64,000 nt of DNA from Bryum argenteum (taxonomy: Eukaryota; Streptophyta; Bryopsida; Bryales; Bryaceae), in the NCBI GenBank assembly GCA_037043015.1, contig CM073330.1:7706012-7770011 (forward strand), read 5' to 3'. Positions 1 to 64,000 of the stretch are shown here, one piece after another. The position numbers and the translations under genes were made by a program. The notes beneath the pieces are model-generated. The model was not told the DNA's origin and did not search any database. It was given only the letters and a program-made list of their open reading frames with translations. How positions within the stretch are numbered: the stretch's first letter is position 1; every line of letters begins with the position of its first letter.

Positions 1-2180
1 ACTCTCTCTAATCTGGTCAAGAGGGTTGAGGTCTCTTAAATTCTAGTACACTATAACTCCAAGATATTCCATGCCTTCATTCACAATTTAGCATCCCCAT
101 TAACCAATAGAAGAGTTTCACATGGCAGAGACTTTATTGGCAAAGAAGATTTTTTATTATAAACGGCTTGTCAACAAATATGATTGGTGAGCGGCCTTTT
201 CCTCTGCCTAGTCTCTTAGGGGTTGCAATGGCGGGCCGAGTGGCGACACCTGAACAAAGGGTTGGGCATCCTCTTAGTAGAGGCATGCAATATTTCAAAC
301 TTCAAATATAGGTTACAATTTGGATTGACCAGTTTCAAGTACACGTACGGTTTCTACTTCAGAATTCAAATAAATTCAAGTTACATGCTTTCAATTGGTC
401 CAACTTCCCAAAATTGATTTTCTCGCCCACTCCCCCAATAAGCTTGGCGATTATGCAGTTTCAGGTCCTCGATCCTTATGAATGCATCAACTTTGTTCAA
501 AAGCTTTCAACGATATGTGTACGTTAGAAATCAAGATGATTGTCATTCCAGATTAGTACTGATGTATAAATCCCCAGTTCTCTTGTCAGTAGTACTATTA
601 TTATGAGTTGAAGCGGAGTTGGCGGTTTTTCATGTGTCCTTTCAGGGTTGAGCCATTATGACCACTGAAATGACGTTCTAGAATGGCACATGTGAACCAT
701 ACAATTCAGGCCCCACCTACTGTCAGTAATGTCATGTAAAATTCCAAAAGTTGGGTCTGCACCATTTTTGAGACCACTGAAATTACTAGAAATTGTGAAG
801 ATTCTTTTTGTAAATTTTAGAGGCTGTCCTTGTAAAATTGGTATACTTTTTTTACTTTAGTCACTTTAAAACTTGAGTAATCATTTGTTTATGAACATAT
901 TTCAAAAAGGAAATCTCAATGAAAGACTATAATTATTTGAATTGCTTGTTCTGGACTTGGAAACCTAAAATTTCTAGATGAAAGTTTTGAAATTGAAAAA
1001 TGGCTTTGCAAATCTTACCACATACACTTCGTAGTGTAGGGAGCACGAGTATAAATATTAGGTGAAAAGTATTACTTTTGACCCTATATCTAGGCTGCTC
1101 AAAATAGCAAAAAACCATTTTGGTGACTGTGTATCTTTAGGGGTTGAATTAGACCTGCCAGAGCTAACCACAAATTATGGTAAATGGCTCAAAAGTCAAA
1201 ACCCACGCACCACCTCAAACTACTCATTAAACCTATTCAAGCAGGAGGTACATTATAGCTTTCAACTTCAAATTTTGATGTATGCAGGGTGTACATCACA
1301 GGTTGAGCGGTTTTGGGTACACCTATGTGTTCCACTTCTATAAAATTCATAACTAGATCATTTTCAGTCCAAAAGTAATGATTTTAATTGGTTCAATCTT
1401 CTATATACTTTGCACATTTCTTAAAATTAACTCACTTGGTCACTCGCCAATCAACCAGGCAATCTGAAAATCGAACGATTTTTTAGCCACGTTTTCAAGT
1501 CAGTGCGTTCTTACCTTCGTCATGTTCCGTCAGCTTGATGTCAGGATGTGCATCCTGGTTTCTTGAGTAGTTTCGAGTCAATCTGGCTAACCTGGTTTTT
1601 TAGCAGTTTCGACTCAATTAAAACGTTTTCTGGTTGACTGGCTTCAATTCCGGAATCAAAGTGCTCCCTCGGGTTCCTCCAGAATCCGATATGGTCATGC
1701 ACAGGAGCACCATAACGTGCTTCACTTCACGTGAATTGGAACTTGTGCTCGAAAGTGATACCAATACCGGTTGAGATTTTGGTAAGGAGGATATTGGCTG
1801 GTTCCTGTAGATTTCTCCCCGAACACTGCTGATATCAGTGTATTTTTCGATATTTAACTTGTCCCTGGATAAACTCCAGAAGTTTGCCTGCCCAATTCCA
1901 GGAATTGACATTGTCAGTTGCTCAGGCTGCACGAAAGTACCATATCAATGGCTGCTAGCTCATCAATGTCGCACGGAAATGAGAAGGACCAGCGCTTCCA
2001 CCATCACGGCGAGGAGAAAAGGATACTTACAGCATAAGGAACGTCAGTGGTAGTCATTTCAAACTAGTAGAAGTTCATTTGATCTCTCGCAGAATTGGCC
2101 ATGGCCCTGTTTAGCAATCTGAAATGAGCTCAGACTTAGTCACTTGAATTTGCATCTCTTTTGCTTTTGCAGCATCGAAG
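1..2180. other. Spacer upstream of UGT gene 1, no gene recognised
   Basis: Open frames here are at most about 100 codons and none shows a recognisable domain. The sequence is AT-rich. Parts around 220-420 and 1180-1400 look like diverged copies of one another (shared words such as TTTCAACTTCAAAT and a GGTTGAGCGG-like core), so old dispersed repeat material is likely. The last 300 bases before 2181 should hold the promoter and 5' leader of the first UGT gene, but I see no clear TATA box that decides it. Confidence 0.5.
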
Positions 2181-3975
2181 ATGGCAATCGAAATCGCAAC
2201 GAGGAGGTTGCACGCAGTTATCATTCCGTATCCGGCGCAAGGCCATCTCACTCCGGCCTTGCAACTGGCGAGGAAGCTGGTTGCCGTTCATGGCTTTCGC
2301 ATCACTTTCGTGAACACCATCGACGTCCATAACAAATTGATGAAGCTCCGTGACTCTACAGCTGCTGATCCTGAGTAAGCTCAATCATCACTGCCTTAAG
2401 CTCAATCTCTTCTAGCTGGACCAGGCTGATCAGTGATGCCATCGAGCATTACTTGGATGGGAATTAATCAAAGTACACCAAATCTGTCCTTGAGCAATCA
2501 CCTAACCTCCTTCCTCTAATTTAGCTACGGTCGGGGCGAGTCGAAACAATGAAAGACTTCTGTATCAAGTATAATTCCGTGGTGTTTGACGGACGGTGTT
2601 CATGTGCAGCAAAGATATTGAGTTCGTGACGGTGTCCGATGGGCTTCCGGATGATCATCCCCGTCTCGGTGACCTAAGCGCAATGTTCAACGCCACACTA
2701 GAAATGGGTCCTGCCTTAGATGAGCTCTTCGCCAACCTCCTGATGAAATCTGCAATCACCTGCGTGATCCGCGATTCACTCTTCTGCGCGGTCCATCCAC
2801 CAGCTAAAAGACTCAACGTCCCCATTGCGGTATTTGTGACAGCATCTGCCGTTGCTGAGCATTGCAAGTTCCATCTGAGCACATTCATTTCAGCAGGATT
2901 TCTCCCACTCCCACCTCCACCAGATGTGGATGTATCCGCTCTCAAAACGTCGGGAACGCTTGCTCTGCCGCAGAGTGACGTCGAAGCGGCAGCTCGCACT
3001 GCGTTACTCACTTGCCTTCCCGGTGGCTCGCCCACCATGCGAGTTGATGATATCCCCACTTTCTTTCTTACTCACGACCTCGAGAATTTCTTTATTCGCC
3101 ATTATCTGTACACTCATAATCCGCCGCTTCCAGAGTCCGACTGCATCCTGTTGAACACATTCTCCGACTTGGAGGGCGACGTTTTGAACGCCATGACGGG
3201 AACTATGAACGAGAATATTTTGGCCGTGGGGCCACTAGTGTTGCAGTCCGTGAATGGGGTTGAAGAGGTGAAAGTGGCGGAAGTTGGAAGTGGTCTATGG
3301 AAAGAGGACTCGGTGTCGCTCACCTGGCTGGACGATCAGAAACCACGCTCAGTACTGTTCCTTTCCTTCGGCAGTCTGATCTCGGTATCCAAGGAGCAGT
3401 TGCGCGAGTACGCTTTAGGTCTAGAAGCTAGCAATGTGCCGTTTCTGTGGGCAATTCGGCCGGAGCTCACCGCGGACGCCACTGAAGAGTTCCAGACCAT
3501 GTTCACGGCGTTTGTGGAACGGACGCGGGATAGGGCGCTTCTAGTTCCGTGGGTGCCGCAGACTGCAGTGCTGTCCCATCCTGCAGTAGGAGCATTTTTG
3601 ACTCATTGTGGATGGAACTCCGTGCTCGAGAGCATCTGCTGTGGAGTGCCGATGCTGGGATGGCCTCGATTCTCGGATCAGAAAACTAATATCCACTACA
3701 TTACAAGTGTATGGAAGATTGGGCTTGAGCTTGAGCAGGGCCTTGTTGCAGAGATACATGGAATACCGATTGTTCGGAAGGAGGAAGTTACTTCGAAAGT
3801 GAGGAAGATCATGGGCACGGATGGAGATGTTGCAAATATGCGGAGCCGTTGTGCGAGCTTGCAGATGGCCGCAAAGAGGGCTGTTGGCCATGGCGGTTCG
3901 TCGCAAGTGGCGTTGGCCAAGTTCGTGGAACTGATCATCAGTCGCAGCAAAGATAGATCTCAAACTCGTTTGTAG
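2181..3975 (+). CDS. UDP-glycosyltransferase, family 1 (cluster gene 1)
   Basis: Predicted cytosolic family-1 glycosyltransferase (GT-B fold) that transfers a sugar from a UDP-sugar to a small acceptor; the acceptor cannot be read from sequence. Two exons, 2181-2374 and 2610-3975, phase-2 GT/AG intron of 235 bp, joined product 519 aa. The N-terminal acceptor domain starts with LHAVIIPYPAQGH, where His22 is the catalytic base. The aspartate of CVIRD in early exon 2 is the expected partner of that His. The PSPG box (WVPQ to FSDQ, 44 residues) has W22, D43 and Q44, the pattern usually linked to UDP-glucose. The ATG at 2181 aligns with the N-termini of its neighbours. It shares the VIRD motif with cluster genes 2-4. 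Nothing is broken. Family certain, substrate unknown. Confidence 0.95.
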
Positions 3976-5158
3976 TTATAATGTAAGTGAACCAACCTAC
4001 TCTTTAGAAGATGTAAGTGTATAAACAAACTCATTTCTAAGGCAACTTGATCTGTAACAACACAAATTTGAACATGGCAATTGTACAATGAATCACAGGT
4101 GGTATGATGTTCAAGATTCATCCTGTATCCTAATATGAATGAATGATTGGATCCTGTTCATCACTCCCACTCGTGAAGTATGATACATGAACTTAGTACA
4201 AATTTATAACTCCCACTTGTGAAACATGGAGGAGCATGTTAAAATGAATTGCAGTCGAGTCTACGAAAACTGAAGCTAAATAAAAAGAAACGAGATAGCA
4301 AGAAGGAATATGAGCACTTGATCGGTTTCCACGATGTTGAGCTGTGAAGATCGGAGCTTTTGGAATCATCATTTTGGACCCTTGTAAAGTATGAACTTCT
4401 GAAGTTCCACTTGTAGATGATGGTCAACAATTCAACTACATAGCTATTTTGTAACTGTTGCAAAGTTTATCCTAGTTCAAGGCCATTTTTGGAACTGGCT
4501 TGGGCCATTATCAAGTAGGGTATTAAATTCTTATTTGGACTTAGGAGACTGAGCTTGGATTCATGAGCATTGGATTCATTTGTGAGACTGAGAAGATATT
4601 TGAGATAGTAACATGTGATCTAGCAGTGTGAACATGAACGGCTGACGAGGATGATGACGACTGCCGCCATGGCATTTTAACAAGCAATGTATTAATCAAT
4701 TGAGCTATGGCTAGTTCTGGATGGCCCACTCTAAATTGTTTTCTTCCTCACGTGCACGAGAGTCATCGAATTGCGGATTCTGAGGCATGGGTTATTTTGC
4801 GACCCATTCCTGACATTCAATCCCCAGTCAATACACAATCATCCAGTCAATATACATATGTATGATAGTGTTGTTTCCCGTTTTTGTTTATGTTGGATCT
4901 GTTCCCTGCAGACAGAGATTCTGGGATGACTTCCTCAACGTTGACGCAGTGCTTCGCAAGTAAATTAAAGAAGTTATAGTTTCCAAAGTGAAAAGATCAC
5001 CATAGTGCAGGCCTCTTCATTTGTTATGGAATCGAGGATAATGGAAATTATTAACTATAATTGAAGTCGTGAACCCTCTTTGCAAACACATTTCGGGTAT
5101 ACTCCAAAGAAAGTCAACAGACTACCTCTCATTCTTTGACACAATTTGTAAAACAGTA

Positions 5159-5260
5159 CTCCCTCTGTCCCATTATGATTTTCCAGTAGGTTCTCTCAAA
5201 TCTACCTTTGGAGGTAGATTTGAGAGAACCTACTGGAAAATCATAATGGGACAGAGGGAG
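5159..5260. mobile_element. Stowaway-type MITE, perfect 49-bp hairpin
   Basis: Two 49-bp arms (5159-5207 and 5212-5260) are exact reverse complements around a 4-base loop TTGG. The ends read CTCCCTCTGTCCC and its complement, like Stowaway MITEs, which are mobilised by Tc1/mariner transposases, and the element is flanked by TA on both sides (5157-5158, 5261-5262), the expected target duplication. Perfect arms suggest recent insertion or gene-conversion between arms. It codes for nothing; a transcript would fold into a long hairpin suitable for small-RNA processing. Confidence 0.92.
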
Positions 5261-7986
5261 TACTTAACACTATAGAGGTGTCGTCATTTTTTATTACTCA
5301 AAACCGTACACTGTATTAGTCATCTGAAGGAAACGTCAAGAACGAAAAATCCTTGCTTGGCACGAGATTCTTCGTAGCTGAGTTTGAGTGTACGCTATCA
5401 GTATTTACACAATTCAAAATCAATAAAAATGTTCTGGGATGTGGAGTTTCAACAGAACGTGAAGTTGCCGAACTGAATAGTCGGTCGGTGTTTCCAACAA
5501 GAGCCTTCTTACAAAATCCACTATGATACCCATTACACTAAATTTAAGGTTTTATGATTATGGGCATGGTCATATTGATCGGAGGGACGAAGTAGTAGTA
5601 AATGACTAAAAATATGACTATCTGTAATCATCTTACAATCATGTTATGATTAGTTTGACCTCGGTCACATATCATGTCATGTCATGAACATTTGTGATGA
5701 CATGAGACTCCGTATCGTCAAAATATGGTTATAAGATGATTATCAATAACCATATTTTCAGTCATTCACTCTCAATTGCTCTGTACAAGATGACTACGCC
5801 TTTAGTCATAGAACCTTGGATCTATTGTACTATTCTAGATCACATGTTACTATCTTTAGGTTCATGTCAGATAGTACTGTTCTCTCATAGGTCCAAACTT
5901 GGTGATATTTTATACAAGTGACTCAACTAGCTACAGTACAAATGAAAGCGTATGTATGAATATTGATTCTCAACACCTCTCAAGGCTATTGAGTACTAGC
6001 GAGAGAACAAGTAGATAGCAGCATATTCTACATCCCGAGCGGTCTTTAGTCGAGCCCGTCCTGTGCTCGCATTCACTAGAATTTTTTGAAGCTCTTGCCT
6101 TAACATAAAATGAGCAACAAGTGGAGCTTGCAAAGCAAAATAATACATTTTCAGAAACTACAAGTAGGACACAATCATGCTCTATTAATATGGCAGATGT
6201 CTTGCTCATATTGAATCGAAGGACAAGTCTGTCAGGACCCTCTGAGAAAGGGATCTTCCCTCTGGAGACCCCAGTGAGCAGGCACTTGATCGTTGCTTAC
6301 TTTTCTCAAGTACCCCGAAATGATTCCGCATGCTCTACATGGCAGAATTCTTTTAACACAGTCCAACGAATAGGAGATCTTGAGGGTCCCCAATCGGACA
6401 TGATTGATTAGAAATCACCCGAACTTTCACGAAATGTGTCCCGGAGCTTATGCACCGGTACGGCATCAAATGAACTTCAAGATGCAACCTAAAATGTCCA
6501 CTACGGTTCATTTGATTCCATACCCCTGCAACGGTGATCATGACCGTCCTCCTCAATTCTACATAAAGTGTAACAACATCATGATTGGGCCTCTGAGAAA
6601 GATGTCATGCATGTGAGAAAGAATGAAAGATGTGAATGCACATAATCATTTTGAAAATGAAGTACTTTCGTGGGTATACGTCACCTCATGCGTGCATAGC
6701 ACCAAATAGAATGTACCAAATCAAAATAAATAATATATATATTGTAGTTTTCCAAACACTCAAGCTATTATTTGATTGAGAAAAATATAATCATTGACCG
6801 CTTGAGGGTCAAAGCACACTAGGGTGGATCAAATGGTACGTCACAAAGAACTTACCATTGACCGCTTGTACAAATTAAGAATTTTTTCAATAGTCCGTTT
6901 AGGAGGGCTCTGTATAGTAAAGTACTAATTTTATTGAAGCTTATCTTGAAGTGTATCCTCCCTTGAAGTGTATCTTTTATTAGAAAGTAGGACTACAAAA
7001 ACAAATGATTCCAAGGAGTCAGTTAGGGATCTGCATGTCGAGGCGATAAAATCACTGATGTTTTTCAATTTTTTGACTTCATATTGTTGTCAGATTCTAC
7101 ATAAATGACATTAACAACCACATAGTATGGTGACACTTTTGAAATCTGAATCACCCACTGTTGTGCAAAAGCATGGTACGGTGGAACAATTAGTGCGTCA
7201 CTGTATATGTATAAAATTTTATCTTATTGTTTTGTTTAATTTGTACAAGCGGTTATCATTTTGAGAAGCCTTTGCGGATAGCTTTGAATGCTAAAGTAAT
7301 AATTTTTTGGTGGAAGACAATGCTTAGAATTGTAAATTTTACAAGTCCCCTGTAGTTTCCTTCCACAAATATAGGGAAGTTGATAAAAGACCATGATTCT
7401 AATTTTTTTGGGGGTCAGTCACTAGTGTCCAAAACCTCATTAAAGTACAAATGAGTACACTGAATATGTAGATTAGTGTTAGATTTTTATAAGATTTGAA
7501 AATGTTGTAAGTTTTTACTTTTGTTTAAAAAAATTATTAAGAGTATTGATTCCAATACTGTGAAAGGATCCCCATCTTGACGGATGTAGAGGGTAAAATT
7601 ATTGACCAAGAGTAATAACTTATAACATGTTTATATAAATTAGTGTATCTAACACTAATCTACCTATTTAGTGTAGTTGAATAAGGGAGGATAGTACAAA
7701 ATCAATTGTTGAGAGTGTAAGAACATGCTCAAAGTATTCCTATGTCTTCATGCAATATTGAAAAAGATTCACCACAATCATCATGATTTTTGTTGTTAAA
7801 GTGCTCAAAATCACTTAGGCCATAAGTTGGTTAAAGAAATATTTTTTTTCAACTTCATTGAGTAATTTTAACACGTGAAAGCATAATCTAAGGTTGCCAA
7901 ATGCTAATTTTGTGAAATTTATGCTATTTCTCAGTCAAAAGCATTTATTTAGAGCAAAACCAATTATAATTTTTGGTACTTTAAGG

Positions 7987-8050
7987 TACTTACGAATGGA
8001 CACTTCATTCATGCTGGCCCCTTAGGAAGGGACCGGAGTTTGTATCCATC
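7987..8050 (+). repeat. 3'-end fragment of a dispersed SINE
   Basis: The stretch ACGAATGGACACTTCATTC followed by a GGCCCC...GGGACCGGAGTTT core matches the 3' end of the SINE copy at 22239-22293 and, reversed, the one at 42553-42604. Only the tail end is visible here; the copy is 5'-truncated or its front has decayed. Confidence 0.65.
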
Positions 8051-9032
8051 TACTTTGAGGTATTTTGGGTGGTCTGAAAGTGCACCCACCTCAGCTGCTC
8101 AGCATGCTTTCACCTTGCTATGGGATGCTTTGCGACTTCTTTGGAAAACTCCTAGAAGCACCAACACAAGAAAGGTTAAACAACATCTATTTACTTCAAT
8201 ATTCAGATTTGTGCTCACCAACAACATTTGATAAGGAGTCATATATAGTTAATTTATAAGTTTGATTGATAAGTATTGAAGTATATATATAAATCTTCAC
8301 TCTTAAGCTCCTTTTCTTAACAACAGAATGAAATATCCCTTAAAAGAGTGGTCTAGTATAGTAAGGGATTCTTTATGAAGTAATTGCATAGAATTCTTTA
8401 TAAATCTTGATTTTAAGAAATCCAACCATAGTGTCTTGTTTCAAATCATCCAATTGGTTCACACACCAAGTGACCAAGGTTATATCATATTTGACCACAT
8501 GGGCCTTGAGGCATGCAATCAATATTTTGTACAAACAGCGTTCCAAGTTTCAGGCATTCGGAGCGACCCGATTGGAGCTTTCTCTTGACTTTCGGGGTTA
8601 AGACTCAAACAAAATACTGAAAAAATGTTCTACAGTAAGTTGTTCAAAGAGCATCTTCAAATCTCTCCTACAGGGAGCCGAGTCACATCTTTGATTCCCC
8701 TCTCTGTGACGAAGCTCGTGGAGAACAACTTTCTGAATGTGACTGTCAGAGAGCTGCTGGTGGAGATGCTCTGAGGCAAATTGCCATGGAAGGGTTTTCG
8801 ACGGACCTGCCCAGTTCCATTTATCGGATTTGAAGCTCTGTCACTCCAACATACGATTCAATACACTTCAGGAATAATGTAGTAGTGGTCAGACGTTGCA
8901 CAATTGTGACTGTCCGTACTTAGATGCTTCCAGGAAGATGGTATCACGTTCACGGAAGTTTTCGATTCTCTGTTCAAAGTCTGCATAGTTGCCGTTGAAT
9001 CTTCGTGTATTCTCTCAGTTGCAGCAGCGAAG

Positions 9033-11037
9033 ATGGCAAATGGATTAGCGACGAGACCACACGCTGTACTCGTCCCTTATCCATGTCAAGGTCATATGAC
9101 TCCGTTCTTGCTACTGGCGAAGAAGCTGATTGCAGATCACGGCTTTCGTATCACTTTCGTCAACACCACCCACATCCATGACAAGTTCATGAAGATTCAC
9201 GGACCCACTGCTGTAAACCCCGAGTTGTAAGCTCCCTGCCTTGAATTGAGTAAACTTGTCGAGTTATCATTTCCCCTTGATGCAATAGGAGAGAGTTGAA
9301 GCTTGAACAATGATTGTGTCATCGAGGTGTACATTAGTGGACCTAATATCACGATCATAACTGATAATCTGAAGAAATCGTGCTCGGATATTCACTCCTT
9401 CCTTGAATTGAGCCATAGCAGGTTGTAGTGCTCAAATAGAATATTTGTAAGCATGATTCAGGAGGAGATCGTGACATTTAAGTGATCAGAGCCATAAAAC
9501 CCAAAGTCCAATGGAAGTAGACTGAAGGAGCATGCGTTTCTGCACGTCTAACAAAAATTTGGTGCAGAAAATTGACTTCGACAATTTGCACAATTGCACT
9601 TATTAGAACAGGATGGTCGGTTTTTTGTTGTTTATTTCTGCTTGTAATGTGAATTTCACAGTTTCTTGGTGTGCCTGCTCAAGCTGACCGACCCTTTTCG
9701 TGCACAGCAACCATATTGAGTTCGCGACGGTGTCAGATGGGTTTCCGGAAGACCATCCCCGCCTTCTTGACCTTACGACATTTTTCAACGCCACAACGAA
9801 TCTCATGAGTCCTGCCTTTGATGAGCTTTTCGGTAACCTCTTGAAGAAATCAGCGATCACATGCGTAATCCGGGACACATTCTTCACGTCGGTGCATCAA
9901 CCAGTGAAAAAACTCGGCATCCCCATGGCAATTTTTATGACAGCATCCGCCACTGCCGAGCACTGCAAGTCCAACCTGGGCACATTCATTTCAGCAGGGA
10001 TCCTTCCACTTCCAGCACCTCCATCAGGTATTATTATCATGGACACATCGAAGCTGACGGTGGGGCTGCCGCAGAGTGACACCGATGCGGCAGCTCGCAA
10101 CGCGCTGGTCACTTGCCTTCCCGGTAGCGCGCCCACCATGCGAGTGAAAGACCTCCCCACGATCTTGTTGACTGACGACCTGAACAATTTCTTCATTCGC
10201 TTCTTTCTGGATGATCTGAACCCGCAACTTCCTGAAGTCGATTGTCTCCTGTTGAATACGTTTTCCGAATTGGAGGGCGACGCCGTGAGCGCCATGAAGG
10301 GGCTCTGCAACGAGAATGTCTTTGCAATCGGTCCGGTGGTGCTCCAGTCCGACGGGTCGATGGCGGAACTCAAAAGTGGTCTGATGGAGGAGGATCCCGC
10401 CGCGCTCTCGTGGCTCGATGACCAGAAACCGGGGTCGGTGCTCTACATCTCCTTCGGGACCGTTGCGACGGTATCCATGAAGCAGCTGCTCGAGTACGCC
10501 GCTGGTTTGGAAGCAAGCAACGTGCCGTTTCTGTGGGTGCTTCGGTCGGGTGTCATCGAGGACCAGACCGTGAACAGTGAGTTCGAGGAGTTTGTGGAGC
10601 GGACGCGGGACCGGGCGCTTCTGGTTTCGTGGGCGCCGCAGGCTGCAGTGCTGAACCATCCAGCAGTGGGAGCGTTTCTGACCCACTGCGGCTGGAACTC
10701 CACCCTCGAAAGCATCGCCTTTGGAGTGCCAATGTTGACGTGGCCTTATTTCTCGGATCAGGTTACGAATTGCCACTACATTACGACCGTGTGGCAAATT
10801 GGGCTTGAACTTGAGCAGAGCCCTGTTCCGGAAGAAGGTACTTCGATCATCTGGAAGAAGGAAGTGTATGAGAAGGTGACCAGAATTATGAGCGACAGTG
10901 CAGATATCGCTGAAATGCGTAAGCGCTCTGGGAACTTGCAGATGGCCGCAAGGAAGGCCGTCAGCCATGGCGGTGCGTCGCAAAGAGCGTTGGCCAAGTT
11001 TGTGGAGCTGATGATCTCTAAGTCGCATCAGAAGTGA
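9033..11037 (+). CDS. UDP-glycosyltransferase, family 1 (cluster gene 2)
   Basis: Predicted UDP-sugar-dependent glycosyltransferase for an unknown small acceptor. Exons 9033-9226 and 9708-11037 with a phase-2 intron of 481 bp, the longest of the seven; joined length 507 aa, the shortest. His21 lies in VPYPCQGH (Cys where most relatives have Ala or Thr) and the catalytic Asp in CVIRD. The PSPG box runs from WAPQ to FSDQ with W22 and the terminal DQ intact. A hydrophobic-rich segment containing SGIIIMD replaces the proline- and serine-rich linker of the other members. The 3' end faces the 3' end of UGT gene 3 across 570 bp (convergent). Confidence 0.95.
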
Positions 11038-11605
11038 TACTGTGTATCTTCATGTACCATAGGGCAAAGTGGATTTGGAAAGTTTGACTACAGGTATGAT
11101 AGATGTTTGGTGCATAATTATGTTGTAATTGAATTCAGGTCTTACTATGATTTAAACGTTCCTTCTACAAAGTTGTGATGTGACTCTTTTAATCCTGTAA
11201 CAAGCATATGATAGAACACCATATTTTATAAATGAGAAATCTTCACTGTCTGTGTGTACATCATACATGTGGACTTGGAGCTATATGATTTGAACCCCTT
11301 TCACTCCTTGGCATCAAATGTTTTTCCAGTTTACAAACTATGGTGTCATAAGTTCGTACAGTAACGAGTCTCATATGCTACCACTTACACCTATGATGAA
11401 AGTTTTTTGATCATGTAAATAAGGTCAAAGTTTAAGAAGAAATAGGCACCCGATAACGCACCATATAATTCAAAAGATCCCTTACAACTGGGAATCATTC
11501 TAAATTCAGTCACGGGAAGAATGTCTTCAGACAAGTGAAGAATATTCTGAGAGCAGAGTAGGACAAATTATAATATACTTAACATGCGGCTGGCCACTCA
11601 TCATT
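11038..11605. other. Convergent spacer between UGT genes 2 and 3
   Basis: Only 568 bp separate the two stop codons, so this stretch must hold both 3' UTRs and polyadenylation regions. It is AT-rich with no open frame of interest. Overlapping 3' transcripts are possible. Confidence 0.6.
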
Positions 11606-13491
11606 TCAGATAGATATATAAGACTCAGACTTCGCATGACCGGTCACCAATTCCACAAACTTCGCCAGAGCCTCTTGCGACGAACCGCCTTTGCTAACGG
11701 CCTTCCTAGCCGCCACCTTCAAGGTCCCACAACGCCTTCGAATCTGGGCAACACCTTCATGGTCCTCAACACCCATGATCCTCTTCACCTTCTCCGCCAC
11801 TTCCACCTTCGTAACCATCGGTATCCCGTCTTTCGCAGCGCCATTCTGCGCAAGCTCAAGCCCAATCTTCCAGACGCTCGTAATGTAGTGGGAGTTGGTC
11901 ATCTGATCCGAGAACCTGGGCCACGCCAGCAGCGGCACTCCAGCAGAGACGCTCTCGAGGATGGAGTTCCATCCGCAGTGGGTCAGAAACGCTCCCACTG
12001 CTGGATGCGACAGTACTGCAGTCTGCGCCACCCACGGAACCAGAAGCGCTCGGTCCCGCGTCCGTTCCACAAACCCCGCGAACGTGGTCTCGAACTCATT
12101 GTTCACAGACATGTCCGCGATGAGATCAGGACGAATCACCCACAAGAACGCCACATCGCTTGCTTCCAAACCAGCGGCGTACTCAAGCAGCTGCTCCATT
12201 GACACCGTCGTTATGCTTCCGAACGAGACGAACAGCACTGAGCTTGGTTTCTGCTTGTCGAGCCACGAAACTGTGACGGGATCCTCTTCCCACAATCCGC
12301 TTCCAACTCCCGCCAGAGCCACTTCATCTACCCCATTCTTGGTTGTAAAGGACTGTAACACCAGCGGCCCCACGGCAAGAATATTGTCGTTCATAGACCC
12401 CTTCATAGCGTTGAGGACGTCGCCCTCTAATTCGCAGAATGTGTTAACCAGGATGCAGTCGGAGTCAGGAAGTGGCGGATTCTGAGTGAGGAGATAAAGG
12501 CGAATGAAGAAATTCTCGAGGTCGTGAGCGAGCATAAAATTGGGGATTTCCTCAACTCGCATGGTGGGCGAGACACCGGGCACGCAGGTGATCAGAGCGT
12601 TGCGAACTGCCGCTTCGGCATCGCTCTGAGGCGGTCCAAGTAAACCTGACGATGCGTTCAAGGAAGGAGCAGATGCGTCTGGTGGAGATGGAAGCGGGAG
12701 AATCCCTGCTGAGATGAATGCGTCCAGGTTGTATCTCAAATGCTCGGAAATGGCAGATGCCGTCAGGAATACTGCAATAGGAATGTCGAGTTTTTTCACT
12801 ACCGAGTGGACCGCGGTGAACATTACATCTCGGATGACACAGGTGATGGGAGATTTCTTCAGGAGGTTGGCGAAGAGCTCTTCGAAGGCAGGACCCAAAC
12901 TTTCTGTGGCTACGCTAAAACCGGTAAGGTCACGAAGACGAGGATAGTCATCTGGAAGCCCATCTGACACCGTGACGAACTCAATTCCGTTGCTGTACAG
13001 TTCATCAAAAACGCCCACGAGCTTTAGCATGAAAACCAGGAGAATGAATACAATACAGATCACAGCATCAGCAACGGACGAATATCAACGCCTTGGACAT
13101 TCTACTAAGCACACTATCAACTCAACAAATTAGCTAAATCGGGAAACCACCAGATCAATCGCAATGGTTCGGTCCTTATAATCATCCGCATCACTATGTA
13201 GCATCAGAACTAGGGTGGCTTAAAACTCATGTAGTTTAGATTCCTAAGCAGAATTTAAAATGCTCTATTAAGGCATGAAAGGCGTAGAGCGTACTGGACA
13301 TGGCTCGCAGCTGCGGGTCCATTAATCTTCATGAATCTGTCGTGGATGTGGGTGGTATTGACGAAGGTGATGCGAAAGCCATGAAGAGCAACCAGCCTCT
13401 TCGCCAGCTGCAAGCATGGAGTGACATGGCCTTGAGTCGGGTAAGGAATGATGACTGCGTGCAAATCCCGTTTCGCAATCCCAATCGCCAT
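11606..13491 (-). CDS. UDP-glycosyltransferase, family 1 (cluster gene 3)
   Basis: Glycosyltransferase of the VIRD subfamily on the minus strand. Exon 1 is 13491-13295 and exon 2 is 12992-11606, with a phase-2 intron of 302 bp whose donor reads GTACGC, weaker than the GTAAGC of the other six. Product 527 aa. I chose the ATG at 13491 (MAIGIAKRDLHAV) over one 144 bp upstream because it aligns with gene 1 and the extra N-terminus has no relative. His22 is in PYPTQGH and the Asp in CVIRD. In the PSPG box the third residue is Ala (WVAQ) instead of the near-universal Pro; the rest, including HCGWNS and the final DQ, is intact. Closest in the window to gene 4, with which it forms a direct-repeat pair. 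Confidence 0.93.
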
Positions 13492-14664
13492 CTTCAATTC
13501 TGCAATGCAATGTAGTCGATTCCAAAACACAGAAATTATGCCGGATTCAACTCTCAATGCATGCGCTGATTGTAAGTGAACTAGTGGCATTCTATAACTT
13601 CCATGTCCAGTTTTGTAGTCGACTGCCAGGGCCACTGTGCGAGTGCCAGAAGTGGTCTGAAACGTTTACCACGAGTAACTTGCCCACTTTGGAATGGAAT
13701 GGTTACCCACTGTCCAAGTCGCTTTCCCAGTTCAATCTGCTACGGCAGTCAAATTATGGTTCGGTAGCACATCAACATCGCAGCCGGTGGTCCAGTCAGA
13801 GCCATAATGTGAGCTAGTGATTTGAGCGGACAACTGATGCATATGTTTGATCTTTGTACATCGTACTAGTAGGCCGACTAAATTGGACTTCAAGACTCCA
13901 GCAACAGTTATTAAACAACATAAATCATCTCCTGGGGATCTTTACGGGAGGACGTCCGACGATATTGACTTGTGAATCAAATGTTATATGAAGCAGACAT
14001 GCGCCGTCCTAATCTTGCCATAGCTCTGTGCTCCGATGAACTTTCTCAAAATAATACAGCTTAGATCAGGAGAAGCATTTGTTCAGAAACATCGTCTGGG
14101 AGCCGATTTGGAGTGATGAGTTGCTTCGATACTCACAAGCCCTGCACATGGACGGCTTCAGATACCGACCGGGGTAGTAGAAAAGTAGGATAGAATCATT
14201 GTTTTAAGAGCAGGTATGTACTTTGAATCAGAAGCTGGTGAAACTTGACCTCCCCTGTTACCAGAGGTACATACGTCATGATAATGACGACTCAACCGCA
14301 GGGATTGCAACTGCTAAAAGGATATAGCTGACCTCAGCATCACTTACGTCAGCCTCTAGTACATGAAAGTCGATGAAGAAGTGAAAATTTTATGCTCTTT
14401 TCGACCTGTACGACAGACTGAGAATGTGTTGGACAACAACCTCGGTTGTGTTACGCAGAAATGGAGTGAGAAATTTCGTTGCCTGTGCACTTTACCGTTA
14501 ATATGTGTGAAGGGATCGATATCTCAACCAGTCTTTTAGTATAAGTCTCAATGTTTCAGTTTCGTTCAATTGAGGATGCAAGGTGTGTCACTTTGACATG
14601 ATGCTAGTTTTTACAATAAAATCGTAGTCATTTAATTCCTCACTCCCAGGGTCGACGAAATTCC

Positions 14665-14752
14665 TATTCATTTGTCAAATACAATTTAGATGAGATGTAC
14701 ATCAATGACATCTTCAATGTATTAAATATATGTTTTGTTTGACAAATGAATA
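14665..14752. repeat. Small inverted-repeat element (88 bp)
   Basis: The ends TATTCATTTGTCAAA and TTTGACAAATGAATA are reverse complements 58 bp apart. This is the size and form of a short MITE or foldback element, but no clear target duplication is visible, so it could be a chance or decayed structure. Confidence 0.4.
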
Positions 14753-15029
14753 AAAATTTTGTCTGATAAGACAATAGTGGTCACTCCTACTGAAAACTAC
14801 ATATATTATAATACTTTCTCTCACTTTGCTCACTTCCTACTCCATAATCTATGGTAGACCTCTCTTTTTGCTTCATGGTTTGAATTGAACAAAATAGGGG
14901 TTTTAGTTACATGCTTCTTTATTCATGCCGATCACTACTGGGATATAACCACGTCGATCATGGCAATTAAACCCTTTGACATTACTCCAAGGTACCCCAT
15001 AAATCCAAGGCCCATGAAAAAAATACATA

Positions 15030-15206
15030 CTCTCTCCGTCTCCAAAAATACCATGATTTGTCAAAAATGGTTGAATTTTTCTAATGGTCTAAATTATTCA
15101 TTGATATATTTGAATATGGTTTGGTTTGGATGGTCAAGATTACTTAAATATTGATATCAAATCATGAAACCAAGCAAATCAAGGTATTTTCCTGAGATCG
15201 AGGGAG
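15030..15206. mobile_element. Stowaway-like MITE
   Basis: The left end CTCTCTCCGTCTCCAAAAA plus ACCATGATTTG mirrors the right end (CAAATCA, GGTATTTT, CGAGGGAG). TA flanks both sides (15028-15029, 15207-15208). The same family recurs in the MINPP1-type gene (38689-38897) and in CFAP57 intron 1 (57098-57329). Arms are imperfect, so the copy is older than the 5159 hairpin. Confidence 0.75.
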
Positions 15207-15865
15207 TATGGATTATTTTGTACTGAGGAGAGAGTACCATGGAGTCTGTAGGGCTGCCATGGAGGTTCCAAAACCCTAACCTAATTACCAGATGTGACTA
15301 TGTCGACTATCTCACACAAATTCAATATTGTAAGCAATGCAAGATGTTCAATGACTTAGCTCTCTAACTTATAGAAAAGATGTGAACATAAATACAAGTA
15401 AAAATCTGTAATTTGTTCATCTTTATTTACTTTGTAAATTTAAGGCAAGCACTTCTCAAAATTATTTGAGCCACCCCACGTAACTTGGGTCATGTAATTC
15501 TAGCCTGAGCATAATTCTGGACTTCAATCATGTGGTCCTGGGAAAGATACAACGAAATTTTTATATAAACCTAGAAGGAGGGGCTTTCATTTGTTGTCGA
15601 TATATAAATTAGGTGTTTACATTTTCACCTTCACAAGAGATCAAACTTTGAGAAACATTGGAATTTTCACATAGGTATGTGCTAGAAATTTTAGCACAAT
15701 CAAAAGACAATCACCATAACTTTCTAGGTAGACTGATGCTGCACACTTTCTGAATTATTCATAATTTTACACATCTGCTCTCTCAAAGCCTACACCTGCA
15801 GTTAGGGCATACCCAAAACTGCCACATTCTCAAAATCAAATATTTGTACATGAGAACTTAAGGAC

Positions 15866-17826
15866 CTAAGAATGAGGTAGAGCCTTGGACTTGGCGAGAC
15901 CGGTCACCAATTCGACAACCTTCGCCAGAGCCTCTTGCGACGATCCTCCTTTGCTAACGGCCCTCCTTGCCGCCATCTTCAAGCTCCCGCAACGACTTCG
16001 AATCTGTGCAGCACCTTCTTGATCCTCAACACCCACGATCCTCGTCGCCTTCGCCGCTACTTCCTCCCTCATTACCATCGGTGTCCCGTCCTCCGCAACG
16101 CCGTTCAGCTCAAGTTCAAGCCCTGTCTTCCATACACTCCTAATGTAATGGCAGTTGGTCTTCTGATCCGAGAATCTAGGCCACCCCAGCAATGGCACTC
16201 CAGCAGAGACGCTCTCGATGATGGAGTTCCATCCGCAGTGGGTCAGAAAAGCTCCCACTGCCGGATGCGACAGCACCGCAGTCTGCGATACCCACGGAAC
16301 CAGAAGCGCCCGGTCCCGCGTCCGTTCCACAAATCCTGCGAACATGGTCTCGAACTCATTGTTCGAGGACAGTTCCGCGATGAGATTCGGTCGAATCACC
16401 CACAGGAACGGCACATTGCTTGCTTCTAAGCCCATTGCGTACTCTCGCAACTGCTCCATGGACACCGTCGTAATGCTTCCGAACGCAACGTAAAGTACCG
16501 AGCTCGGTTTCTGCTTGTCGAGCCACGAGATTGAAACAGGGTCCTCTTCCCACAGAGAGCTTCCAACAGCCGCCAAAGCCACTTCATTTTTGGTTGTAGC
16601 GGACTGTAGCGCCAGTGGCCCCACGGCAAAAATGTTTTTGTTCATAGACCCCTCCATGGCGTTCAGGACGTCGCCTTCCAATTCGGAGAATGTGTTCACC
16701 AGGACGCAATCTGAGACTGGAAGTGGCGGATTCTGGTAGTCGAGATACAGGCGAACGAAGAAACTCTCGAGGGTGAAAGAGAGCAGGAAATAAGGGATCT
16801 CCTCGACGAGCATGGTGGACGAGACACCAGGAACGCAGGTGACGAGCGATTTACGAACTGCCGCTTCGGCGTCACTCCGAGGCGGTCCAATCATCCCCGT
16901 CGCTGCGTTCATGGATTCAGTGGATGCATCTGGTGGAGGTGGAAGTGGGAGGACTCCCGCTGAGATGAACGTGTCTAGGTTGTACTTCAAATGCTCGGCA
17001 ATGGCGGATGCTGTCAGGAATACTGCCTGGGGAATGTCGAGCTCCTTGACTACTGGGTGGACACAGAAGAACATCAAGTCCCGAATGACGCAAGTGATGG
17101 CTGATTTCTTCAGGAGATTGCCGAAAAGCTCTTCGAAGGCAGGACCCATATTTGCCATGGCTATGTCGAAGGCCGTTAGGTCGAGAAGGCGGGGATGGTC
17201 ATCCGGCAAACCATCCCATATCGTGACGAAGTCGATCCCGTTGCTGTGCATCAACATCGTCCGTCAGCTTCAGCATGTGTATATCTCAAATCGCACCTTA
17301 CAGTGAAATTAAAGAATGTGATTCTAGACCTCGGACACTTCCAACAACCAAGTAACTTGGCCAGATATGTACTAGTCTTAGTCGTAGAACTCTGACCACA
17401 TGTACGCCGCGATGAATTCTAATTCCTGCTTATGGTGACGAATTGGTTGTAATATCGTTTACTACTGGGTATGGCCTGATACATTTACATTCGCCGACAG
17501 GTCAAGGGTGGGATATGTCAAGAATAAGATTTTCTCGATTCGGTTATCTTCCATCTCCGGCATACTAATCAGCTTAGACCTCAGCTAACAACGATCCTGA
17601 GGCAGAGAGCTTACTAGTCGGCTGTGGATCCATTAAGCTTCATGAATATGGCATGAATATGAATGGTGTTAACGAAAGTGACTCGAAAACCATGAAGTGC
17701 AACCAGCTTCTTCGCCAGTTGCAAGCACGGAGTGACATGGCCCTGGGTCGGATACGGGATGATGACAGCGTGCAAATCCGGTTTGGCATGCCCGTTCGTA
17801 TGCCCATTTGCGTGCCCATTCGTCAT
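15866..17826 (-). CDS. UDP-glycosyltransferase, family 1 (cluster gene 4)
   Basis: Minus-strand UGT, exons 17826-17615 and 17243-15866, phase-2 intron of 371 bp, product 529 aa, the longest in the cluster. The extra length is partly an N-terminal run of NGH-type repeats (NGHANGHTNGHA) before the conserved LHAVIIPYPTQGH; the catalytic His is therefore His30. Asp is in CVIRD. PSPG position 3 is Ser (WVSQ) where Pro is usual, similar to the Ala in gene 3, so the minus-strand pair shares loss of that proline. The rest of the box, through FSDQ, is standard. It reads WDGLPDD where the others have SDGLPDD. Acceptor unknown. Confidence 0.94.
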
Positions 17827-19704
17827 CTCCTGTTCTGCAATACAATAGGAATAAGTTCCCCAAGCCTACAAAATTCAATCCGGAATGCGTACGCTGAAAA
17901 CAAAACAAGCACGGTGAACTGCTGGCATACAATTTCCACGGCCAGTTCAAAGTCAACTAAACGAGTGACAGAATTGGCTCCCATTTGAAGCACTCGCCAC
18001 CCGTATTTCTCGCTCAGAAATGTCCTAGCAGTGGAAGAGCTTTTCCAATCTAGACTGACAGTGCTACGGCATCGAAGATGTCTATATTAGCTCTACACCA
18101 CATCAACATCGCAGCTGGTGGAAGGGCAATCCAGCGAAAACAGAGTAATGGCAAAATCAAAGCCATTTTTTTAAACGGACCGTATATGGTGGAGGGTAAC
18201 TGATGCAAATGCTTGAGTTTTGTGCTTCTTACCTGGATGCGTACACTGAGTTGAGAGATCGCTGAGGTCACGCAAGACGGTGCCCATTCTCACGTGTGAT
18301 CCAGAGCTTGCACAGGCAACAAAGGGCCGGTTAGCTCTCTGAACTTCAGTCAAGAACGTCCTAGACCAGCCTGACTACAGTTGCTGGACTTGCAGTAATG
18401 GATCGGTGGCAACCAGCCTCGAGCAAACTCAAAATCTCTCGTTTCGAGGTCGGCGAGATCAATGTTGTTGCCTTACATCGATAACGGTAGAAGATCTGAG
18501 GAATAGCACGTCTTCAACGAGAAAGAATAAAATAATATGGGCCCAGATACCTGGGGGACTCAGGATTCCGGCCGAAAGCTTAGTTTGTCAAATTCGTTGC
18601 ATGTTCCGGAAATAGTCGCTGCACGTGATGCAGGTGCCGACGCCGTTGATTTACAATCACAGGGGAGATAGGAGGCTTTCCCACTTCGTGCATATGGAAA
18701 TCCACAAGGACCTTCCCTCCTGAAACATGGAAAATGACTTTGCCGCATGGTAAATTGCATTCTTGTAATTTCTTTTTCTATTCCTCAAAGTGGGAATGGT
18801 CCAATTTTTGCCAGGTCGTCAATTGGTTGAAGTGGGAAGAAGTGAGGTAATACTTTTACTTATTTCCAGGAGGAAAAGGCTCCTATGTTCTTTGTGAATC
18901 GAACCCCTCTTCTCTTCCATTTTCTTATTACACAAAAAATCTAAAAAATAAATTTTGAAAAGCAAACTTGAAATGGGCCAATAGGTTGCAAGAGATACAT
19001 AATAGCTCCAAGGGCTCACTTTCTATGTGCCCACAATTAAGATTCTAGGTTCCACTATTTTGAGAATACCTACAAGTCCAATTTCCAAAATCCATAGCAG
19101 ATTATGAAAGAATTTAGAGATAATGAGGTTAGGTTCAATTTTCTACTTTACTCTACCTATGCACACAAATTGCACCTAGAGCCAATTGCACAACGTGGCT
19201 CCAACTCTACTCTTAAACTATGAGTCTCCTCAATTCCTTAACTGACATACCAATTGTTTAAAACTAAAAACAAAATAGAAAAATTTGAAGTTAATAACTT
19301 GTCTACTAATCTGGTTGATTTTAGAAAAGTATTAATTAAGAAAAACATATACATTGAGAATTCATTAAAAGAATGAAATCATCTTATTAATGAGAAATAT
19401 ACCTTTTGAAGAACGCCTCGTAGATAAAGAGCTCAAAAAACTTGCACCAATCCACGAACATGTATATGCAACATAGAGATGCAATTATCCGAGACAATAA
19501 CAAGAAGTTAATTTCTCTAGGATTACCACCAATAAATCCAAGACAATCCTTCAAATGTAGCTCCAAAGGTTCCTCTAGGTACAAAAATTCCGCTACATAC
19601 AACAAGTATCTAGGTCTAGGTCATTGCTTTCTACATTGTAAACTAAAATTTGTTTTTTCTATTTAAGATGTCACTTTCTAAATTTCTGTTTGTACACTTG
19701 CTAG

Positions 19705-21478
19705 ATGCTGGAGCTAGAAAAACCCGCGCAGGTTCTGTGGTTGCCAAATTCTCATGAAGTTAGGTTCAACATCTACACTCCTCCAAGCAGGGGCAAGTAG
19801 AGCACCTAAGCTCGCTTCAAGTTTTGTTGTGAAACTGCCTTCAAGTGCATCAAGTAAGCCTGATTTAGTTGAAATTCCTACTTACAACCAAATATTTTGT
19901 CCTCCACCACAACGCTATAAAGAGACTGGCAAGTTGTATGGAAAGGAAGTCCTTAGAAAGTATTTCTACAGGCTACAGCCAGTACTCCACCTTGATGACC
20001 AATCGACACATTATCAAAAGATGGGTGGTGGATGAAGGATTGTTTGACAATCATGGGTCCCAACCCTAGAGATGGAGGAGCCAACATTGAATTTTAAAAA
20101 ATTCAATGAAAAAAGACAATTACAGCTAGCTGCCTTGAATTTTGGATCCACTACTTATAGATGGCAACCAAAAGAGATGTATCATACAATCGAAGAAATG
20201 TTGCACTATGCTAGAAGAAAGATGAATTCAAATGCAAATGATGTAGTTGAAGATGCAAACAATGCAGATGGTGGAGTTGGTGGTGTTCAAGAGGTATGAG
20301 CTCTTTTATAAATATTTATATTCAAATTACCAAAGACTCATGTATCTTATACTACTCATTTATAATCATTTTATTGTTGCAATACTACTATCTAATTCAA
20401 TTCATCTGGAGACTTGTAGATGCAGGTTGAAAATGTATTTCACTTGGATGACCATGATGATTATGAAACCCAGCAAATTGTACTTGAGCCGGTACTTGAC
20501 CTTGATGACAGTGGCCTTACAAAGGTTGCTCGGCACCTTCTGCTTATGAAGGTTTGTCTACGGGCGTCTATGTCAAAGAGACATCTAGAATGTTTGGAGA
20601 GTTGCTTTTATTTATGTGGTTTGAGTTTTTCGACTCATTAGTCCTATTGCATCTATATTGGAGTCGTGCTTGACGCTACTTCATCATTGTGCTTGGATTT
20701 TGCATTGACAAAGTAGGCCTCTGACTGAATGGAGCGTGTCATTTTGTTTCTTCCCAACCTTTGGGTTGATTAAGGTACGCAATTCCTTGTAATTACCAAT
20801 TGTTTTTAAGTCAGTAGATCTTGCATTTGAAGGCTTTGCAAGACAAAGTAAAAGTTTGCTTTGGAAAGCATATCAGAATTCTGTACTATCCCTCTTTCTA
20901 GCGAACAAAAGGGTTATTTATATACTCAAGCAGATTCAATACTCAGATATTAAATGGTTCATTTCCGAATTGTACAGGTCATAGACAGTGGCCTTTCAAC
21001 AATGCGGCTGCACATGCAGCCATGCTAGAAGAAAAAGGTGAAAATCGAGGTGAGTTATTCATTCCTGAGATACGTTGTTGAATATGTCATTGTAACTATT
21101 ATATGTTTTCTTTTACTAATGTGGGCTTCTTTCTTGCGGTGAGACGTCGGAATGCGAAGAGAGATGGGACTTGCAATAACACACCACCACTACCTACTCG
21201 ATTTGTATTGCCATTGGGCATGTGTAGAGAAAATTGTAATGGAGAAAGACTTTGGATACAGTGATGTTGATGATATGTACCCCAAGATTAGGACATTTAT
21301 GTTGAAAGAGAATAAACAAGCCAAGAAGAAGATTTTTGTAAACATCAAAAGCATGACAGAGGAAGAGGCCATAAAGAGTGTTGGAAAGTTTTTTAATTCA
21401 GGGACGAATTCGAAAGTGATCTCCAACATCACGTTAGATAATTGTATAGATGTTGAACTACCATTTTCTCTCCTGTGA
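19705..21478 (+). other. Unknown coding-like region, possibly multi-exon or degraded
   Basis: Several adjacent plus-strand frames look protein-like but I recognise no family. A frame at 19754-20035 continues, after stops, in one at 20072-20294 (begins MEEPTLNFKK) that ends at a plausible donor CAAGAG/GTATGA. A plausible acceptor at about 20422 then opens a 42-codon stretch rich in Asp with the words FHLDD and VLDLDD, closed by a donor after LLLMK. A last frame at 21152-21478 codes for an acidic/lysine-rich 108-aa piece containing KENKQAKKK. Phases do not all join and stops interrupt, so this may be a pseudogene or a decayed transposon gene rather than an active gene. Confidence 0.3.
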
Positions 21479-21873
21479 ACGCTTGGAAGTAGTAATTCAA
21501 ACCAAACAGTTTTTGAGTCAATCGTTACTTGCATACTAGTGAGAGCTCTTGATTTGAGCTGAGACATGCGAGCTAGTCATTAACTTACGGTTTAGTTTAA
21601 TAATTATAACCAAAGTTTGGTTTAATTTTGTCTTCGTGGATGATGTATCATTTTTTGAGTGAGGCTAATCCGTGCCTTCACTAGTGGTGGTGTGCTTTTG
21701 CACCGACTAATTGCACCAAATTTTTAAAAAGTTAAAAGATAATCATGATTGAGTGTGGTTGGGTGCAATTGTGGGAGTTCATGCAAAGTGACGTTGCAAC
21801 CATGGTGGCATTGAAGTCGTTAGCTAGTATTGGAACTGAAGCGGCCTCACCAACGGATCACACCTTGCTATAC

Positions 21874-21931
21874 CTAGTGACGCTGGAGCACTGGGATGGG
21901 TGACCTCCCGGGAAGTCCCGATGCTGCATCC
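21874..21931 (+). repeat. 5S rRNA 3'-half-like fragment
   Basis: The words GGGATGGGTGACCTCC, GGGAAGTCC and TGCTGCATCC follow each other with the spacing of the 3' half of a plant 5S rRNA (established sequence of the family: ...GGATGGGTGACCTCC-GGGAAGTCC-TG-TGCATCC). The 5' half is not recognisable, so it is not a full 5S gene. It lies about 14 bp before the tRNA-like head of a SINE and may be part of a chimeric element. Confidence 0.75.
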
Positions 21932-21940
21932 ATTTTAAAA

Positions 21941-22337
21941 AGGCACCACAAGCCTTGGCTTGGTGGTTAGGGCTTAGGCCCCCAATGAGGAGGTCGTGGG
22001 TTCTATTCCCCATGCCGGCATGGTGCTCACCACTATAGTCCACCCAACTATTGTGGGGGGTCCTTGGACCTTGTTGTATGGGTACCTCAAAGTCCTTTGG
22101 AGGGATACTATGTCAAGTATCTTCAAGGCACTAGTAATAAGGCTAGAAACTAGCATAGTTATAGTGTCCATCCTCGAGAGGGGGAAGTAGTATTGTTCTA
22201 ATTTCCCCTTGTCTTGGTGGCCATCGGAATATTAGCATTACGAACGGGCACTTCATTCAAACCGGCCCCTAAGAAAGGGACCGGAGTTTCTATCATCTAT
22301 CATCTATCATCTATCATCTATCATCTATCTTCTATCT
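21941..22337 (+). mobile_element. tRNA-derived SINE with microsatellite tail
   Basis: An A-box-like TTGGCTTGGTGGTTAG (about 21955-21970) and a B-box-like GGTTCTATTCC (21999-22009) stand 35-40 bp apart as in tRNA-derived RNA polymerase III promoters. A body of about 230 bp follows and ends in a conserved block (ACGAACGGGCACTTCATTC to GGGACCGGAGTTT, about 22239-22289), then a (CTATCAT)n tail. The end block recurs at 7987-8050 and, reversed, at 42553-42604, which shows it is a dispersed family. Confidence 0.75.
22290..22328. repeat. CTATCAT microsatellite
   Basis: About five and a half units of CTATCAT in a row form the 3' tail of the SINE. The reversed SINE copy at 42.5 kb ends in (GATA)n instead, so tails differ between copies, as expected for slippage-grown SINE tails. 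Confidence 0.9.
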
Positions 22338-23168
22338 CACGCTGGAGCATGAATTTACAGTTAGGAGGTTAGTTGTGCAAGGTGGAAAGGAGGGAGGTCC
22401 CTTGTAGATTAAAAAGTCCCTTGGAGAATAATATTCTACAAATTTTGCTTTCTTCTAGCAATGTAAGGAGCTCATGCTCTCATGGTCTTGAGTATATGAT
22501 GTTGCCTCATGACACATACATTCATTGAAGTTTCAGCTTCACATTCACATTTTTGCTGAACTAGTTTTTCTCCACATGGTTTTTAATTGAGTTTTTGACT
22601 TTTTTTCCACATTTTGTTTAATTGACATTTCTCCACATGCAATTCAAGTGATGTTTCTCCACATGCAATTCAGTTGAGGCTTCTCTAGTAGGTTTTCAAT
22701 TGTTGTTTTTTCTCATGGTTATCAGTTGCAATTTCCCACATAGTTTTTAGTTGAGGTTTTTGCACATGGTTTTTAGTTGAGGCTTCTCACATGGTGTCCT
22801 ACCATTACTTTCCTATTTAGTAAGGTGATAATGGTCTAATTTTCACCAAAGAAGGTGAGAAAGCAAGGGAAATATTATTTCTCTTCCCTTCTGGGAAAGT
22901 CTGCTAATCAACTCCCTTGTGTGAAATAACTCCCTCCAAATTACAAAACACATATACGTCAAATTATGAGAAATTCTATCGATATGGCAATATTCCAAGT
23001 GCCATTTTCACATACCAGAAGCACCAATTTGTAAAACCAAAACAATCATTTTGTCAACATGTGCCATTTTGTAACATATTTGCTTATGCTTTCAAAATGA
23101 CACCTTCATTGCAATATCATTTTCCTTCTACTATTACCCTCTCTTTTCTAGATTCTAACCCACGTTAA

Positions 23169-23523
23169 CCCTTAAAGGCTCAAGCAAGCCCGAGGGGCTT
23201 TTTTCCAACAAAATATGCCTTGTAGCTCTCATTATACTCGACTTTTCACTTATATTTTGATGTCAAACTGGTCACCTTCTTAGTTCTTATGATGCATTCA
23301 AAAAGTGAAATTTTACAATTCAAATCACAATTTGTATGAGTGATTTTGTGGTTTGAAAGGATTGTGGTAGGTAGGTTGGGTTGTGCATAAACTTGTAGAA
23401 GGTTGCAAACTCATCATTGATTGGTCCAGATTTTAAAAGTGCACTATTCATGATACCCAAGTCCAAAAGATGCTGTGATTCAATTTTGGGCTGCCTGTTT
23501 GAGACCCCAAGGACCTTTAAGGG
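23169..23523. mobile_element. piggyBac-like MITE flanked by TTAA
   Basis: The element starts CCCTTAAAGG (23169) and ends CCTTTAAGGG (23523), a 10-bp terminal inverted repeat. TTAA sits on both sides (23165-23168 and 23524-23527), the target specificity of piggyBac transposases. Length 355 bp, no open frame, so any movement would depend on a transposase elsewhere. Short terminal repeats make chance hard to exclude completely, but the exact TTAA plus CCC ends are diagnostic in combination. Confidence 0.7.
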
Positions 23524-24789
23524 TTAATAGAGACATTTTTACATAATATTGCAAATCAAGGTTCAGTTGTTTACACGTGCTCCACTCAAATACATTCTGC
23601 TGCTTTACTACCGTGCAAGCGACTGTGACATCTGAGGACATGAATCAACGGACGGTCTCATTCTTTGAGTTTTTGCTTAATTTGATAAAGTAGAACGTCA
23701 TATCAGTTATAAATCCGCCAACCTAATAGACAGTGATGATAAGGCATGGCAGCTTCTATGTGGACAACTCGCACAAGTAACCTGACAAAATCAAAGTACT
23801 AAGCTTATCTGAATTGTAGTACCCTTGCTGCCTTGCATGGCATGATTCTGCTGATTTCCCGTAGTTACTACCTTCTTGATTGACAAGACTCCTTTCGTCA
23901 CATCGAAACAAGAAAAATATGGGTCACAGTAGCGAAATACAGTGAAACTTAAATGTCCATATATTACATTATTCATGAATGTATAAGGTCAGAGTGTATC
24001 AATTGGTGTATCTTTACAAACTGGAATGGAATCTTCGCACAGTTCATTACTAAGCGGTATCTACTTCTTTGGAAGTTTTAGCACAAGGTTAAAGATGAAC
24101 ACGTAGGTTATCTGTCTGTAAACGATATTTGAGATGATCTCCATGTTGAAATTAGTTACTGCACTGTATTGAACTCTGAAGTACAACTCGCAAAAATAAC
24201 TTAAATCAATAGACACATAATAATAATAATACATGATCGGTGATGCAAAATCATTGCAAGTTCTCCATGTTTCTTCGTTTATGGCTTCAATTTAATATGA
24301 ATCCCTTCGCACAAACCAGGTTCCACACTTTGAATTACCAGGAGCCACTCACAAGACACGGCTCATACTTACAGTTTTAACACCGATCATTTTACAAGTT
24401 AAAATAATACAATGTACTCCACAAGTTTGAGGATACCTCCCACCTTCCAGACCTACATAGTACTCCTGACACCGATAAAATCGTTTCTGCTCAAGTGCAA
24501 CTAACAACTGCAGGAAGGACCTACACCAACAGAAGCTTTCACGCATTGACAAGGCAGGGAGCAACGTTTCAGGTTATCGAAATTCTGCTGATGAGACGTG
24601 TGTCCATTCATAGTCCACAACAGTATGTCATGCGCGTCCCGTTGTTGGCCAGGCTACTGTAGCTCGACGTAGCCTTGTAAGCAGCTTCAATGATTATTGG
24701 GATGTCTTGCAAAGTAATTTAACCACGTTCCATATCGATATACTTGCTATTTTCTATTGTGAATGATTCCTTGTTGAAAGAATCCGGCG

Positions 24790-26693
24790 ATGGAGTCTGA
24801 GAGAGAGCTGCATGCCGTCGTCATTCCGTGTCCTGCGCAAGGCCATGTCACTCCGGCCTTGCAACTGTCGAAGAAGCTGGTTGCATCTCATGGCTTCCGC
24901 ATCACCTTCGTCAACACTACGCACGTCCATGAAAAATTCACGAAGGTTCATGAAACGGAGCCGACGCAGTAAGCCAACCCTCCACCGCCTATCAATGGAC
25001 TCTCTATCCATCTTCACGTATTGCTACAATATTATACGATGACTGTAACATATTCATCAATTAATTATCATAGATCTCCGAAGGGTTTCGTCTGTTTGAG
25101 TCTAGACGACATGATATACTCTCAACTGGTCGCTTGCATTAAGTCTGCATGGAAGCCTTCATTCAGTAGGTGAAGTGAGACATGTATGCATGTTTAAAGT
25201 TCTTGTTCGGTTCAGTTGTCAAATGTGCTTAGAAGTATCGTCGGAAAGTCCTTAAGGCAAGTTCTTAAGTCTCCAAGTTGTGTCTCCTTGTGATGTGCAG
25301 CGACGGAATTGAGTTTGTGGCGGTGTCAGATGGACTTCCCGACGATCACCCCCGCCTTCGTGACCTCACCTCCTTCTTCTCAGGAGTAGTAGAAATGCGT
25401 CCTGCCTTTGAAGAGCTCTTCGTCAACCTCCTAAAGAAATCTACAATCAATTGTGTCATCGTGGATATTGTACTTGCTACTCCAGTTTATCGCATAGCCA
25501 GAAGGCTCGACCTACCAGTGGCGTTTTTCGTGACCTGTTCTGCTATCTCCTTCTATTGCACAATCAGCCTCAATACGTTCATTTTAGCGGGAATACTCCC
25601 ACTCCCACCTCCTCCGAATAAATCCGCTCCTACCATGGACGAAGCGACGCTGACGCTCCAACTGCCGCAGACAGACGCTGAAGCTGCCGTTCGCAATGCG
25701 CCGCTCACTTGCCTTCCTGGTGCCTCGTCAACCATGCGAGTGGAAGACATTCCCACTTTCATGCTCACTCAAGACCTTGAAATTTTCTTCGTTCGTTTCT
25801 TTCGGGACTATGTGACTCCGTATCTTCCCAACTCAACGTGTGTCCTCTTCAACACATACACCGACTTAGAGAGCGACGTCCTCAGCGTCATGGTGGGAAC
25901 CGTGAACAAGACTCTCCTGGCCGTGGGACCGTTGGTGTTGCAGTCCACGATCGTGAATGGGGTGGAAGAGGTGAACATGGGCGGCGTTCGAAGTGGTTTG
26001 TTGGAGGAAGACTCCGTGTCGCTCACGTGGCTGGATGGTCAGAGACCAAGCTCAGTGCTGTTCGTTTCCTTTGGCAGCATTGCGACCGTATCCGCGGAGC
26101 AGATGACCGAGTACGCTGCTGGTTTAGAAGCAAGTAACGTGCCATTTCTGTGGGTGGTTCGATCAGATATTATTGCAGAACTGTCAGTGAATAAAGAGTT
26201 CGAAACGATGTTCACGGGATTTGTGCGACGGACGCAGGACAGGGCGCTTCTGGTGTCGTGGGCGCCGCAGGCTGCAGTGCTGTCGCATCCTGCAGTGAGA
26301 GCGTTTCTGACTCACTGCGGATGGAACTCCATCCTCGAGAGCATCTGCATTGGAGTGCCGATGCTAGGGTGGCCTCGACTTGCGGATCAGACGACAAACT
26401 GCCACTACATGACGAGCGTATGGAAGATTGGGCTCGAGGTAAAAACGACCACCGTTGCGAAGGATGGGTCTCCGATTGCTCGGAGAGAGGAAGTGGCTGA
26501 GAAGGTGAAGAGCATCATGGGTGACAGTGCAACGGCAACTGGTATTCGAGAGCGTTGCAGGAGCTTGCAAATGGGCGCAAGGAGGGCCGTTGGCCATGGC
26601 GGGTCGTCGCAAGTGGCGTTTGCCAAGTTTGTGGAACTTGTTAAGCAATCCGCCGTATCCAAGAAGACTGAGCTACAGCTGACTGATCTGTAG
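24790..26693 (+). CDS. UDP-glycosyltransferase, family 1 (cluster gene 5)
   Basis: First member of the second subfamily. Exons 24790-24968 and 25301-26693, phase-2 intron of 332 bp, product 523 aa. The N-terminus is short, so the catalytic His is His19 (IPCPAQGH). The partner Asp is in CVIVD, not CVIRD. The PSPG box (WAPQ to LADQ) has Arg at position 14, where the other members carry Gly (HPAVRAF); this residue is not catalytic but lies in the donor-binding loop. The C-terminus extends past the usual AKFVEL end with about 20 polar residues. No frame damage. Acceptor unknown. Confidence 0.95.
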
Positions 26694-26880
26694 ACCGAAG
26701 CGACCATGTGAATTTCTGCCTCACTTAGTCACCAACTAATGCAAAACTGTTACAAGCTTTAAACTTTGTGTGAGTCAAAATTTAATAAAAAAAAGAATAT
26801 GTGAAATCCTTTACTAAACCGCGCACAAAATTGCGCAAGGTTGCAAACTATGGGCAAAAATTGCAACTACAAATGATGTA
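26694..26880. other. Short spacer before the Tc1 element
   Basis: Holds the 3' UTR of UGT gene 5. A GCGCACAAAATTGCGC inverted repeat lies near 26821-26836. The TA at 26879-26880 is the left target duplication of the transposon. Confidence 0.5.
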
Positions 26881-28904
26881 CAGTACCCTCCAACAAGTCT
26901 TGCAACCATTTTGTGAACTCTTGAAATTCTCTAATTCATTTTCAAAATGGGAGGATTTTATCAAATTTATCCTATTAAATCTTTTGTGTTATGGACCCTT
27001 CACGTGTTCATAAAATGTCAATGTTAAAAAACAAAATCTCTATTTTTGATGAATTATTTTATCTTTTTCACTTAATTTCAAAAAAAATTAACTGAGAAAT
27101 ATATATGATGATTTTTTAAAATTTGATTGCACCAATCTATAGGATATATCATTGTTCACATTCTTGGTATTACAAAGATGCATACTATGTAGGTAAAATT
27201 CTCCTCTATGTGGCTCTAAAGTATTTTCATAGTTTCCATTCATTCATATTCTAGGCTAAGGAAATCAAACTCATATATTAAATCAAAATTTGATCAAATA
27301 AAGTCAAATAAGGTATCATTACAAAGCTATAGTAGTATAGAAGCCTAATATGATATGAAGTTTACAATATGTCTTACTCACTAACAAATATTCTACAAGA
27401 AATGGAACACCTACTACCATCGAGTGCTACCACCTTGAGTCCTATTACGACTTTCATCCGGGTTGGCATTGTTGAAATCAACTTCTTGATGCTTTCTTGA
27501 GGTATATCCTCCCAAGCCGATTGACTGATGTGTCCACATTTTGTCTTTGTTTCGTGGTCTATTTCTCTATTGCACTTGATCTTTAACTTGCTTCCAGACA
27601 TTCTCTATAGGATTAAGGTCAGGAGAATTTGGTGGCCATTCAAGCTTTTTCAATCCAAGTTTCTGTCTCCAATCTTTTTGTATATTACTACCATGTACTG
27701 GAGCACCATCCTCCATTAAAATGAGGTGCTCATAGTGGTCATGGTGCCAATAATAATGCTCTAATGCTCCTTGAGATACTATCTCTACAAAGTCTTTGGC
27801 AGTGCATCTATTAGGAGGAATTAACACCAAATAAGACTTAGAAGAGCCAGTGATAGCACCCCATACCATAATTGAAGTCCTTCCAGATTTGAATGTAGGT
27901 GCTAAGCAATTGTAGTTGTAGCGTTCATATGCTTTTCGCCGCACACCGAATTTGGCGTGATGGTTTTCCAACTTCAAAGGATGACTCATCGGTCCAAATC
28001 GCATTACTCCAATCGTCAATCGTCCAATGCAAGTGCCCCTTTGCAAAAGCCAACCTCTTTGCCTTGTGTATGTCACTCAAGAATGGTTTCTTCACTGCAA
28101 TGCAACTGTTAATACCAAGCTCATGAAGCTCTTTACGTAAAGTTGACATGCCCACGGAAGATGTCACATTGCCGCACACCAGTGCAAGAGGAGCACGACG
28201 ATTACTACTAAGATCTCTATGGAGCCTTCTCCTATCTCGATCACTCATGTTTTTCGGCCTACCGGATCTACTTGTTGGCAATACAGAGCCACTAATTCTA
28301 AATCGCTTGAGAATCCTTGAAATAGTCGATTTTGGCCTTCCTACAATGTTTCCAATTTCACTCACCGACATGCCAGCTTTCTGCATACCAACTATCATGT
28401 GTCGTATATCATTTGATACATAACTCCTTGTCATGGTGCACAATCCTCAAACAACACTTACATCCACAAAAAGTTTGATAAAAAGGTCCTAACAACAACA
28501 CGTAAAACGATATGTTTGACAAACAGACTTGTTGCACACAACTTTTCTCGAAAATGTGTACCATCAAGATGACTTACAAACAAGTATGTGTATCTCCGGA
28601 CCCTCCCAAGCTCAAACATACTCAAAATCTGATATCCTAGAGAAGAAGTGATCACATTAAGAAGGGTACTCTTTTCCAAGATTTTTAAGCATGATGGCAA
28701 TTTTGGTAGACACATGGCAATGGATGCCTCTTTATATTTAGAAAATGCTTGGTGTATGAAGGTAACTGGAACACCTTCCATGATGCAAAAAATCTCATGG
28801 AGATGTGATGATTATCATGCCAACACCACCATTCTAAAACAAGCCATGGGATATGTTTTAAGTGAAAAAACCGAGTGTGTTGCAACACTTGTTGGAGGGT
28901 ACTG
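26881..28904 (-). mobile_element. Tc1/mariner transposon with terminal inverted repeats
   Basis: The left end CAGTACCCTCCAACAAGT (26881) is repeated inverted at the right end (to 28904), followed on both sides by near-identical TTGCAAC-type sequence, giving terminal repeats of at least 26 bp with one mismatch. TA dinucleotides flank the element (26879-26880, 28905-28906). Length 2024 bp. A broken transposase lies inside on the minus strand. The ends look intact, so the element could still be moved by a transposase made elsewhere. Insertion lies between UGT genes 5 and 6, not in a gene. Confidence 0.93.
27374..28443 (-). pseudogene. Tc1-like (DD34E) transposase, frameshifted
   Basis: Cut-and-paste transposase remnant. 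The first frame (28443 to about 27970) has a paired-type helix-turn-helix DNA-binding region (MSVSEIGNIVGRPKSTISR) followed by a GRP-type hinge and the first catalytic Asp in WTDESSFE. A frameshift near 27970 moves the reading frame; the second frame (to 27567) carries the second Asp in LMEDGAPVHGS and the motif WPPNSPDLNPIENVW, whose Glu lies 34 residues after that Asp. A stop at 27567-27569 and a further shift near 27540 interrupt the C-terminal end (WEDIPQESI, about 27450-27510). At least three lesions, so inactive. DD34E is the Tc1 class; known plant mariner-like elements are mostly DD39D. Confidence 0.9.
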
Positions 28905-29874
28905 TACACATGACAACAAAATAGTTTGCCCATTTTGTTCTATACTCGCTATCGTTAAGAGCTTGTAGCTTTGCTTGTACAATCATCAAAGCCCTTGTGA
29001 AGTGGCAACGCTCGCACTATTGTCAAAACCTTCACTGCTCCACTCCCACAATCGTCAAAATTGTCGTAGCTTTGTTCAAATTATTGTCAAAAGCTCATGC
29101 TATAGCTTTGGGTTCTTTAATTTCAAGAATTGTTTGTAATTTGCAAAATCATAGAGTTTAAATAAGTTCATTGCAATTTTTTTGTAATTTATTAAACAAA
29201 TCTTGTTGTTAATTAGGAAGGGTTTTGAGACTCTAAGGCACATAAACAAGTGCCTTGGAGTTTCCAAAAAAATCATTTTAACTAATGAATTCATGATAGA
29301 GGTTCTTAAAATGGTACATTGATTGTATTTCCAATATTTTGATCATCATCAATCATTCAATTGTTGATCAATTTATAAACAAAGAAAGTCTTTTGACTAA
29401 CATGCATGGTAGACTGTTGAGCAAGCAAAAACAAAACATAGGAGCTCAATGGGCACCTAAAATTATTAATGGCCGTTGGATATTTTAGAACGTTTGAAGA
29501 AGTACTGTGGGAGACTAGTACCCACTCTCTTTATAAAACATGATTTATTTCAGCTTTCATCAAGCCAATGTGTATTCTCAATTTGTTGACTTATAAGAAT
29601 CCAAACGTCTTTTGGACACGTCTCCATAACCAAAAACTTGAATTTTTAGCACCTTGTTGAAATTGAGGCATCGTTAACTTTTTTAGTGTTTTTTGTATAA
29701 TCAAACGTGAGATCTTGAACCTTTCTTAAATGATATTGGCATATCACCATCACGTAACTTATGTGCACAAAATCTATTTAAAAAAATGAAAGATTTCAAA
29801 AAGTTTTTAAGCTTAATAATTACCGACTTGAAATGGTTTCAAATGAACCAAAATCAGTTACGTACGGCATCAAT

Positions 29875-30110
29875 GAGACCGAAGCTGCGGTTGTGGCTTC
29901 CTCGAAGTCGTACAACTGTCTGAGACTGATTCCTTGCTGCATTCAAATCATTCTGCTGTAGCACAGGATTGTAACATCTGAGGTCAAAAATCCGCGAACG
30001 TTTGCAATGCTTGTCTGAGTTCGTGCAAGAGATCCGTGTCGAGTCCCTGGCTTTTTGATACAAGCGATGATTGACAGCTTCAATCCAAATCACCAGAACA
30101 CTTGAGAGCG
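29875..30110 (+). repeat. Duplicated upstream block (copy before UGT gene 6)
   Basis: Shares long near-identical words with 33321-33540: GACCGAAGCTGCGG, GTGGCTTCCTC, GATTCCTTGCTGCA, ATCATTCTGCT, TTCGTGCAAGAG, TCCGTGTCGA and GCAGCTTCAAT- in the same order. It begins about 495 bp before the ATG of gene 6. A weaker third relative is seen at about 23583-23640 (TCAAATACATTCTGCTGC, TGTGACATCTGAGG), 1.15 kb before gene 5. Confidence 0.75.
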
Positions 30111-30271
30111 TCATGATCACCTGCCCATTCAAGTGGTCGAGATTCCACGATCAAAAGTGTGTCCAAAACTTTCTACTTTGACAGTACCGTAACATGTTTG
30201 TCTGTTCGGCAATGAAGCTGAAAGAAGCAACATGTTTGTCTGTTCTATGATTGATTTCTACGGGGTTGGAA

Positions 30272-30277
30272 TATAAA
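30272..30277 (+). promoter_or_regulatory. Candidate TATA box of UGT gene 6
   Basis: TATAAA in the context GGAATATAAAGGAG lies 94 bp upstream of the chosen ATG (30371), a usual distance for a plant core promoter with a short leader. No equivalent is evident at the same place before gene 7. Confidence 0.4.
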
Positions 30278-30370
30278 GGAGTTCTGAAATGAAAACACTG
30301 ATTCCATTCCACCGATTTCTTGCATTCCATTGATTTCTATGTGACTCAATCCTCGTTAGAAGCTCCCGTG

Positions 30371-32260
30371 ATGGGGTCCGAGAATGTGAGGGAGCTGCAC
30401 GCCGTTATAATCCCCTTTCCTGCGCAAGGCCATGTCACCCCGGCCTTGCAGCTCGCGAAGAAGCTGGTTGCATGTCATGGATTCCGCATCACCTTCGTCA
30501 ACACTACGCACGTCCACGAAAAGTTAATGAAGCTTCACGACCCCGCATCGAAGTAAGCGCACTCAGTGAGCTAGCTCGATCCCTTGGCTATGGACTATGA
30601 GAAACATCTATCCACTCACGCGCTGAATCGCGCTCGATGCAACAACTTGGCTAGCTGATGGGTGACCTATGTCTGTAGATTACGTGTCTGTGTCTAGAAA
30701 TTCTTAATTTCTACAACTGAATATATTCTGAGACCTCCGGCAAAATGCTATCGAATTTGCTCATGCTATATCGCCTCCCTGGCAGTTCATAGCTGGTTGC
30801 TGGGATTTTTAGTCTTGTTCGGCACTCGTCAGGATTCTAATTTTTGTATACGACTAATGTGCAGCGACGGAATTGAGTTCGTAGCGGTGCCAGATGGACT
30901 CCCCGACGATCACCCCCGCCTTCGTGACTTCACCGCGTTAATGACAGCCTTACTGAAAATAGGTCCTGTGTTTGAAGAGCTCTTCGTCAATGTCGGGAAG
31001 AAACTACCAATCTCTTGCATCATAGTGGACATTGCTTTTACTACTCCAGCGCATCGCATTGCTAAAAGCCTCGGCATCCCAGCAGCGTCATTTGTGACAC
31101 CTTCTGCCATTGCCGCTCATTGTCGCTTCAACCTCGAGACGTTTATTTCAGCGGGAATCCTCCCACTCCCACCTCCTCCGGATGGATCCGCTCCTTCCGT
31201 GGACCAAGCTTCAATGACGCTCGGACTGCCGCAGACAGAGGCTGAAGCGGCCGTTCGCAATGCACCGGTCACTTGCCTTCCTGGTGCCTCGCCCACCATG
31301 CGTGTTGAAGACCTCCCCACATACATGCTTTCGCAAAACCTTGACAATTTCTTTACTCGCTACTCTCGGAACCATGTGAATCCGTTTATTCCCCACTTTG
31401 ATTGCGTCCTATTAAACACATTCTCCGAATTGGAGGGCGACGTCCTCAGCGCCGCGGAGGGATCCGTGAACGACAATGTTCTGGCCGTGGGGCCGTTGGT
31501 GTTGCAGTCCACGATCGTGGATGGGGTGGAAGAGGTCAAAGTGGCGGGTGTGGAAAGTGGTTTGTTAGAGGAAGACCCCCTAGCACTGACGTGGCTCGAC
31601 GATCAGAAACCAGGCTCGGTGCTGTTCGTTTCGTTTGGCAGCATAGCAATGGCGTCTAAGGAGCAGGTGAGCGAGTACGCTGCTGGTCTAGAAGCGAGCA
31701 ACGTGCCGTTCCTGTGGGTACTACGATCTGATCTCATCGCAGACCTATCCGTGAATGAAGATTTCGAAACGATGTTCACGGGATTTGTGAAGCGGACGCG
31801 AGACAGGGCGCTTCTGGTATCGTGGGCGCCGCAGACTGCAGTGCTGTCGCATCCTGCAGTGGGTGCGTTTCTGACTCACTGCGGATGGAACTCCATCCTC
31901 GAGAGCATCTGCAGTGGGGTGCCAATGCTGGGGTGGCCTCGACTGGCGGATCAGACGACCAATTGTCACTACGTGACGAGCGTTTGGAAGATTGGGCTTG
32001 AGGTTGAGAAGACGGGCGTTGCAGAAAATGGGTTGCCAATTGCTCGGAGGGAGGAAGTGGCTGAGAAGGTGAAGAGCATCATGGGTGAAAGTGCAACGGC
32101 AGTTGATATTCGAGAGCGTTGTAAGAGTTTGCAGATGGCCGCAAGGAGGGCCGTTGGCCATGGCGGGTCGTCGCAAGTGGCACTGACCAAGTTTGTGGAG
32201 CTTGTTAAGCTTACCAACGCATCCAAGAATACGCAGCAGCTCCTTAATGGGAAGATATGA
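30371..32260 (+). CDS. UDP-glycosyltransferase, family 1 (cluster gene 6)
   Basis: Second-subfamily UGT. Exons 30371-30552 and 30865-32260, phase-2 intron of 312 bp, product 525 aa. I chose the ATG at 30371 (MGSENVRELHAV), although an in-frame ATG occurs 51 bp upstream, because it matches genes 5 and 7. His21 in PFPAQGH, catalytic Asp in CIIVD, PSPG box from WAPQ to LADQ fully conserved. Very similar to gene 7 over the whole of exon 2, and the upstream DNA of both genes is homologous, so they are a recent tandem pair. It reads AVPDGLPDD where the others have SDGLPDD or similar. Expected in the cytosol; acceptor unknown. Confidence 0.95.
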
Positions 32261-33744
32261 GGAGCCTGTAAAACTTTTTACACGGCCTTATTCGTGAAAT
32301 TGAGACAAAATGATGATTTTGAGACTTTCATAAACACATACTGTAAATTTCTTTCAAAGCAATAGTTGTTGAATCCAACGATATCGTCCACCAATCACGG
32401 CACTCGTATGGCATCCATACATGAGAAAATGTAAGAAAATGATCCACACCTTAGTCATAAAGTACAAGAATATTTAGTACAAAGGAAGGAAGTGTTTATG
32501 AATGAAGTAAGTTTGCACGAGTTGTGTTGGAATTCAAAATATACTTTGGAAAAATCCACCACAATGAAATGAACTGTCAAATTTTGTATGACTATTTACG
32601 ATAAATTTTTTAAGTATAAAACACCCTTAAGCTCAAGGCTTCAAATATGTGCCTTGCTTTGTAACAATACTTAGTAAGATCAATACTTGTCGAATTTTGA
32701 GCGGCTGAGTTTAGCCACTTCTTGTGCTTTGAGCTTCGCAAGTCTTGAGCATGTTCAAGAGCATGTTTTGCTTTTGGGTAGATTGAACTATAAATGAAAA
32801 CCCATGTTTAAATGCACAAGAATAGGGAAGTTGACCTAAATGTCATACAAGTTGAATAAAAACTGATATACTACATATCAACACAGAGGATAATACCAAG
32901 TTACCAAATATATATTCACAACACTCTTTGAGCAATTTGGTAAGCACCTTTATTGCAATGTAATATACAACAAAGACAAGCAAGCATATGTTCAATATTT
33001 TACTTAGAAACAATGCTTCATATTAAACTACCCATGAATCACTTTAAACTGTAGCAAAAGTGTATTCCAAAACTCTCACAAAATAATAGTCTCAAGCACT
33101 CTCATCCATTAAATTTGGTGGCCTTCTTTCATAATTTTGAATGAGATCAACTCCAGCAAGTTCTCGCCTTTGCTAGGAGATGCTTGCTGCAACTTCGTGC
33201 AGAAAATGCATCAATTGGCTTAAAAGGAAATTTCTGTCTTGAGAAGGTGCTTCGATCTCTCTTTCCACCTGGAGTGCGATACTCTGATCATGACAGTAAC
33301 ATTTGGCACAATGAGCATAAGACCGAAGCTGCGGGTGTGGCTTCCTCAAATTTGTCACTGTTTGATTCCTTGCTGCAATGAAGATCATTCTGCTATAGAA
33401 GCGAACAATGACATGTGAGTTCGGAAATCCTTGAACGGTCGCTATCCTTGTGTTCGTGCAAGAGCTCCGTGTCGATCTCTTATAGCACCAGCCTATGATC
33501 CCACGCAATGGCAGCTTCAATTTGGATCACCTGCCGTTTCAGGTTGTCGAAATTCCACAATCGAAAGTGGGTCCACTGCTACGATGCTACGATGGACATG
33601 CATACCTGTCTAGCTGGCATAGCAACTTCTATGATCAGAGTACAGGGACAAAATTTTAAGTTCTAAATTGTTTTATCTGCATTCAGCTCTTTTCTATGTG
33701 GTTCAATCCATAGGTGATTCAGTTGATGTTAGAAAGCTCCCGTG
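32261..33744. other. Spacer between UGT genes 6 and 7
   Basis: AT-rich, no gene. The last 420 bp hold the duplicated upstream block (33321-33540) and the 5' leader of UGT gene 7. Confidence 0.55.
33321..33540 (+). repeat. Duplicated upstream block (copy before UGT gene 7)
   Basis: Homologous to 29875-30110 (same ordered words). It starts 424 bp before the ATG of gene 7. Differences are small indels and substitutions, which fits a duplication younger than the split between the two UGT subfamilies. Confidence 0.75.
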
Positions 33745-35681
33745 ATGAAGCCCGAGGATCATGTGAGCAAGCTGCACGCCGTCGTCATCCCTTGTCCTGC
33801 GCAAGGCCATGTTACTCCGGCCTTGCAGCTCGCCAAGAAGCTCGTTGCACTTCACGGCTTCCGCATCACCTTCGTTAACACCACCCACGTCCATGATAGA
33901 TTCATGAAGCTTCACGACCCCACGTCCTCCATTCAGTAAGCCAACTCGATCACTTTCATCACGATCGATGGACTATGTAACACCTATCAAGTCAAGCGCT
34001 AGATTCGTTAAAAATAACGCGACAATGTGGTTAGTTGATGTATGTTCTATGTGCTTCTTTCACGTATCTAGTAAGTCACTGAATCTATTTTAAGACCTGT
34101 CGACAAAATGCTACTGAATTTGCTCTTGTCATATCGCCTCCTCGGCTGTTCAATTGATATTTGTGAGTTATTGTTGTGATTTCCAGTAATGGTCAAAGAT
34201 CTTATCTTTACATAAAATCCATGTAAAGAATCTTGTGATATATTGCTGTGATCAATTTTGGTCTTGTTCGACACTAAATAGCTTGATTTGTTTCCATGAC
34301 ACTGATGTGCAGCGACGGAATTGAGTTCGTGGCGGTGTCAGATGGGCTTTCCGATGATCACCCGCGCCTTCGCGACCTCACAGCGTTCATGACAGCCTTA
34401 CTGGAAATGGGTCCTGTGTTCGAAGAGCTCTTCGTCAATCTACTCAAGAAATCTGCAATCTCTTGCATCATAGTGGACATTTCGCTCACTACTCAAGGGC
34501 ATCGCCTTGCCAAAAGCTTCGGCATCCCAATGGCCTCTTTTGTGACACCATCTGCTATATCCGCTCATTGCCGCTTCAGTCTCAACACATTCATTTCAGC
34601 GGGTATACTCCCACTCCCACCCCCTCCCGATGCATCCGCTCCTTCCTTGGACCCAGCTTCGATGACGCTCGCCCTGCCGCAAACAGAGGCTGAAGCGGCC
34701 GTTCGCAGTGCACCGCTCACTTGCCTTCCTGGTGCCTCGCCCACCATGCGAGTTGAAGACCTCCCCACTTTCTTGCTTGCCCAAGACCTCGACAGTTTCT
34801 ACATTCGATACTGTCGGAACCATATGAATCCGTTTCTTCCCGACTCTGTTTGTGTCCTGGTAAACACATTCTCCGAATTAGAAGGCGACGTCCTGAGCGC
34901 CATAGAGGGATCCGTGAACGACAATGTTCTGGCCGTGGGGCCCTTGGTGTTGCAGACCACGATCGTGGATGGGGTGGAAGAGGTGAAAGTGGCGGGTGTT
35001 GAAAGCGGTTTGCTGGAGGAAGAACCCATATCACTGACGTGGCTCGACGATCAGAAACCAGGCTCAGTGCTGTTCGTTTCCTTTGGTAGCATTGCGACGG
35101 CGTCCGTGGAGCAGATGAGCGAGCACGCTGCTGGTCTAGAAGCAAGTAACGTGCCGTTTCTGTGGGTGGTTCGATCTGATCTCATTGCAGACCTGTCCGT
35201 GAACGAAGAGTTCGAAACGATGTTCACGGGATTTGTGAAACGGACGCGAGACAGGGCGCTTCTGGTGTCGTGGGCGCCGCAGACTGCAGTGCTGTCGCAT
35301 CCTGCAGTGGGTGCGTTTCTGACTCACTGCGGATGGAACTCCATCGTCGAGAGCATCTGCAGTGGAGTGCCGATGTTGTGTTGGCCGCGACTGGCGGACC
35401 AGACGACCAACTGCCATTACGTGACGAGAGTATGGCAGGTTGGGTTTGAGGTCGAGAAGACCGGCATTGCGGAGGACGGGTCTCCAATTGCTCGCAGGGA
35501 CGAAGTGGCTGAGAAGGTGAAGAGCATCATGGGTGCCAGTGCAAGGCCAATTGAAATTCGAGGGCGTTGCAAGAGCTTGCAAATGGGCGCAAGGAGGGCC
35601 GTTGGCCATGGCGGGTCGTCGCAAGTGGCATTGACCAAGTTTGTGGAACTGATAACCGGTTGCGTCAGAGATGATTCATGA
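33745..35681 (+). CDS. UDP-glycosyltransferase, family 1 (cluster gene 7)
   Basis: Last gene of the cluster. Exons 33745-33935 and 34313-35681, phase-2 intron of 377 bp, product 519 aa. His22 in IPCPAQGH, Asp in CIIVD, PSPG box from WAPQ to LADQ with one oddity, Cys at position 37 (MLCWP) where its relatives have Gly or Ala. The partner helix reads SIVES in place of SILES. The C-terminus is shorter than in genes 5 and 6. Nearest relative in the window is gene 6. Family certain; donor probably UDP-glucose by the W22/Q44 pattern (inference); acceptor unknown. Confidence 0.95.
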
Positions 35682-38076
35682 TCATGTCATGTTGAAACGT
35701 TTTTAGAATTCAGAATTTGTATCCTCTTGGAAATTGACTTACTTGTTGCCATAGTTGGAACTTGCATTTCAAAAACACAGTTGCAATTGTTTCTCCAAAT
35801 ATTTCAGATGTGTTTTCAAGTATTGGAGGACATATTACTTTGAGATCAAAACAAAAAGAATCATTTGATGATGCAACTATGACAGCTTGTGAATTTTTAT
35901 CGAATGCATCTAAGTATAGATTGGCCTACAATAGCACCCTTCTTTTTCATTTACACTATTCATTGCTTTTACTTGTTTCACTCTTTCAAGCTTTGATGAA
36001 CACGGGTGCATTTTATTTACAAGGCAATGTCACAAACACGTGGAAATTGAATCCTGTGAGAAAATAATGTTAATTCCTCATTTCCTCTTGGCACACTTGC
36101 TCTTTCTTTAAAGTCAGTTCTAAGGAGTTTCTCACACAGTCAAGATGGAATATCACAAATCTTAATTGTGCGCAATCTAACAAGAGTTATCTCAAATTTG
36201 AAATCTTATAAACTTCATAAAAAGTCAATGTGCTTATGTCTCTTCAAGCTTGCTCAACGATAACAACGTTAACAACGTTAAGGTAAAATTGTTGTAGGAT
36301 CTTCCACAACACAATTCTAGAGTTCAATAAATTTCTAGAACTCTATGATACAACTTGGCCGTTTCTTGTTTGTGGGAGTTTAAATTGAAACAAATAATAA
36401 TAATATAATATATATTTTTGTTGTTTTTTTGGCCTTTGAACACCATTGCACGCCCATTATCTCTAAATTGTGATTCAAAAAGGTTCTTGTTCTTGAATGG
36501 TTGTTGAGGTATAGTTGCACATTGAAGAAATTATAGTTTGAGCGAATATTCCTCTAAAATTGAATAGTGAGGTGAATATGACCAAGATATTCGTCATGTG
36601 AAAATTGAGAAAAAACATTTTATGGAAAGCCGTCACTTAACAAGAGTGAGGTGAAAATGACCAAGAAATTTGCCATTTGAGAAGCTAGACAAACAATTTT
36701 AATGATTGTGGACACTTGAGAATAGTGAGGTGAATACGGCCAAGATATTTACAATTTGAGACATTGAACAAACATCATTTTGCATGTCCACACTTACAAT
36801 AGTGAGGTGAGTAAGACCAAGATATTTGCCATGTGAGATGTTGCACAAATATTTTATTGAATAATGGCACGAATAATCAAGAACAACTATGTGATTGAGT
36901 TGCAATTCAAAAATGTTGCCCTTTGAGCACTTTTCAAAGGACTGGTGAGAACCATCAAAATGTGTGATATTAGGGACTAATAGGTGAATGATATTACAGA
37001 AACTATTTGTTGTGCGCAATATCAAGAAACGTGACATTTCAGGGGCATAACTAGATATTCACCTAAAATGGCACGTTTTAGAACATGGCCAAAACGGCAC
37101 ATCGAGGTTTACCAAAATGGCACATGAAATAAAGTCAATTTATGGAAATCAAGGTTGTGTGCAACTTTTTTGTATTGCAAATATTGGTCAAGTGGAGCAA
37201 CGTCCTCGAACGGCCTTCTTCTAACAACATACTTAGGAAAATGAGCAACGTATTACCAAGTGAAAACGTTGCTAAAGTACATACAAGGGTGTTGTTGGAT
37301 TTGAGCAACGTTTAAAAACGTTGCAAACCCCCTCCCCTACAATTGTATGGTAATTATAATAATTGAATAAATAATGCCTTTAAAAATAAATAATTCACTC
37401 TCAATGTAAATTGCTTTTTCACATTATTTTTCTTGAACATGGAGTAATGCCAAAACCACATATCTGCCTTACACTCTTCCCGTCACTGCCATTCAACTGT
37501 GCTATGAGTCTACGTTGATCTTGTTAATAATCTGATATAGAGCAATTTACACACTGTTCTGTACACACCCACTCGTGAAACATCACGAAAAGCGAATCAA
37601 ATACAAACCTTATATATAACGCTCTTTAGGAACTTTCTTGATGAAAATTATTCCTCGTCTTCTCTTAAGACCATTATGAAACGAATGAAACGAGTTGCTG
37701 TAAATATGATGCATTCTGCACAAGCCAATTTTTTGCACTTTCACCTAATTACATTCTTTACTTTACAAGGGAACCCAATCGTTATTCTGACAACACTTAT
37801 CAAGTGAAACACCAGCATCACGAACAATCTCCTTCTTGCCAGTAATGCTCAACAAAAATGAGATTCTCTAGAAGCCGCCATAGGTACACAATCGCCAATA
37901 ACCAGGAGGTGGTTTTCAGAAATGATCCACAGAGGTGTTCTAACTACGAAACATTGCAGTTGCTGTTAAGTCTCCATACACACAGATGTTCACGAACCAA
38001 TACACAACCTTATGTGCACTACAAAACCCCCTAACTAACTACCTTCCAAGTATAGACAAGAAGTACATCCTTTTAC
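35682..38076. other. Spacer between the UGT cluster and the phosphatase gene
   Basis: No gene recognised; a 101-codon frame at 35762-36067 shows no domain. Contains a 79-bp tandem repeat (36566-36880) and, near 37190-37325, repeated GCAACGTT words including the 20-bp palindrome GCAACGTTTAAAAACGTTGC at 37305-37324. Confidence 0.5.
36566..36880. repeat. Tandem repeat, about 79-bp unit, four copies
   Basis: The phrase AGTGAGGTGAATA-GACCAAGATATTTGCC starts at 36566, 36645, 36724 and 36801 (spacings 79, 79, 77), each followed by a TGTGAGA...ACAAACA..TTT segment. Copies differ by about 10-20%, so the array is old. Could be a small satellite seed or an internal tandem of a decayed element. Confidence 0.8.
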
Positions 38077-41000
38077 TTACAATCCGGAATGACATGTTCC
38101 CTGCTGCCCAGGAGTACTAGATTTGAAAAGCCACCTGAACAAGTGCGATGGAATGGAGAAAAACTTCTGGACAAATGTCTGGGGGGGTGGTGTATGTACC
38201 ACTGACATCGTGCATAAGTCCTCAAAACTCGACTTCATGTGAGGTGAAACCACTCGCTCCTATTTCACCAAAACATAAAACGGAAAGGATCAGCACAAAA
38301 CAAGACTCCTGTCAATGAACAAATGGTTTCTAATAGACAACGTTGACAGTTGATGCAGGAAAGTGTTACTAATTGAAAGGGTCAAGTAGGACTCACCTTG
38401 AATGCCTCAATCGGACAGAAATATGTGCCGTTACACGCCTGCAATAACAAGAGACAACACCGATCAAATAACTGCGTGCATATGAATGATGAAAATTATA
38501 AGAGAAACTCCAGTTCTTGAACTCCAACCTATTCTTAAAAACACTCTTGAGGTGTAGTTCCTACCTACTTATCTAGGACCCATACAACAAGATCCATAAA
38601 TCACACCAAGTGTACAAAATACATAGTACTCTTGTCGGTTCAACCTATTCTTGACAAGGTGTACACTATACTAGTTCCTACCTACTTGCTCCCTCTGTCT
38701 CTCAAAAACACCATGACTTGCCAAAAATGGTTGGATTTTCTTTTTTAGTCTAGATTACTCATTTAGATTACTCATTGATATAGTTAAACATGGTTTGGAT
38801 TACTCACTAATATTAAATGTCAAATCTTGATTTTTTGTGGTTTTTTGTGAGACGAATGTTTAAACCAAATCATGGTGTTTTTCAGAGACAAAGGGAGTAC
38901 TTTTCAGTGCTTAAAACAAAATGAGACATGTCATCTAACACAGGCATCCGAAGCTTTTAGAAATCCATACAACAAGGTTCATGGACCCTACCATAGTGCA
39001 ATGGTAAATGGTAGGCATGAAGATTCCGACCCAGCCATGAGCCTCAACCACCGCACCAAAGCACATGGTGCCTCTTGTACAAATTACACAGAAGAGGAAG
39101 TTGAGAATTTGATTTTGCCATGTGCAAAGAGTTGCTTACCGGCATCACCACAGGCTTCTCGTTATGTAAGGCTTGAACCAAATACTGCGCACCAGCAGCG
39201 TTATTTGCAGGGCACTTGTGAAGAACCAAAGCCGTGTTTGCTGCAAACGGCGCCACGAGAGCTGCTCGCCAAAGACGCTTGTGAGGAGGCCTAAGTGGAG
39301 CCTTCAGCGGTTCTTCATTCTGAACCTTCGTCACATCTGCGCCAAAACAAGCCATTATTGATACAACATCACAATCGTGTAGAACAGGATGGAATGTATC
39401 GGTTTACTAACTTACCATCGTGTTCTAGAAAAAGCCCAAGCAGACAACTGAATGGAATGACAGTCTCTGCATGCGCAAACCGCAACCTCGCTTTCTCCAC
39501 AACCTTGTGCGATTCTGCATAAAAAGTGCACAATGATCATTCTCCACAGAAAGACCAATATGGTATTCAATATAAATATACCATAGATTTTAAATGGATA
39601 TAAAATGAATTGGAGACTTACGGTCAGCCACCATAGCACGATCCATGCTTTGCACCACGTCATCCAACAATGGAATACCCATTCGATAGTTGATCGTTTC
39701 TCCATATCCTTTCAAATGAAACATTTCAAGATCATCCGCCCATTCCAGCATCTCAATCTGCACATAGAATACGCATTAGTATCTACTACAGAGATTCAGA
39801 TTGAGCATAATTATGAGGTATTATGATGTGCTGCACCTCCTCATCTGTGAAAAGGCCACACGCTTGATCGACCACATCCAGAAGAGAAGCCTCCTGTAAA
39901 GAAACCACAAAGAGCATCAGAGTGGTGAAAAAACTGAAGGATAAAATTGGAAAAAGGAATTGAAAGTGTGATTACGTTTTTGCAAAGCAACCATAGTGAG
40001 GTCACGTCGTCGCCAGTAAGTGCCAACCCGTAACGACCCTTAACTCCTTCTGCAACAAGATCGTAGACATCCTTCTGCTCAGCTGCTACTTTGGGCTTAC
40101 GATGCTTTTTTGATTCCTGCACACGAGAATTTAAATTATCCAAATACTATTACTACAAGAACGTGAAGATTCTTCATCAAAATTGCTGTCGGTGTAGCAA
40201 TTGCAAACCTTGTAGGCCATGCAAGTGTCATGGAAGCGAAGGTGAATGTCATGGCCTTTAGTGTCAGTGATGACCGAGAAAGCACGATGCTTCCCCACAC
40301 CCAAGGTGCCCTGGCCTGCGAACATCCCCATTCCGAATGCCACCGAGCTTGCGGCAGATCTCCCAACCTGAAACAGCAAACACCAATCTTAGTATAATAA
40401 CACACCCACTTACAATACAAGTGTCATTCCAAACGCATGAAAAAGTCTACAGATGCACTCAAATGATAGCACTCGATTCATAATTCATAATTTGGATGCT
40501 ACATATAAGTAAATCTGGACAAGAACAAAAAGTAAACAAGCGTCATTCTCCAGTTCCTCATTGCGTAATGTGATGATTGAGGTTACTGTTTCATTTTTGC
40601 CAAGAATGTACATTTCTTGTTCAATGAACGGGGGAAAGATCCCCATGAGCTATTTCGGGACTTTCAGACGACGAGAAATGGTTTAGATGCATCAACTGAT
40701 ACGTATCGATAGATTCTGCAAAATGAGGACTGAGAAGATTATCCGAAGCTTGACATTTTCGTGATGGATATAGATCGAACGAGCTAAGAGTTGATCACAA
40801 TAGAGAAGATGTGGGGAGCATGAGTACCTGCGTGGCGATGATCGGGTACACTTCAGGGTGGTACTGATCGTTGAAAATTTCCGGGTACATGAGCTTATAC
40901 CGTAGAGCCAAATCGTAATGCTCCTCCTCTCCTTTCGGAAGAAGCTCCCCTCCGATCTGTTTGTCCTCAGACCATGGTGACTTCCAATCAAGGATCCAGG

Positions 41001-41734
41001 CGGGTGGTGTCGTTGTCTTCTTGCTTTGTGAGTCGACAGCCTTCTGGTACAACACACGAAGCCTGTCGGCAAACTTCTCCAACTCTGCGATCCGCTTCTT
41101 CGTCGGTCTCCGTGATCCATGCCTTGCCTGCAATCAACCCTAACTCCATCAAATCCCCTGTAACCAATCTTTCAATACTATCACTATTAGCCACATACAT
41201 CAATCCCTACAAACAAGACATACCACCATATCTGCACATAATGAGCTGGATTAAAAACCAGCTGCCACAGACTCCAATCAAAATTAGGGTATCACTCCAT
41301 ACTGAGATAAAATGGCAGTTACAATTGCAATTTCGAAAAACAGAAAAGTGGGTATTGGAGCTTACCACAAGGTTGACATGCACAGGGACGCAACCATCAG
41401 GAGTGATCACAGCATCCTCGTTGCCATACTTGATCTTACTCCCAGCTGCGTAGCTGCAAAACGAACAACATTTTTGACCTAGTTTAGCAAATTTTGGTGC
41501 AATAAACCCTAAACCTCAGCTGATTTTAAATTTCAGGGATCAAAGAAAAGTACGAGGCGGGCAATGGATGGATCGAGGGGGAGGGAGGGATTACCTGGTG
41601 GTGCTGGAGATGTGTTGACGGACATCGAATTTGGCTGGCTGTTCGAGAGCTGCTACTAGATTGATCGCTACCACGAACAATAAGGCTGTGAGAAGACCTA
41701 CGAATCGAATTGCGCGAGACGCCATCGTTATCAT
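38077..41734 (-). CDS. MINPP1: Multiple inositol polyphosphate phosphatase (histidine acid phosphatase)
   Basis: Predicted secretory-pathway phosphatase that removes phosphates from inositol polyphosphates, including phytate. Eleven exons in 5'-3' order: 41734-41595, 41453-41366, 41127-40828, 40367-40209, 40116-39976, 39893-39837, 39757-39622, 39514-39416, 39336-39140, 38438-38397, 38259-38077; all GT/AG, phases join, product about 513 aa. The N-terminus is a signal peptide (RFVGLLTALLFVVAINLVAA). The phosphohistidine motif RHGSRRP is at residues 78-84 and the proton-donor motif HAE at 355-357 (RFAHAETVIPF). Further family marks: LRFHDTC and the C-terminal APFAANTALVL. No KDEL-like retention signal ends the chain (HSGL), so apoplast or vacuole is more likely than ER. 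An ATG at 41725 is an alternative start. Confidence 0.92.
38689..38897. mobile_element. Stowaway-like MITE in intron 9 of the phosphatase gene
   Basis: Left end CTCCCTCTGTCTCTCAAAAA then ACCATGACTTG; right end CAAATCATGGTG then TTTTTCAGAGACAAAGGGAG. The two ends are near reverse complements. The same family is at 15030-15206 and 57098-57329. The right flank is TA, the left is TG, so one side of the target duplication has decayed. Confidence 0.75.
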
Positions 41735-42529
41735 TGTTGGTTGAAATCGATCGTGATTGACATATAAGTGATTCAGTGTTGAATTGTATTCAGTGTGGTA
41801 ATTGGGCCAATTGGAGGGGGTCATTACGTGCCAGCTAGTTGGGTCCCGGGGATGACACGTTGCGACCGACCGCTGGATGGGACCGTCCATTGTGGTGAGC
41901 TCTCGTTGGATGACACAATGGCTTGTGAATAGTAGATTGGTCTACATTGGAGCAGGTCCCACAGTGGAGCTCTGTGCTAAATAGGTAGATTAGTCCTTAA
42001 ACTTTGGTCGGGCTCTCAGTTACTAAATATAGATCGTTTGAGGTTGAATATTTTTTGTAAACTGTAGAATTTCTCCTTACCTTTCCAAAAAGTCATTTTG
42101 AGCTTCATAATCCTTCATACTTTATTTATGGTCAAAGTTTGAAAATACTATTCCAAATCTAGCCAAACTACGGTACATGCTCATTTTATCCTCAAGACCT
42201 GTTCAATATCAATCAAATAACAAATACCTTCAAAAATTCACCAAAAATTGAGCTGAATTTAACGCTTTATGAGCTGAATTAAACACTTTAGCATTGGAGT
42301 ATGTTGATGATGCTCGTAGAGCTAAATAGAAGAATGATAATCGCCATACCAACCAATAAACAAATGACTTGTTATGCATACTTACCGCGGGTCATCTCAT
42401 TTTGTTTGGGCAGCAATGCAAGGAATGCCACAAGTTTGCAAAACGATGGAAGAAGACCATTGTTACAATGATATTTATATCGTATTCCGGCTCAAAGATT
42501 GCTCGGTATCTCTCAATACATCCAAAACA
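41735..42529. other. Promoter side of the phosphatase gene
   Basis: Right of the phosphatase start, no gene is recognised. The first few hundred bases should be its promoter and 5' leader (transcription runs leftward). No clear TATA box was found. Confidence 0.5.
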
Positions 42530-42720
42530 GATAGATAGATAGATAGATAAAAACTCCGGTCCCTTTTTCAGGGCCGGCGTGATTAGAGTGTCTGTTCGTC
42601 AAGCCAGCGTCCCAAAGCCCACCGGGCAAGAGGACCCTGGTACAAGACTACTCACCCCTTTCGGGATTAGACACTATAGTAGCCAGAGGAAGCAAGAGTA
42701 ACCCAAAATAATCAGCCGCA
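42530..42720 (-). mobile_element. SINE 3' part, reversed copy
   Basis: Read on the minus strand, a block with GACGAACAGACACTCTAAT, GCCGGCCCTG and GGGACCGGAGTTTTTATC matches the end of the 21941-22337 SINE and finishes in (TATC)n, seen as GATA repeats at 42530-42549. Sequence further inside (CTTGCCCGGTGGGCTTTGGG) also matches the body of that SINE loosely. Confidence 0.65.
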
Positions 42721-42769
42721 CATTTCTAAGGTTTGTGTAAGGTTATATTTCTTGTTTGCTCGTGGGAAT

Positions 42770-43021
42770 GGTCGCCAAGCCATGATTCCTGGTTGATTGG
42801 TAGGGATGTTTGAGTCGCAGATAAGCGTTCCGGGTTCGATACTCGGAGGATCCGTTTGAGCGTTTAATGTGATGTACATGGCTTGGTGCTGCTGGTGTGT
42901 TATACATAGGCAGGAAATTTGTACCAATCAATCGGCCCCGTCCCATCTACCTGAGACAAGTGTGACTTTTCCTGTGGGAAGCGGTTTACCTGCTTCACAC
43001 GCACACCCCCACCTCTTTCCT

Positions 43022-43023
<2 letters not shown>
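42770..43023 (+). mobile_element. tRNA-like SINE head or tRNA-derived repeat
   Basis: A-box-like TGGTTGATTGGTAGGG (about 42791-42806) and B-box-like GGTTCGATACT (about 42834-42844) are placed as in a tRNA gene. There is no cloverleaf with matching acceptor arms that I can see, so it is a tRNA-derived repeat, not a functional tRNA. It runs up to the poly(T) tract that I assign to the neighbouring LINE; the tract could instead be this element's tail, since some plant SINEs end in T. Confidence 0.5.

Positions 43024-43063
<40 letters not shown>
43024..43063 (-). other. Poly(A) tail of the LINE
   Basis: Forty consecutive T on the plus strand, read as A40 on the LINE strand, directly after the ORF2 stop TAA (43064-43062). 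A long unbroken run suggests a young insertion, since such tracts shorten and mutate fast. Confidence 0.85.
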
Positions 43064-43066
<3 letters not shown>

Positions 43067-46000
43067 TTATAGTGGGGATTGTTTGGTTATTCTCAATTTT
43101 CCTTTCGTGTAAAATAATTGAACCGGCGTGTTGAATGGCGATGGTATTTATTTCCTGGAATGTGCGTTTTATGCATGTTTCTGATAAGTTAAATTTTTCT
43201 GCCAGAAGTTTCATCGATGGTTTGTGTGTTGTGCCTCTAGCACCCGCTGTGATGACTATGAGGGGGTCTACTTTCCATCCTAGGTTACGGAGGTTATCAA
43301 GAAGGGGTTGATATTTGTCGGTTTTGTTATTGATTGTTTCTTGAGAGAATCTATCATTGCAATATGTGAATTCTATAAATTGCAGTGTGAGGTCGTCTGT
43401 TGGGTGTGATGGAGGGTCGTTTTTGTGTGGTAGACCTTTGACGCATAGTATATCCGGTTTAAATCTAGCGTTGCATTGGCATCTCTGTTGTGTACATTCG
43501 CATTGTAATAGCCATGGAGGGACCGTGTTTTCTTGGGGGTTGTTATTAAATGTGCCTGCGTTCATGAGGATATAACATCGTGATTTTTGTGATGAGAGAA
43601 TTAATTTTCTTAGTTCCCATACGGCTTTGTTATGTCTCTTAATTCTAATGGCGTGTATGTGGTGGTGACCACATTTGAGTAATGCGTGTAACCATGTGTC
43701 GGCGTCCATGGAGTTACATATAGAGCATGTTATTGATGGGAATCTTTCTCTGCCAAAAAATAGTTGTTTCCTTGCATTCCCCATGTATTGGCCGGTGCGT
43801 AGCTTTAGAATAATTGTTTTTTGGGAGTCCGTAATTGTGGGGTTTAGCCAGTATGCATTCGATAATTCATTGTCAATGTCCGTGTTTGTTGTCCATTTGT
43901 TGGTGTTGGGGAATTGGTCAGCGAGTATTATAAGGTTGTTGTCGTAGTCTTGTTTGTGTAGGTATGTTTGAAGGCATCTGACCGGGCCTTTGTCTGGGCG
44001 AGTTAGGGGTCCTGGCCATTTATATTTCTGGTAGTAGAATGGCGTGGTGTGTGCAAATTCGTGGGGTTTTGTGGCTACCGCATATTTTTTGGTGGTGCCG
44101 GTTTTCGCAAGTTTATCTGCTTGCTCGTTGCCAGTAATGTTAATGTGCGCTTTAACTTTGTGGAATATAGTAGGTTGGGTACGGTTTTGTAGTATTTCAA
44201 CCATTTCCGTTAGGATGGTTTTGTCAGGATGGTTGTGGTGTGTAGATGGGTGTAATATTTGAGTATTTAGATTATATAGGCAGTTTATGCAATCCGTGAA
44301 GATATAGGCCGGTTCATTTGGGTATTTGGTGCTAATTAAGTGCAGGGTTGTATGAATAGCCATTAATTCGGCACGGAAGCAAGTTTGAAGTCCAGGGAGT
44401 CTTTCTGATATTTGCATGTCTGGTTTTGTGGGATTGTAGATGCCGTATCCAGCCTTTTCTTTTTTCCAATGCCCATCCGCGGCTTCTTTAGGTGGTATGA
44501 AGGAGCCGTCTGTATAGTAGCTATGTTGTGGTTGAAATTTTAGGGTAGGGTTGATTTCGAACGTTGGTAGAGGGGGTATACATGTTGGTTCGGAGTTTGG
44601 GTTTATATATGGGGGGTATAACAAATTATTCCATCTTTTGTTTTTATTGACAATAGTATTGTATGGGGTTGATGGAGCTTGTTGTATATAAAAGTGTGGG
44701 ATTGCCGTTGCCTCAATTGCATTTTTGATGTTGTTAATTTGTTCTGATGTGCCAACATGATTGTTTTGATGGTGTATGCACATGATGGAAATTGCAAGTG
44801 GTTCGGTTGTTGGTTTGTATTTTTGTGGGGGTGCTGGGATTTCGTATGTGATGGAGTCCGCTGTGAAATGAGTTATTATATGTGTATCCAGGAATGGTCC
44901 AATATGTGGGGTTGGGTTTTGGTACCAGTTTGGGTCGGCGGTAACTATTATGGTAATTGTATTCGGGTCGTGTTTGGCCGCTAATCTCGCCCAGTGGATG
45001 GCTTGTTGGGTTGTTTCCGGATTGTGTGTATGCGCATAACCTATGCCTGTCCATTTATATTCGAAGGCGTTGCCTCGGGATCCAAAGATTTTGTCTCGGG
45101 AGAAAGGGGAGAAATATTCTGTTATTTTGGTGGAGCACGTAATTGGTGATGAGAAGTATGAGTGATTGATTTGGAGGTTAGTGGTGATGTGATCGAGAAT
45201 GTTTGTTGGAAGGGTGTGGTGGGGTGTTAGTTTTGGGTTTTTTTTGGAGGAGTGGGCTTTATATCTTTGGTATAGCCATATTATTTCTGTTTCGAATGTT
45301 TGTGTGTATGGCATTAGCCCGTGTGAGTTGTTTGAGTATTTATTAAATTGTTGCCATAGCCACTGTAATCTGTTTATGGGTATGGTGGTGAGGTATCGAC
45401 CATTGTCTTCGTATAAGTGAGCTGATTCGTTATTTATTTGTATTGTGGTTTTGTTAGTAATAATGTCTCTTTCTGGATTACATTCTGCGAAGTGTATTTG
45501 TATAAGTGGGGTAATTGATGGTGGTGGTATGAACCTGGTGTCCTTGAGTTGTGCTTGTATAAAGTGAGTGTTGATTAGGTTTTGATAGTAAGTGTGTTGT
45601 AATTTGGTGTAGTATTCCTTAAGTAGTTGAATATTGTGTGAAATAACTGTTGGATAATTTAAGGGAAATAGTTCTCTTTGTTGGAGCCATTTATGGTATG
45701 TGATGTTATTGTAATGCCATTTGCATAGGTATGTATTGTAGAGTTTAGGTATTTTGTATTTGTCTTTTGTATTAACTGTTTTGTGATTTAATATTGTGTT
45801 TATGGGATATTCAAGAGGGTTGTTTTTAATGTTTGGTGGTGGGTTTATTTGGTGAGTATTTTGGTGGGTAGTAGGTTGTGGTTGGGTGTTTGAATGTCTT
45901 GGGAGTAAGTCAGAATTGTCTGAGATGTATATTGGTTTGAGTGTGCGGGCCGGTGGATGTTGGGTGCAGGTGTCGGGGCAATTTGGGTTGCATTTAGTTT

Positions 46001-49000
46001 GGCAAAATAGTTTTTCAGCTATTTCTAGCGCACTTTTCTCAAGTCTAGTAGGTGTTTTATGGTAGGTTGCAAAGTCTGTTGGTGACATGAGGTTTGTACC
46101 GTTTGGGAGAGAGATGTGTTTGATTTTGGAGATATTGTGTATTAAGAGCTTGTGTAATAGCTTGATTGATAGTTCTGGGCTGAGGTGAGGGAGTTCGGTT
46201 GTGGCTTGTTCTAACCACTTACGTTCCAGTTCGGTTTTGTGTAACTGGAAGTCTTCATTGGTACTTTTTAGATGTATACCTCCATCTTGTTTGAGAAGAT
46301 ATAGTGTTCTTGATATGGGGGAGCTTATACAATCAGAGGCTTTTAATCTGGGGGTGTTTTCGGCGCCACCGTGTTTGGAAGTTATATGTTGCATAAGGCC
46401 TTTGTAAATGTTGCCCAATCTACCTTGATCATTAAGTGCGTTTCTAAGTTGCTCTCCGATACATCTTAGATATGCGTTTTTTAGTGAGAATGCTTGAAGA
46501 CCAAAGAGTTTGTGAGGAAGTTGGGTAATCACGTTCGCTGTGCATTTTGGAAGGCCACAGATTGTTTTTTGGATACCTATAATTTTTTTGTCGAGTTTTT
46601 TGATGGTTGGTAGTGAGAATGGGACTGCATAGAAGCTATATGTGATCCCTGCTCTGATGACTGTATCAACCATGTTGATTTTTTGTTTGATTGTTGCGGG
46701 GCATTTTGCGAGTTGCTTACATTGGTCAATGAGTTTGTTTGTCGCGATGTGTGTTTGAATTTTCCATTTTAGGGAGGGTACCATGTGGATACCAAGGTAG
46801 ACATAGGGTTCGTTTTGGTGAAGGATAGGAATTGGTTGGTTTCTATAGGTGATGTGGTGTTGTTGTATTTTTTCCTTGAATTTATCGGGCTTTATTTTGG
46901 ATTTGTTTGGACAACCTGTGATAGCACATTTTTGCGCGCTGAGGTCCATTCCTGCCCATTCACAGAATTTGTCTATTTTGTAAATTTGGGTTTGTATGGA
47001 TTGGAGGGTGTTTGCAAGTCCTGCTAAGTCGTCTGCGTATGCAGCAGTTGTAATATTTACTTTCGATGTACCAAATGTATAGCCATTGTTTCCTCTTTGT
47101 AGCCATCTTAGTAGAGGTTCTAGAAATATAAGAAATAGGTATGGGATTAATGTGTCGCCTTGAATGGTTCCTCTTTGTATTGGAATTGGTTCTGTTTTGC
47201 CGAAATATTCGCCTGTGAATATTGTGGAAGAGTTTGCGTATATATTACCAACTAGCGTTACTGCGTCTTCCGGGTAACCGAGGTCTTTCATTACTGCGAG
47301 TAGTCGAGCATGGTCTAGGGAGCCAAATGCGTTTTTAAAGTCTATATATAGTATGTAGATGTCTTGTTTTGTGAGTTTTGCGTCTTCTAAGGCTGCATTG
47401 ATGAGTTGTATTTGTCTGGCTGTGCTTCTTTCTGCTCGGAAGCCTTCTTGACTATCATGTAGTATTTGGTGATGTTCGCCGTATGTTGAAAGTATTAGTG
47501 TGACAGTACTCGTGAAGAGTTTGTAGATTGTATTGGCTAGCGCTATAGGTCTGTGGTTTGGTAGTATTGATGGATCACCTTTTTTGTATATTAGTATGGT
47601 TAGGCTTAGTTTCCATGATGCTGGTATTTGACGTTGTTTGTAGCAGTGGTGAAAAAACATGGATAGTAGTTTGTGAAAGTTGTCGGGCATGTTTTTTAGA
47701 ATGGAGTTAGGGATTCTGTCCGGTCCTGGTGCTTTGTTATTGGATAATTGTTTTAAGCATTGGTCGTATATTTCCTTGTTGAAGTATTTGTGCAAGGGGG
47801 TTTGTGAGTTACCTCTTTTGTCTATGACATAACCGTCTAAGTCGTGCCATGGGTATTGTCTCACGCTACATGTGCATAGTGTTGGGTGCTGGGGTTGGAG
47901 GTGGCATGTTGGGACTGTGGGGCTATTACTTTGTGATTGTTGTGTATGTATTTCCAGTGCAATGTCTTTCGGGTTAGTTAGAAGGTTATTATATCTATCT
48001 GTGATACAGTCAAGTGGTGGGGTATCTTGGTGTTTGAAGACTTTTTTATTTATTTTTTTTGGACTTTTGTCGTATAATTGCCTATATTTCGTAATGGCTT
48101 TTTTAATGCATGTTTGGGTGAATTTTGTAGTTATTTTTTGTGCTTGTTTTTTTGATGTTTTTGCTATTTCTGCGATGGTTTGGGTCCATTCTTGTGGGTT
48201 GTTGGTTTGAGGCGGGGGAGGTGGAATGTTTGTATGTGTGTGTTTGCTTAGTTCTTCTATTATGGGGTGGTTTTGCCAATTGGGGTTGTTTTTTGTAATG
48301 TATATAGCCTTGCGAATTAAATGGTATGTGGTTAGGTGTTTTTTCCATTGTTTTTGGAGTTTTCTTGGCAGGAATCCTCCTTGTTCAGATGTGCGTGGTG
48401 TTAAAGTAGGCAAGGGTGGTGCGCTGCAAGTGTTTTCGATTAGCTTGGATGTTTTTTGAATTAGGTGGTCTAGTTTTTCATAGGCCGTTTGCCATTGTGT
48501 ATTTGTTAGTTGAGTATTTGAGAGAAGGGAGGTGAGGTCGTTGATTTCGTCTGAGTTGTCTTCGTAGAATATTGTTTTGAATTTGTCAAGGTTTTCTTGT
48601 GGAATGGGATTTAAAATCCTTATTGGTGTAGTTGTTGATTTTAGTGGGGGTCTTGCGAGCAATGTCTTTGGAGGTATTTGCAGGATAATTGGGGAATGAT
48701 CTGAGTTCAGGTTGTGTTCTGTAAGAGTTAGTGATGAGTATGAATTATTATTAGGGGTTTTTATAAAAAATCCATCTATTAGGCTGGTTTCGCTATAATT
48801 TTGTCCACCTTGTCTTGAATATACGGTGTTTGTAGGTATATATGTTAGTTGTAGTGAATCTGTGAATGCGCGCCAATCAGTGTCTTCAATTTGCGGTGGT
48901 GTTGTGTTTGATTCGTGTTGACGACCTATGAGAGCTATGTCTCTATTAAAATCTCCGCATAATATTTGGATGTGGTTAGGGTGTGCTGTAATTTGTTGTG

Positions 49001-49535
49001 TTATTTGTTGTTGAATTGTTTCTAAGTATGGGGTGTCTTCTGGATGTGATGGCATATACATGTGTATAAGTAACCAAGGTTGTAGAGGTTCGTTTTTTAT
49101 TTTTATAATTTGTAAGTATGGTGATATAGCGGCAGGGGTTGGGATTTTGGTAATGTTACCTGGGTATGTGTATTTGTTGTTTATAAATAACAAAAGACCA
49201 CCTCTTGTGGGTGTATAATTGATTCGTTGTCGCATGCATCTTGTTAGTGCGTGTGTATTGTTGAATATCATTTTGTGGTCAGGGAATAAGTTTTGGAGAT
49301 ATTTGGTAGATTTTGTGGCAGTTAGTTTAGTTTCTTGAATTGCAATGATTGCCGGGCTTGTTGGGGTGTTAGTGATTAGTTCATGTAGATTTGGGAGGGC
49401 GGTGTTGAGTGATGAGGCATTCCATGTGACCAGATGCGTTTTATGGTTCGTGGTGACTGGTGCTGTATTTTGTGGGGGGGGGTATATCTGGTGTTGGAGG
49501 TGGGTGCGAATATTCAGGAAGGGGTTCGTTGAATT
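43062..49535 (-). CDS. LINE ORF2: APE endonuclease, RT, RNase H, R2-like endonuclease
   Basis: Frame open from 49535; its first ATG is at 49271, already inside the endonuclease, so translation probably enters from the upstream frame. Before that ATG lie the APE motifs TWNASSLN and IQETKLT; counting from it (2069 aa), GDFN is at 106-109 and SDHSPI at 190-195. RT spans about 540-790 (YIDFKNAF 642-649, YADD 745-748). A Cys cluster sits at 1090-1102. Residues 1386-1480 resemble PCIF1-type methyltransferases (SPFSRDKIFGSRG) but lack an NPPF-type catalytic motif. RNase H has D1588, E1635, D1660, H1709 and D1719. A CCHC knuckle (C1849, C1852, H1862, C1867) and RHN precede an R2-like PD-(D/E)xK nuclease: PD 1939-1940, E1967, D1973, K1983, K1986. 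All catalytic residues I looked for in EN, RT and RNase H are present and the frame has no stop. Confidence 0.9.
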
Positions 49536-50883
49536 TCAGGGCTTCAGCAATTAGGGTATCGGGTAAAAATGGGAATTCTTTTTTTAATTGTTCTTGATTG
49601 GGTGGTGTGTTGTTTTGTTGAATGAATTCATATAATTGTTTGTGTATGGTGTTAGGGGGATTTATTATATTAGAGTTTGTGTTTTTGAATTGTGTGTATG
49701 GGTGTGGGTTGTTAAGATGTCTTTCCGATGGGTTTTGAAGTGTGGCCATTTCGTTAAGTAGTATAGTGGTCCAATTTGGATTAGTGGGATGTTCAAGGAT
49801 GCGGTTACATGCTTCAGGTGTTGGGTTTATTGTTGTGATAAGAGCGAATAGTATGCGTGGTGCTGGATGATGAGAGTTTTCCCGGACGTAGTTTGTGAGA
49901 TATGGATATTGCATCTGTGCTTCTAGATGTTTTGGGTGGGTATTTATGAGACAGGCCGCAAATTGTGATGATAAGTGTTGGTATTCAGGGTGTAGTCGAA
50001 TTGTGCATGGTATAAAGTAGTTTTTGCATCTGCGTCTATGGATGGGTGGATGAGTTTTGAATACATTTGGCATGGGCCCTGGGTTAGTTTCGACATCTCC
50101 ACATTTTGTTAGGTGATATTTGTTGTTGTATGTGTAGTGGTATATTTTAGTGGTATGGGTTTGTGTTTTTGGTATTTTTGTGGATATATTGTTGCTTGCG
50201 TGTGCTTTGTATGTTGTTTTATGAATTATTGTTTTGTGGGTGAGTCTGGGAGATTGGGTTTGTTTGTTTGTGTGTGTATTATATTGAGTAGGGTTTGTTG
50301 TTATTGGTTTGGATATTTTAGTATGTTTTGAGTGGTATATTTGTTGTTTTATGATGGGATGCTTTGGCTTTTTTATGGGTTTTTTTGGTTTTTGAGGCCG
50401 AAGGCTTAGTTTTCCATGTGATTTTGTGTTGGGTTGGACTAGGCTTTGAGGTTTGGTAGGTTGGTGTTTTATGTTGGTTTGTATGTCATTAATTTTTGAG
50501 TTTGTGATTATTTTGGTAGTGTGGTATATTTGGATTTTTGTAGTTTGTTTATGGGGATTTTTCTTATTATTGTTATTATTATTTTTATTATTATTTTTAT
50601 TCTTTTTATTTTTATTCTTTTTATTATTTTTATTTTTGTTTAAATTCTTTTTCCTATTTCTTTTTCTTTTTAATTTGTTTGTATGTTTTTTTTTTTTATT
50701 ATTATTTTTTATTTTTATTATTATTTTTCTATGTTTTATTCTTTTATTTTTGTTTGTTTTAATTTGGGGTCTATTTGGAGTTGTGAATTTTCTATTTTTG
50801 GTAGTATTAATAAATACACTTGGTTTTTTGGTTTGTGTCCTTGGGCCTTTGCTGGACCACTTTAGTTTTCCGTCTCCATTGTG
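49441..50883 (-). CDS. LINE middle frame: K/N-rich region, 2A motif, unknown domain
   Basis: Open for 480 codons without ATG until 50073. The upstream part is Lys/Asn/Thr-rich, with near-pure N/K stretches at 50560-50760 (ATT and TTT repeats on the plus strand). At 50106-50074 it codes for KCGDVETNPGP, a canonical 2A ribosome-skipping signal; the product after the skip would start with Pro followed by MPNVF. That downstream product (about 210 aa) has scattered Cys and His residues (HRRRCKNYFIPC) but no domain I recognise. The frame overlaps the end of ORF1 by 22 nt in the -1 register and ends (TAA 49443-49441) inside the start of ORF2, just after a C9 run (49482-49474) where losing one C would fuse it to ORF2. 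Confidence 0.8.
   Translation of the reverse strand, partial: HNGDGKLKWSSKGPRTQTKKPSVFINTTKNRKFTTPNRPQIKTNKNKRIKHRKIIIKIKNNNKKKKHTNKLKRKRNRKKNLNKNKNNKKNKNKKNKNNNKNNNNNNKKNPHKQTTKIQIYHTTKIITNSKINDIQTNIKHQPTKPQSLVQPNTKSHGKLSLRPQKPKKPIKKPKHPIIKQQIYHSKHTKISKPITTNPTQYNTHTNKQTQSPRLTHKTIIHKTTYKAHASNNISTKIPKTQTHTTKIYHYTYNNKYHLTKCGDVETNPGPMPNVFKTHPPIHRRRCKNYFIPCTIRLHPEYQHLSSQFAACLINTHPKHLEAQMQYPYLTNYVRENSHHPAPRILFALITTINPTPEACNRILEHPTNPNWTTILLNEMATLQNPSERHLNNPHPYTQFKNTNSNIINPPNTIHKQLYEFIQQNNTPPNQEQLKKEFPFLPDTLIAEALKFNEPLPEYSHPPPTPDIPPPTKYSTSHHEP
50074..50106 (-). other. 2A ribosome-skipping motif
   Basis: Reads K-C-G-D-V-E-T-N-P-G-P and fits the D-(V/I)-E-x-N-P-G-P consensus exactly; the preceding HLT also suits the usual upstream helix. 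Known behaviour of the family: the ribosome does not form the last Gly-Pro bond and gives two proteins from one frame. 2A sequences are established in non-LTR retrotransposons of trypanosomes and some animals. Its presence needs translation of the ATG-less frame upstream, which supports entry from ORF1 by frameshift or non-AUG start. Confidence 0.9.
50555..50760. repeat. Low-complexity ATT/TTTATT tract
   Basis: The plus strand is almost only A and T in ATTATT and TTTTTATT units; on the LINE strand it codes for Asn and Lys runs in the middle frame without a stop. The bias comes from repeat growth inside a coding frame rather than from a non-coding gap. Confidence 0.85.
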
Positions 50884-52592
50884 TCATTCTCTTCTCTTTG
50901 CCCTAGGCAAAGTTTTTTGTTGGATTCAATTGTTTGCATTGTCATCGCAAATATTTCACCCATTGCTTTGAGTTGCTGATTGATGCTATCTGATGCTTGT
51001 TGGTGCACCTTCTCCACATAGCTTATAGCCTCTCCAACTATCTCTTTTTTCATTACACCCATTTCTTTCCTCAAAACGTCCATGGTTTTCGAACTTCCTT
51101 TTTCAATTGCTTCATTCACGATGTGTTGTAGGTCCTCCTTTGTGTATGTTTTTGCCGTATTGTTCTCCAAGGCTTGCACCGTGCTCGCAAGGGCGTTGTT
51201 AATATCATTAAATCCGAGTCTTTTTAATTCGTCCTCACTAGGTTTGACATTCCCATCTAAGCTTTTGGGGTGAGGGAAGAATTCAACATATTTATTTAAT
51301 ATTTTGTGTGTTTTTTTGACATACTTCTTGTAGACCGCTACATTTAGACATTCAACATTGCAAATACCAACATGTCTACCGTTTTCTAGATGGAAATATA
51401 CTTCAGTCACATTGTTATTTCCCATGAGTTTCCTTATTTCCGCTTCAATTGTTTCTTTTGTTTTGGTCTTGTTAAGGTTCTTAACAATCAACACCAACAC
51501 GTTCCTTTTGGCTTTTTCATCATCGGTTAGTTTTCCTTTGGATGGAATGGTTGCATCCAATATTTCATTCTCAAATCTCACTTTTTCCGCTTTCAAGAGT
51601 TTGACTTGGGTGGGTGAAGTGGTAACAATCCAAGCAAAGTTTGCTTCAATGTTCTTTTGGACATTCGTGATTTCAAAATCTATCCCCCTTTTGAAGCCAT
51701 CCTCTACAAATGCCTCCATCATGTTTGCCCAATGTTTATTGGGTAAAGTGGGGCTTGTAATTTTGACCGACAATAGGCTATTAATAGCCAACGCATCATA
51801 GGATTTACAAACTTTCCCTCTTAAAGGTTTGCCATTTATATTGAGAATAAATGGTTTTTTACCTTTTAGAAGGTCCTTAGCGTCGGTTTTGGGGTTCTTT
51901 AGGTGGATTTTAAGTGTACCACACCATATGTTTGACTGATGGAAGCAAAGATAGGCAATTGGCTCACCCATGAGGGTGCCCAATTCTATGCCCATACTTT
52001 TTAGTCTTGCCTCTACAGGACCCGTTATTTCTTCTTTGGTAATGGAACGGGTGTTGATTTCAAAGTAGATTGCCACTTGATAATCAAGTGCATACCCATA
52101 CTCATCAATCTCCACCTCATTAGGGACTTGTCTGAGGTTGAAATGCTGACCCTCTTTCCCATCAATTCTACTTGAGGGCCATTCCTCTTGTAGCACATAT
52201 GGGAAGGAGGGTGTGCTTTTTTCGAACTCCTCTTTCTCTATTTTACCTAGACCTTTCTTAATGGTTTCTTCTTTTTTCCTTATTTTTTCAATCATCTCTT
52301 CATTGTAATGGTTCAAGAAATTATGTGTTTGAAAGCCAAGCCAAAACCTTCTCTCATAGTTCTTCCCTTTAGACTTTTTTGACATGGCGACTTCAGCCTC
52401 TTCATTGTTCTGTCTTTTGGAAGTTAAGCCTTCGGACATGATAAGATCTTGATTTAAATTTTTAACAACGCCCTTGGAGAGTGTAGTTCCACTTGTTTGA
52501 GCCATCCTATGACATGCACCAGAGTTTGAGATGATATTTTTGATTTGTTCAAAATTACTCCCTTTATTCCCTTCTTCTCCTTCTCCCCTCAT
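50862..52592 (-). CDS. LINE ORF1 protein with RRM-like and coiled-coil regions
   Basis: 576 aa from the first ATG (52592); MAQTSG at residue 30 is an alternative start. Likely the RNA-binding ORF1 protein of the retrotransposon. Residues 364-442 have a beta-alpha-beta pattern of an RRM (VLVLIVKNL, then a helix, then EVYFHLENGRHVGICNV and KYVEFFPHP), and 170-330 may hold a second such fold. Residues 465-560 are helical with coiled-coil character. No CCHC knuckle is seen. Codon and base use are balanced, unlike the A/C-rich frames that follow, so the two parts of the element may have different histories. The stop (GAA AAC TAA) overlaps the middle frame in the -1 register; no standard slippery heptamer is present. 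Confidence 0.8.
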   Translation of the reverse strand: MRGEGEEGNKGSNFEQIKNIISNSGACHRMAQTSGTTLSKGVVKNLNQDLIMSEGLTSKRQNNEEAEVAMSKKSKGKNYERRFWLGFQTHNFLNHYNEEMIEKIRKKEETIKKGLGKIEKEEFEKSTPSFPYVLQEEWPSSRIDGKEGQHFNLRQVPNEVEIDEYGYALDYQVAIYFEINTRSITKEEITGPVEARLKSMGIELGTLMGEPIAYLCFHQSNIWCGTLKIHLKNPKTDAKDLLKGKKPFILNINGKPLRGKVCKSYDALAINSLLSVKITSPTLPNKHWANMMEAFVEDGFKRGIDFEITNVQKNIEANFAWIVTTSPTQVKLLKAEKVRFENEILDATIPSKGKLTDDEKAKRNVLVLIVKNLNKTKTKETIEAEIRKLMGNNNVTEVYFHLENGRHVGICNVECLNVAVYKKYVKKTHKILNKYVEFFPHPKSLDGNVKPSEDELKRLGFNDINNALASTVQALENNTAKTYTKEDLQHIVNEAIEKGSSKTMDVLRKEMGVMKKEIVGEAISYVEKVHQQASDSINQQLKAMGEIFAMTMQTIESNKKLCLGQREENDTMETEN

Positions 52593-52642
52593 CTTTATAT
52601 GAGGGGCTTTGTGAAGTATGAAGAGGGGGGGGAGTATGTTCG

Positions 52643-55342
52643 TTATAGTTTTAATTTGTTTAAATGGCTATCTTTTTTACTAGTAATGTCATACATACTT
52701 TTGCATAAAGAATCATATGAACAAGTGATTTCATAATTATTGTGTTGGACATACAATGTGGTAGAGTTAATGTGGCACCTATATTTATATTGAACATACA
52801 ATGTGGCCCATACATATATGTAAGCTTTTACATTATTACAATTGCATACATACATATTGTGGGTATACAAAAAAGAGGAGAAAAAGAGGTTAGGAAACGT
52901 ACCTGGTTTTTGTTCCTGGGCACTCGAATGTGTTGGAGCTGTTGAGGCAGTGAGCCTGAGTTTTGCCTTTGAGCAGCGGGCGTTACTACGAGGGCAGTCG
53001 CACGGCGATGGTTGCTGTTGTCGCAACAGCCAGGGAAGTAGGTGTAGCTCCGCGGGGCGCCTCAGCAGTGGGTGACGGTTTGCTTTCTCCCTTAGCAGCG
53101 CCGGGCGGACCAGCAGCAGAGGTCGGCGCTTCTCTTTTCTTGCTAGATTGACTCGTTTTCTCTCTGTCCGGCCGCCGTATGCAGAGCAATTGCTATGCGT
53201 CAGGGAGTGAAATGTGTTTAGAAACACTTTTGTTGGCCTTACAATGGGCCTTGGGTTTTGCTGATGCGGGGTCGATTGTGTGCGGAACGGGTACGTCGGA
53301 GCGTCGACGTAGCACCTTGGGTAGACGTAGTCGCAGCAGCTCCGACAGTCTTTGTAATCGCAGTACCTCCGGCAGACTTCGTAATCGCAGCACCTTCGAT
53401 TGGCGTAAGCACAGCCCCTCTTCGTAAATGCAGCACCTCCGGCAGTGTTAAGTGCAGTCCTGTGGGTGCGCCGACTGCAGTTGGGCGGTTGCCGCAGCTG
53501 TTGGTTTCGATGAGGGTGCAACGGCTTCTCCTCCTTCGGCGATAACGATCCTTTGTTATGGTGCGACAGCCGTTTCTTTAGGTATGCGCTTGTTGCTGTG
53601 GCGTCGTATGCAGGAGCCGCGTTGGTCTGAGCGGCAGGGGAGGTATTATTTGCGCTGGCAGCTTCCGTTGTTCCTGCGACAGCGCTGGTTCCTAGGTCGT
53701 CTTCGTAAGTGCTATCACCTCTGTCAGCGTCGAGTTTGCCACCTCTAGCACTGTATCTTTGCTGCGGGCAATTAGGGTTGATTTGCTGCGCTTTCTGCTG
53801 CAATGTGGGGGTGTTTGACGTCAGGTTGCCTTCCTCTTCAGCTGGTCCGGTCGGTTTGTAGTCCTTCCTCCGTAGCGGACCTCCGCGTTGAGGTAGTTTT
53901 ACTGAACGTCCTGTCTTCTTCACCGTTTTAGTGCGCGGCAGTAGCTTCTCCACACACCTCGATCCCGAGCACTGCACAGCACTTTGGCAAGGCAACGGCA
54001 AACAGCAACACAGAAACCCGAAGTGCAGATTGGAGCAGTAGTTACTTGAATGGTACAATCTAACTATGAAATTGAAGCAAGGCAGAAAAATAGCAAAAGA
54101 GTGGTGGAAGGGGGATTTCTTACTGCCGTGGTTGTCGTTGGATGCAAGAGCTTCAGCGGGCTTCTTTGGCTGGTGCGGCAGCGTGGAGGAGTGCGGCAGG
54201 TATTTAAGGAGAGTGCTTGGGGACGAAGGCAGCTTGCGGGCATTCTTGCAGAGCTCGTAAGTACGGTGAGAGGTAATTTTAAGAACACACGCTGTTTCCT
54301 TTATGTAGTGGGGGATCCCTAGCTTTCTTGTCGATGGATGTTGGTGTTTGTTGCAGGGACACCCTATTCTCCTGCTGTTCATCTGCCAGGGAGTTTTAGG
54401 GTTAGGAGTACTTACCTTAGCAAGTGCCGTTGAATCAGGGCTTGAGGGGGGCCGCTTAGCCATCCTGTTGGTATAGTCCTTTGTCTTCGTATCCACAGTT
54501 CCATGTTGCTTCAAGCTGGTGGTGTAGGTCGCAGCATTTTCTGCGGTGAGCTGCTCATCTGTGATCTCGTTCTGTCCTAGGTAATTCGTCCCTGCTCCAC
54601 CTGTTTGGCATCCTGGGATAGTGTTGCAGCTAGAGCTGCAGGGCTGAATGTGGTTACTAGTCTTCGTAGCCTTGATGAGAGTTCGAGGGCTTGATTTGGT
54701 GATGATTCGTGAGTTTGATTCGTCTCTCCTTCGCTGTGGTCGTATTGCAGATATCCAGCATGGCGCAGCTCCTTCTTCTGGGTTGTACATCAATTTTGTG
54801 CGGTTGGGGTCGTGCTTGCTCATCAGTCTGCAGTTAGCCTTGGAGCTCGGGGTTCTAGTCACTGGTTTAAACTTGCTCGAACTGGCAGCAGTGCTGCCGT
54901 GGTTGTTGTGTGCTTGTCTGTCTTCGAATCTTGTCTGTGGCCTCTTCTTTGGTGCGCCGGTGATTAGGAGAATGTTCCTGTTCGTCTGTTGTGCTGACTT
55001 ATTGCAGCTTCGGTACCTGCTCCAGCTTCCAGTATTTTCTGGTATCTCTAGATTTGCAGAACTGTTAGCATTCGATCTAAAATATAGTACTAGATCTACT
55101 ATGAGGGAGGTGTTAGTAGCTATGATAGTTAGTGCGAGGAATGTTAGCAGCATATGAGATGTACTGAGATTTGCATAAAAACAATAAGAGATTGGGTTGT
55201 GAGTAAGCCTGTGTGGCGTTGCTGATTTGCGCCGAGATGATCCTTCTTCCTTGCGCATGTCTACTCCTTCAAGTTCCTTGTCTTGGGTGCAAGGGAGAGA
55301 GAGTTGTGATCTGTATGGATCTTCGCAGACTATGGTGATCAA
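52643..55342 (-). CDS. 899-codon open frame of unknown function, possible LINE leader ORF
   Basis: Open without a stop for 2.7 kb on the LINE strand while the other strand shows only short frames; this is far longer than chance would give. The end lies 51 bp before ORF1. I recognise no domain. Near the N-terminus a hydrophobic segment (HMLLTFLALTIIATNTSLIV) looks like a membrane span; the rest is rich in Ser, Thr, Pro, Lys and Arg, with a Cys- and Tyr-rich tandem repeat (CDYKDCRSCCDY) from the 27-bp repeats at 53308-53445. Its GC content is visibly higher than its surroundings. It could be a leader ORF of the retrotransposon, the 5' UTR with an incidental frame, or a separate gene. No relatives come to mind, so no function is given. 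Confidence 0.4.
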   Translation of the reverse strand: MITIVCEDPYRSQLSLPCTQDKELEGVDMRKEEGSSRRKSATPHRLTHNPISYCFYANLSTSHMLLTFLALTIIATNTSLIVDLVLYFRSNANSSANLEIPENTGSWSRYRSCNKSAQQTNRNILLITGAPKKRPQTRFEDRQAHNNHGSTAASSSKFKPVTRTPSSKANCRLMSKHDPNRTKLMYNPEEGAAPCWISAIRPQRRRDESNSRIITKSSPRTLIKATKTSNHIQPCSSSCNTIPGCQTGGAGTNYLGQNEITDEQLTAENAATYTTSLKQHGTVDTKTKDYTNRMAKRPPSSPDSTALAKVSTPNPKTPWQMNSRRIGCPCNKHQHPSTRKLGIPHYIKETACVLKITSHRTYELCKNARKLPSSPSTLLKYLPHSSTLPHQPKKPAEALASNDNHGSKKSPFHHSFAIFLPCFNFIVRLYHSSNYCSNLHFGFLCCCLPLPCQSAVQCSGSRCVEKLLPRTKTVKKTGRSVKLPQRGGPLRRKDYKPTGPAEEEGNLTSNTPTLQQKAQQINPNCPQQRYSARGGKLDADRGDSTYEDDLGTSAVAGTTEAASANNTSPAAQTNAAPAYDATATSAYLKKRLSHHNKGSLSPKEEKPLHPHRNQQLRQPPNCSRRTHRTALNTAGGAAFTKRGCAYANRRCCDYEVCRRYCDYKDCRSCCDYVYPRCYVDAPTYPFRTQSTPHQQNPRPIVRPTKVFLNTFHSLTHSNCSAYGGRTERKRVNLARKEKRRPLLLVRPALLREKANRHPLLRRPAELHLLPWLLRQQQPSPCDCPRSNARCSKAKLRLTASTAPTHSSAQEQKPGTFPNLFFSSFLYTHNMYVCNCNNVKAYIYVWATLYVQYKYRCHINSTTLYVQHNNYEITCSYDSLCKSMYDITSKKDSHLNKLKL
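53308..53445. repeat. Imperfect tandem repeat, about 27-bp unit
   Basis: Units start with CGTA and read like CGTAATCGCAGCACCTCCGG; six can be counted (53308, then near 53326, 53353, 53380, 53404 and 53423), some shortened. The unit is a multiple of three, so the enclosing frame gains a nine-residue repeat. Tandem units in this position resemble promoter monomers in some LINE 5' regions (inference). Confidence 0.7.
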
Positions 55343-56783
55343 GGGGAGCTCTTTGTGACATTTGCCTAGTAATGAGTATGACCCAGCTCATACAGAAACA
55401 GATCTGCCAACACTAGGATGCCAACACCCATCCCAGATCTGTTTTCTAGATCTAGATCTGAATCTAGATCTGAAGTTTCTCATGGAATGTCTTTGTTTCT
55501 CTAGTGTGAGATTGTTTGTGCTCTGTGCAATCACATGTTTCTAAGTAATGTCACAGCAGCCCAGCCTGCTCCTCCCCTTCTCACAGCCATAATCACGTAG
55601 TATCCATAGCTAACACAGAGGTGGCTAGAAAACTAACACCTTACTCTCTCTCCCTCCTCACCACAAAACGCGGAGCACTTCAGCCTTCCATCTCGGCAAT
55701 ACTTTCACCGGCAATAGTGCTCCTACATCCAAAACAAAACAAACCAAACCAAAACAAACCAAACCAAACCAAACAAAACAATACAAATCAAAACAAACCA
55801 AACAATAAATAATTATTCTAGAAGATGGATGAAGAACGACTAGCAATAAATACGGATTGACAAAATGAATGAGAAAGGTGTAGGCTGTGGTTACAAAGTT
55901 ATTCCTTACTAACATGTGCAATAGCTAAGCCATTTTAACACTTGGTTGTCCAATAAATATTATAATTTTGAGATTTTCAATTAAAAATGTCCGAAATATG
56001 TGTTTTCTCACTATCACTCTTTTAAATTATTAAGGTTGTCAAAAACTTTGACAATGTAAAAATTTAACATCATTTCCGTCGAAAGGCCTATCACAATAAC
56101 TACGGGAAATGATCAATGAAGAGAATCCTGATGGTGATGGTTTACATATATGTATCGGTTAACATATATGTACTGATAAACCTTGAACACTAAGTAGAAT
56201 AGTCAACCATACATAAATTAGAGTCTGTAACTTAAAAATTGGTAGTGAATGTTTCTCTCTTTCTTTTGGTGAACATGTAGCAATTTCCTTCCGGCAAGAA
56301 AATGGTTCTACCAAATCGGAGAAAGACCAAACGAATTCTTGAAGAAAGACCAAACAAATTCTTGGAGTTACTTCCATCGGATTGTAATAAAACACAGATG
56401 AAGTATACATCCACTTCTATATATGCACTTCTGGACATTGACCTAAAAGTTTGAGTCATGTGTGACGAATAATCAAACAAGGAAGAATTGTGCTCAAAAC
56501 ATTAAATGGTCGATTCTATCGCGGAGGTTTATATGAAATGATGCAAGACAAGGAATGCAAAGAATTGAGTTCTTTCCAGAGCAATGTTGAAACATCCACT
56601 CCACTGGAATAAGTGTGATCTCAACAAACTATACAGAATATAATATCATTATTGTTATGTCCTGTGGGCATATCATCAAGAGTAGGTCAAACAGAAAACT
56701 ATATTCATGCCAACCCAGAGGGACCTACCTGGTGTAATTTCGCTTCTACAGAAAGTTGGATCAACACAACTGTAGAGTAAAGA
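55343..56783. other. Spacer between LINE region and CFAP57
   Basis: No gene. Contains AGATCTAGATCT-like short repeats (55436-55472), an A/C-only tract of AAACC and AAAAC units (about 55728-55805), and AT-rich sequence. The right end should hold the CFAP57 promoter. The unknown 5' end of the LINE may lie in the left part. Confidence 0.5.
55728..55805. repeat. Low-complexity (AAACC/AAAAC)n tract
   Basis: Seventy-odd bases of units such as AAACCAAACC and AAAACAAACC with almost no G or T. Simple-sequence growth is the likely cause. It resembles neither a CCCTAAA telomere repeat nor a poly(A) tail. Confidence 0.85.
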
Positions 56784-59700
56784 ATGGCGTTGGCTTCGCT
56801 CATCCCGCACCATGTCTTCGGAGTCAAATCGAGTATCAAAAACTCAATGTACTTCACGGACGAAACAACAGTAATGTACGTAGCAGGACACAATTTGGTG
56901 TTTTGGAGTGTAGACCAAAAAGCGCAAAGGATCATTTCAGGAACTCCAGACACAGATGCCATTACTGCTATTGCAATCACTCCTAATAAGCGGCAAGTCG
57001 CCGTAGCTGAACGATTGGTTCCTGCTTATGAAAAAGTGTTACGGGGAGTGAGTCCATCTGAAGCCAAAGCACAATCTCCAACAGGTAACAACAATTACTC
57101 CGTCTCACCAAAATACCATGATTTGCTTGAAAAGTTTGTCGAAACAGTGCATGATGTAACAAGGAGCTCTGAACACTATTGAGCTTCCCTGATAGAATAT
57201 TGAGTACTTAACCTTTGTATATGTACCATTCATGTTGTATAAATCTACATATTGAGGCTCTCAAAGTTGTATCTTTAGTTATTTTCTTTGTGCTATCGAA
57301 TTCATGGTGTTTTAGTGAGAGGGAGAGAGTACATGCTGAATAATCGCTGTACAATAACTTTGGTGTATGACTATTTTGCAAACATTTCAATTGTTGTCGA
57401 GATGGAGGGTTTAAGACAACCACGGATCTCTTCCAATGATTCCAAATTGTTTGTTTATATGTATATTTGTGTATTTGAAAGTCAAGAAAGCTTCATTGAA
57501 AATTAGGTTGTTTTTGATGTTGCCATACGTTTCGAGTTTGGTTACTAACATTGTTTTGATTGCAAAACTCTCAGAGAATTAGATATTGTGCTTAACTTAT
57601 GAATGAATTAGGGTTTGATGGTCATATTGAGACATTTTGAAGAGAAAGAGGTTTTGAACTTTTGTCTCTTTTTGTACCAATAATTTACTCAATAATCATG
57701 AAAATTCTCACTATAACAAATTTGGTCATGTCTTAATTTCATATCAAGGAGATTTGAAAGAGAAATAGGGTTTGGAGAATTTTTTCTACTTGGAATTAAG
57801 AGTAGAATAAGATTGTTTATATCTACAAGTAGCATCTTCTTTTATTCTTATGTATGATATGTGATTAAATGAAATCATGTAGGAAATGAATCAAAATTTC
57901 CAACAATTAGTATATATAATACATCTACATTGAAGAGGAACAAAGTTTTAGGTGGAACGGATGTTGGATCAAAAGAATATGTATCCATTGCCTACACAGT
58001 TGATTCAAAAATGGTTGTTGCTCAAGGTAATTATCTAAAAAATTTGATATATGATGCACAAACCTATTGTTTATTTTTGTTTTCTTGAGGAAATTTGCAT
58101 ACAAAATATACACTTTCATCTTATATCATGAAGCAATAACTTCTTAGGTGGAGCTCCCGAGTGGAACGTTGTAACTTGGAATCTAGATAAACAAAAAGTC
58201 ATGGCATCTGCAAAAGTTTCTTATCATGGAAAGGATGTTTACCAAGTTTTGTTTCTAACTAATTTCTAAGTATTATCCATAACTTCACTACTACAAATAT
58301 TTGTAAGTTTTTAACCATTATGGATAACATTGTCTTCTCAAATAAACATTGTCGAATGTATGATCATCTCACCAAGTTAGAGATTGTTTTGGTTCAGATT
58401 TTATGTTGCCCACAAAATCCAGGATTGTTAACAATCATAGGGGTTGGAATTGCCCGAACATTTAAAGTTTCGGAGACACAATTACGGCCAGTTTCTACGG
58501 ATGTTGGCAAAAAAGAAGAAGAAACATTTCTATGTCATATGTGGCTTGCTGTAAAGAAAGACGATGAAGATGAACTTGAGTCCGACAAAGATAGTAGTGA
58601 GAAACAAAAAGATGGTACTTGTATCTATGCAGTTGAATCAGGAGCAATCATGCTTGTTGATGGGGGTGAGGTTGGTCTTACTCCAAATTAAGTTACTTTC
58701 GTGAGATTCCACATTTGTTATCAAAGTTAGCTATCCAAACCATCTCCTTTTCACTATGATGGAGAAAGCCACTACTCGCAAATGTATGCTCAAAACATAG
58801 TCAATTGAGGTGAAGGATGATAAGTTGGAGAAGATGTACGACATATAAAATTTTGTTCTAAGTCTGAAGGTGGAGTTTCTTGTCTAGATTCTTGAGGTCT
58901 GCCAAGGAACTCCACCTCTTGGCAGATGCCTCTCCAAAAATTGTTGTTACCTTAGCGGCCATGTCATTTCATTATCCATCCCGAATTTCACCAACAATGT
59001 GTTATGTTCCATAGTCTACATACTTATCGGTCACGAGTCACACCCTTCGATTGAGACATTCTCTACATTTTTAGCTCGTGGAGTTCTCTGCTGTAGAGTA
59101 AACCAGCTCTTTGCTTGTTGAAGCCCAACCATAGTTTTCTAATTATTTTGAACTTGAGCATGATGAAATTATGCACCATAAACCAATCAATGATGAGCTT
59201 GCAACCTCCTTTAACTCCTATACATCCTTAGTGTTGAAAAACAACATTTTGGATGGAGGGCGGAAACTTCTTCTTTTAGACATGGTTTTGGACGAAATCA
59301 CTTGGGTTGAGTCAAAAATCAAGTCTAATTTGTGTAGAGAAAATTGCAGACTCATATAGTAAGGTATGAAAAAATGGCATACATTTTATTGAAGGCAACT
59401 CTTGTTTTTGAGTCTTCATACATTTGGCATGTTTTACCATTGCAAGCCAATTATGTGAGATCAGAAATAGTTTTTTAACATAAGTGTGATCTTTAGGTGC
59501 AGCCCTAAAACATTGTAGTTGGAAGATTTTTTATCCAAATGACTTTTGTATTGGATTTCACTGATGTTTCTAGGATAAAAATAGTGATAAATTGGATGAG
59601 TATTTAAAAGCTATATCTCCTTTATCCACCATTGGATTCTAACTTTAGTTTTTAGGGATGCATTCATATCATAGTCTAGTTTTAATGGTAGTAACCTTGA

Positions 59701-62700
59701 CCTGATCGAAGATATAATAAAGATAAAGCATGGACTTGAGTGCAAGGGGTGTAGTTTTGGACTATTATTCCTTTGTAGAATGTTTGGCAGTTTCCACCAT
59801 TGCAAGACTACTATTTGAGCCAAGATATTTTTTTTGATGAATTTCTTTGGTACAATAGAGTCTCTGAGAGGAAGATAAACAACTTTCTAGTTGGTGATTT
59901 TTTTATTGCAAATTTATTGCTAGTAGTATAATTTTCACTTCAAAGTGAAAATGATAGTTTTCTGTAGCCTGTTTTGTGCACTAACCCGTCACAATCTTGC
60001 AATCCTTAAGGTCCCATAATTCAAGTTCTAATCCACATAATTTACAACAAGTCTATTATAAGTTTGTACACTTGAGATCTGAATAGCATATCTTTATTTT
60101 CATCTATGACACTTTTTTCAGAAAATATACCCTAGGAACGTTTAGGATTGAAGCACAAATCATTTACATATATTTTTGTTTGAGTAAATTGTCACTTTAT
60201 ATACGTACAAAAAGAAGACAAAAAAATATGACATCTTGAGTTGAGAATAAGTGAGAAGTGAATAATTCCATTGTTTCAAGGTTCATCAATGTTTACATTG
60301 CAATTGACAGATTATGGCTACAATTTCTGAAGAGGACCAAATTTTTGCAATAGAATCTATTATTCAATATTCTAAAGGGTTCATTGTCGGAACCTCATCT
60401 GGCATTGTTACTTTGTATGAAAAGCAAGAATCCGGGGAGTTTCATTACAAGAAGGTACCAAATTAAAGTATGAAAAAGTGATGCGTAATTCATTCAAAAG
60501 CCATTAACATTGTAGTCTTCTCAATTGATTGGTACATTGATTGTTTTAATTTCAAAATAGATAAAAGAAACCCCAAAAATATCTTGGCTTAAATGATAAA
60601 ATTTGAAGTTGCAAATTATATATGAGATTCAAACTAATCAATTGTTATGGCAAATCAGCTCCAAAGTATAAAAATGGAACATAAAGGAGTAAAAGTGACA
60701 AGTATGGCAATTTCCCCTGATGAAACTTGGTTGGTATGTGCAATGGAGAATAATCAATTGATTGTATTTCCATTTCAAAATCTTGATATGGTCAAAGTTA
60801 ATGAAGTGCCCAAAGACATGAATGTTCAAGTTAGTATTCCTTTTATCATAAAAACCAATATTATAAGTACCAAATTGTTGGAATTTTATGTATTTGAACA
60901 TAATCTATAGCATTTTTTAGTTTTTTAATTTTTAATTTTTTTTCAATATAGTTTAAATCAAAATCGAAAGACTTATCACAATTGCAAAGAAAAATGTTAC
61001 ACTTCAATTTCCTCTTATTTCAATATTCCTCATGTGATGTAGGAATTTCATACAAATGTAGTAACAGGAATGAGCATGTGCATGCGACGACCACTTATTG
61101 CAACATCTAGCTTAGATAAAACAGTGCGGATATGGAACTATTTAACAAAAACAATAGAACTAATTGGTGTTTACCCTGAAGATACTCTTTCAATATCTAT
61201 GCATCCTGATGGTAAGCTAAATTTTAAATGTATACTATGTCATTGGTATAAGTAGACAAATTGTGTTAATGACAAGTTCATAATGATTCAAAATAATAGT
61301 TGTGCACCAATTACTTACGTTTGTTTATGATTGGTTTGAGTCACTATGGACTAGTCACAAAACACAATTATTCTACTAGTGTTCGCGTCCTTGTCACATT
61401 ATTTGTTCAAATATTATTACATCTATGCATGGCTAATTTGTTATATAAAATATTTCATCTAAGATATCGTGAAATATCTTATTTCTCATATCTCGAATGA
61501 CTTAGAGGACATCATTCATGTCTAATAGTAGAATATATATGTATATGATGAAGGTCTTCAGATAATTGTGGGATTCGTTGATAAGCTTCGACTAATGCTT
61601 CTCCTCTTGGATGATATCAAAATCATCAAAGAATTCAATGTAAAAGCATGTAATGAATGTTCATTTAGTTCGGGAGGACAATATTTTGCCGCAGTTCATA
61701 GTAATGCAGTGCATGTTTTTGAAACTTATACATGTCAAAATATTGGAAACTTACGTGCTCATAGCGGAAAAGTATGTATCCTATAAGTAATGAATTATTT
61801 TGATTATATTGTCTAATTTCATAGTCATAACGTGTATAAACTGCTTACAGATCATATTATATACTAGAACATTCCACTAAGTGATTCTTATGCATGTTCT
61901 TAACGATTCAACATATAACCTTATAACACGTAATTTGTTATAATGGTAACATTCACTAATTTTGAAAAATGGGGGTTTAGCTCGAGTCGAGCTAAATGTA
62001 CCTACAGAGTACATTTGGCTCAACTCAAGCTCAATTGTCATCGATTTGATAATTTGAATATTCCCATTATAACAAATTACGTGTTTTATTTTATACACGT
62101 GAACATTATATTCTCTTTGGTTCTCTGAATCTAGTTCATATACAATATAATGATTATTTGAATCGAAAGAAATACTCTATGTAGAGATTGGATCATACTT
62201 ATTTTCATAAATTGTTTATTTGTATGTGGGATTGATGAATTTTTAAAAAATATATAGTAAAAAATAATTATACTAAACAAATAAAAACTTGAATATCAAA
62301 GGTAAAAAGTTTGGCTTGGTCACATGATGATTGTTTTCTTTTAACTGCTGGAATGGACGGAGCAATATATGAGTGGGAATTGAAGAGTTTAAAACGAAGT
62401 CGCGAAAATGTAATAAAAGGATGTCAATATACAGGTGTTGTCACTGTAAAAGACTCACCAACATTCTTTGGAGTAGGATCCGATCGAAAATTGAAAGAAC
62501 TTGATGATGCAATTGTCATAAAGGTAATAAACTCACTCACCAAAAACCATCCATATATTTTTAACAAATACACATATCATGTTGCATAATAATGATAGTA
62601 ATGATAATAGATTGTTCTATATTAGATATTTTGGTTATCAAATATGATGCATATTGCATTTTGAGTAATAAATCCAAATTGAATTTCAATAATTAAATGA

Positions 62701-63784
62701 TTCAGAGCTATACATCTATTGTAGCACTCACGCAACTAAAACTCCCTTATGGAAGTCGTTTATTATATGCTGGAACAGATGCTGGTAGTGTGCGTGCTTA
62801 TAGATTTCCTCTATCAGGTAATGATTCTACTATTAGAAATACATATTGATACTTAGACTATGATAGTAAATCTCTTGAATGATTATATAAGACTAGAAAA
62901 AAAAATCAATTAAAATCAATGAATTTGTCTACTTATATTCAAATCTACCTAGAATTGTTTTTAATAGCCACAAACATTAGAGCTATGTGAATTGTATCAA
63001 GTAATCTAAGTACAATTCTAAATTATAAGATAGATGTTTATATTTGTTTTATGTGTTCATGTAGGGGATTTCTATGAAGTACGAGCCTGTACAATTCTAA
63101 ATTATAAGATAGATGTTTATATTTGTTCTATGTGTTCATGTAGGGGATTTCTATGAAGTACGAGCCTGTACAGGCTCCATCACTCGCTTGACTATTAGCG
63201 TAGATGGTTTACTACTTGCATGTTGTGGTGAAGATGGATGTATTGTAATGTTTGATATTCGTGACAAAGAAAGGAGTCTCACAATGGGTTCTAGAAAAGA
63301 TAAAGATGCATTGGAATGGGCTCAAGAAGTATTGATAGCCAAAAATGATATGGAAGAAATGCGTCAAACTTGTCAAGACTTAGAAAATAAGGTGACACAT
63401 CATGTTAAAATCTTATACAATATTTTTATTTTTATCTTACTTGTATAGACCTTTCAGTGGTTTATTTGGAATATGATTGTAGTAGAATTTGATTCAAATG
63501 ACCATGTAAACAAATTCATTTAATCAGTTTTTAGATGTATATTTTATTTAGGCAACAACCATTCAAGTGTAATATTAAGAAGAATTTGGTTTGTTGTCTT
63601 GTTGCTACAGGTGGTACAATTAGCAACTTATTGTGAATATCAACTCAAATTAAAAGAGCAAGAATTTGGTGATCGTATGAAAGAAGTGACAGATAATATG
63701 CAAGCTGAAATCGATGATTATCGTATAAAAATTCAAACTATTTTGCTACAAAAAGCAGAAGATGTACGAAAAGGCAATCAATAA
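56784..63784 (+). CDS. CFAP57: CFAP57 (WDR65), cilia- and flagella-associated WD40 protein
   Basis: Axonemal protein linked to inner dynein arm assembly; in a plant it would serve sperm flagella. The start (MALASLIPHHVFGVK, then AGHNLVFW) and blocks such as RPLIATSSLDKTVRIWN, DKLRLM and CGEDGCIVMFDI fit CFAP57. Exons: 56784-57084, 57883-58026, 58148-58245, 58398-58665, 60311-60454, 60659-60829, 61043-61211, 61554-61771, 62302-62523, 62706-62817, 63144-63391, 63611-63784. Phases fit except between the fourth (ends phase 1) and fifth listed (starts phase 0), so one exon of length 3n+2 must lie in 58666-60310; I found no convincing one. WD40 repeats fill most of it, then a coiled coil begins. 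The TAA at 63782-63784 ends it near 760 aa, far short of the 1200-plus of animal CFAP57, so the gene may continue past the window by splicing, or be truncated. Confidence 0.88.
57098..57329. mobile_element. Stowaway-like MITE in CFAP57 intron 1
   Basis: Left end CTCCGTCTCACCAAAATACC then ATGATTTG; right end AATTCATGGTGTTTTAGTGA then GAGGGAGAGAG. TA flanks both sides (57096-57097, 57330-57331). It begins only 12 bp after the donor of exon 1. Same family as 15030-15206 and 38689-38897. Confidence 0.7.
58666..60310 (+). other. Large CFAP57 intron region hiding an unplaced exon
   Basis: Reading phase shows that at least one exon must be here, coding for the piece between LVDGG and IMATISEED, probably only 8-30 codons. 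A 32-bp candidate at about 59652-59683 fits phase and splice sites but its translation does not look like the family, so I do not annotate it. The rest is AT-rich with no recognised repeat. Confidence 0.5.
61925..62085. mobile_element. Foldback MITE in a CFAP57 intron
   Basis: The ends AACACGTAATTTGTTATAA and TTATAACAAATTACGTGTT are exact reverse complements, and complementarity continues with mismatches to the centre (AAATGTAC against GTACATTT), making arms of about 78 bp. TTAT occurs directly on both sides (61921-61924, 62086-62089), a probable target duplication. Different from the Stowaway family in ends and target. Confidence 0.75.
63010..63167. repeat. 79-bp tandem duplication over a CFAP57 splice acceptor
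   Basis: Sequence from GTACAATTCTAAATTATAAG to GAGCCTGTACA occurs twice in a row (starts 63010 and 63089), identical but for one T/C change. Each copy contains the acceptor TTCATGTAG/GGG and the first bases of the exon. Only the second acceptor (exon from 63144) reads into the conserved WD40 frame. Confidence 0.93.
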
Positions 63785-64000
63785 ATGTATACGTTGGAGT
63801 CTTTGACATTATCATAGTATCATACTTTGCATTCACTAGTTATATTGGTATTCCTTTTATTATATAGACAAGTATGATATGTTGTAGTCACAGCTCAAGT
63901 GTACCGAATCATAATTATAGCTATTTGTAGAAATTAAAAAAGATTGCTAAAACTAGAACCACTCAACAAAACTAACACATAGTATAATAAATAGATAGGA
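63785..64000. other. Right edge, after the last visible CFAP57 exon
   Basis: AT-rich, no coding signal. It is either the 3' flank of a short CFAP57 or the start of a further intron. Confidence 0.5.

Follow-up and report, generated by a model that had tools for sequence, protein, structure and literature searches.

The non-LTR retrotransposon group Dualen/RandI is cited in PMC4640811 and PMC3636483, the former using Dualen to argue that LINEs exchanged an R2-type nuclease for an APE. RandI has been tabulated in green algae only, as eight families, none ending in (A)n but in other repeats – a poly(A) end being usual for plant L1 (Table 3, PMC3747384). Dualen-type LINEs are reported in Chlamydomonas relatives (PMC8226300), and a 2022 review of plant transposable elements recognises only L1 and RTE as plant LINE superfamilies (PMC9033089). 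A literature search combining Dualen/RandI with moss terms returned no Dualen among the matches listed.

Here we describe a locus in a 64-kb stretch of the Bryum argenteum genome (hereafter the window) that very probably holds a nearly complete Dualen/RandI LINE of a moss nuclear genome – one that would copy by target-primed reverse transcription, use dual nucleases and carry a non-catalytic PCIF1-like binder of caps or RNA. Its pol runs in the order APE-type endonuclease (APE), reverse transcriptase (RT), PCIF1/CAPAM-like domain, RNase H, CCHC knuckle and R2-type restriction-like endonuclease (RLE), with a 2A motif and a candidate ORF1 upstream. The sequence itself shows the domains, their order in relatives, active sites that are intact in APE, RT, RNase H and RLE, and an A40 end.

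Both endonucleases lie in one protein

The minus-strand ORF at 43062-49535(-) spans 2157 open codons; stops number 114 and 108 in the other two forward frames. It starts without an ATG, and its first methionine is residue 89, within the APE. A Pfam search of the window protein, with matches counted above curated cut-offs, returned RVT_1, RNase_H and Exo_endo_phos with the E values listed below, together with PCIF1_WW (E 5.4e-11) and Exo_endo_phos_2 (E 8.8e-7). The features of pol are as follows.

48666..49430, minus strand: APE-type endonuclease, residues ~36-290 (Pfam Exo_endo_phos, E 1.4e-7)
46506..47768, minus strand: reverse transcriptase, residues ~590-1010 (Pfam RVT_1, E 2.2e-28), YADD intact
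45966..46004, minus strand: cysteine-rich motif CQTKCNPNCPDTC, residues 1178-1190, between RT and the PCIF1-like domain
44736..45608, minus strand: PCIF1/CAPAM-like domain with a methyltransferase fold, modelled over residues 1310-1600, with Pfam PF12237 matching 1400-1502
44097..44522, minus strand: RNase H, residues 1672-1813 (Pfam RNase_H, E 3.4e-12)
43065..43763, minus strand: C-terminal CCHC knuckle, RHN and R2-type restriction-like endonuclease, residues 1925-2157

A preliminary description made from the letters of the sequence had proposed an APE and an R2-like endonuclease in a single LINE protein. Our results bear this out: every motif it named lies where it had been placed, Pfam recovers the APE, which keeps N39, E68, Y160, D195, N197, D254, D279 and H280, and the C-terminal CCHC/RHN/PD-E-K module, for which a comparison with RLE profiles had been suggested, matches R2 restriction-like endonucleases in both family profile and predicted fold. 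RNase H likewise has its catalytic D1676, E1723, D1748 and D1807, plus H1797. Among PDB structures, the RLE and PCIF1 matches came from family profiles only; single-sequence searches of the PDB with the two pieces found neither R2 nor PCIF1, respectively. The dual-endonuclease LINE is real and, as far as the open-licence literature shows, new as a land-plant case.

Relatives share one domain order

We called domains by profile in 121 proteins, comprising the window protein and 120 relatives among the matches listed. The order APE-RT-PCIF1-RNaseH-RLE was present in 56 of the 121, all 56 having both nucleases; partial sets made up the remainder (RT-PCIF1-RNaseH-RLE in 19, APE-RT in 26, other in 20), and no protein of the 121 deviated from this order by profile. 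Active-site residues are kept throughout: APE D195 and D254, for example, in 71/71 rows, RT D835/D836 in 116/117 with one gap, the RNase H E/D/H/D in 78/78 and RLE D2028 in 59/59. An R2-type match, P0114, fitted the RT profile and no other.

A PCIF1-like domain occurs in 77 of the 82 RNase H-bearing proteins. The five without it (P0076, P0102 and P0106, all three from Haematococcus, and P0119 and P0122) group in a clade of their own, which also holds the transcriptome protein P0123. In some relatives RT is followed by a PHD finger ahead of PCIF1, and PCIF1 by a C5-methylase piece; the cysteine-rich stretch at residues 1178-1190 of the window pol lies roughly at the PHD-finger position. In P0034 and P0056 the C5 cytosine-methylase pieces (PF00145) follow the PCIF1-like domain and precede RNase H, and PHD fingers stand before the PCIF1-like domain; the methylase pieces constitute a second methyltransferase-type domain of one retrotransposon protein.

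Dualen, as described by Kojima and Fujiwara in 2005, is said to encode a cysteine protease. Pfam detected no such family in the window's three frames. Josephin or OTU proteases precede the APE in some relatives (P0072, P0100, P0010), and across P0072, P0100, P0010 and P0013 the cysteine protease of this region is sometimes of the Josephin and sometimes of the OTU type, which suggests that proteases were swapped in the course of the group's history.

Most relatives of the window pol are metagenome proteins, and the named green algae among them include Haematococcus, Parachlorella and Pleodorina. The preliminary description had offered Dualen/RandI of Chlamydomonas as the known exception to one nuclease per LINE; the algal relatives agree with it, but the group is known outside Chlamydomonas, LINE/Dualen being reported in cryptophytes (PMC12747079). 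A tblastn search of IMG/VR found no relative, and the 64-kb window contained no further copy or fragment.

The reverse transcriptase groups with dual-nuclease elements

Compared with solved structures, the RT profile scored 207 bits to R2, 137 to human L1 and ~31 to retron and group II RTs. An RT tree of 97 relatives, including the window, rooted on three R2 and lacking Chlamydomonas Dualen, L1, I and RTE, paired the window with P0004 (support 100) inside a set of 11 rows (support 98) that includes full five-domain elements. The window RT falls among APE+RLE elements, including those of Haematococcus and Parachlorella, in a tree with R2 as sole outgroup and no APE-only clade. Of the references named for an RT phylogeny in the preliminary description, R2 was covered by the tree and L1 by profile score only.

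The window pol has the arrangement of Dualen/RandI – APE N-terminal to RT, RNase H between RT and RLE, and RLE at the C-terminus. RLE is the sole endonuclease in the R2 clade, and here an APE is also present; APE is the sole endonuclease in L1 and RTE, and here an RLE is also present. Descent from an R2-like element that gained an APE independently, unrelated to Dualen, would fit an RT whose highest score against solved structures is to R2 (207 bits, against 137 for L1), but the RT clusters with APE-RT-PCIF1-RNaseH-RLE elements, some from named green algae, and assembling five domains in parallel in one order is improbable; we consider such an origin highly doubtful. Still less credible – to the point that we all but discard it – is an ordinary APE-only LINE (L1 or RTE) with a nuclease-like C-terminus by chance. 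The statement that plants have only L1 and RTE LINEs, as the 2022 review has it (PMC9033089), and the poly(A) end usual for plant L1 (PMC3747384) speak for it, but the R2 fold match of the C-terminus refutes it, and the domain order in relatives and an RT nearer R2 than L1 also count against it. Membership in Dualen/RandI is the classification we retain.

A PCIF1/CAPAM-like domain has lost its catalytic motif

Pfam, family profile and predicted fold agree in matching the domain between RT and RNase H to PCIF1/CAPAM, and it is related to this mRNA-cap adenosine methyltransferase. The structural agreement is moderate (model pLDDT 72.7; TM 0.51 to CAPAM and rmsd ~5-6 A by Foldseek). The position of the NPPF motif reads HTHN in the window copy. 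Across 55 aligned rows NPPF itself never occurs, and SPPF, the sole [NDS]PP[FYW] form, occurs once; the position instead holds NPEY (16), HPPF (3), NVPA (3) and many single variants. The proline is kept in 47/55 rows, and the FASPL and D..FG segments common to PCIF1 are mostly kept. Loss of NPPF does not reflect general decay, because the APE, RT, RNase H and RLE active sites persist in the same proteins.

We infer from these alignments that the domain has been repurposed as a module that binds the cap or RNA and is probably non-catalytic; that it binds the cap in particular is our guess. A still active methyltransferase with an altered motif (e.g., NPEY or HPPF), modifying the element's own RNA, would account for the retained proline, for the commonest form, NPEY, looking selected and not random, and for the PCIF1-type FASPL and D..FG segments. 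Against this stand the absence of NPPF from every row, the single [NDS]PP[FYW] row and the HTHN of the window, together with two precedents: m6Am is lacking in Drosophila, whose PCIF1 has a single F-to-H change in NPPF (PMC9479742), and an APPA mutant of human PCIF1 is described as inactive (PMC8452764). Continued catalysis is on this evidence unlikely.

Tethering of the protein to RNA polymerase II, steering insertion to active promoters, is a further conceivable role, PCIF1 being named after its binding of the phosphorylated CTD. CTD binding by PCIF1 goes through its WW domain, and no such domain was detected by Pfam in the window pol. PF12237 is itself a methyltransferase domain and not the WW domain (PMC7641849). 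Such a tether thus appears very improbable, and a non-catalytic binding module remains our preferred reading. We found no description of a PCIF1-like domain in such LINEs in the open-licence literature. Since the domain is present in 77/82 RNase H-bearing proteins with its catalytic motif gone, the pattern suggests recruitment of an mRNA-cap enzyme by a retrotransposon to serve a structural role.

A 2A motif and a candidate ORF1 lie upstream of pol

Upstream of pol we identified the following features.

49444..50883, minus strand: open frame with a low-complexity N/K-rich part, the 2A motif and ~200 residues after it
49474..49482, minus strand: C9 run, at which the pol frame separates from the upstream frame
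50074..50097, minus strand: 2A (ribosome-skipping) motif DVETNPGP
50862..52592, minus strand: candidate ORF1, counted from its first ATG (the open frame itself starts at 52667; 601 open codons)
52593..55400, minus strand: possible 5' leader, in which the A-over-T bias of the minus strand continues

In P0004, a homologue of the end of the upstream frame continues into the APE in a single frame through the C9 point, so the window copy breaks frame at this run; slippage mutation, assembly error and programmed slippage are all possible causes. DVETNPGP is the sole DxExNPGP match in the six frames of the window, and a 2A-type motif is present in 13 of the 120 relatives (10 of the 13 from Haematococcus). 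Frame 49444-50883 matched no Pfam domain; its first methionine immediately follows the 2A proline, no ATG lying ahead of the 2A motif.

Candidate ORF1 has 38 relatives at 36-56% identity, and neither it nor these relatives matched a Pfam domain. Comparison by hhalign with the pre-2A parts of five relatives found no similarity, so it is position and strand that connect ORF1 to pol. The minus strand is A-rich to ~55.4 kb, and the element may thus be ~12 kb long; its upstream end was not found within the window. A 914-codon frame at 52643-55387 was rejected as a gene, having no Pfam match.

The copy ends in a poly(A) tail of 40 A

The 3' end is marked by one feature.

43024..43063, minus strand: poly(A) tail of 40 A on the minus strand, beginning within the stop codon TAA

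As the A40 begins in the stop codon, the copy has no 3'UTR, which could be explained by early polyadenylation of one transcript. Comparison of the 3' flank with upstream sequence yielded no accepted target-site duplication: two exact 9-base matches were rejected, at 52151-52159 (inside candidate ORF1) and at 58912-58920 (out of register).

The copy might be a dead remnant, uninformative on current activity – a reading to which the frame break at the C9 run, the linker frame without an ATG before 2A and the missing 3'UTR and target-site duplication all lend weight. We take it seriously but lean against it: the 2157 pol codons and 601 candidate-ORF1 codons that remain open and the pure A40 indicate a young copy, and a C9 run is a common site of sequencing error. 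The open pol frame and long poly(A) singled out in the preliminary description are thus both confirmed, with 2157 codons free of stops and 40 A, and we continue to regard the copy as nearly complete.

Neighbourhood of the element

We observed tandem frames for plant-type UDP-glycosyltransferases (UGTs) on both strands at window positions 2590-35681, including the following.

2590-3975, plus strand: UGT frame
9688-11037, plus strand: UGT frame
11606-13084, minus strand: UGT frame
15866-17263, minus strand: UGT frame
25269-26693, plus strand: UGT frame
30698-32260, plus strand: UGT frame
34287-35681, plus strand: UGT frame

The best named relatives of the UGT at 30698-32257(+) are moss proteins, at 54-57% from Ceratodon purpureus and 51% from Physcomitrium patens, which fits a moss host; the best matches overall reach 65%. 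Named non-moss plants stay at <=37% over most rows, apart from a single match at 42% that spans 40% of the query. A Tc1-type transposase at 27567-28446 (-), with HTH_Tnp_Tc3_2 and DDE_3 (Pfam), is split over two overlapping frames and is thus probably a broken copy. Just past the LINE 3' end lies a partial histidine-phosphatase gene (His_Phos_2, Pfam; 40692-41941, (-)). Beyond the poly(A), a repeat-like stretch at 42400-42980 carries a short ATCT repeat along with a string resembling a tRNA B box and may be a SINE; ARAGORN detected no tRNA anywhere in the window and Rfam no family, this stretch included. Tandem arrays at 36563-36862 and 63010-63172 each have a period of 79 bases, with differing consensus units.

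Proposed mechanism and significance

LINEs usually copy by target-primed reverse transcription starting at the poly(A) end, and this element would do so too, the T-rich 3' end of the first nick annealing to the poly(A) tail. Because both nucleases keep their active sites, both are expected to cut, one per strand; APE and RLE would divide first- and second-strand cleavage between them. The PCIF1-like domain may bind the capped 5' end (or other RNA) of its own transcript without catalysis, and both ends of the template would thereby be held in one complex. The 2A motif would free pol from the upstream translation product.

More broadly, and only tentatively, we propose that Dualen-group LINEs from algae to mosses have as a fixed pol domain a captured cap methyltransferase that lost catalysis and became a cap reader, so that one protein would grip its own RNA at both ends, the 5' end by the cap and the 3' end where poly(A) primes, and cut both target strands with two different nucleases. 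If true, cap reading would help a very long element to insert at full length and to prefer its own RNA. A near-intact moss member would place the intermediate APE+RLE architecture in a land plant; should the host prove culturable and transformable, the reason for keeping both nucleases would become testable.

Comparison with known systems

PCIF1/CAPAM (6irv, 6irx-6is0) shares with the window domain the methyltransferase-domain fold and profile, including FASPL- and FGS-type segments, whereas the window domain lacks NPPF, sits in a retrotransposon polyprotein and has no WW domain found. R2 elements (9nl2, 9nl3, 9dou, 8gh6) share the CCHC-RHN-RLE C-terminal fold and have the nearest RT among solved structures; to our knowledge they carry no APE, RNase H or PCIF1-like domain. 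Plant L1 LINEs have in common with the window element an APE, RT, RNase H and poly(A) tail but lack the RLE and PCIF1-like domain, and the window-group RT is further from human L1 than from R2 (137 against 207 bits). Dualen/RandI shares one pol with APE, PD-(D/E)xK endonuclease, RT and RNase H, as well as green-algal relatives. The window element differs in its moss host, in ending in poly(A) and not (ATT)n or (CTATTT)n, in having no recognisable cysteine protease, unlike many algal relatives, and in its PCIF1-like domain, of which we found no description for Dualen/RandI in the open-licence literature.
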